DNA of 38,248 bases from Pseudobdellovibrionaceae bacterium (GTDB lineage: Bacteria; Bdellovibrionota; FAC87; UBA2466). Shown here one piece after another: positions 1-38,248 of the stretch; position 1 is the stretch's first letter; the number at the start of each line of letters is the position of its first letter. A program made the position numbers and the translations under genes. Under the pieces are notes generated by a model, which did no database searches, was not told where the DNA came from, and saw nothing but the letters and a program-made list of their open reading frames with translations. The stretch lies in the NCBI GenBank assembly GCA_023250715.1, contig JAHFAF010000011.1, positions 1 through 38,248 on the forward strand. The letters are read 5' to 3'.

Positions 1-7
1 CGGTCAT
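1..7 (-). CDS. Start of next operon gene, cut by left edge
   Basis: On the minus strand an ATG at 7-5 overlaps the TGA stop (6-4) of the ketosynthase gene in the ATGA arrangement used elsewhere in this operon. Only two codons (Met-Thr) lie in the window, so nothing can be said about the product. The feature shows only that the operon probably continues to the left. Confidence 0.4.
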
Positions 8-942
8 ATATTTTCTCCACTTCTAAAAATTGCAGTTCCAAAGAAACTTCCAATTCCCACGCCTACGACGGCAAAAAGATCACCCGGTTGAAGAATCTTT
101 TTTTCTAGAGCGCGTTCTAGATTGAGAAATGCATCGTTGCAGTAGCAATGTCCGATATCTGCCAAAAGCTCCAAGTAAACCCGGTTGCGCGGAAATCCAC
201 TCTGCTGACAAAATCGTCTCCACGTCGTCAAATTCACGTTGTGGGGAAATATCCAACGCAGGTCTTTTAGGTTTACTCTCGCTTTTCCGAGTGCCGCATC
301 AAGTGATTCTCGCAGCCGTGTTTGATATACCTTCCCGAATTCCTTTTGGCCTTCTTTATCCTGGTAAAATCCTGGGTAAAATCGAGTGTCTCTCACGATC
401 GCCTGGGACAAGAGCTCTAGGCCGTCCGGCTCACAGTCGAATAATACGGCAGTCGCCGCATCACCCATAATTGTCGAATGAGAAATGTGGCGAGTTTCCG
501 GCAAAAAACCCGTGCTATCCCCTATCAGCATGAGAATATTCTTATAGCGACGGCTGGCCGCATCGACGAGAGAGAGAGCCCCAATGGCTGACGCGCAATT
601 TAAATGAGATATCCCAAGTGTGGGGACATCACCCAACCCATTCTTTTCAAGTGCTCTTTTCAGAGGCTGATATCCCATCGGGGATTGCGCAAGAATCGAA
701 TGGGCGTAAAAAATACAATCCACGGTGGGCTCATCAACTTTTTCCAAGAGTCGTTGAGTAGCCAGCGCAAGAAGATCCTCTAGTTTTTCCTCAGCGGCTG
801 CACGCGGGATTTGTTTCAGGCCGTGGACTCGATCAAGAAGCCTTGCTTCATTCTTGCTCCCGCCATTGCGAAAGACCGCTTCTTCGGTGCTTTCTCGCCC
901 AGGGGGGACGAAACTTGCGATGGCGCGTATCCCGATGCTCAT
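4..942 (-). CDS. Ketoacyl-ACP synthase III-like condensing enzyme (second copy)
   Basis: This 312-residue thiolase-fold enzyme has the length and layout of FabH/PqsC-type synthases. The nucleophile is Cys116 in the segment HLNCASAIGAL, and the catalytic His234 lies in FPHNVNLTTW. The usual Asn of the Cys-His-Asn triad (GNTS in FabH) is replaced by His265 in GHCYCND. The C-terminal glycine-rich strand GVGIGSFFGTAIF is typical of the family. I chose the ATG at 942 because it overlaps the upstream stop as ATGA; an in-frame extension to 1047 would run far into the upstream gene. It probably condenses an activated acyl group with a carrier-bound or CoA-bound partner. Its coupling to the catalytically empty ketosynthase just upstream suggests a heterodimer like PqsBC. 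The substrate is unknown. Confidence 0.85.
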   Translation of the reverse strand: MSIGIRAIASFVPPGRESTEEAVFRNGGSKNEARLLDRVHGLKQIPRAAAEEKLEDLLALATQRLLEKVDEPTVDCIFYAHSILAQSPMGYQPLKRALEKNGLGDVPTLGISHLNCASAIGALSLVDAASRRYKNILMLIGDSTGFLPETRHISHSTIMGDAATAVLFDCEPDGLELLSQAIVRDTRFYPGFYQDKEGQKEFGKVYQTRLRESLDAALGKARVNLKDLRWIFPHNVNLTTWRRFCQQSGFPRNRVYLELLADIGHCYCNDAFLNLERALEKKILQPGDLFAVVGVGIGSFFGTAIFRSGENI

Positions 943-1712
943 TCGGGCCTCTTCAGTAGGAATCCTCGCGATCTTCCGCAACCCTCTTGTAAAGCCAGTA
1001 AGTAGGGCTGGGTGCCCTCCTTCATCCACTTTTCCATGGCGAGCCAAAAGGCGGACACGGCGGAATCCGGTGAGAGGTTGTTTTCCGAAAGAAGAGCGAC
1101 ATCCTCAGCGGGCACTTTCGCTTGAGCCAATAAAGCTGTCTTCAATTCGAGTGCATGAGTATAGGGTACGGCGCCAGTGGCAAGAATTTTGGTCCCCTCA
1201 CCCGCCTCTAATAATAGGGCAACCGCGGTGTCTTTCAACTCGCCGACTTTGGGCCAAGGCACTTCCATCGGCAGAGTCGATTGTTCAACTGTGATGAGGA
1301 GGGCTTTTTTCGCTCCCCCCGTTGCAAAATAATCTTGGGCGAGATCGAGAGCCGTGAACGAAGCGCCTTTTTCTTGGTCCGATACCGCAAAGGCAAACGC
1401 ATTCAGCCCATAGCGCTCGAGGAGAAAACTTGTCGTTGAATGATAGGCGATGGTGTTCGGAAGGTAATGGGCGAGGATCAGCAGATCCACACCGGCCAGA
1501 GCTTCCTTTCCACCTAGCTTCTCGATGGCCTGGACGCAGAGGCCCTCAAATGTACTGAATTTTCCTTTTCCCATCGCCTCCACGGTTAACGGAAGTTGGT
1601 ACAGGGAAAACAGATCGCGGTAGAAATCAGCGCCGAACGGTCTAAAAGTCTGGTCCGGCATTTCATTTAAGGTTACCGACGCAATTCCAGCTATGTTGAG
1701 CTGATGTTGCAT
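939..1712 (-). CDS. Ketosynthase-fold protein lacking catalytic residues
   Basis: This 257-residue protein looks like a shortened ketoacyl synthase III. It retains thiolase-fold strands, for example the segment ending ALLITVEQST and a C-terminal GCGRSRGFLL strand. The nucleophile segment reads SDQEKGASFTALDLA with no Cys, the PHNxNL histidine segment reads LLSENNLSPD, and the GNTS-like segment is absent. It is therefore probably not a catalyst by itself. By analogy with PqsB, which pairs with active PqsC, it may be the structural half of a heterodimer with the next gene, to which it is coupled by ATGA. The start is the ATG at 1712, which shares one base with the stop of the carrier protein gene (TGATG). 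A TTG one codon earlier is also possible. It could instead be a scaffold or chain-length factor. Confidence 0.75.
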   Translation of the reverse strand: MQHQLNIAGIASVTLNEMPDQTFRPFGADFYRDLFSLYQLPLTVEAMGKGKFSTFEGLCVQAIEKLGGKEALAGVDLLILAHYLPNTIAYHSTTSFLLERYGLNAFAFAVSDQEKGASFTALDLAQDYFATGGAKKALLITVEQSTLPMEVPWPKVGELKDTAVALLLEAGEGTKILATGAVPYTHALELKTALLAQAKVPAEDVALLSENNLSPDSAVSAFWLAMEKWMKEGTQPYLLALQEGCGRSRGFLLKRPE

Positions 1713-1981
1713 CAATGAACCGTCACTCCGCTCTTCTCTAGTGTCGAGACGATGTAACTCGCAAGATTCCCCACGGTCTTGAAGTGCTCGACGTCCAGAG
1801 TCTCCGGATCGATGACTAGCCCGTCGATGACCTCTTCGAGAGCCATCAATAGCTCGAGCGAGGAAGTGGAATCCATATTCAGATCTTCGAACAGTCGAGT
1901 TTCAGGTGTAACGTTACTGACTGATTGCAGCTTCAAAACGTTTTGAAGCACCGGTTTCATATTCTCGATAATGGTGTTCAT
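1712..1981 (-). CDS. Acyl carrier protein
   Basis: This is an 89-residue discrete acyl or peptidyl carrier protein. The phosphopantetheine attachment site is Ser38 in EDLNMDSTSSLEL, followed by an acidic helix (MALEEV) as in standard carrier proteins. The start at 1981 is supported by AGGAG a few bases upstream. The first 68 bases overlap the 3' end of the decarboxylase gene in another frame. In this operon the protein most likely carries the aminoacyl group that the ATP-grasp enzyme attaches and the decarboxylase trims, as BtrI does in butirosin biosynthesis. It could be converted to the holo form by the AcpS encoded at 7873-8238. It is not the housekeeping ACP by context, because no fabD/fabG/fabF genes adjoin it. 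Confidence 0.9.
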   Translation of the reverse strand: MNTIIENMKPVLQNVLKLQSVSNVTPETRLFEDLNMDSTSSLELLMALEEVIDGLVIDPETLDVEHFKTVGNLASYIVSTLEKSGVTVH

Positions 1982-3260
1982 TGTTTACTCCTTTAAAAGA
2001 GATCAAGTTCTGTTTTCTGAGCATGTCCTGAGGAAAGTCTCGTTCTCGAATCAGAAATGCTTCTCCATTGTGGACGAGCACTTCAGAAGGGAACCCGAAG
2101 CTCAGGAAATTCACTGGTGAGGCAGTCGGCCCGTAAGCTCCTGAGTTCAACACCGCGATAAGATCCCCTTGCAGAATGGGGGGGAGCTTAACGGCCTTCC
2201 CCACTACATCATTCGGCGTGCAAAGGGGCCCGGTCACATGAAAAGCCTTTTCGGGGGTCCCATTCCAGTCGCAGGCATTTTTAATCGGAAAATTTCTTTT
2301 TACGAAGGAACCCACTCCGACAGCAGCCATGTGGCAATTCGTTCCGCCATCCGTGATTGCGAAAGTCTCTCCCATCGAGTCCTTCACATACTGAACGCGT
2401 GAAAGGAGCATTCCGCACTCGGCGGAAAGGTAACGGCCGAGCTCCATGATGAGGCGGGTCTGGGGGTGGGCCACATGGAACTTCTCGAGTGCCGGATTCA
2501 TCTCGACCCCGAGCTTTTCCAAGTCGAGGCGAGACTCATCATCGAAATAGGGAACACCAAGGCCGCCACCAATGTCGACCATCTCGAGAGAAAAACCCCC
2601 TTTGGCCGCACACTGTTCGGCAAGGTCGAGGATGCGAACGGTATTTGCGAGCACTTCTTCCCAGGCGAGTATTCTCGTACCGGAATAGATCTGAATTCCT
2701 TTGATGCGCGCATGGGGGAATTGTTGTTGCATCGTCGCTGCCAACTCAATTGCGTGCGTTTCATCAATTCCAAACTGCCGCGGCTTTCCTCCCATCGTGA
2801 GCCGAGATCCTTTTACGGAAAAGGCAGGGTTGATTCTAAGAGCGATGTCTTGAGTCTTTCCCAAGCTTTTTGCGATGGCGTGGATTCTCTCCATTTCCCC
2901 GAAGGACTCACAAATAATCGCGTAAACACCGTTTCTTATACAGGCCTCGAGCTCCTGCTCCGTCTTGCCAGGGCCGACAAAGATAATCCCATTACCGGAT
3001 GTGCCGCATCGTAAAGCCGTTGTTAATTCAGCGAGAGAAGAACACTCGGCATTGGCACCCAAAGAATGAAGCAGGCCGTAGACAGAAATATTCGGATTTG
3101 CTTTCAAGGAATAGAAAATCTCAAGGCTCGGATGGAACGCCTTGCGCACGTTGGTGATTTGCCGCTTAAGAATATCCCCATCATAGAGAAAGAGCGGCGT
3201 TTGAAATCTGTCCGCTATTTCAGTGACGGAAATTCCCTGGACTTCTAGTACGTCTCTCAT
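1914..3260 (-). CDS. PLP-dependent decarboxylase, ODC/DAPDC fold (BtrK-like)
   Basis: This 448-residue fold-type III PLP enzyme has all family hallmarks. Lys53 in YSLKANPN forms the Schiff base. A GGGLGVPY phosphate-binding loop, ELGRYLSAECG, GPLCTPNDVVGK and GAYGPTASPVNF follow in the usual order. Diaminopimelate or ornithine decarboxylases act on free amino acids. Here the gene is flanked by an ATP-grasp ligase (ATGA overlap) and a carrier protein (68-base overlap), so I infer that it decarboxylates an aminoacyl-S-ACP, as BtrK does with glutamyl-ACP to give 4-aminobutyryl-ACP. The amino acid is not determinable from sequence. A stand-alone diaminopimelate decarboxylase is less likely, because no lysine-pathway genes are nearby. 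Confidence 0.88.
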   Translation of the reverse strand: MRDVLEVQGISVTEIADRFQTPLFLYDGDILKRQITNVRKAFHPSLEIFYSLKANPNISVYGLLHSLGANAECSSLAELTTALRCGTSGNGIIFVGPGKTEQELEACIRNGVYAIICESFGEMERIHAIAKSLGKTQDIALRINPAFSVKGSRLTMGGKPRQFGIDETHAIELAATMQQQFPHARIKGIQIYSGTRILAWEEVLANTVRILDLAEQCAAKGGFSLEMVDIGGGLGVPYFDDESRLDLEKLGVEMNPALEKFHVAHPQTRLIMELGRYLSAECGMLLSRVQYVKDSMGETFAITDGGTNCHMAAVGVGSFVKRNFPIKNACDWNGTPEKAFHVTGPLCTPNDVVGKAVKLPPILQGDLIAVLNSGAYGPTASPVNFLSFGFPSEVLVHNGEAFLIRERDFPQDMLRKQNLISFKGVNNEHHYREYETGASKRFEAAISQ

Positions 3261-4615
3261 GTCACGTTCCTTTCAAGGGCACCTAAGACTTCGGTTAATT
3301 TTTGGTTGAGAACTTGAACTTCTTGTTCGCTTCGCTCGATGACTAATCCATAGAGACGACCCGGCCAATGAGCGCCCCCGCAAGCTTTAGCAGCGTTCAG
3401 TGTCGCGAAATCATTAATAAGAAACCCCGTCCCCTCGGCGCGTCTATAGATATATGGGCCCAAAACCTGCTCCAACTCTTTAAAGGACCAGGCCCTTTCA
3501 AGCTTGAACGCAAAGTGTTTTGCAAGAGCGCTTCTTCCGGGAAGCACGTCTTCCGCGATCTTGTTTTGATATGTGGACATATTGAATCGCGCGTTGATCT
3601 CAAGGTTCGGATAGACGACGTTGTCAGTCGACAAAATTGCATCCACTCCTACCATTCCGAAATACCCCTGGCGGTAAAGTGCCGGGCCTAATACTTTCGC
3701 CGTTTGCTCAAGCTCCTCGACTTGAGATAGATTTAGAGAGGTGGGAATGCGGTGGCCTTGATGGACGCCATTCTCCGTCACGGCATCTCTAACGCCGCAA
3801 AACCCCACTCTTCCATCTTTCGCGATAAGGAACTGATAATTGATGTCACATTTCTTATCGATCCATTTTTCGACGACGACGCGAATGACGCCGCCAGGTT
3901 TCGCATTGAGCTGCCGTTCCCACATTTTTAGGAGGCTTGCAGATTTCTCAGGAGAGGTAACGACTGAAAGGCCCTTACCCGACACTCCGAATGCGTCTTT
4001 TACAACTAGCTTTCCACCTTCATCCAAAACATTTTGATGGCGCCGAAGAGCTTCCTTGAGTTCCTCCAATGAGGAACAGCAACTTCCAGGAATAGCTCGG
4101 ATTCCTAAGCTCTCATTTAATTGCCGGCTCAAAATCTTAGAGTTCACGGCTTCGACAATGGCGGAAGCCGGGCCGCAGAGGGAAAGGCCGGTTTTTTGGC
4201 TCAGTTCCTCCTCTAAATGAGAGACTCCGAAGGGCATGAGGGCGGCATTTAGTCCCTTCAATGCCTGTAGGCCTTCTTCATCCGCCAGAAAATTCTCCGT
4301 GATATTTAATTCAGGCCGATTTGTTTTGGGGAAAAGAACGTGCGGAAGCTGAAATCCCTCACCGCGAAGATAAGCTGCGTACTCAGGATCCAGTGGCTCC
4401 TTTAGCAAAACATAGTCTTGCGGCTCCGCTAAGAACAAAGCCAGCTGGTCCATCCGATTTACTAGCCAACGCGCAGAAGGGGCCGTGAGGGAAGGAAGCG
4501 CCAAGGCTCCTACCGACTTTCCCCAGAATTGCTCCACCTCGATATTTCCAAGGTGAATGAGTGCAGTACATGGGTCTCCACTCAAATAATCTCTCAGTTC
4601 CGTCACGAACGTCAT
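3257..4615 (-). CDS. ATP-grasp ligase, probable amino acid:ACP ligase (BtrJ-like)
   Basis: This is a 452-residue ATP-grasp protein. Visible elements are the flexible phosphate loop KDAFGVSGKGLSVV near the middle, an ATP-binding strand VVVEKWIDKKCDINYQF, and the metal-binding LEINARFNMSTYQ motif near residue 350. ATP-grasp ligases activate a carboxylate as acyl phosphate and pass it to an amine or thiol. Placed between a ketosynthase and a decarboxylase/carrier pair, it most resembles BtrJ of butirosin synthesis, which loads L-glutamate onto an ACP thiol. The gene begins 18 bases after the upstream ketosynthase stop and ends in an ATGA overlap with the decarboxylase, so the three enzymes are made together. 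A peptide-bond-forming role is the main alternative. Confidence 0.82.
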   Translation of the reverse strand: MTFVTELRDYLSGDPCTALIHLGNIEVEQFWGKSVGALALPSLTAPSARWLVNRMDQLALFLAEPQDYVLLKEPLDPEYAAYLRGEGFQLPHVLFPKTNRPELNITENFLADEEGLQALKGLNAALMPFGVSHLEEELSQKTGLSLCGPASAIVEAVNSKILSRQLNESLGIRAIPGSCCSSLEELKEALRRHQNVLDEGGKLVVKDAFGVSGKGLSVVTSPEKSASLLKMWERQLNAKPGGVIRVVVEKWIDKKCDINYQFLIAKDGRVGFCGVRDAVTENGVHQGHRIPTSLNLSQVEELEQTAKVLGPALYRQGYFGMVGVDAILSTDNVVYPNLEINARFNMSTYQNKIAEDVLPGRSALAKHFAFKLERAWSFKELEQVLGPYIYRRAEGTGFLINDFATLNAAKACGGAHWPGRLYGLVIERSEQEVQVLNQKLTEVLGALERNVT

Positions 4616-4633
4616 GGCCTAACTCACTAAAGT

Positions 4634-5563
4634 TCAGTGTCTCAGGACAGCGGCCGCGAAAGTCGCGCCGAGTCCAACACTCGCTAATAAAAAATTATTC
4701 CCTCTTTTTAAAAATCCTTCATCGACCGCTGAGCGGTAATTCAAGAAAACATCCGAGCAAAAACAATGGCCCTGATTGGGGAGGTCCTTGAGATAGATCT
4801 TCTCCAGCGGATAATTCGCGGCTTTAGAGACGCGCTTCCAGGAGGAAAGATTGATGTTATGGGGGAGGATGCAGTCGAGCTCGCTCCATGTAAGCCCGGC
4901 CTCGCTCAAGGCTCCCGACATCACCTCAATTAACGTAGGGACATACTTTTCTTCGAACTCCTTTAAAGTGGCGGCATCCAGGCCGACCCCACCACTGAAT
5001 TTACCCAATGTTTTTTGCTTCACCGCTAATACTTGATTGCTCTCTCCTTCGCTCTTGAAAAGAACGGCAGTCGAGGCTTCTCCCATGATCGTGGTGTGGG
5101 GGATGTGCTGCACGCTGGGGGAAAATGCTTTTTCTCCAGTGACTACGACCGCGTATTTTTCTTTTGGGTTACTTTGGAAACGGCGGCGAAGCACATCCAT
5201 CGCAGTGATGCTCGATGCGCAGTTCTGCATGGTGAGAGAAAATGTTTCCGCCGATTCCAACCCAAATTCACTTTGAAGTTTTCTCAAAGGGCTGTGAGGA
5301 AAAGGAGCGACTTGCTGAATGGTGTGGCAGTAAATGAAAGTCCCAATTTCACTCCGATCGACATTCACTCTTTCGAAGAGATTCTCGAGAGCGGGACGTA
5401 CCAAGTCTTCTGTCACTCCTTCTTTCATCATCGGAATGCGCTGAATGTTGTGGAAGCGGGAAAAAATTTCTTTCTGGGCGCGATTGATGCCTAGATAGTT
5501 TTGAAGGTCGGCGATTTCCACCCGACGCGCAGGAATGTAAGACCCTACTTCACCCAGAACCAC
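4634..5563 (-). CDS. Ketoacyl-ACP synthase III-like condensing enzyme (first copy)
   Basis: First visible gene of the operon; 309 residues, FabH length. The nucleophile is Cys115 in LTMQNCASSITAM and the catalytic His235 lies in LPHNINLSSW. As in the second copy, the triad Asn is replaced by His266, in GHCFCSDVFLN. The shared GHCxC motif shows that this copy and the one at 4-942 form one subfamily. The GTG start at 5563 is chosen because GGAGG stands about eight bases upstream. A role in extending a carrier-bound or CoA-bound acyl starter is inferred from the family. The 106 bases before it could hold the operon promoter; I see a TTGACT but no convincing -10 box. Confidence 0.85.
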   Translation of the reverse strand: MVLGEVGSYIPARRVEIADLQNYLGINRAQKEIFSRFHNIQRIPMMKEGVTEDLVRPALENLFERVNVDRSEIGTFIYCHTIQQVAPFPHSPLRKLQSEFGLESAETFSLTMQNCASSITAMDVLRRRFQSNPKEKYAVVVTGEKAFSPSVQHIPHTTIMGEASTAVLFKSEGESNQVLAVKQKTLGKFSGGVGLDAATLKEFEEKYVPTLIEVMSGALSEAGLTWSELDCILPHNINLSSWKRVSKAANYPLEKIYLKDLPNQGHCFCSDVFLNYRSAVDEGFLKRGNNFLLASVGLGATFAAAVLRH

Positions 5564-5669
5564 AGCCGACCTCCAGGGAAAAAATTAGCGGTCATGGACG
5601 CAGTGAGTCAATTCAAAAAATTCAACTAGCGATTAAATTTTGGAGAGAGAGAAATCCTATCTAGTGCCG

Positions 5670-6032
5670 TTAAAACGTCGGGAAAGGGCGTTTTACCTCG
5701 CACAGGTAGAGAGAATTTCCGTCGGGATCGTTAAAAAATATGATCCGAGCCGTTGACCGTTCCAAGATACCGGATGAAAAATTTACACCTCGGCTCTCGA
5801 GCGATTTCTTAGCCTCATCTAACGAGGAAACGTTCAGACCAAGTGAGAGTTTCTCTCCGCCTGCTAATTTTTGATCGGTGGGAGAGATTCCAACCGTCAA
5901 ACCGGACATGGAGAGCTCTGCCCATTCGTTACCGTTCCGAAATCCAATTCGGAACGCCAACGTTTCTTGGTAAAACTTCACGGCCTGTTCGAAATTTGTC
6001 GTCTGAATTGTTACGTTCGCCTCTTGAAACAT
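5670..6032 (-). CDS. VOC (glyoxalase/bleomycin-resistance fold) protein
   Basis: This 120-residue protein has the two beta-alpha-beta-beta-beta modules of the vicinal-oxygen-chelate superfamily. It opens with FEQAVKFYQETLAFRIGFRNGNEWAEL and closes with the usual FFNDPDGNSLYLCE strand, where Glu is a typical metal ligand. Members include glyoxalase I, dioxygenases and antibiotic-binding proteins; the sequence does not tell which. The ATG at 6032 has GGGAG eight bases upstream. It lies on the same strand as the ketosynthase operon, 106 bases upstream of it, so it could be read through into the operon or be independent. Confidence 0.85.
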   Translation of the reverse strand: MFQEANVTIQTTNFEQAVKFYQETLAFRIGFRNGNEWAELSMSGLTVGISPTDQKLAGGEKLSLGLNVSSLDEAKKSLESRGVNFSSGILERSTARIIFFNDPDGNSLYLCEVKRPFPTF

Positions 6033-6047
6033 GCATTTCTCCCTTTA

Positions 6048-6227
6048 GCAGTTCCCTGAAAAACCCCATTTGGGCCAAAAAAATGCTTTTTCGGCTGCGC
6101 CTTCGTCATCGTCGTAAAAAGTCCTCATCGGCCATTCCATGGCCGCCTCCGGGCTTTTTCCTCCTCTTCCTCGTCTCACTCGAAAAATCATTTTTTTGCC
6201 TCCAAAGCGGGCTTTTCAGGAAACTGC
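6048..6227. repeat. Long inverted-repeat element, copy A
   Basis: About 180 bases without a convincing gene, framed by arms of 46-47 bases at 6048-6093 and 6181-6227 that pair along most of their length (GCAGTT at one end with AACTGC at the other, then CCTGAAAA, AAAAAAATG and TTTTTCG with their complements). The interior holds a perfect 7-bp hairpin, CGGCCAT-TCC-ATGGCCG, at 6129-6145, followed by CCTCCG. A second element at 16558-16732 has the same plan and the same core. It occupies most of the gap between the VOC gene and the GIN-domain gene. It could be a miniature mobile element or a structured RNA; no function is assigned. Confidence 0.7.
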
Positions 6228-6260
6228 CAGAACAATAACTGGCACGGCTGTAACACTTTG

Positions 6261-6297
6261 TGACGTAACGTGTCAAAATGGGTTGACGTAGTATAAA
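6261..6297 (+). promoter_or_regulatory. Possible operator/promoter region of the GIN-domain gene
   Basis: An imperfect palindrome TGACGTAACGTGTCA lies at 6261-6275, followed by TTGACGTA at 6283-6290, which repeats the same TGACGTA half, and a TATAAA at 6292-6297. The boxes are not spaced as a standard sigma-70 promoter, because the TTGACG and TATAAA are only three bases apart. The palindrome is the better-supported signal and may bind a regulator. Confidence 0.3.
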
Positions 6298-6362
6298 AAT
6301 TTATCGGAAGACATTAAGAACAGGTTGGTAACTCACACGGCTTAACTAAAGGAGGCCCCCAA

Positions 6363-6842
6363 ATGATTCGTTTCAAGTTGTCTTCCCTGGTAGCGATTGC
6401 AGCTCTTACGTTGTCTCTTTATCCGCTTGCTGCTTGTGCAGATCATAGAGAGCAAGCCACGGTAACTGAAAAGGTGGTTAAGGTGGACGGTAAGGAAATG
6501 AAAAATGCGAAGGTGAAACTTCGTGGAAGCAAAGACACGGTTTTGAAGGACGTTGATTACAACGAATTGCGGGTTGATTCATCGGGCTCTGCGGATCTCG
6601 AAGTTTCTGGTCGCGCGAATACGTTGATTCTGGATGTTTCCGGATCTTCCACGATTCACGCTGAAGATCTCGAAGCCGATGAAGTGGAAATCGATATGTC
6701 CGGAAGCGCGGATCTTTACGTGAAGGCCAATAAGTCCTTTCGCATCGATGGCTCTGGCTCGGGCAAGATCTACTTGCACGGAAAAGGCGAAGTAGTACGT
6801 CACCGTGTCACCGGAAATGTCCGCGTTTATCGCAAGAAGTAA
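6363..6842 (+). CDS. Exported GIN-domain (DUF2807-like) protein
   Basis: This 159-residue protein has an N-terminal signal peptide (hydrophobic run LVAIAALTLSLYPLAACA). The body is a regular parallel-beta repeat: VDSSGSADLEV, LDVSGSSTIHA, IDMSGSADLYV and IDGSGSGKIYL. The spacing of these SGS turns is the signature of the head GIN domain found in putative adhesins and envelope proteins. The start has AAAGGAGG upstream. The next gene begins 17 bases later and is probably co-transcribed. Location is periplasm or outer surface; the exact role is unknown. Confidence 0.85.
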   Translation: MIRFKLSSLVAIAALTLSLYPLAACADHREQATVTEKVVKVDGKEMKNAKVKLRGSKDTVLKDVDYNELRVDSSGSADLEVSGRANTLILDVSGSSTIHAEDLEADEVEIDMSGSADLYVKANKSFRIDGSGSGKIYLHGKGEVVRHRVTGNVRVYRKK

Positions 6843-6859
6843 TTTCGCGAGAGGGCCAA

Positions 6860-7963
6860 ATGCGAACTACTTTTTGCGCGATCCTGCTTGCTGCCCTAAT
6901 TGGCTGTAGCGGGAAAGCTATAAAAGAATCTGAAATCCCGACCCTTCAGGGGGTCGGGATTCGTTCCTTCTCTTTCCTAGACAAAACTCGGAATCGAAAT
7001 CTCATTACTAAGGTTTGGTACCCGACTGAAGCGAATGAGGGTACACGCCTAAGTTTCATTTTTGACTCGGGTGCAATCGAAGGGGCCGCGTGGCCTGCGG
7101 CCAGGGAGAAGCTTCCGGTTGTATTTCTTTCTCATGGAAGCGGCGGTTATGCGGAGACGCTCTCCTGGCTTGCCTCTCTTTTGGCCTCCCATGGATTTTT
7201 GGTCATTGCGCCAAACCATCCCGGCGATACGTTTGGGAATACAAACCCCAATGGAATTTTTAGAAAATGGGAACGTGCGCGCGATATTACTTACATTATT
7301 GATCACCTAGACTCCGTGCCCGAGCTTGCCGGACGAGCGGATAAAGCTAGGATGGGAATCGCGGGTTTTTCCATGGGTGGCTATGCTGCTCTTGCTCTGG
7401 GTGGCGTGGGGTTCGACAGAAAATCTTACGAATCCTATTGTGCAAGTCATGCGAGTCCCGATTGTCGACTCTTTGACGGCGTAAACCGTGCGAAGCTCGA
7501 TTCAAAAGGCGAGCAGGTGAATCTAGCGGATTCCCGCCTGCGCGCCGTTTTAGCCTTGGCCCCTTTCGGTGGGCCCGGAGCAGTGGTCGGAAAACAGAAC
7601 GGAGTCGCTATTTACATTGCAGGAACCCTAGACGACGAAATTCTTCCGTTCGAAAAGAATGCTCGTCATTATTCGAATTTGATTCCCCAAAGTCGCTTTA
7701 AGGAGTTCCCCAAGGGGGGACACTACGCGATGGTGGGGCCCTGCACGGAAAAAGGAAAGCTCTTCGCTTCCGAAATCTGTGCCGATCGTTTTGGTGTGGA
7801 TAGAGCCAAGATTCAGGGGGAACTGGGCCCTGAAGTATTGGCGTTTTTCAGAGATTCATTGGGAGGGAAAAAGTGCGCGTTGGGTGCGATATCGTCGATA
7901 TCAGACTCTTCTCCGAGACATTGTCTAGGGCGGGCTTCTGCGAGCGAGTCTTCGCTCCAGTAG
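6860..7963 (+). CDS. Lipoprotein alpha/beta-hydrolase (dienelactone hydrolase/PAF-acetylhydrolase-like)
   Basis: This 367-residue predicted lipoprotein has a lipobox ending at Cys16 (ALIGC). It carries an alpha/beta-hydrolase fold: the oxyanion segment FLSHGSGGYAET, nucleophile Ser171 in GFSMGG, acidic residue Asp258 or Asp259 in GTLDDE, and catalytic His288 in KGGHYAM. The fold is that of esterases close to plasma PAF-acetylhydrolase and dienelactone hydrolase. The substrate cannot be named. Oddly, the last 30 codons overlap the start of the holo-ACP synthase gene in another frame. The tail after FFRDSLGGKK has no family features, so the functional protein may effectively end there or the reading frame may once have stopped earlier. 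Confidence 0.85.
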   Translation: MRTTFCAILLAALIGCSGKAIKESEIPTLQGVGIRSFSFLDKTRNRNLITKVWYPTEANEGTRLSFIFDSGAIEGAAWPAAREKLPVVFLSHGSGGYAETLSWLASLLASHGFLVIAPNHPGDTFGNTNPNGIFRKWERARDITYIIDHLDSVPELAGRADKARMGIAGFSMGGYAALALGGVGFDRKSYESYCASHASPDCRLFDGVNRAKLDSKGEQVNLADSRLRAVLALAPFGGPGAVVGKQNGVAIYIAGTLDDEILPFEKNARHYSNLIPQSRFKEFPKGGHYAMVGPCTEKGKLFASEICADRFGVDRAKIQGELGPEVLAFFRDSLGGKKCALGAISSISDSSPRHCLGRASASESSLQ

Positions 7964-8238
7964 AAATTGAATACTGTGAAAGTACGGTAAATCGTGTGGC
8001 GTCCTACGCTGCGCGGTTCGCCGCGAAGGAAGCCTTCGCGAAAGCTCTAGGGACTGGATTTTTTTCAGAAGGGATCACTCCTCGGGAAGTCTGGGTAGAA
8101 AGGGAGGCTTCTAAGCGCCCCCTATTGGTGCTGTCGGAGAAGTCCGAGGCCGCATTGCGACGGCAGGATTTTGAAACGGCGGAGGTTTCTTTAAGCCATC
8201 ACGGCGACTACGCCATGGCAATTGTCGCTCTAACCTGA
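7873..8238 (+). CDS. acpS: Holo-[acyl-carrier-protein] synthase
   Basis: This 121-residue AcpS-type phosphopantetheinyl transferase moves 4'-phosphopantetheine from CoA to the serine of an ACP. Metal-binding Asp6 is in VGCDIVDI and Glu53 in the hallmark RFAAKEAFAKALGTG. The C-terminal VSLSHHGDYAMAIV is also diagnostic. The length is normal. The start is a GTG at 7873, which places VGCDIV at the N-terminus as in homologues. The first 91 bases overlap the esterase gene and the last 128 bases overlap the asparagine synthase-like gene on the other strand. It may serve fatty acid synthesis, the carrier protein at 1712-1981, or both. Confidence 0.95.
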   Translation: MRVGCDIVDIRLFSETLSRAGFCERVFAPVEIEYCESTVNRVASYAARFAAKEAFAKALGTGFFSEGITPREVWVEREASKRPLLVLSEKSEAALRRQDFETAEVSLSHHGDYAMAIVALT

Positions 8239-9931
8239 TTTTTGGAGCTGGCATCCAATCGTGACAAAGCGGCCGATGGGACTTCACTAGGAGAGTTTCC
8301 TGATAGAACGGGCCTCCATAACGTGCTCTAGCTCCTGCCTCAAAAGTTTCCTCCTCGAGCTTGCTCCAGCGCCAAAGGCAATAAAGTTGCCCTTCGGGAA
8401 CAGGAAGTTCTTTTTTTCTTAGTGCCACAGGAGGGGCAAAAATTAAGCGTCGCCACCCAAGCTCCACAGCTCTATTGAGAAATTTCAGCCTTTCTCGTCG
8501 GTAACGGGCATCATTCTTGGCTAACGTAAAAAGAACTTCTTTCGTGCCCGTGGCGCCGTGAAGGGTCTCCTTCTTCGCGCTCAAAGAAGCAGCAGGCAAG
8601 AGGGGGCGAACCGCCTCTCGCCACAAAATCTTATCTTCCATTTGAATGGAGAAGGGATCCTTCCCATTTCCCCAGTCCCGAATGTTTTGTTTTTGTGAGG
8701 GGAGAAAATTTGTGAACGACTCGATGAGGTGCGCGAGCGGCACGCGATTCTCTAGGCCCAGCTCTCCGAACACAAGACCCGCGCGAACTCCCTCGGAATA
8801 GGAAAACTGATCGCAAACCGCGTGAAAGCCTTCTTCTAATCTATCCCGGTGCAAGAGGCTCCATGGCCGGTAACTTCTCCCTGCTTCATCCGGCCCGCCA
8901 GCGGTGAGGATGGCCTTTCCTCCATGGGCTTTTGCCGTCTGTGCGACGAGATCCTCGGCAAGCCCGCAGGCGATGTTGAAGTAGTCCGGGCCGAGAACTT
9001 TTAAGACTCGATCGAGCGAACGGTTTGCAATGTCGGGCGTAAGGTGAGGCGTGTGGTGAGGGATCTTGATCCCTTCTCGCTCGAGAGAACGAATGAGATT
9101 TGCTGCCATCGGGAGATCTCCGATGCCTTTTCCTTCGGGTTGAGCGGGATCCCAGGGGCGAATCGTGATGGCGCCGCCAATTTTCCCATTCGATTCCAAT
9201 GCCGCGCAGGCGGTGACGAATTGGCTGTCGATACCTCCAAGTGCCGTGAAAAGGACTGAAGGATCTTCAGTGAGATGACTGCGAACGCTGGCACGTGCTC
9301 TTTCGCGAACTTCGATTGCACATCCTGCGACCAGGTCTTTCGATGCACGTTTCAGGAGCCGAAACCAAAATTCACACTTCACGCCCTTTTCATTTGCGAT
9401 TCCGGAGCAACCGGCTGGCACGTTCTTACATGCATTGGGAGAGACCCCTAGAGCTTGCAGTGCTTCGGGTGTACTCGCGAAAGCGATGGCCCCGTCTTTA
9501 GTAGAGCCGTAAACTAGGGGTGAGATCCCCCAGCGGTCTCTACCGAAAAGGACTTCCCAGTCTCCCTTGTCACTTGATCGATAGAGAAGAAAGGCGAATT
9601 GCCCCTCAATTTTGGGAAGAAAATCGAGCCCGTCTTCCAGGAGCCCGTGAAGGAGTACTTCAGTATCCGTTTTTACCTTCCAGCCACGGGCCTCCGAGAG
9701 CTCCTTCCAATTGTAAATTTCGCCATTGAAAACAAGGGTGTTACTTTTCTGTTCCAAGGGCTGCGGATTGTGCCCCACACGCACGAATCCAAGGGCCGTG
9801 TGGGCGATCCAACCGTGGGGAAGGATTCGCTCTTTCGCAGCTTCGGGCCCCCGTCGCGACATCACCTCTAGTGCTTTGGATCGCTCTTTTGGACCGGCCT
9901 TAACGCCAAATTTCCCTGCAATTGCACACAT
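8111..9931 (-). CDS. Asparagine synthase-like glutamine amidotransferase
   Basis: This 606-residue protein has two domains. Residues 1-200 form an Ntn glutaminase with nucleophile Cys2 (MCAIAG), SRRGPEA, NGEIYN and GRDRWGISPLVYG. Residues from about 200 form the adenylating synthetase; its pyrophosphate loop reads LGGIDSQ at 231-237, against SGGxDS in typical AsnB, and LENRVPLAHLIESF matches the conserved substrate region. It transfers ammonia from glutamine to an acyl-adenylate. Whether the product is asparagine or an amide in a secondary metabolite is open. The altered first loop residue and the nearby carrier-protein operon make a specialised role possible. Its last 128 bases lie antisense to acpS, an unusually long tail-to-tail overlap. 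Confidence 0.85.
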   Translation of the reverse strand: MCAIAGKFGVKAGPKERSKALEVMSRRGPEAAKERILPHGWIAHTALGFVRVGHNPQPLEQKSNTLVFNGEIYNWKELSEARGWKVKTDTEVLLHGLLEDGLDFLPKIEGQFAFLLYRSSDKGDWEVLFGRDRWGISPLVYGSTKDGAIAFASTPEALQALGVSPNACKNVPAGCSGIANEKGVKCEFWFRLLKRASKDLVAGCAIEVRERARASVRSHLTEDPSVLFTALGGIDSQFVTACAALESNGKIGGAITIRPWDPAQPEGKGIGDLPMAANLIRSLEREGIKIPHHTPHLTPDIANRSLDRVLKVLGPDYFNIACGLAEDLVAQTAKAHGGKAILTAGGPDEAGRSYRPWSLLHRDRLEEGFHAVCDQFSYSEGVRAGLVFGELGLENRVPLAHLIESFTNFLPSQKQNIRDWGNGKDPFSIQMEDKILWREAVRPLLPAASLSAKKETLHGATGTKEVLFTLAKNDARYRRERLKFLNRAVELGWRRLIFAPPVALRKKELPVPEGQLYCLWRWSKLEEETFEAGARARYGGPFYQETLLVKSHRPLCHDWMPAPKIRLERQLPWRSRRDGLKKPPPFQNPAVAMRPRTSPTAPIGGA

Positions 9932-10022
9932 TCAGCAGTAGTCCTTAAAATTAATGCGCTGTGTAAAATCGTTCAAATTTGTTATACCGGAAGAAATCGC
10001 CGAGGGCGAGGAGGCTAGTCCT

Positions 10023-11366
10023 TTGTTTGTTCCATTTGCACGGCTGATCCTGTTGGTTTCGACCCCATTGTTACTCTCTTCAGTGGTCAACGTTCTCATT
10101 CAATTTTCCAATACTTACTTCATGGGCCACGCCACGCCCGAAGCCTTGTATTTGGTGGCACTCTATATCCCGATTTCTTTTCTGATGTTGGCTATCGTGG
10201 AAGGGATTTGCGTTACCAACCAGGTCATTGTGGCAAAGAAGACAGGGCAGGGAAGTCTTTTCGAAATGCCTGCTATTTCGTTTTCACTGACTGTGACTGG
10301 GATGGGAATCTTAGGAGCCTTGGCTCTTTCTTCTTATGCTTACGGCGCGAAGGTGATTCCCCATCTCTTTGCCATCAGCCCGGCACTGGGCTCGCGCTTC
10401 GTCCCTTTTCTCACGGCAATGTTTGCGACCAGCATGCTCACCATTCCCGGAATGATTCTTGATTCCACGTTGCGCGGAATGGGAAGAACGGGTTTAGCGT
10501 TCGGCCTCTTACTAGGGTATGCGGCCGTCTACATGGGACTTCTCTTTCACTTTACGAATGGTCTTGGCATGCAGGAGCTTGCGATTCCCTACGCGACGGT
10601 GAGTGCCTCGCTCGCCTTTTTCCTGGCCACTCTTATCGCCGTGAGGGTGGTGACAGCAAAAGAGATTCCAGTCTGGAAATTGTTCTTTCACCCGGAAGCC
10701 TTCATTGTTCTTCGCTACGTAGGAATTCCAGTAGCACTCTCGCACCTACTGATTTTCGTGAGCACGTTCTTTTACAATCGTATTCTTGCTCCATTCGGTG
10801 AGGATGTGGTCTCGGGGTTCGGCGTGGCTTTCCGAATTCAAACGCTCATCATTCTTCCGGCGCTGACATTCGGCGAAGGGATTTCCATTTTGATGAATCA
10901 AAAAATGGGAGCAGGCCGTCCGAAGGAGGCGTACCTACTTTTTCGAACGGGCGTCATTCTATGTTTCTCTCTCTATGCCTTCCTCTCCTTGGCGATTTCA
11001 CTCGCGGGTGAGGCTCTCCCGGCGCTGCTGACGCCCAATGCAGTGGTGATTCGCGAAGCCGTCGAGTACATTCGCGCCGTCGCTCCGACTTATTGCTGGA
11101 TGGGAGTTCTCCTTACTGTCCTTCTTATCCTCGAACAGACGGACAATGGCTTTCGTGCCTTTGCGTTGAATTTGGTCTATTTCGTCGCCATCATTGGAAT
11201 TGGTTATTGGGTGACCCGCGAGTGGCGGGATCCTCGCTACTTTTTTCAGACGATTGCTTACGGTAATTTAATGGGCCTTTCGGTGATTGCTTGGGAATGG
11301 CGGCGGCAGAAGCAAAAGTTTGAAGGAATTGCGCGAGCTCCTCGTGCGGGGTTAGCGACGGCATGA
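10023..11366 (+). CDS. MATE-family multidrug/metabolite exporter
   Basis: A polytopic membrane protein of about 447 residues with twelve hydrophobic segments in two homologous halves, typical of MATE antiporters that expel organic compounds using Na+ or H+. The segments LLSSVVNVLIQFSNTYFMGH and VVSGFGVAFRIQTLI recall conserved MATE helices 1 and 8. The TTG at 10023 is preferred as start because GAGGAGG sits eight bases before it; an in-frame ATG at 9954 without a clear ribosome site would leave only 22 bases to the divergent asparagine synthase-like gene. It ends in an ATGA overlap with the TPR gene. Export of the product of the neighbouring carrier-protein operon is a possibility, not shown. 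Confidence 0.87.
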   Translation: MFVPFARLILLVSTPLLLSSVVNVLIQFSNTYFMGHATPEALYLVALYIPISFLMLAIVEGICVTNQVIVAKKTGQGSLFEMPAISFSLTVTGMGILGALALSSYAYGAKVIPHLFAISPALGSRFVPFLTAMFATSMLTIPGMILDSTLRGMGRTGLAFGLLLGYAAVYMGLLFHFTNGLGMQELAIPYATVSASLAFFLATLIAVRVVTAKEIPVWKLFFHPEAFIVLRYVGIPVALSHLLIFVSTFFYNRILAPFGEDVVSGFGVAFRIQTLIILPALTFGEGISILMNQKMGAGRPKEAYLLFRTGVILCFSLYAFLSLAISLAGEALPALLTPNAVVIREAVEYIRAVAPTYCWMGVLLTVLLILEQTDNGFRAFALNLVYFVAIIGIGYWVTREWRDPRYFFQTIAYGNLMGLSVIAWEWRRQKQKFEGIARAPRAGLATA

Positions 11367-12244
11367 AGTTCAAAGCTTTAATTTTTGGAGTGTTGGTGTT
11401 TGCAAGTCTGATGCTCTTGTACCGCCCTTCTACCGAGGAGAAGGGGGGCGAGGTGGAAGCTCCCGTAGAGAAGAAGGGCCCTCAAGTGGTCGAAGGGCTT
11501 CCCTTGCCCGAGCCCGTGGAAACGCCAAAGATTCATCCGAAGCCCGAAGAGCCTTGGGCAAGAGCCATTGCTGAGTCCAAGAAGCAAGCGACCGCGGAAG
11601 ACTCAATGAAAGTATTGGCCCAGGCACTCGAGGAAAACCCACAGAGCTCGGAAATTTTGGCCGAGATGGGATTTGTGATGTTGCAGGGAATGCAAGATCC
11701 GCAAAAGGCGCTGGAGTATTTCGAGCGCTCGCTCGAAATTCAGCCGGACAATTCGGACGCGATCTCGGCTCTTGCGAACATTTACGTAAAAGAAGGGCTG
11801 ACCTACCGTGGAATTGAAGTTCTAAAAAATCTCATGAATCGCGCTCCGGGAAATACCACTATTCCGATCGCACTTGCCGATTGCTTGGCGAAACAAGGGA
11901 AGCAAGCTGAAGGGCTTGAGCTCCTGGAAGACTCTCGTCGCCGGGCCGAGAAGGAAGACTCCTTCACGCCTTACTTAGGAATGATGTACTTGAACACGGG
12001 GAATCCTGCGAAGGCCGTGGATGTTTTCAAAAGGATTCTTGAGAAGCGAGAGCGCGAGGGTCAATCCAATTCCAACCAGGTCGAGTGGGCGCGTCTTGAT
12101 CTCGCGAATGCTTGGATGGCCCAAGGAAATTACGTTGAAGCCGAATCAATGATCCAAGGAGTCTTGGAACGATCCCCGAAAGACAAATTTGCCGTCGAGT
12201 TGTTGGAACGACTAAAAAAATCCCGCCCGTCGAATTCGCTCTAA
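11363..12244 (+). CDS. Membrane-anchored TPR protein
   Basis: This 293-residue protein begins with one hydrophobic anchor (residues 4-20, ALIFGVLVFASLMLLY). A charged Pro/Glu-rich linker follows to about residue 75, then tetratricopeptide repeats. Clear TPR signatures are ALEYFERSLEIQPDNSDAISALANIYVKEG (in two parts across 110-145) and AKAVDVFKRILEKR. TPRs mediate protein contacts, here in the periplasm. The gene is translationally coupled to the exporter (ATGA overlap at 11363-11366), so it might assist it or simply share its mRNA. No enzymatic motif is seen. Confidence 0.8.
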   Translation: MKFKALIFGVLVFASLMLLYRPSTEEKGGEVEAPVEKKGPQVVEGLPLPEPVETPKIHPKPEEPWARAIAESKKQATAEDSMKVLAQALEENPQSSEILAEMGFVMLQGMQDPQKALEYFERSLEIQPDNSDAISALANIYVKEGLTYRGIEVLKNLMNRAPGNTTIPIALADCLAKQGKQAEGLELLEDSRRRAEKEDSFTPYLGMMYLNTGNPAKAVDVFKRILEKREREGQSNSNQVEWARLDLANAWMAQGNYVEAESMIQGVLERSPKDKFAVELLERLKKSRPSNSL

Positions 12245-12317
12245 GAAATGCTTACGTCCTGCTTGAATTTAGGCAGATCTCTGTTTAACACTATGCGTTA
12301 TATATTGGAGGTCTTTC

Positions 12318-12758
12318 GTGACGACTTTTTTCAAAGCTCTTTTGATTCTCGGATTACTCGGTGCCACGGGTGAGGCGAAAGCTGAGATCTATTATTATTA
12401 CTATCCAGCAACCACTTACACGTACCGGACTTATTCCGATGGGAACGGGAATGCGATCAGTAAATCGCAGTACGATAGCCAGTTGTCGGATTACAGATAC
12501 AAGGCGTCCTTGCCGGGCTCTTGGATTGATAACGCCGGATACGTTCATTACTACCCCGACCAGCTGAATTCGGCCAAGTACTCCACAACCAATAACCAGG
12601 GCACGAGCTACAATACGACGAACAACTACGGCCCTTCCTATCAGACGATCAACAATTACGGAGATTCCAAACTTACTGTAAACAACTTCGGCAACGGTAG
12701 AACCACGGTGAACGACTACGGCGGTAGTCGCACGACCGTGAATCGCCGTCGCCGATAG
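12318..12758 (+). CDS. Secreted Asn/Tyr-repeat protein, tandem copy 1
   Basis: This 146-residue protein has a signal peptide (FFKALLILGLLGATGEAKA). A Tyr-rich middle contains GNAISKSQYDSQLSDY, and the C-terminal half is built of about ten-residue repeats: YGPSYQTINN, YGDSKLTVNN, FGNGRTTVND, YGGSRTTVN. The alternating T-x-T-x-N-N pattern with Gly turns suggests stacked beta-strands, as in beta-solenoids or fibre-forming proteins. No known family was recognised. GTG start at 12318 with GGAGG six bases upstream. The next gene, 18 bases on, is a diverged duplicate. Confidence 0.75.
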   Translation: MTTFFKALLILGLLGATGEAKAEIYYYYYPATTYTYRTYSDGNGNAISKSQYDSQLSDYRYKASLPGSWIDNAGYVHYYPDQLNSAKYSTTNNQGTSYNTTNNYGPSYQTINNYGDSKLTVNNFGNGRTTVNDYGGSRTTVNRRRR

Positions 12759-12776
12759 AGGGAAGAGAGGTAGTGA

Positions 12777-13226
12777 ATGAAGGCCATACTAGGGGGGATG
12801 CTTCTATTGGGGTTACTAGGCTTGAGCCAAGAGGCGCAAGCTCGAAAAAAATGTGAGACTCAGTCGCGGTCGAATACAACGAGCTACGGCAGTACTTACG
12901 AGGATTTCTATGGAAATCCGATAAGCAAATCGGAATACGACCGGCAGCTTGCCAGTTACAATTCCGCTTTGAGAAAGCCCGGCGCTTGGACGGATTCGAG
13001 TGGTACGGTTCACTGGACGGAATATTCCAGCGGCAGTTCTAGTAGTTCCCGTTATTCGACGACGAGTAACTACGGCACGAGCTACAACACGACGAACAAC
13101 TATGGTCCCTCGTATCAAACGATCAACAACTACGGGGACTCCTACTTGACCGTGAATAACTTCGGAAGAGGCAGGACGACCGTGAATGATTTCGGCTCCA
13201 GCCGCACGACGGTAAATCGTCGGTAA
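12777..13226 (+). CDS. Secreted Asn/Tyr-repeat protein, tandem copy 2
   Basis: This 149-residue paralogue of the preceding gene has a signal peptide ending near SQEAQA, a central GNPISKSEYDRQLASY motif that matches copy 1, a Ser-rich stretch, and the same repeat tail (YGTSYNTTNN, YGPSYQTINN, YGDSYLTVNN, FGRGRTTVND, FGSSRTTVN). DNA identity is also high over the repeats, so the pair arose by tandem duplication. A single Cys near the mature N-terminus (KKCETQ) is absent from copy 1. The function is unknown; an extracellular or surface structural role is inferred from the repeats. Transcription probably ends at the hairpin 12 bases downstream. Confidence 0.75.
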   Translation: MKAILGGMLLLGLLGLSQEAQARKKCETQSRSNTTSYGSTYEDFYGNPISKSEYDRQLASYNSALRKPGAWTDSSGTVHWTEYSSGSSSSSRYSTTSNYGTSYNTTNNYGPSYQTINNYGDSYLTVNNFGRGRTTVNDFGSSRTTVNRR

Positions 13227-13237
13227 TTAGAAATAAA

Positions 13238-13265
13238 AAAGGGCTCCTCTTTCGAGGAGCCCTTT
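13238..13265. terminator. Bidirectional Rho-independent terminator
   Basis: A 9-bp perfect stem GGGCTCCTC / GAGGAGCCC (13241-13249 with 13254-13262) has a TTTC loop and A-rich and T-rich flanks (AAAAAA before, TTT after) that extend the stem. It stands between two genes that converge on it, and can serve both. Confidence 0.85.
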
Positions 13266-13288
13266 GTCGTTTAACCTAGAATCAATAA

Positions 13289-13804
13289 TCAATCATCATT
13301 CCGATTGCGGTACTTGTTCCGGTAGTAGCGGCCAATGCTTCGGCCGTAATCTCTCATGGAGTCTCCGTCATCGTCCTCTTTCTGATCCTTGAATTCGGGC
13401 TGGTAGCCTTCCTTCGGGCCAGGAGCCGGGATGTACTTCGGAACGGAGGGAAGCGCATGCGGTGCGTATCTTTCCACCCAGTAGCGGCCTGGATTCGGAA
13501 CGTAGTGCTTTCCGTCCCAGTCGTAGCCGTTGTTGTTCTTTTGTTGGCTCTTGTAGTTTTTTGTCTGGTACCAGTGCCAATAACCTTGATTATCGTAATA
13601 GCCGCCGCCTTGGGAGCCCATTCCGGCGCCTGCACCTTGGCCTTGCCAGCCACGGTAGTTGGTTTGCGGGTAATAATACCCGTTGTACCAATAGCCCCCT
13701 TGATCGGACTGAGGCACGGTGTCTGCTGTCTGTTCATCTAACGGGTTCTTGCCACACGCCACCGCACATAGGATGAGCGCAGCGAAAACGAAACTATTTT
13801 TCAT
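13289..13804 (-). CDS. Tyr/Gly-rich lipoprotein, unknown function
   Basis: This 171-residue protein has a lipoprotein signal peptide (LILCAVACGK, lipid-carrying Cys17). The mature part is rich in Tyr, Gly, Trp and Asn, for example GGYWYNGYYYPQTNYRGW and YYDNQGYWHWY, then a Pro-rich stretch and an Asp/Arg-rich tail (DYGRSIGRYYRNKYRNRNDD). No family is recognised. Its composition resembles the two secreted proteins that face it across the terminator, so the three may share a location at the cell surface. CTGGAGGAGAGAGA lies just before the ATG, an unmistakable ribosome site. Confidence 0.75.
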   Translation of the reverse strand: MKNSFVFAALILCAVACGKNPLDEQTADTVPQSDQGGYWYNGYYYPQTNYRGWQGQGAGAGMGSQGGGYYDNQGYWHWYQTKNYKSQQKNNNGYDWDGKHYVPNPGRYWVERYAPHALPSVPKYIPAPGPKEGYQPEFKDQKEDDDGDSMRDYGRSIGRYYRNKYRNRNDD

Positions 13805-13963
13805 TCTCTCTCCTCCAGGAAATTGTTGATGCAGAGCGTCTAAATTTTGAAGGGTTAAGTCAATCGTGGAAAAAATTGAATGTGCCAGTCCAAGCCAAAC
13901 TAATGGGCATTTTGGAAGCCCTAGGCCTCCTGTTCCAATATTTAATGCAATGTGTTATTTGAC

Positions 13964-13983
13964 CCTCCTGGGCCGCCAGGAGG
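13964..13983 (+). promoter_or_regulatory. Hairpin burying the desaturase ribosome binding site
   Basis: CCTCCTGG (13964-13971) pairs perfectly with CCAGGAGG (13976-13983) around the four-base loop GCCG. The 3' arm contains the complete Shine-Dalgarno AGGAGG, four bases before the GTG start at 13988. A second CCTCCTG at 13926-13932 could pair with the same site. The arrangement would hold back translation until the stem is opened by temperature, a ligand, a protein or an sRNA. Confidence 0.6.
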
Positions 13984-13987
13984 TACC

Positions 13988-14860
13988 GTGACGCTCGTGG
14001 AAAACCACAATAGGCAGACATTTGTCCTATCCAATCTTATTCAGGTTCTTGTTATTCATTTGGTCGCTATCGCAATCGCCCCTTTTTATTTCACCTGGGG
14101 CGCGCTTCTCTTTGCCGTAGTAACGCTATTCTTGTTTGGCTACTCGATGGGGATCTTCCATCACATGTACCTCACCCACCGTTCCTTCAAATGCGCACGA
14201 TGGGTAGAGCAGCTCGGAAGTCTCTTCGGGACTCTCACCTGGCGAGGGCCCTTTGCTCCGCCGATTCAGTACGTGGCGATGCACAAGATTCATCACGCTT
14301 ACTCCGATACCGAGCTCGATCCGCACACTCCGACGAAAGGCGTTTTCTTTGCGTTGATGAGTTGGTTCTGGCAAATGCCTTATGGGTTCACTCGGTCCGA
14401 ACTTTATTCGAAGTACGTTCCAGAGATGGCGAATGATTCTTGGTATGTTTTCTTGGATAGAAATACGAATCTTTTGCAGCTTGCTTGGGGAGTCTTATGC
14501 TTCCTGGGTGGCTGGGCGTTTGGCGACATAGAGAACGGGGTTCGTTTCTTGCTCTACGGCGTATTCGTTCGAGCGCTATTCACACTTTATCTCATCAACG
14601 CGGTCGATTTAATCAACCACACGATTGGCTATCGATCGTATGAGACCAAGGACAATTCCACGAACTCGTTTATCATGGCGGCGGTGCATTTGGGCGGTGC
14701 AATTTCTTGGCATAACAACCACCACGCGCACCAACATTACTTTACAGTGAAGGCCCGGTGGTGGGAGTTCGACGTGCATCACCGTTTCCTTCAAGTGCTA
14801 TCAAAATTCGGCTGGGTCTCGGATATCGTGATTCTCGATGAGGTGCGCCGTGGCCGGTAG
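13988..14860 (+). CDS. Membrane fatty acid desaturase, acyl-CoA Delta9 type
   Basis: This 290-residue integral membrane di-iron desaturase introduces a double bond into acyl chains. The three His clusters are visible in the right order: HMYLTHRSFK, HKIHHAYSDTELDPHTP and HNNHHAH, with hydrophobic pairs before the first and between the second and third. The spacing is that of stearoyl-CoA Delta9 desaturases. The start is GTG 13988, next to AGGAGG; an upstream in-frame GTG at 13952 lacks a ribosome site. It heads an operon with a second desaturase-like gene and an AlkB-like gene, all overlapping. Regulation at the level of ribosome access is likely from the leader hairpin. Confidence 0.92.
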   Translation: MTLVENHNRQTFVLSNLIQVLVIHLVAIAIAPFYFTWGALLFAVVTLFLFGYSMGIFHHMYLTHRSFKCARWVEQLGSLFGTLTWRGPFAPPIQYVAMHKIHHAYSDTELDPHTPTKGVFFALMSWFWQMPYGFTRSELYSKYVPEMANDSWYVFLDRNTNLLQLAWGVLCFLGGWAFGDIENGVRFLLYGVFVRALFTLYLINAVDLINHTIGYRSYETKDNSTNSFIMAAVHLGGAISWHNNHHAHQHYFTVKARWWEFDVHHRFLQVLSKFGWVSDIVILDEVRRGR

Positions 14861-15752
14861 TCTTCCGCGAGAACTGAATTCACGTTCTCATTTAAAGGCG
14901 GTACTTGGAATCTGTTGGGCGCTCCTTTTGTTCTTCGGATCCTGGTTTGCCGTCACACAAATTGGATTTTCCCCCCTTGCCTTACCGTTCTTGATTGCCG
15001 GGGGCTACGGGATGCTTCTCCTAGGCTTCATGGGGCATGATGGGACGCATTTCAGTCTTCACGAGAATAAGATCGTGAGTTCTTGTCTTGGGATTCTCCT
15101 TACGGCCCCCATTTTTCCTTACATGGTGATGGGTTTTACGATTTCTCATTGGAATCACCATAAGCATACCAATACGAATGAGGACCCAGATTCCGTTCTT
15201 TTCGCAAAGTTTAAGAACTTATTAACTCGGTCCTTTTTGGCGCGGCCCTATAGTTTTTGGGAGTATGGGACCAATACTCTGCGATTAGCCGTGGGCGTGC
15301 CATTGCCTTTCAAATATCAGTTTCCGCTGACCGCGAAGGAATTGCAGGGGCTCGCCCGGGTGAATGTTCTTTTGAGTCTGGCATGGGGGGCTCTCTACAC
15401 CTGGGTCGCCTTCCATGCACCGCAGGCTTTTACGGCACTTCTTGCTGTCTATCTTTTTGGGACGGTCTTGAGTGGTCTGAGCCCTTATATCGAACATACG
15501 GGCACGGGCGTTGGCCGGGGGGTCGATACGCGTACCTCCGAGGGCTGGTGGTGGGATTTTTTCATCTTGGGAAATAATTATCACGTAGAACACCATCTTT
15601 ACCCGACAGTGCCGTTCTATAACTTGAAGCGGGTCCACCAACATCTGAAGCGCGAGGGTTATTATACTGCTGAGAAGTACTTATCGGTGGGGGTGTGGGA
15701 TACCTATCGTTACACCTTGAAAAAATATCCCTATCCATTAAATGCATCCTGA
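14850..15752 (+). CDS. Fatty acid desaturase-superfamily membrane enzyme
   Basis: This protein of about 300 residues carries the di-iron His boxes of the fatty-acid-desaturase/hydroxylase superfamily: GHDGTH near residue 60, HWNHHKH near 100 and NYHVEHHLYP near 245. Four or more hydrophobic helices surround them. It is closer in box pattern to front-end or carotenoid-hydroxylase-like desaturases than to the preceding Delta9 enzyme, so it may act on a complex lipid. The GTG at 14850 has GAGG six bases before it; an ATG at 14838 in frame is the alternative. It overlaps the upstream gene by 11 bases and shares one base of its stop with the next start. Confidence 0.88.
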   Translation: MAGSLPRELNSRSHLKAVLGICWALLLFFGSWFAVTQIGFSPLALPFLIAGGYGMLLLGFMGHDGTHFSLHENKIVSSCLGILLTAPIFPYMVMGFTISHWNHHKHTNTNEDPDSVLFAKFKNLLTRSFLARPYSFWEYGTNTLRLAVGVPLPFKYQFPLTAKELQGLARVNVLLSLAWGALYTWVAFHAPQAFTALLAVYLFGTVLSGLSPYIEHTGTGVGRGVDTRTSEGWWWDFFILGNNYHVEHHLYPTVPFYNLKRVHQHLKREGYYTAEKYLSVGVWDTYRYTLKKYPYPLNAS

Positions 15753-16573
15753 TGCAGTTTCCTCCTGGCCTTTATTATGACGCGTCCTTTGTCCGCCCCT
15801 CGGATAAAGAAGAAATCCTCGCGTGGCTTTCCACCCTTCACCCCATTTGGGAAGAGCGCTATTCGCCCCACCACCCGCCGCCCCCCGGGCAGGTGCAGCG
15901 CCAGCTTCTTCGACCGGTGTATTGGCTGGGGAATTGGCAGTTTGCTTGCCTCAATTACTATCATCCGCCGAAAGGAATATTCCACCGGTGTGTGCGGGCC
16001 GAGCCCTTTCCCTCTATCTTTCAACGGCTCATTTCTAAAGTAGAAAAGATTGCAGTACGGCTTTTTCGCGGACGGGAAATGCCGGCGGGGTGGCATCTAA
16101 ATACCTGTTTGGTGAATTTCTATGGCAAAAAACTCGAGGGAGACCGCTGGGTCGATACGGCTCGAGTGGGGGAACATAAAGACTTCGAGCCGGGGCCGGT
16201 CGCTTCGATTTCTCTGGGCGAGCGAGCCATGTTTCAATTTGTGGCTAGCAGAGGTTTAGGGCAGCGCAATGCCGTCGCCTTTCAACAATGGCTCGAAGAT
16301 GGATCGCTGCAGCTATTTGGTGGAGAGAAATGGAAGAACCGGTTATTTCATCGCGTGCAGCGAGTGGATCGTAAACTGGGGCAAAACTTCCCACTTCATG
16401 TCGAGAATTTCGAGACGAGACGAATAAATTTCACGTTCCGCTATGTTCCCGAGGCGCATATTGCCCCATTTTGCGAATTGCCGCGGGGATCTGCGGCCGA
16501 TGTTCGGGGCTACATGGAAGAATTGGCGGAGCATTCCCAGTTTTTTCGGGGCGCGCTGAGAACTCGTCCCTAA
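15752..16573 (+). CDS. AlkB-like 2-oxoglutarate/Fe(II) oxygenase
   Basis: This 273-residue protein has the double-stranded beta-helix signature of AlkB proteins. The iron ligands are His142 and Asp144 in VGEHKDFEPGP and His200 in RLFHRVQRV; SISLGERAMFQF lies between them, and RRINFTFRYV (Arg224, Arg230) matches the RxNxTFR motif that binds 2-oxoglutarate. AlkB enzymes oxidatively remove methyl groups from nucleic acids, and some homologues act on other substrates. Being the third gene of a lipid desaturase operon (TGATG coupling at 15750-15754), it may not be a DNA repair enzyme. Its stop codon falls inside the left arm of repeat element B. Confidence 0.8.
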   Translation: MQFPPGLYYDASFVRPSDKEEILAWLSTLHPIWEERYSPHHPPPPGQVQRQLLRPVYWLGNWQFACLNYYHPPKGIFHRCVRAEPFPSIFQRLISKVEKIAVRLFRGREMPAGWHLNTCLVNFYGKKLEGDRWVDTARVGEHKDFEPGPVASISLGERAMFQFVASRGLGQRNAVAFQQWLEDGSLQLFGGEKWKNRLFHRVQRVDRKLGQNFPLHVENFETRRINFTFRYVPEAHIAPFCELPRGSAADVRGYMEELAEHSQFFRGALRTRP

Positions 16574-16732
16574 ATTACTTTCTGCTGCGCCCGGCTGCGA
16601 AGCCCTCGTCCTCCGCGTTCGGAATGCTCAACGGCCTTTTCAAGGCCGCCTCCGCTTCCTCACTTGTGCGTCCTCGTCATCGGTCTTCTCGCTCGGGCTC
16701 GCAAATCGAAAGTAATTTAGGGACGAGCTCTC
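16558..16732. repeat. Long inverted-repeat element, copy B
   Basis: The two ends form a 25-base inverted repeat with 24 matches: 16558-16582 (ending CTAAATTACTTTC) and 16708-16732 (beginning GAAAGTAATTTAG). The 125-base interior contains a perfect 7-bp hairpin CGGCCTT-TTC-AAGGCCG at 16632-16648, followed by CCTCCG. The same hairpin with one swapped base pair occurs in element A (6129-6145). GCTGCGCC and CCTCGTC blocks are also shared. The left arm contains the end of the AlkB-like gene. It may be an inserted miniature element that supplied the present stop codon. Confidence 0.7.
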
Positions 16733-16774
16733 GAAAAAAGTTCGAAAAACTCTGTACAGAAGTAGCCGAAATCT

Positions 16775-16780
16775 TACAAT
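16775..16780 (+). promoter_or_regulatory. Possible -10 box for speH
   Basis: TACAAT stands about 50 bases before the speH start, between element B and the gene. The sequence 17-18 bases upstream (CTGTAC/TCTGTA) is a poor -35 box, so this is a weak call. Confidence 0.25.
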
Positions 16781-16830
16781 TAGTGTATTGGTTACCTGTT
16801 TTTCCCAATCTATAAGGGAAGAGGAGAGAG

Positions 16831-17286
16831 ATGGTTCAAGACGATTACCGTGGCTGGCCCCACCTAATGTGTTCTGGATTTGATTGCGATAGAAAAGCGC
16901 TGGGTTCCTTCGATGTCATCTATAGCTTCCTGAAAACGTTGCCCGATAAGATCGGCATGCAGCGGATGGGGTTGCCAATCGTCTACAAAGTGAGGCCCGA
17001 GGATCATCCCGATATCGGAATCACGGCGGTCACCATCATCGCCACCTCCCACATCAGCTTGCACACCTTCCCAAAAGGGCAAAAGGACGGAAAGAAAAAG
17101 CCGCGGGGCATTCAGCGCCGCATCTATAAGCCCTTCTTCACCTTCGACTGCTATAGCTGTAAGGGGTTCGACCCCGACGTCGTGTACGATGAGCTAAAGC
17201 GGATCTTCAAACCGAAGACGCTGGAAACAGCGCTCGTTTACCGGCTTCGCGAAGACGAAGAGCTCATCGAAGTCGAAAATTACTAG
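16831..17286 (+). CDS. speH: S-adenosylmethionine decarboxylase proenzyme (class 1B, SpeH type)
   Basis: This 151-residue pyruvoyl enzyme makes decarboxylated SAM, the aminopropyl donor for spermidine. The processing motif is IIATSHISLHTFP: Ser73 would become the pyruvoyl group, His78 matches the processing His, and Cys110 in CYSCKGFDPD matches the catalytic Cys. In well-studied members the residue before the serine is Glu; here it is Thr72, so cleavage would be at a Thr-Ser bond. GGAAGAGGAG precedes the ATG. It stands alone, with no spermidine synthase next to it. An alternative is a SAM decarboxylase-like paralogue with altered processing. Confidence 0.87.
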   Translation: MVQDDYRGWPHLMCSGFDCDRKALGSFDVIYSFLKTLPDKIGMQRMGLPIVYKVRPEDHPDIGITAVTIIATSHISLHTFPKGQKDGKKKPRGIQRRIYKPFFTFDCYSCKGFDPDVVYDELKRIFKPKTLETALVYRLREDEELIEVENY

Positions 17287-17323
17287 CTTCACCGTCCGAT
17301 AAAGGGCTTTTGAAGGCCATGTG

Positions 17324-18064
17324 TCACTTTCCTTTTAACTCTTGGATGATGTAACGAAACGAAGATCGTACGCCGGCCAAGGTGATGAGTGGGTTCTTCC
17401 CATTCGGGCAAGTGAAGGTGTACGCGTCGTTGTAGATTGTCATCACGTTTAGGTTCGTCCCTATCGTCCCAACGAGGATGGTGGAATTATTTCTGCGATA
17501 GAAGTTTTGAAAAACTACCGGTGTGGGGCTCTTTGCCTTGAAAAGATTTCCCTGAATCACCAGGTTCGAATAAATTCCCGATGTTTTCCATGCCGTCCCC
17601 GCGTAGTTCTGAGTAGCTGATTGAAATGTCCCGTCCTTTATCGTTGCGACTTCATTCATGAGCACCTCGCCGGTGATTGGGTAAAAGATCGGAATATGGC
17701 TCTGACTTAGATCGAATGGTGAGTTTTCATCGGTCGCATTGGTTTCTTCCAATCCGATTGTTAACGCAGCGGAATCGAATCCGTTAGGCTTTGCGAATTG
17801 ATTTAGAGCGCTGAGAAGCACTTGATCGAACGTGCATTGGTCCACATTCGAAGCGGCTGCACATGCGTCTTTTCGATAGAGATGAGGAATCGGATAAGTT
17901 GCCTTTTCCACGGTGCATCTTTCAGCCCTCAGAACGGTGTTGAAATAGACGCCGTATGCGTAGATCTGATCCAGCTCACCTTGATTCAAAATTTCATCCG
18001 GTGCCTCGGCACGTACCGCCGTAGAAAAAATTGTGCTCAGTAAGCAGATTAGAATGAATTTCAT
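17324..18064 (-). CDS. Exported protein, unknown function
   Basis: This 246-residue protein has a signal peptide (KFILICLLSTIFSTAVRA). The mature part has four cysteines that could pair (RCTVEK, DACAAAS, DQCTFD, FTCPNG), with no recognised domain. The C-terminal half is rich in short beta-like stretches (TPVVFQNFYRRNNSTILVG). AGGAG stands eight bases before the ATG. It is divergent from the exported gene at 18204, with a 139-base shared leader, and ends 37 bases from speH on the opposite strand. Confidence 0.7.
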   Translation of the reverse strand: MKFILICLLSTIFSTAVRAEAPDEILNQGELDQIYAYGVYFNTVLRAERCTVEKATYPIPHLYRKDACAAASNVDQCTFDQVLLSALNQFAKPNGFDSAALTIGLEETNATDENSPFDLSQSHIPIFYPITGEVLMNEVATIKDGTFQSATQNYAGTAWKTSGIYSNLVIQGNLFKAKSPTPVVFQNFYRRNNSTILVGTIGTNLNVMTIYNDAYTFTCPNGKNPLITLAGVRSSFRYIIQELKGK

Positions 18065-18203
18065 ATTGTTAACTCCTGTTCATTTTGAATTTAGCCGCCT
18101 CTTTCATCCCCCTCAGTATCGAACGCGATTGTTGTTGGAGAGTTTCAAAAAAACACAACAGTGGCGCAATAATTCGTCAGTATTTTAGTTTCAGGAGATA
18201 AAA

Positions 18204-18929
18204 ATGCGACTGACGTTACTTCTGACGATACTTGCTCTGTCCGCGCGGGCCGAATCCCTTGCGCCATTGACCCAGGATCAGGTCATCACCTTGGTGAAAA
18301 CGGCCCTTACGGTTCCCACCGCTCCCCCGATTCCCGAGGTGATTAAGGCGATGGAGCAAGGAATTAGGATGTATTACGGAGGCAGAACCCTTCCGGTGAG
18401 TCCGAATAATCAGCTTATCAGTGCCTGTGCCCCGGACCTGCTTTATGTCTCGAATCGGAATGAATTGTTTCACCGAGGTCAGATATGCCTCGATCGGCTT
18501 GCTCAAAACTCTTTGAACCTTACCTATAGGGACAAGTCGAAATATAAGCGCTCGGACCTTTTTTACGGCAACTTCACTGTAAGTACTTCCGCTACGGGGA
18601 ATAATTACTCGCTTCCCGGCCTTTACACCGCTCGCGTCTTTCTCAACCAATCCGACGCCTGGCAACTCGTAAGCTATAACGAAGCAGGCCAAACGACTTC
18701 GAGCCAGATGCCGATGAAGGGGGAGTATTTCGTCCTGGCGAATGCTCAAGTCGTCTCGCCGAATCTGGAAGGCACGAACCCGCAGTTCGTCGAAATCGGA
18801 TGGATTGGCTACGATTACACAACCAATGTCGAAATCTTCTTCCAGGGGGCTATTACCCCTCTGGGTACCTTCTATTGTCGAAGTCAAAATCCAGCGGACT
18901 GCGGAATGAAAGTGAATACAGGAGAATAA
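18204..18929 (+). CDS. Exported protein, unknown function
   Basis: This 241-residue protein has a signal peptide ending near LSARA. The mature part starts with an amphipathic helix (APLTQDQVITLVKTAL), and further on has Cys pairs (ISACAPD, GQICLD, TFYCRS, ADCGM) and a run of beta-like strands. No domain is recognised. CAGGAG precedes the ATG. It is probably co-transcribed with the TIG/CxxCH protein that begins one base after its stop, and both are exported, so a joint envelope function is plausible. Confidence 0.7.
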   Translation: MRLTLLLTILALSARAESLAPLTQDQVITLVKTALTVPTAPPIPEVIKAMEQGIRMYYGGRTLPVSPNNQLISACAPDLLYVSNRNELFHRGQICLDRLAQNSLNLTYRDKSKYKRSDLFYGNFTVSTSATGNNYSLPGLYTARVFLNQSDAWQLVSYNEAGQTTSSQMPMKGEYFVLANAQVVSPNLEGTNPQFVEIGWIGYDYTTNVEIFFQGAITPLGTFYCRSQNPADCGMKVNTGE

Positions 18930-18930
18930 A

Positions 18931-20370
18931 ATGAAAATACTTATTTTTGTTCTGATGTTTACCTTAACCTCATTAACGAAAGCAGACCCCTATCCTCCAT
19001 CGATTACGGGACTCTCGGTTTCGAGCGGTCAGGCGGGAGACGTCATTAAGTTAAATGGCGCGGGGTTCGAGGACGCCATGAGTGTCTCCTTCGGCGGAGT
19101 GAACTCGCTTCAATATTCCGTGGAAAGCCCGACGCTCCTGAATGTTCAGGTCCCCCCGGCGGCAATCTCGGGAAAAATAGTCGTTACCAACAAAAACGGG
19201 TCGGGTTCCAGTAGCGGCAGTTTTTCGGTCATAGCAAGTAGCCCCTGTGCTCCCTCTGTGGTTTCGGTAGCAAGCCTTCTCATCTCGAGCCTATCCGTGG
19301 TGAATAGCTCGCTCGCAAAGTTCATCACTATCAACCCGGCCGCCGCACCTTTGAGCTTTCCTGCCGCCATGTCCAAGTTGAAGCCAAAATCCCAATCTAC
19401 GTCCGATTTCATTTTGAATTTCTTACGGCAATTTGGTTCCGTGTCTTCATTGAACGGCTATCCTGTTGTACAGAAACCCCAGATTAACGGCCTCATCAAC
19501 AATTGGCCGAAACTTGCCGACGGCTCTTTGAATTTGGATTTAGCGCCGTTCCGATTACTAGCGGTATCGGTGAGATTCGATGACAGTATGCGGACTACGA
19601 AACAAGCCGGCGAAGGACGTTTGGTCTATGGAGTCCTTGATCCGCTAACTTCATTGCCGCTGGATTTCACGGTGATATTGGAGTACGCGCTTCTCATCAA
19701 AGAATCTAGCCAACCGGAGGTGACACTCACGCTTGATGACTGGGCCCGCAAGGCTCAGGAGCTTAGCCTTACGGTGTTCGGCAGCTCCGATTACATGAAT
19801 AAGCTTGGTTCGGTAGTAAATCTCTTTACGGCGAATTCCTATGCAAGTCATGTAAACGGCTCTGCCCTGAATCACGCTCGAACCAACGAAATAGAACTAT
19901 CGAGAAAGGATCCAAAACTCTCTGCCGAACAGGCGTGGTCGATGCGCGATTTCGCGCTAAGTGCGTCCGGGCAGTTGCAACAGATTCCAATGGGGTTCCA
20001 GCCTTCTACTACCTTGGACAACACCCAGGGACTAGTGGACTGGGTGAGCTCCAACGCAGACGTGATTCTAGCGCAAACGGCGTCAGTTCCCCCTTCCTAT
20101 TTGGCAGGCGAGGTAAAACTGCGAGAGCAGTTCCAATGGCTTAAGGCGAACGACATCAGTATCGATGAAGCGCTTCGCAGTTCGTTTGGGCAGCAGACGT
20201 GTAATGGGTGCCATACGCGAGAGTCCACTCAGGGGACGAAATTTGCCCATATCCTGCCAAGAAGCTCGAACAAGCCATCTGTACTCTCCTTTTTCCTCAT
20301 CGATGCCCTCCCGGGCCGGGAGAGCACGCTGAAGTCGTTGGTAAAATCGGCCAATGGGTGCGCGCAATGA
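18931..20370 (+). CDS. Exported TIG-domain protein with CxxCH motif
   Basis: This 479-residue protein has a signal peptide (LIFVLMFTLTSLTKA). An IPT/TIG immunoglobulin-like domain spans about 24-98 (PSITGLSVSSGQAGDVIKLNG, GGVNSLQYSV, IVVTNKNGSGS). A long middle domain of unknown type follows. Near the end a single CxxCH motif (Cys424, Cys427, His428) is followed by FAHILPR and a Leu/Phe-rich segment. This ending is seen in a family of exported proteins of myxobacteria and relatives. CxxCH suggests covalent haem, but with no obvious distal ligand the motif might serve metal binding instead. It is coupled to the preceding exported gene. Confidence 0.75.
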   Translation: MKILIFVLMFTLTSLTKADPYPPSITGLSVSSGQAGDVIKLNGAGFEDAMSVSFGGVNSLQYSVESPTLLNVQVPPAAISGKIVVTNKNGSGSSSGSFSVIASSPCAPSVVSVASLLISSLSVVNSSLAKFITINPAAAPLSFPAAMSKLKPKSQSTSDFILNFLRQFGSVSSLNGYPVVQKPQINGLINNWPKLADGSLNLDLAPFRLLAVSVRFDDSMRTTKQAGEGRLVYGVLDPLTSLPLDFTVILEYALLIKESSQPEVTLTLDDWARKAQELSLTVFGSSDYMNKLGSVVNLFTANSYASHVNGSALNHARTNEIELSRKDPKLSAEQAWSMRDFALSASGQLQQIPMGFQPSTTLDNTQGLVDWVSSNADVILAQTASVPPSYLAGEVKLREQFQWLKANDISIDEALRSSFGQQTCNGCHTRESTQGTKFAHILPRSSNKPSVLSFFLIDALPGRESTLKSLVKSANGCAQ

Positions 20371-20435
20371 TGCATAGGGTAGAGGTAGATAAACAGCTAA
20401 CAATTTGGGTGTTTTTTTCCGATACGGACTAGGAA

Positions 20436-22328
20436 ATGGGCCTCTTTCTTCAAACATTCGCCCCCGTTTTCACCATTCTTCTTACATTTATGTTGGGGGC
20501 CTTCTGCGTTTTAAGAAAACATCCGGCAGCGGGAGGCTTAATTTTCGGAATGAGCTTTTTACTTTCCTTCATTACGCTTGTCGCTGGGATATCTCCGTTT
20601 GTCCCGCCAAGCTCAATCCTGGCTTTTTGGAAAGGACACATTTTATTCTCTTATTTTGGGCTGATCCTCTCAGTCATTTTCACGTTTTGGGCGAGCAAAG
20701 CGACGCCGGGACGCCCGGGGGACATCCCAAAATGGATCGATTACTGGATCCTCTTGGTACTTCCTATCGGCAGCAGTCTTGTTTACTGGCACACCCAGGA
20801 ACTTAGGCAAATTAAGGTGGCGGACCTCGAAGTATTGCGCGTGGTTCGAAAAAGCCCAGCCTCGGAATTCACTTTCGTCAGCAGACTTCTTATCAGCGTT
20901 CTCATCTATTACACCGTTTCCATGATAAGAAAGGCGCGAGCTCTGGCGCGCACTCGCGAGGATTTCCTTGCCTTGATGAACCACGAAATTCGAAATCCGC
21001 TGAATGCTATCATCGGTTGCGCCAAAGCCATGAGAACGGCTCGGGGTGAAACCCTGGAGGTATTGCAAACGTCGCTTACGCAAACCGCGGACTATCTTCT
21101 TCTGCTCATCAACAATGCATTGGATTACTCTCAAGTGGTTGCTGGGAAGTTCGTCCTTGCGGAAACTCCCTTCGACCCTCGAGAGGTCATCTCACAGGTG
21201 GCGTCGCTTTTTTCGGGCCTTGCGGCAAATAAGAAATTGGATTGGACCCAAGAATTAAGGGGAGAGATTCCCAATCAGGTGTTGGGGGATCCAGGGCGCT
21301 TACAACAAATTCTCATCAATCTTGTTGGGAATGCCATGAAGTATACCCAAAGTGGTTGGGTAAAGCTGATCGTCCGGGCCACGGTGGGGGAAAGGGGAAT
21401 CGCCCGTCTTCAGTTTGAGATTCAAGACACCGGGCCGGGGATGGATGCGGAACAACAAGCAAGTCTCTTTCAACCTTTCAAAAGACTAGGTCGGGATGAT
21501 TCGCGCGGCGGCACAGGACTTGGTCTTTACCTGTGCCAGACGTTTGTAAAGTCCATGAAGGGGAAAATTGAAATTAAGAGCGAGCTTGGAAAGGGCTCGA
21601 CGTTTATCGTCGAAATCCCATTTCTCCGGGTCGAAAAGCTCTCCGTCTCTCGAACTGCCGGGGAGCCCTTAGATTTCGCGGGGGCGAAGATCCTCGTTGC
21701 CGAGGACGAGCCGGCAAATCAGGTAGTCATGCGTCTTTCCCTATTGGATCTAGGGGTGATCCCGACCCTTGTGGGCGATGGCCGTGAAGCCTTGAAGTAC
21801 CTCGAGCAAAATATTTTTGACGTGGTTTTCTTGGACTGTCACATGCCCTTACTCAACGGGTACGAGACTGTGGCGGAGATTCGCAAGCGCGGGTGGAATC
21901 TGCCCGTCATCGCCTGCTCGGCAAGTCAAATGCCGGAGGAAAGGAAGCGCTGCCTTGAGTCCGGAATGAATGACTTTCTCCCAAAGCCTTACTCCATCGA
22001 GGATCTCACTCGAGTCTTAAAACAATGGTGCCCTCGATCTTCCAAGGCTTTCTCCGCTCAAGAACCCATTCAAACCGATCTCTCACTACACAAAGTATTT
22101 GAGGAGAGTTATGCGCAGGGAGTTCTAGAGCTCGAGCTTTTTCAAAATCAGGGGAATCGCGAACGGGAAAAATTCGTGGCCCACCGCTTAAAGGGCGGCT
22201 GCCTCATCATGGGCGAGAAACACCTGGCCGACCTTCTAGAACAAATTGAAATGGAGCCGGGAAGCAAAATGGCGAAGCGGGCTTTGCAAGAATTGAAAGA
22301 AGTACTTAGAAGAAGGGAAGCGTCATGA
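20436..22328 (+). CDS. Hybrid histidine kinase with receiver and HPt domains
   Basis: This 630-residue membrane sensor kinase has about five transmembrane helices (residues 5-165) and no separate periplasmic domain. The dimerisation/phosphoacceptor region has His183 in ALMNHEIRNPLNAIIG. An ATPase domain follows (NLVGNAMKYT, DTGPGMDAE, GGTGLGLYL), then a receiver domain with Asp467 in FLDCHMP, and a C-terminal HPt domain with His583 in AHRLKGGC. All four phosphorelay steps up to an external receiver are thus in one chain. The ATGA overlap with the OmpR-type regulator marks that protein as the likely final acceptor. The signal sensed in the membrane region is unknown. Confidence 0.92.
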   Translation: MGLFLQTFAPVFTILLTFMLGAFCVLRKHPAAGGLIFGMSFLLSFITLVAGISPFVPPSSILAFWKGHILFSYFGLILSVIFTFWASKATPGRPGDIPKWIDYWILLVLPIGSSLVYWHTQELRQIKVADLEVLRVVRKSPASEFTFVSRLLISVLIYYTVSMIRKARALARTREDFLALMNHEIRNPLNAIIGCAKAMRTARGETLEVLQTSLTQTADYLLLLINNALDYSQVVAGKFVLAETPFDPREVISQVASLFSGLAANKKLDWTQELRGEIPNQVLGDPGRLQQILINLVGNAMKYTQSGWVKLIVRATVGERGIARLQFEIQDTGPGMDAEQQASLFQPFKRLGRDDSRGGTGLGLYLCQTFVKSMKGKIEIKSELGKGSTFIVEIPFLRVEKLSVSRTAGEPLDFAGAKILVAEDEPANQVVMRLSLLDLGVIPTLVGDGREALKYLEQNIFDVVFLDCHMPLLNGYETVAEIRKRGWNLPVIACSASQMPEERKRCLESGMNDFLPKPYSIEDLTRVLKQWCPRSSKAFSAQEPIQTDLSLHKVFEESYAQGVLELELFQNQGNREREKFVAHRLKGGCLIMGEKHLADLLEQIEMEPGSKMAKRALQELKEVLRRREAS

Positions 22329-23023
22329 CGGGAACAAAAAAAAGAGTACTCATTTTAGAGGATGATCGGGTTTCTGCTACTTACTTACAAAAAGAGCTCG
22401 AACAAACTTTCGACGTCAAGGTCACGCATACCTGTGCGGAATGCAGACGGGAGTTTCGAAGGCAATCCTACGATGCCTTCATTCTGGACGTGAGCTTGCC
22501 AGACGGAGACGGGATAGAGCTAGCCCGAGAAATTTCGGAAGGGGGCGAACAAGCGGCCATCCTTATGCTTACGGCAAGCCGGCCCGACGAAAGCTCGGCG
22601 ATACGGGCACTTGCCGTTGGAGCAGATGATTATTTGCGTAAGCCATTTGGGGGGCAAGAGATCGTTGCTAAGCTGAGAAAGCTTCTGAATCACAGCCCGA
22701 TCTTGCGCGCGGGGGAGATCACTCTTCACCAAGAAAGAAGGGAAGTCTTTGCCAATGGGCATGTTTTGGATTTTTCCCGCCGAGAGTTTGATATCCTTTG
22801 GGTTCTGGTGCAAAACAAGGGCAAGATTCTAAGCCGTGTGAAGCTTCTTGAAAGTCTGCAACACGAATCAGACATGACGGATAGATCTCTCGATCCCCAT
22901 ATCAGTCGCATCCGAGCAAAACTGAAAAAGGTCTCCGGGGCCGGCCTTTCTCTTTCCGGCGTCTATGGGGTTGGGTATCAGCTTGAAGAGGTCAGCGGCG
23001 TTCCCGCTAAGAAGGCCTCTTAG
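22325..23023 (+). CDS. OmpR/PhoB-family response regulator
   Basis: This 232-residue protein has a receiver domain (ILEDD, phosphoacceptor Asp55 in FILDVSLPDGDG, switch Thr in LMLTAS, Lys in YLRKPF) and a winged-helix DNA-binding domain (FSRREFDILWVLVQNKGKILSR, then VYGVGYQLE). It should be the output of the hybrid kinase encoded just upstream with a 4-base overlap. No target genes can be named from the window. Confidence 0.93.
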   Translation: MTGTKKRVLILEDDRVSATYLQKELEQTFDVKVTHTCAECRREFRRQSYDAFILDVSLPDGDGIELAREISEGGEQAAILMLTASRPDESSAIRALAVGADDYLRKPFGGQEIVAKLRKLLNHSPILRAGEITLHQERREVFANGHVLDFSRREFDILWVLVQNKGKILSRVKLLESLQHESDMTDRSLDPHISRIRAKLKKVSGAGLSLSGVYGVGYQLEEVSGVPAKKAS

Positions 23024-23027
23024 CCTG

Positions 23028-23387
23028 CTAAGAAAAGATCTTCTTCCACACATCGAGTTCGAAGCCGACGACGCCTTTTCCATCGAAAAGGACAAAGGGG
23101 CGTTTTATGAGCCGGCCGTTTTTGGCGAGGAGTTTCAGAGCGTCTTCGGCACTCATCGTCGTGAGCTTATCCTTGAGGTTCATGTCTTGGTAGGCGTGGC
23201 CAGAGGTATTGAAAAGCCTCCGGTAGTTTCCGCCGTAGAGAGTAAGCATCGCCTTCAGCTCGGTCATGCTCGGTGGATTCTGGGTAATGTCCACCTTCTC
23301 GTAGGCGTAGCGCTGGTTACTTAGAAATTTGAGAGCCTTTTTGCAAGTGCTGCAGTTTGCGTATTCGTAAACTTTCAATACTTTCAT
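23028..23387 (-). CDS. ArsC/Spx-family thioredoxin-fold protein
   Basis: This 119-residue protein has a CxxC motif (Cys12, Cys15) in YEYANCSTCKKALKFL and the family's KRPFVLFDGKGVVGF segment near the end. Members include arsenate reductases and Spx regulators. The absence of an arsenic operon and the two-cysteine active site are closer to the Spx/YffB group. It begins three bases after the SDR stop and so is in its operon. Its 3' end lies four bases from the response regulator gene. Confidence 0.87.
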   Translation of the reverse strand: MKVLKVYEYANCSTCKKALKFLSNQRYAYEKVDITQNPPSMTELKAMLTLYGGNYRRLFNTSGHAYQDMNLKDKLTTMSAEDALKLLAKNGRLIKRPFVLFDGKGVVGFELDVWKKIFS

Positions 23388-23390
23388 GCG

Positions 23391-24824
23391 TCACCACTCA
23401 GTTGGTCGATAATCTTTCAAGAATTTGCCCCAGACATGATCGCCGGTGTTGATGCCGAAGAAAATGGGGTCCACAATTCGCGCGGCTCCATCGACGATAT
23501 CTAACGGTGGGTGGAAATCATGGTTTTCGATCTTTCTCTGAGAAAGGTGAAGGGGATCTTCGTCCGTGACCCAGCCCGTATCGACTGCGTTCATATGGAT
23601 CCCGGATTTTACGTAGTCCGGGGCCGACGTGAGGGTCATCATGTTGAGCGCGGCTTTCGCCATATTGGTGTGCGGGTGCTTGTCCGTTTTGGTGAAGCGC
23701 GAGAATTTCCCTTCCATCGCGGACACATTCACGATGTGTTTATCCAGAGTTGTAACTTTTTCCATGAGGGGTTTTAATTTTCCGCACAGAATAAAAGGGG
23801 CCACGGCATTGACGAGATGTACCTCGAGCATTTCCGGTGTTGTGACTTCGGAAAGCGTCATGCGCCAGCTATTGTGGGCGCGGGTGTCGATTTGTTGAAG
23901 ATCGATGTCTCTAGCCCCTTCGGGGAAAACTTCACGGCCTGCTGTCAGATCCTCCGTCACCCAAGGCACCTGAGACATCATGGCGGAGGAGCCGATATGC
24001 AGCTGAGGCAGGCGTTCGGCCTCACTTGGAGAAAGCAATTTCTGAGCTGCGGGCGGTAGCGCTATCTCGTCCAGCAAATGTTTGTAGTAGCTCGTGGGCC
24101 GCCGGACCGTTTGGGCGGCGTTATTCAAAATAAAATCGAGGCGGTCTTCCGTTTTTAACAAGTATTCAGCGAGGAGCTCGACACTGGGAGCATGCCGTAA
24201 ATCGAGACCGTGAATCTGCAAGCGGTGCGACCATTCGCTGAAGTCCTTTTCTTTGGAATAGCGAAGGGCAGCATCCCTTGGAAATCGAGTCGTCACGATG
24301 AGTTTGGCCCCTGCCCGAAGTAGCATGAGCCCCGCTTGAAATCCGATTTTTACGCGGGCGCCAGTAATCAGAGCGGTTCGGCCCTTTAAGTCAGCCGTCT
24401 GAAATCGCTTTCGATAATTAAAATCCGCGCAAGGGGGGCACATTGTATCGTAAAAAAAGTGGAGCTCCGTGTACTCCTTCTTACAGACGTAGCAAGCTTG
24501 CGGAATTTCTAAGAATCGCTTCTCTCGTTCCTGCTCTAATAATTTCTGTAAGGGGGCGGCGTAGACAGTTTCCCTGCGAATGGTGCGAATATCCGTCGCA
24601 TCCCGGGTAATCTTGTCGCGGGCCCTTTCCCGGCTCTTCTTGATTTTTCTGTGCTTCTTCGCGAGCTTCATGATTTCAAGCCGCTCAGGGCGGGACAGAC
24701 GGCCGGCGGCCATGAGAAAAGCAGTGCGCTCTTGTTCGGGTAAATCACCTAAGATGAGCCGGTTGGCCGTGACGGCCTCTAAAATTTCCCGGCAGCGCTT
24801 AATTTCCTCGTGGGTCGGGGTCAT
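23391..24824 (-). CDS. Short-chain dehydrogenase-like protein with zinc-finger extension
   Basis: This protein of about 477 residues is much longer than ordinary SDRs. Residues 1-140 form a basic, helical extension that ends in a CxxC-x14-CxxC zinc-binding pattern (Cys111/114/129/132). A Rossmann domain follows with TGARVKIG near 154-161, TTRFPRD, ILNNAAQTVRRP and NVSAMEGKF. The canonical YxxxK reads TNMAK, so the catalytic Tyr is absent while Lys is kept. Start ATG 24824 is preferred over ATG 24869, which overlaps the divergent tpx start. It may be a reductase with altered chemistry or a NAD(P)-binding regulator. The ArsC/Spx-like gene follows in the same operon. Confidence 0.82.
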   Translation of the reverse strand: MTPTHEEIKRCREILEAVTANRLILGDLPEQERTAFLMAAGRLSRPERLEIMKLAKKHRKIKKSRERARDKITRDATDIRTIRRETVYAAPLQKLLEQEREKRFLEIPQACYVCKKEYTELHFFYDTMCPPCADFNYRKRFQTADLKGRTALITGARVKIGFQAGLMLLRAGAKLIVTTRFPRDAALRYSKEKDFSEWSHRLQIHGLDLRHAPSVELLAEYLLKTEDRLDFILNNAAQTVRRPTSYYKHLLDEIALPPAAQKLLSPSEAERLPQLHIGSSAMMSQVPWVTEDLTAGREVFPEGARDIDLQQIDTRAHNSWRMTLSEVTTPEMLEVHLVNAVAPFILCGKLKPLMEKVTTLDKHIVNVSAMEGKFSRFTKTDKHPHTNMAKAALNMMTLTSAPDYVKSGIHMNAVDTGWVTDEDPLHLSQRKIENHDFHPPLDIVDGAARIVDPIFFGINTGDHVWGKFLKDYRPTEW

Positions 24825-24862
24825 AAGTTGCTGAATATAGCCGAATGCGATAGGACAGCGGT

Positions 24863-25366
24863 ATGGCAAAAATCACTTTAAAAGGCAATCCAGTAAATAC
24901 CCTAGGGGACCTTCCCACGGTAGGCTCTACTGCCCAGGAATTCACCCTAACCCGGCAAGATCTTAAGGAAGCTAAGCTTGGGGATTACGGCGGCAAGCTC
25001 AAGGTCTTAAATATTTTCCCGAGTGTCGATACGGCGACCTGTGCGCTATCTGTACGGCAATTCGTTCAGAAAGCGGCGTCACTTCCCGACACGGTTGTGT
25101 TGAATATTTCGGCAGATTTGCCGTTCGCACAGAAACGATTTTGTGCCGCGGAAGGGATCGCAAACGCGGAGACTCTTTCTTCCTTTCGAAGCCGATTTGC
25201 GAAGGATTGGAAGCTTGAAATGACGGACGGCCCTCTTGCTGGCCTATGCTCCCGTGCGGTCGTAGTGCTGGATGAGCAAAACAAGGTTCTCTATACCGAA
25301 CAGGTGGGCGACATCGTGAACGAGCCCAACTACGAAAAGGCCCTTCAATCATTGAATCGAAAATGA
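24863..25366 (+). CDS. tpx: Thiol peroxidase
   Basis: This 167-residue atypical 2-Cys peroxiredoxin reduces hydroperoxides using thioredoxin or glutaredoxin. The peroxidatic Cys60 is in NIFPSVDTATCALSVR and the resolving Cys94 in QKRFCAAEGI, both in their Tpx positions; GNPVNTLG at the N-terminus is also characteristic. It overlaps the glutaredoxin gene by ATGA, so electron supply by that protein is plausible. It is divergent from the SDR gene, with 38 bases between the starts. Confidence 0.95.
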   Translation: MAKITLKGNPVNTLGDLPTVGSTAQEFTLTRQDLKEAKLGDYGGKLKVLNIFPSVDTATCALSVRQFVQKAASLPDTVVLNISADLPFAQKRFCAAEGIANAETLSSFRSRFAKDWKLEMTDGPLAGLCSRAVVVLDEQNKVLYTEQVGDIVNEPNYEKALQSLNRK

Positions 25367-25620
25367 GCGCCAAGGTCGTTATCTATACGAAGGAATCCTG
25401 CCCGTATTGTATCCGAGCCAAGCAGCTCTTACAGAGTAAGGGAGTTTCTTATGAAGAGCATAATCTCGAGAATAACCCCACTGAGCTCGAGGCATTGAAA
25501 GCCCGCACCAAGTGGCGCACGGTTCCTCAAATCTTCATCAACGATAAAATGATTGGCGGGTTCTCTGAGCTTCTGGCGCTGGAGACCTCCAAGAAATTAG
25601 ATGCCCTTCTAAACTCCTGA
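25363..25620 (+). CDS. Glutaredoxin (GrxC type)
   Basis: This 85-residue dithiol glutaredoxin has the CPYC active site (Cys13, Cys16), the cis-Pro in WRTVPQIFIND, and the glutathione-binding IGGFSELLAL segment. It is translationally coupled to tpx. Its TGA stop lies inside the left REP sequence (25614-25645), so the mRNA ends in that hairpin. Confidence 0.95.
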   Translation: MSAKVVIYTKESCPYCIRAKQLLQSKGVSYEEHNLENNPTELEALKARTKWRTVPQIFINDKMIGGFSELLALETSKKLDALLNS

Positions 25621-25645
25621 AAGGTATCCGTTACATACCAGGAGG
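25614..25645 (+). repeat. REP hairpin, left copy
   Basis: A 32-base sequence that pairs with itself: CTCCTG with CAGGAG, then GTAT with ATAC, with an AAAG bulge and a CCGTTAC loop. It is the inverted partner of 26332-26363 (30 of 32 positions identical). It includes the glutaredoxin stop codon and the last codons of the transposase. Confidence 0.8.
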
Positions 25646-26287
25646 TCCCGAAAGACCTTTTATCGCTGTTTTATAGGCGTTGCCTTTCGGCCACCCGCAA
25701 GTTGAGCGTCGCAATCCAAGGCGGACAACTTCGCTTTGCCGAGCTGTATAGGAAACATTGAGCCAATCGGTCAATAATTCGTTTCGGGGAAGGAGCCGGA
25801 AGAGAAAATCAGGCTCTTCGCTTAGAGGGAAAAGGGGCCTTCCTCTTCCTAGCGTCCAATTCAGGGTGCTGAATGGGTATTCCTCGGCTCGATCACATAT
25901 TTTTGCGGCAACGGGGTTGCGGAAATTGTATTTGATCGCATTAAGAAAATATTGTTCATTACTGAGAAGACTTCGCTGGTAGCGTCCTCCAAAAATCCTG
26001 TTAATTCGTCCGGATTCCCTACCTATGGCCTTCGCGCTTTCTCGGATGAAGTATTGCATTATCGCGTCTAGGTTTCCATTGGGCGTACTTAGAATGAGGT
26101 GAAGATGGTTGTTCATCAGTACAAATGAGTGGATGAGGGCTTGGTATTCAAGAGTGACTGTATTTAGGATCCCTCCCATTATCTGCCAGACTCTTTCAGT
26201 TGGAAGATGAAACCACTCTCGATTATTGGAACGGGATCTCACATGGTAGGGAAGTACGGTAGAGCGAATCAGTTTTGGTCTAGGCAT
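25631..26287 (-). CDS. REP-associated tyrosine transposase (RAYT, IS200-like Y1 family)
   Basis: This 218-residue transposase of the Y1/HUH superfamily starts at MPRPKLIRSTVLPYHVRSR, the usual N-terminus of this group. The metal-binding HUH motif is in LMNNHLHLILS and the nucleophilic Tyr is most likely the one in IMQYFIRESAK. Further family features are IFGGRYQRSLLSNEQYFLNAIKYNFRNPV. Single-copy RAYTs are thought to process REP hairpins. Here two inverted REP copies frame the gene and its last codons run into the left one. An in-frame extension up to 26431 has no family similarity and would cross the right REP, so it is rejected as coding. Confidence 0.88.
   Translation of the reverse strand: MPRPKLIRSTVLPYHVRSRSNNREWFHLPTERVWQIMGGILNTVTLEYQALIHSFVLMNNHLHLILSTPNGNLDAIMQYFIRESAKAIGRESGRINRIFGGRYQRSLLSNEQYFLNAIKYNFRNPVAAKICDRAEEYPFSTLNWTLGRGRPLFPLSEEPDFLFRLLPRNELLTDWLNVSYTARQSEVVRLGLRRSTCGWPKGNAYKTAIKGLSGPPGM
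25643..25663 (+). terminator. Weak terminator after the tpx-glutaredoxin unit
   Basis: AGGTC at 25643-25647 pairs with GACCT at 25654-25658 around CCGAAA, followed by TTTAT. The stem is short and overlaps the end of the left REP, so this is a modest call. Confidence 0.35.
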
Positions 26288-26331
26288 GCCGGGAAACAAG
26301 CATTTTTGATGCCGACTTCCGCCGATGCACC

Positions 26332-26363
26332 CCTCCTGATATGTAACGGATACCTTTCGGGAG
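26332..26363 (-). repeat. REP hairpin, right copy
   Basis: An inverted copy of the sequence at 25614-25645, differing at two positions. It lies 44 bases upstream of the transposase start. Together the two copies form an inverted pair around the transposase gene, as described for REP/RAYT loci. Confidence 0.8.
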
Positions 26364-26427
26364 AAGAAGAGACACCATCCATGGCGTCTATTACATTGAA
26401 CTCCTTTTGTGTCGGAGGAAGATGCCC

Positions 26428-28653
26428 TCATTGTGAGAGGCGGATCACGGTTTTAGGCACGGCTTTCCAGTCGAGGGGAAAGCGCAGAGGCTGGTACGCA
26501 CAGTGGCTCCAGCGTTGCCAAGAGGAGCCGGCCTTATTGAGGCTTCGGCTTTCAGTATCTTCCGCGGCTCCTTCCCAGCTCAGGTATGCCCTTGGAGGGG
26601 AAGTCATTTCGACGATAAGGCGGTGAGAGGCACCGCTATAGTGGAGATAGTAGTCCTCCTTCCACTTCGCTCCGCCGACGTTTACCGAGTAGCCGTTGCC
26701 GGGAGTGGTAATCCAATCCTCAGAAGTAAATTCATTTCCGCCAGAAATATGCTCGAAATAAGCACGGTGGAGGTCGCCCCAGGTAGCTCCATGGATATCT
26801 TTCAGGGCACCCGAAAGCTCATGAATCATTTCCGTCTGGCGCGCGGAATCGGGTTTCTCCTCCATTAAGCGATAAAAGCCAGGGTGATTGATCGTCCAGC
26901 GCTCTTTGAGACGTTCCATCCAGCGAGTATAGATGCCGCAAGCCCGGCACTCTGGGGAGGATTGAAAATCCCAGGTAGCAAGAATCTTCAGCGCGTTTTC
27001 AAGATTGGGATCAGTAAGCGGGTAGGTTTTCAGGTAGGCGATAATCTTGGGTGTTAGGAACTTCGCGTCTGTGAATTGGCTGTCACACTGAATTCTTTGC
27101 AGGGTCTCCAGGTTGTGAGCATGGGTGGACCGGATCATTTCTTCAATACGATAAGATCGGAAGCTACTTGCGTAGGCGCGCCCGGACTGTTGGGCGTTTT
27201 TGGAGGGCCACACCCGGTTATTCGCCGTTACCAGATACCCGCGATGGGGATTTAAGAGATGGGGAGATTCTTCAGGTGTGAAGAACGAATATTTTCGAGC
27301 CCCCTCCAAGGAGCCTTCTCGAACCCCTAAAGGAGTGGGGTCGGTATTTTTTGGAAGTAATCCAATCGCGCGATAACCGATTCCGCCGTGGGTGTCCGCA
27401 AAAACGTAGCTGAATGTAGGAAGGCGAAGTTGAGCAAGGAGAGAGTCCATCTCCTCGACATTTTTCGCTTTCGCTAATTTGGGAAATGCGCTCAGGTGTT
27501 TTCCGGTCAAGAGAAGTCCCGACCAGCGCAAAAGATAAACTTTTCCGTCGGGGGCGTCCAAGGGCAACAGAGGGAAGCCTTCCTTACTCCTACGAAAGGA
27601 CTTCAAGAAAAAAGGAATCTGAATGGGACCGGTTCGAAGCCAAATCGTGGGACGAATGGATACAAAGTCTTTCGCCTCCGATTCTGGAATGGCAATCACA
27701 TCAGCCACCTTCAAAAGCGCATCGGTCAATCCCCAGGCGACGTAATGATTTAGGCCACTCACGACTAGTGGCATCCCTGGCACGGTGGCACCTGCAACAT
27801 CCATTTCATCGCCTTGCAAATGAACCCAATACCAAAAAGATGGGTACTGAAGGGAAACATGGGGATCGTTCGCGAACCATGCTTTTCCGCTCTTGCTCCA
27901 CTGGGAAGAGAGTGCCCAGTTGTTGCTCCCGCGCAGGGACTCATCGTTCGGTGTGATTACGGACGCGCTGCCAGCGGAAGCTTTAAATTCCCCGGGTTTT
28001 AGAATCGAGTTATCCCAAGGAAGACCGTCTTGGGTCATTAAAGAAGCCGCCTTTTCGCCCCATGCTTTTTTCCATGCGTCTTCCGTGAAGTCGGTGGTGA
28101 ACGTTGCCTTGGTCTCGAATAAAGACTCCAGAAGTAGAATGCCGACACTATCTTGAGGACGCCAGGGCTCGGGGTCGTAAGCGATTTCCTCAATTTCGTA
28201 ATTTCCCTTTCTCATGGAATCGGCCATTCCCCGATTCACGCCGTAGGTATAGGCCCACAGAAAATCTTTCGTTTCGGGCGCCATTTCCTTGAATATTTCT
28301 TCCGCCTTTTCAGCAAGGCCCAAAAGCCGCAGAAAAAAATCATCCTTCAAATGGCTTGTCCCCAGAATCTCGGATAGCCGTCCCTGTTGCGCGCGGCGGA
28401 GGTAGTCCATTTGAAAAAGGCGGTCCCGCCCGTGCAAGTACCCCGTGCAGGCGATGGCAGCACGGTCGCTTCCCCCGCGGACATGAGGAATGCCGTCAGG
28501 GTCCCGCCACAGGTCACATTGAAGGGAAGAAAGGCCCTCGTTCAAGGGGTTACTGGCCCTGTTTTCCGTCTCAAAGCGTGCGGAGGGGCTGGAACATTTC
28601 ACCAGAAAACCCAAGAAAATTGTTATGAAAAGTGCGGTCCAACGCATGAACAT
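26428..28653 (-). CDS. Penicillin acylase-family (Ntn-hydrolase) amidase
   Basis: This precursor of about 741 residues has an N-terminal hydrophobic export segment (TALFITIFLGFLV). An alpha-chain region follows (WRDPDGIPHVRG, GYLHGRDRLFQMDYLRR), then the autoprocessing site before Ser243 in RGSNNWALS, which becomes the N-terminal nucleophile. TANNRVWPS and TPGNGYSVNVGG fit the beta chain. Family members cleave amides such as penicillins or acyl-homoserine lactones in the periplasm; the substrate is not clear here. A Cys in LVKCSS is not a convincing lipobox because Lys precedes it. The ATG at 28653 is preferred over an in-frame TTG at 28671; neither has a strong ribosome site. Confidence 0.88.
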   Translation of the reverse strand: MFMRWTALFITIFLGFLVKCSSPSARFETENRASNPLNEGLSSLQCDLWRDPDGIPHVRGGSDRAAIACTGYLHGRDRLFQMDYLRRAQQGRLSEILGTSHLKDDFFLRLLGLAEKAEEIFKEMAPETKDFLWAYTYGVNRGMADSMRKGNYEIEEIAYDPEPWRPQDSVGILLLESLFETKATFTTDFTEDAWKKAWGEKAASLMTQDGLPWDNSILKPGEFKASAGSASVITPNDESLRGSNNWALSSQWSKSGKAWFANDPHVSLQYPSFWYWVHLQGDEMDVAGATVPGMPLVVSGLNHYVAWGLTDALLKVADVIAIPESEAKDFVSIRPTIWLRTGPIQIPFFLKSFRRSKEGFPLLPLDAPDGKVYLLRWSGLLLTGKHLSAFPKLAKAKNVEEMDSLLAQLRLPTFSYVFADTHGGIGYRAIGLLPKNTDPTPLGVREGSLEGARKYSFFTPEESPHLLNPHRGYLVTANNRVWPSKNAQQSGRAYASSFRSYRIEEMIRSTHAHNLETLQRIQCDSQFTDAKFLTPKIIAYLKTYPLTDPNLENALKILATWDFQSSPECRACGIYTRWMERLKERWTINHPGFYRLMEEKPDSARQTEMIHELSGALKDIHGATWGDLHRAYFEHISGGNEFTSEDWITTPGNGYSVNVGGAKWKEDYYLHYSGASHRLIVEMTSPPRAYLSWEGAAEDTESRSLNKAGSSWQRWSHCAYQPLRFPLDWKAVPKTVIRLSQ

Positions 28654-28752
28654 CGAGACTACCAGGCCCAATTATGAAGGCAACACAACCTTCCGGACCG
28701 CATTTTTTCGATACTTTTTGGGGAAAATAACGACTGAATCAGGAGGCTTTAG

Positions 28753-29088
28753 TTGTCTATTCGAAGCACTTGGCATCAGTCCCGGGCTCGCCAGCACGCC
28801 AGAAATACGATCTGGCCCTGGTCAATGCTCGTGATTTCCGTCGCCCTGATCTTTTTCCACTTAGGAAAAGTCTCTCATCCCACTTTCGCCGGCCACCCGA
28901 TTCGACGAGATGTGAAGATGGCTTCACCGATTTTGCCGATTCCCCAGTTCAAGACCAAGCCTAAGGTAAAAATCGCGCGAGATGAACACTGGGTGAAAAG
29001 GCCCAGGAAAAAGTTGAGTAAGCGTTCGGGTTCCAAGGTGGCGAAGCCCGTTTCTGTCGGAAACTATCCCAAACTGGTCAGGGAATAG
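28753..29088 (+). CDS. Small basic membrane-anchored protein, unknown
   Basis: This 111-residue protein has one hydrophobic segment (about residues 24-39, SMLVISVALIFFHLG), then a Pro/Lys-rich basic tail (KTKPKVKIARDEHW, KRPRKKLSKRSGSK). No family is recognised. The start is a TTG, but AGGAGG stands exactly six bases before it, which argues for a real gene. It lies 14 bases ahead of the ABC transporter gene and may be part of that transcript. Confidence 0.6.
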   Translation: MSIRSTWHQSRARQHARNTIWPWSMLVISVALIFFHLGKVSHPTFAGHPIRRDVKMASPILPIPQFKTKPKVKIARDEHWVKRPRKKLSKRSGSKVAKPVSVGNYPKLVRE

Positions 29089-29102
29089 CGTAAGATGGCT
29101 CG

Positions 29103-30923
29103 ATGACATCGGGGCATCGAAACCACTGGCAAACGCTAGGAACTCTTTCCAATTATCTCTGGCCCAAGGACTCCGGGCTCCGCGTGCGCGTAGTGATTGC
29201 GATGGTGAGCTTAGCACTGGCGAAGCTCGTGAACGTCTATGTTCCTTTCCTCTATAAGCGGGCAGTGGATGAGCTAACGGGGCAGCCGCATCTCTTTAGA
29301 ATTGTGGCGCTGACCATCGGTGCTTATGGGCTCGCTCGCATCTTGAGCCAATTCTTCGGTGAGTTTCGAGATTTTGTTTTTGCAAAAGTCGCTCAACGAG
29401 CCCAGAGGGTTGTGGCACTTCAAACCTTCGAACATCTGCATCGCCTCTCCCTTCGTTTCCATATCGAACGCCAGACAGGTGGTCTGTCGCGGGTCATCGA
29501 GCGAGGAACGCGCGGAATTCAGTTCGTTTTGAGCTTCATGCTTTTTAATATTCTTCCTACTTTGCTCGAAATTCTACTGGTCACCGGAATTCTCTACTAC
29601 AAGTTCAATTTTGCTTTTGCTGCGGTCACCTTCACCACTATTTTCATCTACATCACGTACACGCTTTCCATTACCGACTGGCGGGTGAAATACCGCAGGG
29701 CCATGAACGAAAAGGACACCGAGGCCAATACCAAGGCCATCGATAGCCTTTTGAATTACGAGACGGTGAAATATTTCGGAAATGAAGAACATGAGTTCCG
29801 TCGCTTCGATCATGCGATGAAGGGGTATGAAAAGGCGGCCGTTCAAAGTCAAACCACGCTTTCTGTCTTGAACGTTGGGCAGGGGGTGATTATCGGCGTC
29901 GGCTTAGTCTCTGTCATGGCGATGGCGGCGAATGGAGTGGTGAAGGGTGATCTTACCGTGGGTGACTTTGTCCTGGTGAACACCTTCTTGATTCAGCTTT
30001 ATCTGCCTCTGAACTTTCTTGGCTTTGTTTATCGTGAAATGAAGCAGGGGCTCGTTGACATGGAAAAGATGTTCGAGCTTCTGGCGATTCACGCGGAAAT
30101 TCAAGATGAGCCGAATGCTTCCGCGCTTCAACTGCGAGAAGGAGAAGTGGAATTTCGGGATGTGAGTTTTCGTTACCATCCCGAGCGTCCCATCCTGAAG
30201 CACATCAGCTTCAAGGTTCCGGCCGGAAAGACGGTTGCCGTTGTGGGCCCAAGTGGGAGCGGGAAATCGACGTTATCGCGCTTGCTCTTTCGGTTTTATG
30301 AAGTGAATGAGGGGCAAATTCTCATCGACGGCCAAGACATTCGAAAGGTGACTCAAAAGAGTGTTCGAGCGGCCATCGGCATTGTTCCGCAGGACACGGT
30401 GCTCTTTAACGATACGATCGAATACAACATTCGGTATGGAAATACCCATCTAGCTCACGAAGACGTCGAGGGAGCCGCAAGGCATGCCAAGATCGACGCT
30501 TTCATCAAAAGTCTGCCCGATGGGTATCAGAGCATGGTGGGGGAACGCGGCCTGAAATTATCCGGGGGCGAGAAGCAGCGTGTAGCGATTGCCCGCGCGA
30601 TTCTAAAAGATCCTAAGGTTCTTCTTTTTGACGAAGCGACATCTGCGTTGGATTCAAAGACGGAGAAGGAGATTCAAGCCTCCCTGGATGAAGTGGCGCG
30701 TGAAAGAACGGCGATAGTGATTGCCCACCGGCTCTCCACCGTCGTGGATGCCGATGAAATTCTTGTCTTAAAAGACGGGGAAATCGTCGAGCGAGGCCGG
30801 CACTCGGACCTCTTGGCAGCCAAGGGTGAGTATGCTTCGATGTGGAAACGGCAGCAGGAGGCCGATGCCCGTGCGCTTTCCCAGCATCCAGAGATTGGAA
30901 ACCCCCGACTTAGTCCTGCGTGA
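29103..30923 (+). CDS. Atm1/HMT1-type ABC exporter (fused membrane and ATPase)
   Basis: This 606-residue half-transporter works as a homodimer. Six transmembrane helices lie in residues 25-310 and the ATPase domain in 345-590, with Walker A at 382-390 (GPSGSGKST), Q-loop IVPQDTVLFNDTI, signature LSGGEKQRV, Walker B LLFDEATSALD and H-loop IAHRLSTV. The membrane part (NEKDTEANTKAIDSLLNYE and VKYFGNEEHE) is that of the Atm1/HMT1 class, which exports glutathione-linked or metal-thiol compounds. It is followed by an overlapping acetyltransferase gene. Confidence 0.93.
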   Translation: MTSGHRNHWQTLGTLSNYLWPKDSGLRVRVVIAMVSLALAKLVNVYVPFLYKRAVDELTGQPHLFRIVALTIGAYGLARILSQFFGEFRDFVFAKVAQRAQRVVALQTFEHLHRLSLRFHIERQTGGLSRVIERGTRGIQFVLSFMLFNILPTLLEILLVTGILYYKFNFAFAAVTFTTIFIYITYTLSITDWRVKYRRAMNEKDTEANTKAIDSLLNYETVKYFGNEEHEFRRFDHAMKGYEKAAVQSQTTLSVLNVGQGVIIGVGLVSVMAMAANGVVKGDLTVGDFVLVNTFLIQLYLPLNFLGFVYREMKQGLVDMEKMFELLAIHAEIQDEPNASALQLREGEVEFRDVSFRYHPERPILKHISFKVPAGKTVAVVGPSGSGKSTLSRLLFRFYEVNEGQILIDGQDIRKVTQKSVRAAIGIVPQDTVLFNDTIEYNIRYGNTHLAHEDVEGAARHAKIDAFIKSLPDGYQSMVGERGLKLSGGEKQRVAIARAILKDPKVLLFDEATSALDSKTEKEIQASLDEVARERTAIVIAHRLSTVVDADEILVLKDGEIVERGRHSDLLAAKGEYASMWKRQQEADARALSQHPEIGNPRLSPA

Positions 30924-31434
30924 GATCGTTCACGCGGATACCGATGCTTATTTTGCCCTCTCTTCCGACCAGAAAGTGATGAAAACCTGGGGAATGCCCG
31001 TGCATCAGGATCGGGGCGAGACCGAGAAGCTCATCGAGTACCTGAAAGTAGCGCACAAGGAAGAGAAAATGATCCGTTGGGCGATCACCAAAAAGGGTGA
31101 AGACCGGCTCATCGGGGATGTCGGCTATTGGCGATTCGTGAAAGAGAGATCCCGGGCAGAGGCAGGTGCGAAGCTTGCGAAGGAATATTGGAGTGGTGGG
31201 TTCATGACTCAAGCCTTGGCGGCTATCGTCGATTTTGGGTTCAATGAAATGGAACTCAATACGGTGGAAGCGAACGTGGATCCCGAAAATCCCGGAGCCC
31301 GCCGTTTGGTAGAAAAAGTGGGGTTCCTTCAAGAGGGAATTTTGAAGGAACACTCTTGGGATCAGGAGAGAGCACGCTTTACCGACTCCCTTCTATTCAC
31401 CGTTCACCGTAGCCGCTGGAAGCGGCCGTGGTAG
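30865..31434 (+). CDS. GNAT acetyltransferase, RimJ/RimL type
   Basis: This protein of about 189 residues has the GCN5-related fold: LETPDLVLREIVHADTDAYF at the N-terminus, IGDVGYWRF in beta-4, an acetyl-CoA-binding turn near KEYWSGGFMTQAL, and VEANVDPENPGARRLVEKVGF near the end. RimJ/RimL relatives acetylate N-termini or amino groups; the target is unknown. AGGAGG at 30856-30861 lies three bases before the ATG at 30865 and nine before a GTG at 30871, so the true start may be the latter. Its 5' end overlaps the ABC transporter gene and its 3' end overlaps the MATE gene. Confidence 0.87.
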   Translation: MPVRFPSIQRLETPDLVLREIVHADTDAYFALSSDQKVMKTWGMPVHQDRGETEKLIEYLKVAHKEEKMIRWAITKKGEDRLIGDVGYWRFVKERSRAEAGAKLAKEYWSGGFMTQALAAIVDFGFNEMELNTVEANVDPENPGARRLVEKVGFLQEGILKEHSWDQERARFTDSLLFTVHRSRWKRPW

Positions 31435-32717
31435 AGGAGATCCGCGCTCTTTCGCGACTAGCAATTCCCCTGATTTTGGCCCAACTGGGGCTTATGACCA
31501 TGGTACTCGCCGATACCTATATGGTGGGGCGCTTGGGATCCGTGGAGCTTGCGGGGATGGGTCTGGGAAACGCTTTCCTCTTCACGCTTTCCACCTTAAT
31601 TGCGGGTCTTGTAATGGGCCTCGATGGCCTTTTCGCGAAAGAGAATGCAAAAGGCGGAGTGCGGGCTGCGGCCCCTTGGTTTTTTGGAGCCGGAGTTTTG
31701 GTGATCGGAGCTTCTCTGTTGAGTGTTTTAATTCTTTACGTAGCAGGCTCACTTCTTGAGAGTTGGGGGGTAGCGCCCGAGGTGGCAAGGGTTGCTTCCT
31801 CCTACCTGCGAGCGGTGAGCTGGTGCATTCTTCCCGGAATTCTTTTTTTACTTGCTCGCCAATTCCTTGCGGCGCTTGGGGTTGTACGAAAGATTGCGGT
31901 GATCGTTCTCCTCGCGAATGGGGTCAATATCGCTCTAAACTACCTATGGATTCCGAAATGGGGAGCCGCGGGCTCCGGTTATGCCACAACGGCAACTCGC
32001 TTCTTCATGGTGGGAGTTCTGATTCCCGATCTTTTGAGGATTCTAAAGGGAGTTCCCTGGCAAGTGAGACTCAAGGATCTCTTGAAAATCGGGGGCCCGG
32101 TCTCGATGCAAGCAATGGCGCGCGCTGGAGTCTTTTCGCTTCTGGGGGTGTGGGTGGGAAAAATCGGCGTGACGGCCCTTGCGGCCCACTCGATTGTTCT
32201 CATGGTGGCGAACCTTCTCAATATGATCCCGATTGGACTATCGAGTGCTGTTGCCATTCGAGTGGCGATTGGCTTGGGCCGGGATGATTTTCCGGCGGCC
32301 TCCCGATCCATCCAGGGTGGCCTGTGGGCCGGTGGCGGGCTCATGGCGCTTCTGACGGTGGTGCTTTGGATAGGGAAGGGAAAGTTGATAGAGCCCTTTG
32401 CTGTCGATCTTTCCGTGCGCGAAATGGCGGGAGGGGTTCTAATTTGGGTTGCGCTCTTCCAAATCGTCGATACTTTGCAGTACGTAGTCGTGGGGGCGCT
32501 CCGCGCTTATCACGAGTTTCTCTCGGCACTCTGGGGAACGCTTTTCGGCCTGTGGGGAGTTACGCTCATTATTGCCTACGGACGGGATCTTTCCGGGGTC
32601 TGGGCGGGGGTTTTTTCCGGGATCGTCACTTTGTTCTTGGTGACCGGGTTTACGCTATGGAGAAGATCTTACCTTCCCGTTCCAGCCGCCGAATCCTTTC
32701 GTAGTCCTGGAGGATGA
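31428..32717 (+). CDS. MATE-family efflux protein (second copy)
   Basis: This 429-residue polytopic protein opens with IRALSRLAIPLILAQLGLMTMVLADTYMVGRLG (two adjoining pieces of the NorM-type helix 1), and its second half begins LKIGGPVSMQAMARAG. This is the NorM/DinF-like branch, unlike the MATE gene at 10 kb, so the two are not recent duplicates. The start is GTG 31428, overlapping the acetyltransferase stop. Its last 68 bases overlap the convergent ATP-grasp gene. Substrate unknown. Confidence 0.9.
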   Translation: MVEEIRALSRLAIPLILAQLGLMTMVLADTYMVGRLGSVELAGMGLGNAFLFTLSTLIAGLVMGLDGLFAKENAKGGVRAAAPWFFGAGVLVIGASLLSVLILYVAGSLLESWGVAPEVARVASSYLRAVSWCILPGILFLLARQFLAALGVVRKIAVIVLLANGVNIALNYLWIPKWGAAGSGYATTATRFFMVGVLIPDLLRILKGVPWQVRLKDLLKIGGPVSMQAMARAGVFSLLGVWVGKIGVTALAAHSIVLMVANLLNMIPIGLSSAVAIRVAIGLGRDDFPAASRSIQGGLWAGGGLMALLTVVLWIGKGKLIEPFAVDLSVREMAGGVLIWVALFQIVDTLQYVVVGALRAYHEFLSALWGTLFGLWGVTLIIAYGRDLSGVWAGVFSGIVTLFLVTGFTLWRRSYLPVPAAESFRSPGG

Positions 32718-33897
32718 CTTTTTTATCCTCATGAACGAGGGTGAAAAAGCCTGGGGCGGTAAAATAATTTGTGGTGAGCTTAATAGGAGATCCCGTCTTC
32801 GCTCTGAGGCGCATCTGGAAAAATGACGGCAGGCTTCGCAAAATTTCCTCTCCCGGAATCGCTTCGACAGTTCCTTCTTGGTACGAAGTCAGATAGACGG
32901 TCAGCGCATTCTTGAGCAATGGAAAGGGTTGCGAAGATTTTTTCGCGAAAGCCGCTTCGTCGATATAAGCATCCACCGTCAAATCCAAAGGGCCAAATCC
33001 GATGGCAGCTTGATTCACCGACGGAACCGATAAGCCATCCAAACGAGCCCCCAGTTCGACCAAGACGGGTCCTGCCGGAGTTAATATCGCTTCCGTGTGC
33101 GCGGGCCCGTTCCTAACATCGAGGGCATCGAGAACTCCCAGGACATACTCGCGCAGGGTTTTTGAAGGCTCTCCTTCATCGGGCAAAAGCTCGTTACAAT
33201 CGTAAACGCAATCGTGCCCGTTAATGGAGCGTTTCTTGTAACGCCAGATATCCGTGAAGTGGTGCTGGCCGTCGCGGCTGACTGTGTTTAGAAAAAATTC
33301 AGTTCCGTCTAAAAACTCCTGGAGGAGAACCTTTTCATTGAGAAGACCGAGCATATTCGTATGACCGATGATTTCTCTCGCGGCATTTCCGATCTCGGTT
33401 CCATTGGTGCAAACGGCGACTTTATCGGTGCCAGCACTATTCAGCGGCTTCACAACTACTTTCTTTAACCCGGAATTATCGAACCATTTGATAAGCTCGC
33501 CAATGTCGGACGAACAAAACTGCTTAGCCGCCTGGAGGCCGCTTGCACGAACGGCTTCCACCATTTCATATTTGTTTCTTCGTGCGGAACTCAAGCGCGT
33601 GCCGTTTGTAGGCAGCTTAAAATGCTCGCTGAGTCTATCTGCGAGCTCGACACCGGTCTCCGTTCCAGGAAGGACACAGGCTAGGGAAAAGCGTGAGAGC
33701 TCGTTCACCAACTTTTCAAAGTCGCCGTCAAAAATAAATTGGGCGTGAAAATCCTCCGCGTGAAAGGAAGGCAAAAGAATCGGCCAAACGGTTGGCGTAC
33801 TTTGGACGTGTAGTGACTTCATCCCCCGTCGCCCAAATTCCGGCGCCAGAAGATTTCCCGCCGAATACCCGTCCACCACTACGCAAAAGTCCCTCAA
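32650..33897 (-). CDS. ATP-grasp ligase (carboxylate-amine ligase type)
   Basis: This 415-residue protein has an N-terminal pre-ATP-grasp Rossmann-like domain (CVVVDGYSAGNLLAPEFGRRG), a central phosphate loop VVVKPLNSAGTDKVAVC and a late EAILTPAGPVLVELGARLDGL metal-binding strand. The pattern is that of stand-alone ATP-grasp enzymes such as L-amino acid ligases (BacD-like) that join amino acids or other carboxylates and amines. The start is a TTG at 33897 with GGGGGT six bases before it; no in-frame ATG precedes the Rossmann segment. It is the last gene of a minus-strand group and overlaps the MATE gene tail to tail. Confidence 0.82.
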   Translation of the reverse strand: MRDFCVVVDGYSAGNLLAPEFGRRGMKSLHVQSTPTVWPILLPSFHAEDFHAQFIFDGDFEKLVNELSRFSLACVLPGTETGVELADRLSEHFKLPTNGTRLSSARRNKYEMVEAVRASGLQAAKQFCSSDIGELIKWFDNSGLKKVVVKPLNSAGTDKVAVCTNGTEIGNAAREIIGHTNMLGLLNEKVLLQEFLDGTEFFLNTVSRDGQHHFTDIWRYKKRSINGHDCVYDCNELLPDEGEPSKTLREYVLGVLDALDVRNGPAHTEAILTPAGPVLVELGARLDGLSVPSVNQAAIGFGPLDLTVDAYIDEAAFAKKSSQPFPLLKNALTVYLTSYQEGTVEAIPGEEILRSLPSFFQMRLRAKTGSPIKLTTNYFTAPGFFTLVHEDKKVILQDYERIRRLEREGKIFSIA

Positions 33898-33973
33898 CCC
33901 ATCACCCCCAGTTCCAACATAATGCGTTGGGTCTCAATGGAAAGGAAAGGGCCGGAAAAGCGTTAACGTCGGA

Positions 33974-34777
33974 TCAGGGCTTAAAGCCGCGGGCGTCGTT
34001 CAGGCAGTTGGTGTCGTAGACGATGGTGTTACCCGTAGTCAGAATTTGGGTGACGAACGTTTTCAGGTCTGCGGCCCCTTCGTTCAGGTAGTACATCACG
34101 CACTGGTCATTATTGCAGTGCTTGCCGTGATCCGTGTCTTGGTGGCTTGCGGCCATCGTAATGCCATTGTTTACAAGACCAAGGGCGTGTCCCAGCTCGT
34201 GAATCGCGGTGGTTAGCTCGACAAACTTTGGGACCGCGGCAGCTCCACCGGAAGTGCTCAGGATTACCGGCTTGAACATTGCCAGTACCGTCGTGCCGGA
34301 AATACTGACCCCGATTACCGAATCGTTTTTGGCTCCATTTTCCTCGTAGTATCCGTCTAAGAACACCATGAAGAAATTGCCCTCGGCAGCGCTCGATTTT
34401 CCTTTTCGATAGGTGGTCGCGATGGCGAGAATTGCGTCCGACGAAAATGTTTCCTTACTTTGATCCGGGATGGCCTGCATTTCTTCTAGCGTCGTGGGAA
34501 CGGTGATGGCTACGGCGGTAGATCTTCCCTCAAAGAGAGCCGCCAAATTATCTTTCACGAAATCCCAAAGGGGCTTTCCGCCCACAATCGCAGGTGCGTT
34601 TCCCGTGTAGGGTTCCGCACCCGGCTCATAAGCGATTTCGATCGTCATTTGGGTCATAGTGGAGAAAAAGGTGGTGGGAGTATCGAAGGAAGAGGTCTTG
34701 GAATCCGAAGAGGAGCATGCGAGCCCGCAGAGAAGGAAGGTGGTTGCCAGGAATTTTACATTGAAAAAATGTTTCAT
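33974..34777 (-). CDS. Archaemetzincin-like zinc metalloprotease lipoprotein
   Basis: This protein of about 267 residues has a lipobox ending at Cys21 (CGLAC). The metzincin-like zinc motif is AIHELGHALGLVNNG (His193, Glu194, His197), and a HCNNDQCVMYY segment at 220-230 resembles the archaemetzincin Cys-x4-Cys-Met turn. The third metzincin His (HExxHxxGxxH) is Asn203 here, so the third ligand may be one of the His residues in SHQDTDHGKHC. It is an outer-membrane or periplasmic peptidase candidate. It follows the polytopic protein gene by 13 bases. Confidence 0.82.
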   Translation of the reverse strand: MKHFFNVKFLATTFLLCGLACSSSDSKTSSFDTPTTFFSTMTQMTIEIAYEPGAEPYTGNAPAIVGGKPLWDFVKDNLAALFEGRSTAVAITVPTTLEEMQAIPDQSKETFSSDAILAIATTYRKGKSSAAEGNFFMVFLDGYYEENGAKNDSVIGVSISGTTVLAMFKPVILSTSGGAAAVPKFVELTTAIHELGHALGLVNNGITMAASHQDTDHGKHCNNDQCVMYYLNEGAADLKTFVTQILTTGNTIVYDTNCLNDARGFKP

Positions 34778-34790
34778 GAATAAGATAGAT

Positions 34791-36911
34791 TTACCGCGGA
34801 GTGGATCCGGAGGCAATATTTTGCGCATCTAGTGTCCCGAGCTGGTCCTGCGCTTCCTTGAAGTTCGGCACCGTGGCAATTGCATCGCGTAGCACCTTCT
34901 TTCCCCAATCGGCTTGGCCCATAGACTCGATCACGCGGGCCATCTCCATCCAAGCCTGGCGGTGGTTTGGATTTTTCTGTACGGCTTCCCGGTAAAACTC
35001 GACCGCTTCTGAGCGCCAGTTATCGACGGCAAAACGGTGAGCGATACGATACTCGTAATCCCCCCCCAGTCCGCGCTCTTTTCGAATCTCTGGAGTCCAG
35101 GAATCGTGGAGCCAGTAAAGACCAACCGTTCCTGATCGGGCGAGAAGGCCCCTTTCATCGATGAATCGACGCCTCGTCTTTTCTCCCCAGACCCTTTCCT
35201 CGACGGGCCCCCACAGAATCGCCCGGTAACCCAGTCTTCCTCCGTACGGGGCAAAATCTCCACCGATAAACATCTTTCCCAAGGTCGGCATTAATTCCTC
35301 GGGGAGGCGCGTGTGCACCGCTGCGGAGAGAGGCGTATTGAAGGAGGTTGTTGCTTCCTGCGCTGGCGGGCAGATGGTTCCGATAGCATGGGGATGAGCC
35401 CCCGCAAGCACCGGCATTCCCGGAAATTCATGCCGTAAGATCTCGTTCATCGCCAAATAATCTTTCCAGGGGAAGGAGACATCGAGCTGATTGGGCTTTC
35501 CCATGAATGAGTAGAGAAAATACCCGTGCAGAAAAAGAGCCGGGCCCACTGCAGTGAGAGCCAATGCTTTTCTTTTTCCCGGGGAGAGCGCCGTAAAATA
35601 ACGGCAGATCCAGAAGGCCGCTGCAAGAAATGCCACAAGGGCGAAGTGGCGACGGAGCTCGTAATTGGTCCAGGTGTAATGAGAAAGGGCGACCCCGAGA
35701 CTAAGAACCAACATCTCCCAACCTCGAAATAAGTCCAATCGAAATTTTTTCCAAAGGGAGGCGATGAAGATGAAAATAAAGATGCCCAGAACCCCCGTGA
35801 TGAGAGCTCCCATGACGGGAAGGAGCGGCCACGCCCACCAGGAGACATCCCAAAAGGTGGGGGATTGAATCCCCTTGCGAATAAAAAGCACCCAAGGGGG
35901 AAAGCCTAGGGCAAGTTGGTGTACCAAAAAAGCCACTAGCGTTACGAGAAAAAATTTCGCGGCGTTTTTTCGACGTGCCAAAAAATAAAAAGGGAAAAAG
36001 AAGATGGAAAGCGGAGGGGAGGCAATCCAGGCGGCGGCGTAAAAAAAATAGGAAAGAAATTCAGGTACGACCAGAAAGACGGAGAGAAAAATCAAGAAAA
36101 GAAAATGTTGGGGAGCGGTGAGAGCCGCCATTTTCAGCGGAAAGAAATGGATGAAAACGGGAGGCCAGCTCCAGTCCGCTTCAATTCCTGCTTGGCCCCC
36201 AAGGACGAGGGATTCCATAAAGTGATAGGAGTCGGCGCTTAGAAAGAGAATACCGGCCATGATCCATCCCCACGGGCGGAAAAACATTCGGGGAGACACG
36301 CGTGTGAAGGACCAAAGAATGAGAAGACTGCCGAGAACGGACGTGCTCCAGAGCGCGCCAGCAACGGCGGAAGCTCGGTGAAGGCTAGGCAGGACGGCGA
36401 GATAGAGAGCGGCCCAGTGGTACCAGAGGGATTGGTAATTCAGGGGCGTGCCGACGAGAAAAGGGTTTTCCTTTCCGCGAATGAGCGCCTCAACGAGGAT
36501 TACCGTTCTTTCCCCGTCATTGTTAAAGGGTGCTCGAAAATAGGGGCCGCTTCCAAGCAGCGGTTCCCAGCCCTGTCGGGCGAGGATGAGAAAGGAGTCG
36601 AAACAGCAGAAGCAACCCAAAATAGAAAACCCGATTACCCAAATGCGCAACGGGATTTGGTCCCGTTTGAACGAAACTCTAAGGGTAAGGTGTGTCAGAA
36701 TGATCGAGCAAGTGACGACGAGAAGAATTTTCAGCCAACCGTAAGGTACTCGCATGTGGAGATACGCAGCCAAAATTGCCTGGTAGGCGAGGTTGAGTCC
36801 AAGCCCAACGAAGATCTCCGCCCTACGAAGTCGCTTCTGAAGAATGAGAAGAAAAAGTACCGGAGCGAGCGCTCCAAAAGACAAAAGGGTCCAGGCCTTC
36901 AGCATTGCCAT
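34791..36911 (-). CDS. Large polytopic membrane protein with C-terminal TPRs (GT-C-like)
   Basis: This 706-residue protein has about twelve or more hydrophobic helices up to residue 480, an exported-looking loop with NNDGERTVILVEAL and PLNYQSLWYHW early on, then a soluble tail with TPR-like repeats (AVEFYREAVQKNPNHRQAW, KKVLRDAIATVPNFKEAQ). The topology and the acidic early loop recall GT-C glycosyltransferases or oligosaccharyl ligases, but I do not see a decisive motif. ATG 36911 lacks a ribosome site and stands six bases after a perfect TATAAT, so a leaderless mRNA is possible. The metalloprotease gene follows on the same strand. Confidence 0.75.
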   Translation of the reverse strand: MAMLKAWTLLSFGALAPVLFLLILQKRLRRAEIFVGLGLNLAYQAILAAYLHMRVPYGWLKILLVVTCSIILTHLTLRVSFKRDQIPLRIWVIGFSILGCFCCFDSFLILARQGWEPLLGSGPYFRAPFNNDGERTVILVEALIRGKENPFLVGTPLNYQSLWYHWAALYLAVLPSLHRASAVAGALWSTSVLGSLLILWSFTRVSPRMFFRPWGWIMAGILFLSADSYHFMESLVLGGQAGIEADWSWPPVFIHFFPLKMAALTAPQHFLFLIFLSVFLVVPEFLSYFFYAAAWIASPPLSIFFFPFYFLARRKNAAKFFLVTLVAFLVHQLALGFPPWVLFIRKGIQSPTFWDVSWWAWPLLPVMGALITGVLGIFIFIFIASLWKKFRLDLFRGWEMLVLSLGVALSHYTWTNYELRRHFALVAFLAAAFWICRYFTALSPGKRKALALTAVGPALFLHGYFLYSFMGKPNQLDVSFPWKDYLAMNEILRHEFPGMPVLAGAHPHAIGTICPPAQEATTSFNTPLSAAVHTRLPEELMPTLGKMFIGGDFAPYGGRLGYRAILWGPVEERVWGEKTRRRFIDERGLLARSGTVGLYWLHDSWTPEIRKERGLGGDYEYRIAHRFAVDNWRSEAVEFYREAVQKNPNHRQAWMEMARVIESMGQADWGKKVLRDAIATVPNFKEAQDQLGTLDAQNIASGSTPR

Positions 36912-36917
36912 GCGTGA

Positions 36918-36923
36918 ATTATA
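36918..36923 (-). promoter_or_regulatory. -10 box giving a possible leaderless transcript
   Basis: Read on the minus strand, a perfect TATAAT is followed by six bases (TCACGC) and the ATG at 36911. A transcript would start at or next to the A of ATG. The -35 region (TTCAAA at about 18 bases) is weak. Confidence 0.4.
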
Positions 36924-36942
36924 ACGTTAAAGAAGGGGAACT

Positions 36943-37656
36943 TTGAAACCGCATATTAAACTATCTTCTCCACTGCCTTCGCGCCGAGCCATTGTTTGTG
37001 GGGCTCCGGAAAGAGCCGAGGTTGTTGCAAGAAAGCTGAAAGATTCCAAACCGCTTGGGAAGAATAGGGAGTTTCATTCCTATACTGGGCTGCACCAAGG
37101 GCAGCCGATCCTGGTTATTTCCCACGGTGTGGGGGCCTCGGGTGCCATGATCTGTTTTCAGGAGCTTTTTGATTGCGGGGTGAACACGATTATTCGGTTG
37201 GGCACCGCGGGTGGTTTGTACGATGAGACCCAAATAGGCGATATCGTTGTTCCGACTTCCGCCATCCGTCAGGATGGGGTCTCCCGCTTGATGGTTCCGG
37301 AGTGCTTTCCTGCGGTGCCGGACAGAGAACTCACCCATTCTCTTTTGAGTCTTTTTGCCCAGAGCAAGGTTCCCGTGCGATCGGGAATGATTCTTAGTTC
37401 CGATCTTTTTTATCCAGGCCTCTTGGAATCCGACTTGGGATTTTACAAAAAGGCGAACGCGATCGCTGTTGAAATGGAATGCTCGGCATTATTTGTCGCG
37501 GCTCACCTTCGCCAAGTCCGTGCCGCTTCCGTCTTGGTGCTGGATGGAAATCCTCTCAAATGGCAGGAGGGGCAATACGACCCTACTTCGGATCGCATCG
37601 CCCAATCGGTTGAGAAGGCGATTGGCATTTGTCTCGACGCTCTAGTCTCGTTTTAG
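36943..37656 (+). CDS. Nucleoside phosphorylase (uridine/purine type)
   Basis: This 237-residue member of the PNP/UDP family cleaves nucleosides with phosphate in salvage. Seen are AIVCGAPERAE near the N-terminus, SHGVGASGAMICFQEL, the phosphate- and ribose-site RLGTAGGL, and AVEMECSALFVAAHL, whose MEC matches the conserved Met-Glu ribose contact. VLDGNP replaces the usual VSD segment, with Asp kept. The TTG start at 36943 has AAGGGG about five bases upstream. It is divergent from the polytopic protein gene. Confidence 0.88.
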   Translation: MKPHIKLSSPLPSRRAIVCGAPERAEVVARKLKDSKPLGKNREFHSYTGLHQGQPILVISHGVGASGAMICFQELFDCGVNTIIRLGTAGGLYDETQIGDIVVPTSAIRQDGVSRLMVPECFPAVPDRELTHSLLSLFAQSKVPVRSGMILSSDLFYPGLLESDLGFYKKANAIAVEMECSALFVAAHLRQVRAASVLVLDGNPLKWQEGQYDPTSDRIAQSVEKAIGICLDALVSF

Positions 37657-37684
37657 GAGTAGAATAGAGCCCTCGGAGGGTCGA

Positions 37685-38248
37685 ATGCGGTATCTTCTTC
37701 TTTTCCTTTTCCCGTTGAGTTGTCTCGCTCATGAAGTAGGGAAGAGCCCCGTCCTCACCCATGCCGTCGCAAAAATCGCAGATTGCACAACTGGTTGGCG
37801 AAAATACTCAGCCGAGGATCAAAAGGAGGGGGCCTACCCCGAGACCCACGTCACCTATTATCGATACGTGTTCAAAGTGCCTGCTGGGAAAAAGATATCC
37901 ATCAAAGTCGAGGGCGAGTACCCGGCCGGGCGTTACGCGGGTTTCAATCTCTATGATACCAAGAGGATGGATAGCTACGCGGGCCTTGCGGACTTTGAGA
38001 TGGAGCCCGATGCCGGCTCGGTCAATCCCTTCAAAGAAAACGCCGAGGGGAAAAAGAACTACACTGTTTGGGCCGAACCCAAGGAGAAGACTTCCGGTCC
38101 GAATCGCCTCGTGATGAAAGAGGGAGATGTTGGGAAGGAAAGAACCTACGAGCTATGGTACCGCATCTACGAGCCTGAGGATGGCCATTTAGGAAAGGTG
38201 AATTTACCCCGCCTGACGGCGGTCGATCCCGAAACCGGAGCTCAAATC
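37685..38248 (+). CDS. Exported protein, cut by right edge
   Basis: An open frame of 188 codons runs to the window end without a stop. It begins with a signal peptide (RYLLLFLFPLSCLA) and continues with KVPAGKKISIKVEGEYPAGRY, FNLYDTKRMDSYAGL and LWYRIYEPEDGHLG, which read as beta-rich. No family is named. GGAGGG six bases before the ATG supports the start, 28 bases after the phosphorylase stop, so it may be co-transcribed. Confidence 0.75.
   Translation, partial: MRYLLLFLFPLSCLAHEVGKSPVLTHAVAKIADCTTGWRKYSAEDQKEGAYPETHVTYYRYVFKVPAGKKISIKVEGEYPAGRYAGFNLYDTKRMDSYAGLADFEMEPDAGSVNPFKENAEGKKNYTVWAEPKEKTSGPNRLVMKEGDVGKERTYELWYRIYEPEDGHLGKVNLPRLTAVDPETGAQI

Follow-up and report, generated by a model that had tools for sequence, protein, structure and literature searches.

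An ATP-grasp-containing operon of a Pseudobdellovibrionaceae bacterium that probably makes an enamide lipid thioester on its own acyl carrier protein

What does a tightly coupled operon make when it encodes an ATP-grasp ligase, a PLP decarboxylase, an acyl carrier protein (ACP) and several ketosynthase-like proteins? The question is raised by one end of the window, the 38,248-nucleotide stretch of DNA analysed here, which is the entire contig C377 of a metagenome-type assembly from a Pseudobdellovibrionaceae bacterium (4.5 Mb in 542 contigs, 97.5% complete, contamination 8.6%). Six genes in the ORF list of the window, all on the minus strand, fill positions 4-5563 (Table 1). The six coupled genes of a preliminary description were all present in the order it gave, with successive gaps of 18, -4, -68, -4 and -4 bases, and PLP Lys53 and ACP Ser38 were both verified in the sequence. 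KAS2, listed as 4-1047, probably starts at the ATG at 942, since this codon overlaps the preceding stop by 4 bases.

A seventh start had been noticed at the edge of the window, and extension of the contig to the left proved it real. Contig C328 shares 291 bases (about 98% identity) with window positions 1-291, and the operon runs on there with three further genes, the first encoding a 125-residue half acyl-CoA dehydrogenase-like protein (half-ACAD) and the last followed by an unrelated gene in facing orientation. C377 and C328 are probably parts of one nine-gene operon, the join resting on a short overlap between what are probably strain variants. GC content is 50% in the operon against 52% in the rest of the window, with similar GC3, and a recent transfer from a high-GC actinobacterium was rejected for want of any such compositional sign. 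A promoter and terminator scan upstream of the operon gave no excess over shuffles. The upstream VOC protein was discarded as an operon member, having no similarity to the VOC protein of a Rahnella cluster described below, as was the neighbouring DUF2807 gene, whose product has no similarity to the Rahnella DUF2807 protein. Elsewhere in the window, a divergent asparagine synthetase-like gene (8111-9931) overlaps the end of an opposite-strand holo-ACP synthase gene (7873-8238) by 128 bases, and two genes for fatty acid desaturases and one for a 2OG-Fe(II) oxygenase lie consecutively and overlapping at 13952-16573.

Table 1. Genes of the operon in the window and on contig C328
Feature	Location	Strand	Basis
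KAS1, KAS III-like, Cys115/His235/His266/Asp271 (GHxxxxD)	4634..5563	-	PF08541 above cut-off; triad columns
ATP-grasp ligase with PreATP-grasp domain	3257..4615	-	PF18604, PF02222
PLP decarboxylase, BtrK clade, Lys53, LCTPND	1914..3260	-	BtrK 2j66 E 3.9e-85; tree 100/100
Free-standing ACP, Ser38 in MDST	1712..1981	-	PF00550 above cut-off
KSx, degenerate protein of KAS III fold, lacking Cys, His and Asn/His	939..1715	-	Profile and AlphaFold2/Foldseek
KAS2, the other intact KAS III-like enzyme, GHxxxxD present	4..942	-	PF08541 above cut-off (scored as ORF 4-1047)
Half acyl-CoA dehydrogenase-like protein, 125 aa	contig C328		4-base overlap with preceding gene
Acyl-CoA dehydrogenase (ACAD), 385 aa	contig C328		Overlap 4; catalytic EGT Glu present
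Last operon gene, 229 aa, no family assigned	contig C328		Overlap 8

The decarboxylase scored 290 bits against BtrK, its best solved relative, versus 177 bits against the best diaminopimelate decarboxylase (DAPDC). In a tree of 21 rows it fell on one side with BtrK and the actinobacterial and proteobacterial cluster members (100/100), the other side being formed by three solved DAPDCs and LysA of the same genome (C48), and within the BtrK clade it grouped with the members from Rahnella and Agrobacterium (96/93). The CE[ST]xD motif of DAP decarboxylases is replaced by LCTPxD, which reads LCTPND in the window and LCTPED in BtrK; LCTP is present in 66 of 69 cluster decarboxylases, and the genome's separate LysA keeps CETTD. 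The score against the LysA profile TIGR01048 (295.1 bits) lies under the cut-off of 297.9. Tree, motif and the separate LysA elsewhere in the genome rule out a LysA identity, and with it the grouping with free DAPDCs that the preliminary description had considered. Its proposal that an amino acid is loaded on the ACP and decarboxylated there is supported by these results, and an omega-aminoacyl thioester is the likely intermediate. The top NCBIfam match of the decarboxylase, also below its cut-off, is TIGR03099, the exosortase A-associated decarboxylase of unknown function, a family that may, too, act on carrier-bound amino acids. Close relatives of the decarboxylase (47-54% identical) are also encoded on plasmids of Streptomyces and Rhizobium gallicum (L100 9983-14893, L101 9980-19124, L102 8911-12858), where an AMP-ligase, a carrier protein and ectoine synthase accompany them, both Streptomyces loci adding a diaminobutyrate acetyltransferase; these loci perhaps carry out a carrier-borne beta-alanyl version of ectoine synthesis.

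The gene set is conserved across phyla, as a survey of gene neighbourhoods suggested in the preliminary description made clear. A scan of species genomes with two short peptide patterns, which came from two sequences, gave 75 ATP-grasp loci, actinobacterial without exception, and members elsewhere may have escaped it; among 369 genomes of the host phylum, relatives of the ATP-grasp protein were not found besides the window's own. The recurrent order around the actinobacterial loci is KAS1, ATP-grasp, decarboxylase, ACP, KSx, H202 and ACAD. These loci were collected with the ATP-grasp protein alone, and the gene set is not a product of chance, because in 54 of the 75 the first six genes agree in order and strand. 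The ATP-grasp gene stands nearly always immediately before those for the decarboxylase and ACP; at the seven loci where the decarboxylase gene is not beside it, the genome always encodes one, in six cases on the same contig at a distance of about 20-30 kb. This gene order occurs in about 60 actinobacterial genomes, often near NRPS and SbnA/SbnB genes. SbnA- and/or SbnB-type genes were present at 23 loci, 18 of which have an NRPS in reach, and representatives exceed the curated cut-offs for diaminopropionate enzymes, neighbours that are expected for enamidonin/autucedine-type lipopeptides. The NRPS adjacent to the S. nigrescens module has five condensation-type and three adenylation domains, a count compatible with a tetrapeptide but not proof of one. 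Of the long ORFs tried as PKS candidates in NRPS-free loci, two were acyl-CoA dehydrogenases and the others matched nothing in Pfam. Rahnella, Agrobacterium and Rhodobacterales have versions of the module with an AMP-ligase, and the clusters of Rahnella, Agrobacterium vitis, Tritonibacter and Gemmobacter carry AMP-ligases instead of the ATP-grasp gene; these last are plasmid modules (L083-L086) that also encode several KAS III-like enzymes and acyl-CoA dehydrogenases, frequently together with a P450.

The window was likened to the Bol, Afc and Aut systems and to BtrJ by published descriptions and gene content. Butirosin BtrI/BtrJ/BtrK has, like the window, an ATP-grasp ligase (BtrJ), an ACP and a BtrK-clade decarboxylase, but it converts Glu to GABA and is without KAS III-like acyltransferases or a dehydrogenase. 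A literature search for BtrJ together with KAS III gave nothing useful, and the search for BtrK led to bolagladin. The bolagladin starter module of Burkholderia gladioli (BolO, BolC, BolN, BolM/BolP, BolQ) resembles the window in its free ACP, BtrK-like decarboxylase, KAS III-like pair and acyl-CoA dehydrogenase, which make dehydro-beta-alanine from carrier-bound Asp; deletion of the BtrK-like gene bolN abolishes the product, and deletion of the dehydrogenase gene bolQ yields a beta-alanine analogue (PMC7756342). It differs in having a VinN-type adenylating loader, not ATP-grasp, and in feeding a four-module NRPS, and BolM and BolP have Ser/Thr for the Cys that KAS1 and KAS2 keep. The Burkholderia afc cluster for AFC-BC11 (AfcQ, AfcK, AfcP, AfcL/O/R, AfcA, AfcE), like the window, is without condensation domains and combines side-chain loading, as proposed here, with decarboxylation on the carrier and with chain transfer by KAS III-like acyltransferases that have Cys, His and Asp. 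AfcQ/AfcP/AfcK load Asp and decarboxylate it on the carrier in vitro, and the reconstituted KAS III-like AfcL moves the peptidyl chain to an amine (PMC12186527). This system differs in its iterative VinN-type loader and in a fatty acyl-AMP ligase for acylation, neither of which is in the window operon. Both follow one logic, in which carrier-bound Asp becomes beta-alanine, is N-acylated and is then desaturated to dehydro-beta-alanine (PMC7756342, PMC12186527). The autucedine/olenamidonin/enamidonin clusters of Streptomyces olivaceus (aut/ole) likewise have a KAS III-like enzyme for acylation on an ACP, AutS/OleH being proposed to join acyl chains to dehydro-beta-alanyl-ACP, but they build an NRPS tetrapeptide with diaminopropionate (PMC11204786), whereas the window genome has no condensation domain match. 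Related actinobacterial loci carry the window-type ATP-grasp module with SbnA/SbnB and NRPS genes. The combination of genes, which the preliminary description could not place in any described pathway, shares its logic with bolagladin, AFC-BC11 and autucedine/enamidonin; the operon is no longer unassigned in this respect, while its ATP-grasp-based, NRPS-free form and its final product stay so.

All members of a dehydro-beta-alanine starter module (free ACP, BtrK-like decarboxylase, KAS III-like acyltransferase and ACAD) are present, the ACAD on C328, and what the operon probably builds on its ACP is an N-acyl-dehydro-beta-alanyl thioester, an enamide lipid. In favour of this reading, besides the conserved gene order, the BtrK-clade decarboxylase, the GHxxxxD motif of KAS1 and KAS2 and the published relatives, an ACAD with the catalytic EGT Glu lies in the same operon; against it, the assembly is 8.6% contaminated, the bolagladin and AFC-BC11 loaders are VinN-type adenylating enzymes rather than ATP-grasp, and the dehydrogenases stand on another contig behind a 291-base join, the half-ACAD match being weak. 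By analogy with the relatives, aspartate would be the most likely substrate. The closest solved relative of the decarboxylase, BtrK, uses glutamyl-BtrI, and a GABA product is possible, since BtrK acts on Glu and butirosin BtrJ is likewise an ATP-grasp ligase. Loaded glutamate would become GABA-ACP, and the dehydrogenase would then give a 4-acylaminocrotonyl (vinylogous) thioester, not an enamide. We consider this rather unlikely, as Asp is the substrate of the published modules with the same set of components (PMC7756342, PMC12186527), and orthologous modules adjoin NRPS and SbnA/SbnB genes, as would be expected for lipopeptides with dehydro-beta-alanine.

Three ketosynthases had been described, and all three proteins do have the KAS fold, with KSx lacking the Cys as stated; two are intact but of acyltransferase type and one is degenerate. 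KAS1 and KAS2 retain Cys and His, the position of the catalytic Asn of FabH is His in 30 of 30 relatives, and the Asp of GHxxxxD, five residues past the His, is invariant (79 of 79 aligned letters). The same motif is found in CerJ, ChlB3 and DpsC. From Cys and GHxxxxD, the sequences class KAS1 and KAS2 as putative KAS III-like acyltransferases (CerJ, ChlB3, AfcL), and a FabH-type condensing enzyme, with its Cys-His-Asn triad, was rejected. The earlier idea that the thioester feeds KAS III condensing enzymes is not supported, in view of these residues and of AfcL-type transfer to an amine (PMC12186527). KAS1 is 35% identical to the equivalent S. decoyicus gene product and is proposed to be the N-acyltransferase acting on beta-alanyl-ACP. 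KAS2, proposed to perform a second acyl transfer or release, grouped at 97/92 with its counterparts from Rahnella, A. vitis, Tritonibacter and Gemmobacter, in a tree with long branches and one row that was likely misread (L057). KSx matched KAS III structures by profile (E 3.5e-8), and its AlphaFold2 model (pLDDT 84) matched ChlB3/FabH in Foldseek at about 1e-11; the catalytic triad is conserved in none of 38 relatives, and KSx is proposed to be a non-catalytic partner that keeps the thiolase fold. The ACP is 45% identical to that of the Rahnella cluster.

This pairing of intact and degenerate KAS proteins resembles PqsC/PqsB, and PqsC is among the profile and fold matches. KAS1/KSx and KAS2 might then be PqsBC-like heterodimers forming a C-C bond from the aminoacyl thioester, the resulting beta-keto compound closing to a nitrogen ring, but this appears improbable: GHxxxxD of the acyltransferases is in both intact enzymes, the PqsC match is weak (E 1.8e-7 versus 3.6e-15 for CerJ), the operon is without a malonyl-handling gene, and the published relatives use KAS III-like enzymes for amide-type transfer.

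The half-ACAD matched PF00441 below the cut-off (E 0.0098), PF00441 gave sub-threshold matches in most members of its family and one above the cut-off, and the family profile did not match full ACAD. H202 and the 125-residue protein resemble parts of the ACAD C-terminal domain, and no more than this resemblance is claimed for the half-ACAD. The 229-residue product of the last gene was compared as a second degenerate KAS, with an hhalign E of 6e-4 at a probability of 28%.

The operon is without an AMP-binding gene and has an ATP-grasp enzyme in place of the VinN-type adenylating loader. Its ATP-grasp protein shares about 40-43% identity with the actinobacterial proteins encoded at the equivalent position, and it is proposed to load the side-chain carboxylate of the amino acid onto the ACP. 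The first matches of the family profile against the PDB were PGM1 and L-propargylglycine-glutamate ligase, which are amino acid/peptide ligases, and nine AMP-binding matches lie elsewhere in the genome, but it is highly improbable that the enzyme is an amide ligase joining a finished acid to an amino acid while another enzyme of the genome charges the ACP, as its gene occupies the AMP-ligase slot of the proteobacterial clusters, nearly always directly precedes those for decarboxylase and ACP, and has no other loader beside it in the operon. A second ATP-grasp protein of the window (32650-33897, ATP-grasp_4 family) adjoins a MATE transporter and an ABC transporter, and a more distant ATP-grasp and decarboxylase pair, mutually adjacent, occurs in some Amycolatopsis (G375:C22:243048-245644, similar in G374 and G377).

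As a loader, the ATP-grasp enzyme would join the side-chain carboxylate of L-Asp to holo-ACP, and the BtrK-type enzyme would strip the alpha-carboxylate on the carrier to give beta-alanyl-ACP. KAS1 would then pass a fatty acyl group via Cys115 to the beta-amine, probably together with KSx or another degenerate partner, and the acyl-CoA dehydrogenase with its half-subunit would desaturate C2-C3 to the enamide. These four steps, modelled on published relatives, would be followed by transfer of the chain by KAS2 to an amine or alcohol and release of the product without an NRPS; this last step, the choice of Asp and the product are speculative. The condensation domain PF00668 had no match in the 97.5% complete genome and was detected in control genomes that have it, so the chain must leave another way, and KAS2 is a candidate for its release by analogy with AfcL. 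As a tentative extension, the nine genes could release an N-acyl-(oligo)dehydro-beta-alanine lipid, which might, like AFC-BC11, be a light-sensitive foldamer. The ATP-grasp enzyme would in that case be a side-chain-specific, perhaps iterative carrier-protein aminoacylase, and pairs of an intact and a degenerate KAS III subunit would act as amide synthases.

Among the residues of antifungal and antibacterial lipopeptides, dehydro-beta-alanine enamides are rare, and the ATP-grasp starter module is a marker for a large set of unread actinobacterial clusters. The window holds a minimal version, its actinobacterial-type loader combined with a KAS2 and decarboxylase nearer to those of the proteobacterial clusters; this combination, in a genome without a detectable condensation domain, is new, and the loader is less new than it appears if the autucedine cluster already has an ATP-grasp gene. 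The operon would be a tractable system for amide bond formation by KAS III-like acyltransferases with degenerate partners and for enamide lipid release without an NRPS. The same genome also contains a second carrier-protein-type cluster near an FtsX permease (L098, G000:C45:8000-22000, about 3680-10698), with genes for an AMP-ligase, a rubrerythrin-like protein, a PPTase, class II aminoacyl-tRNA synthetase-like and thioester-reductase-like proteins, an AurF-type N-oxygenase and a further KAS III-like enzyme, whose site is of the GHxxxxD type.
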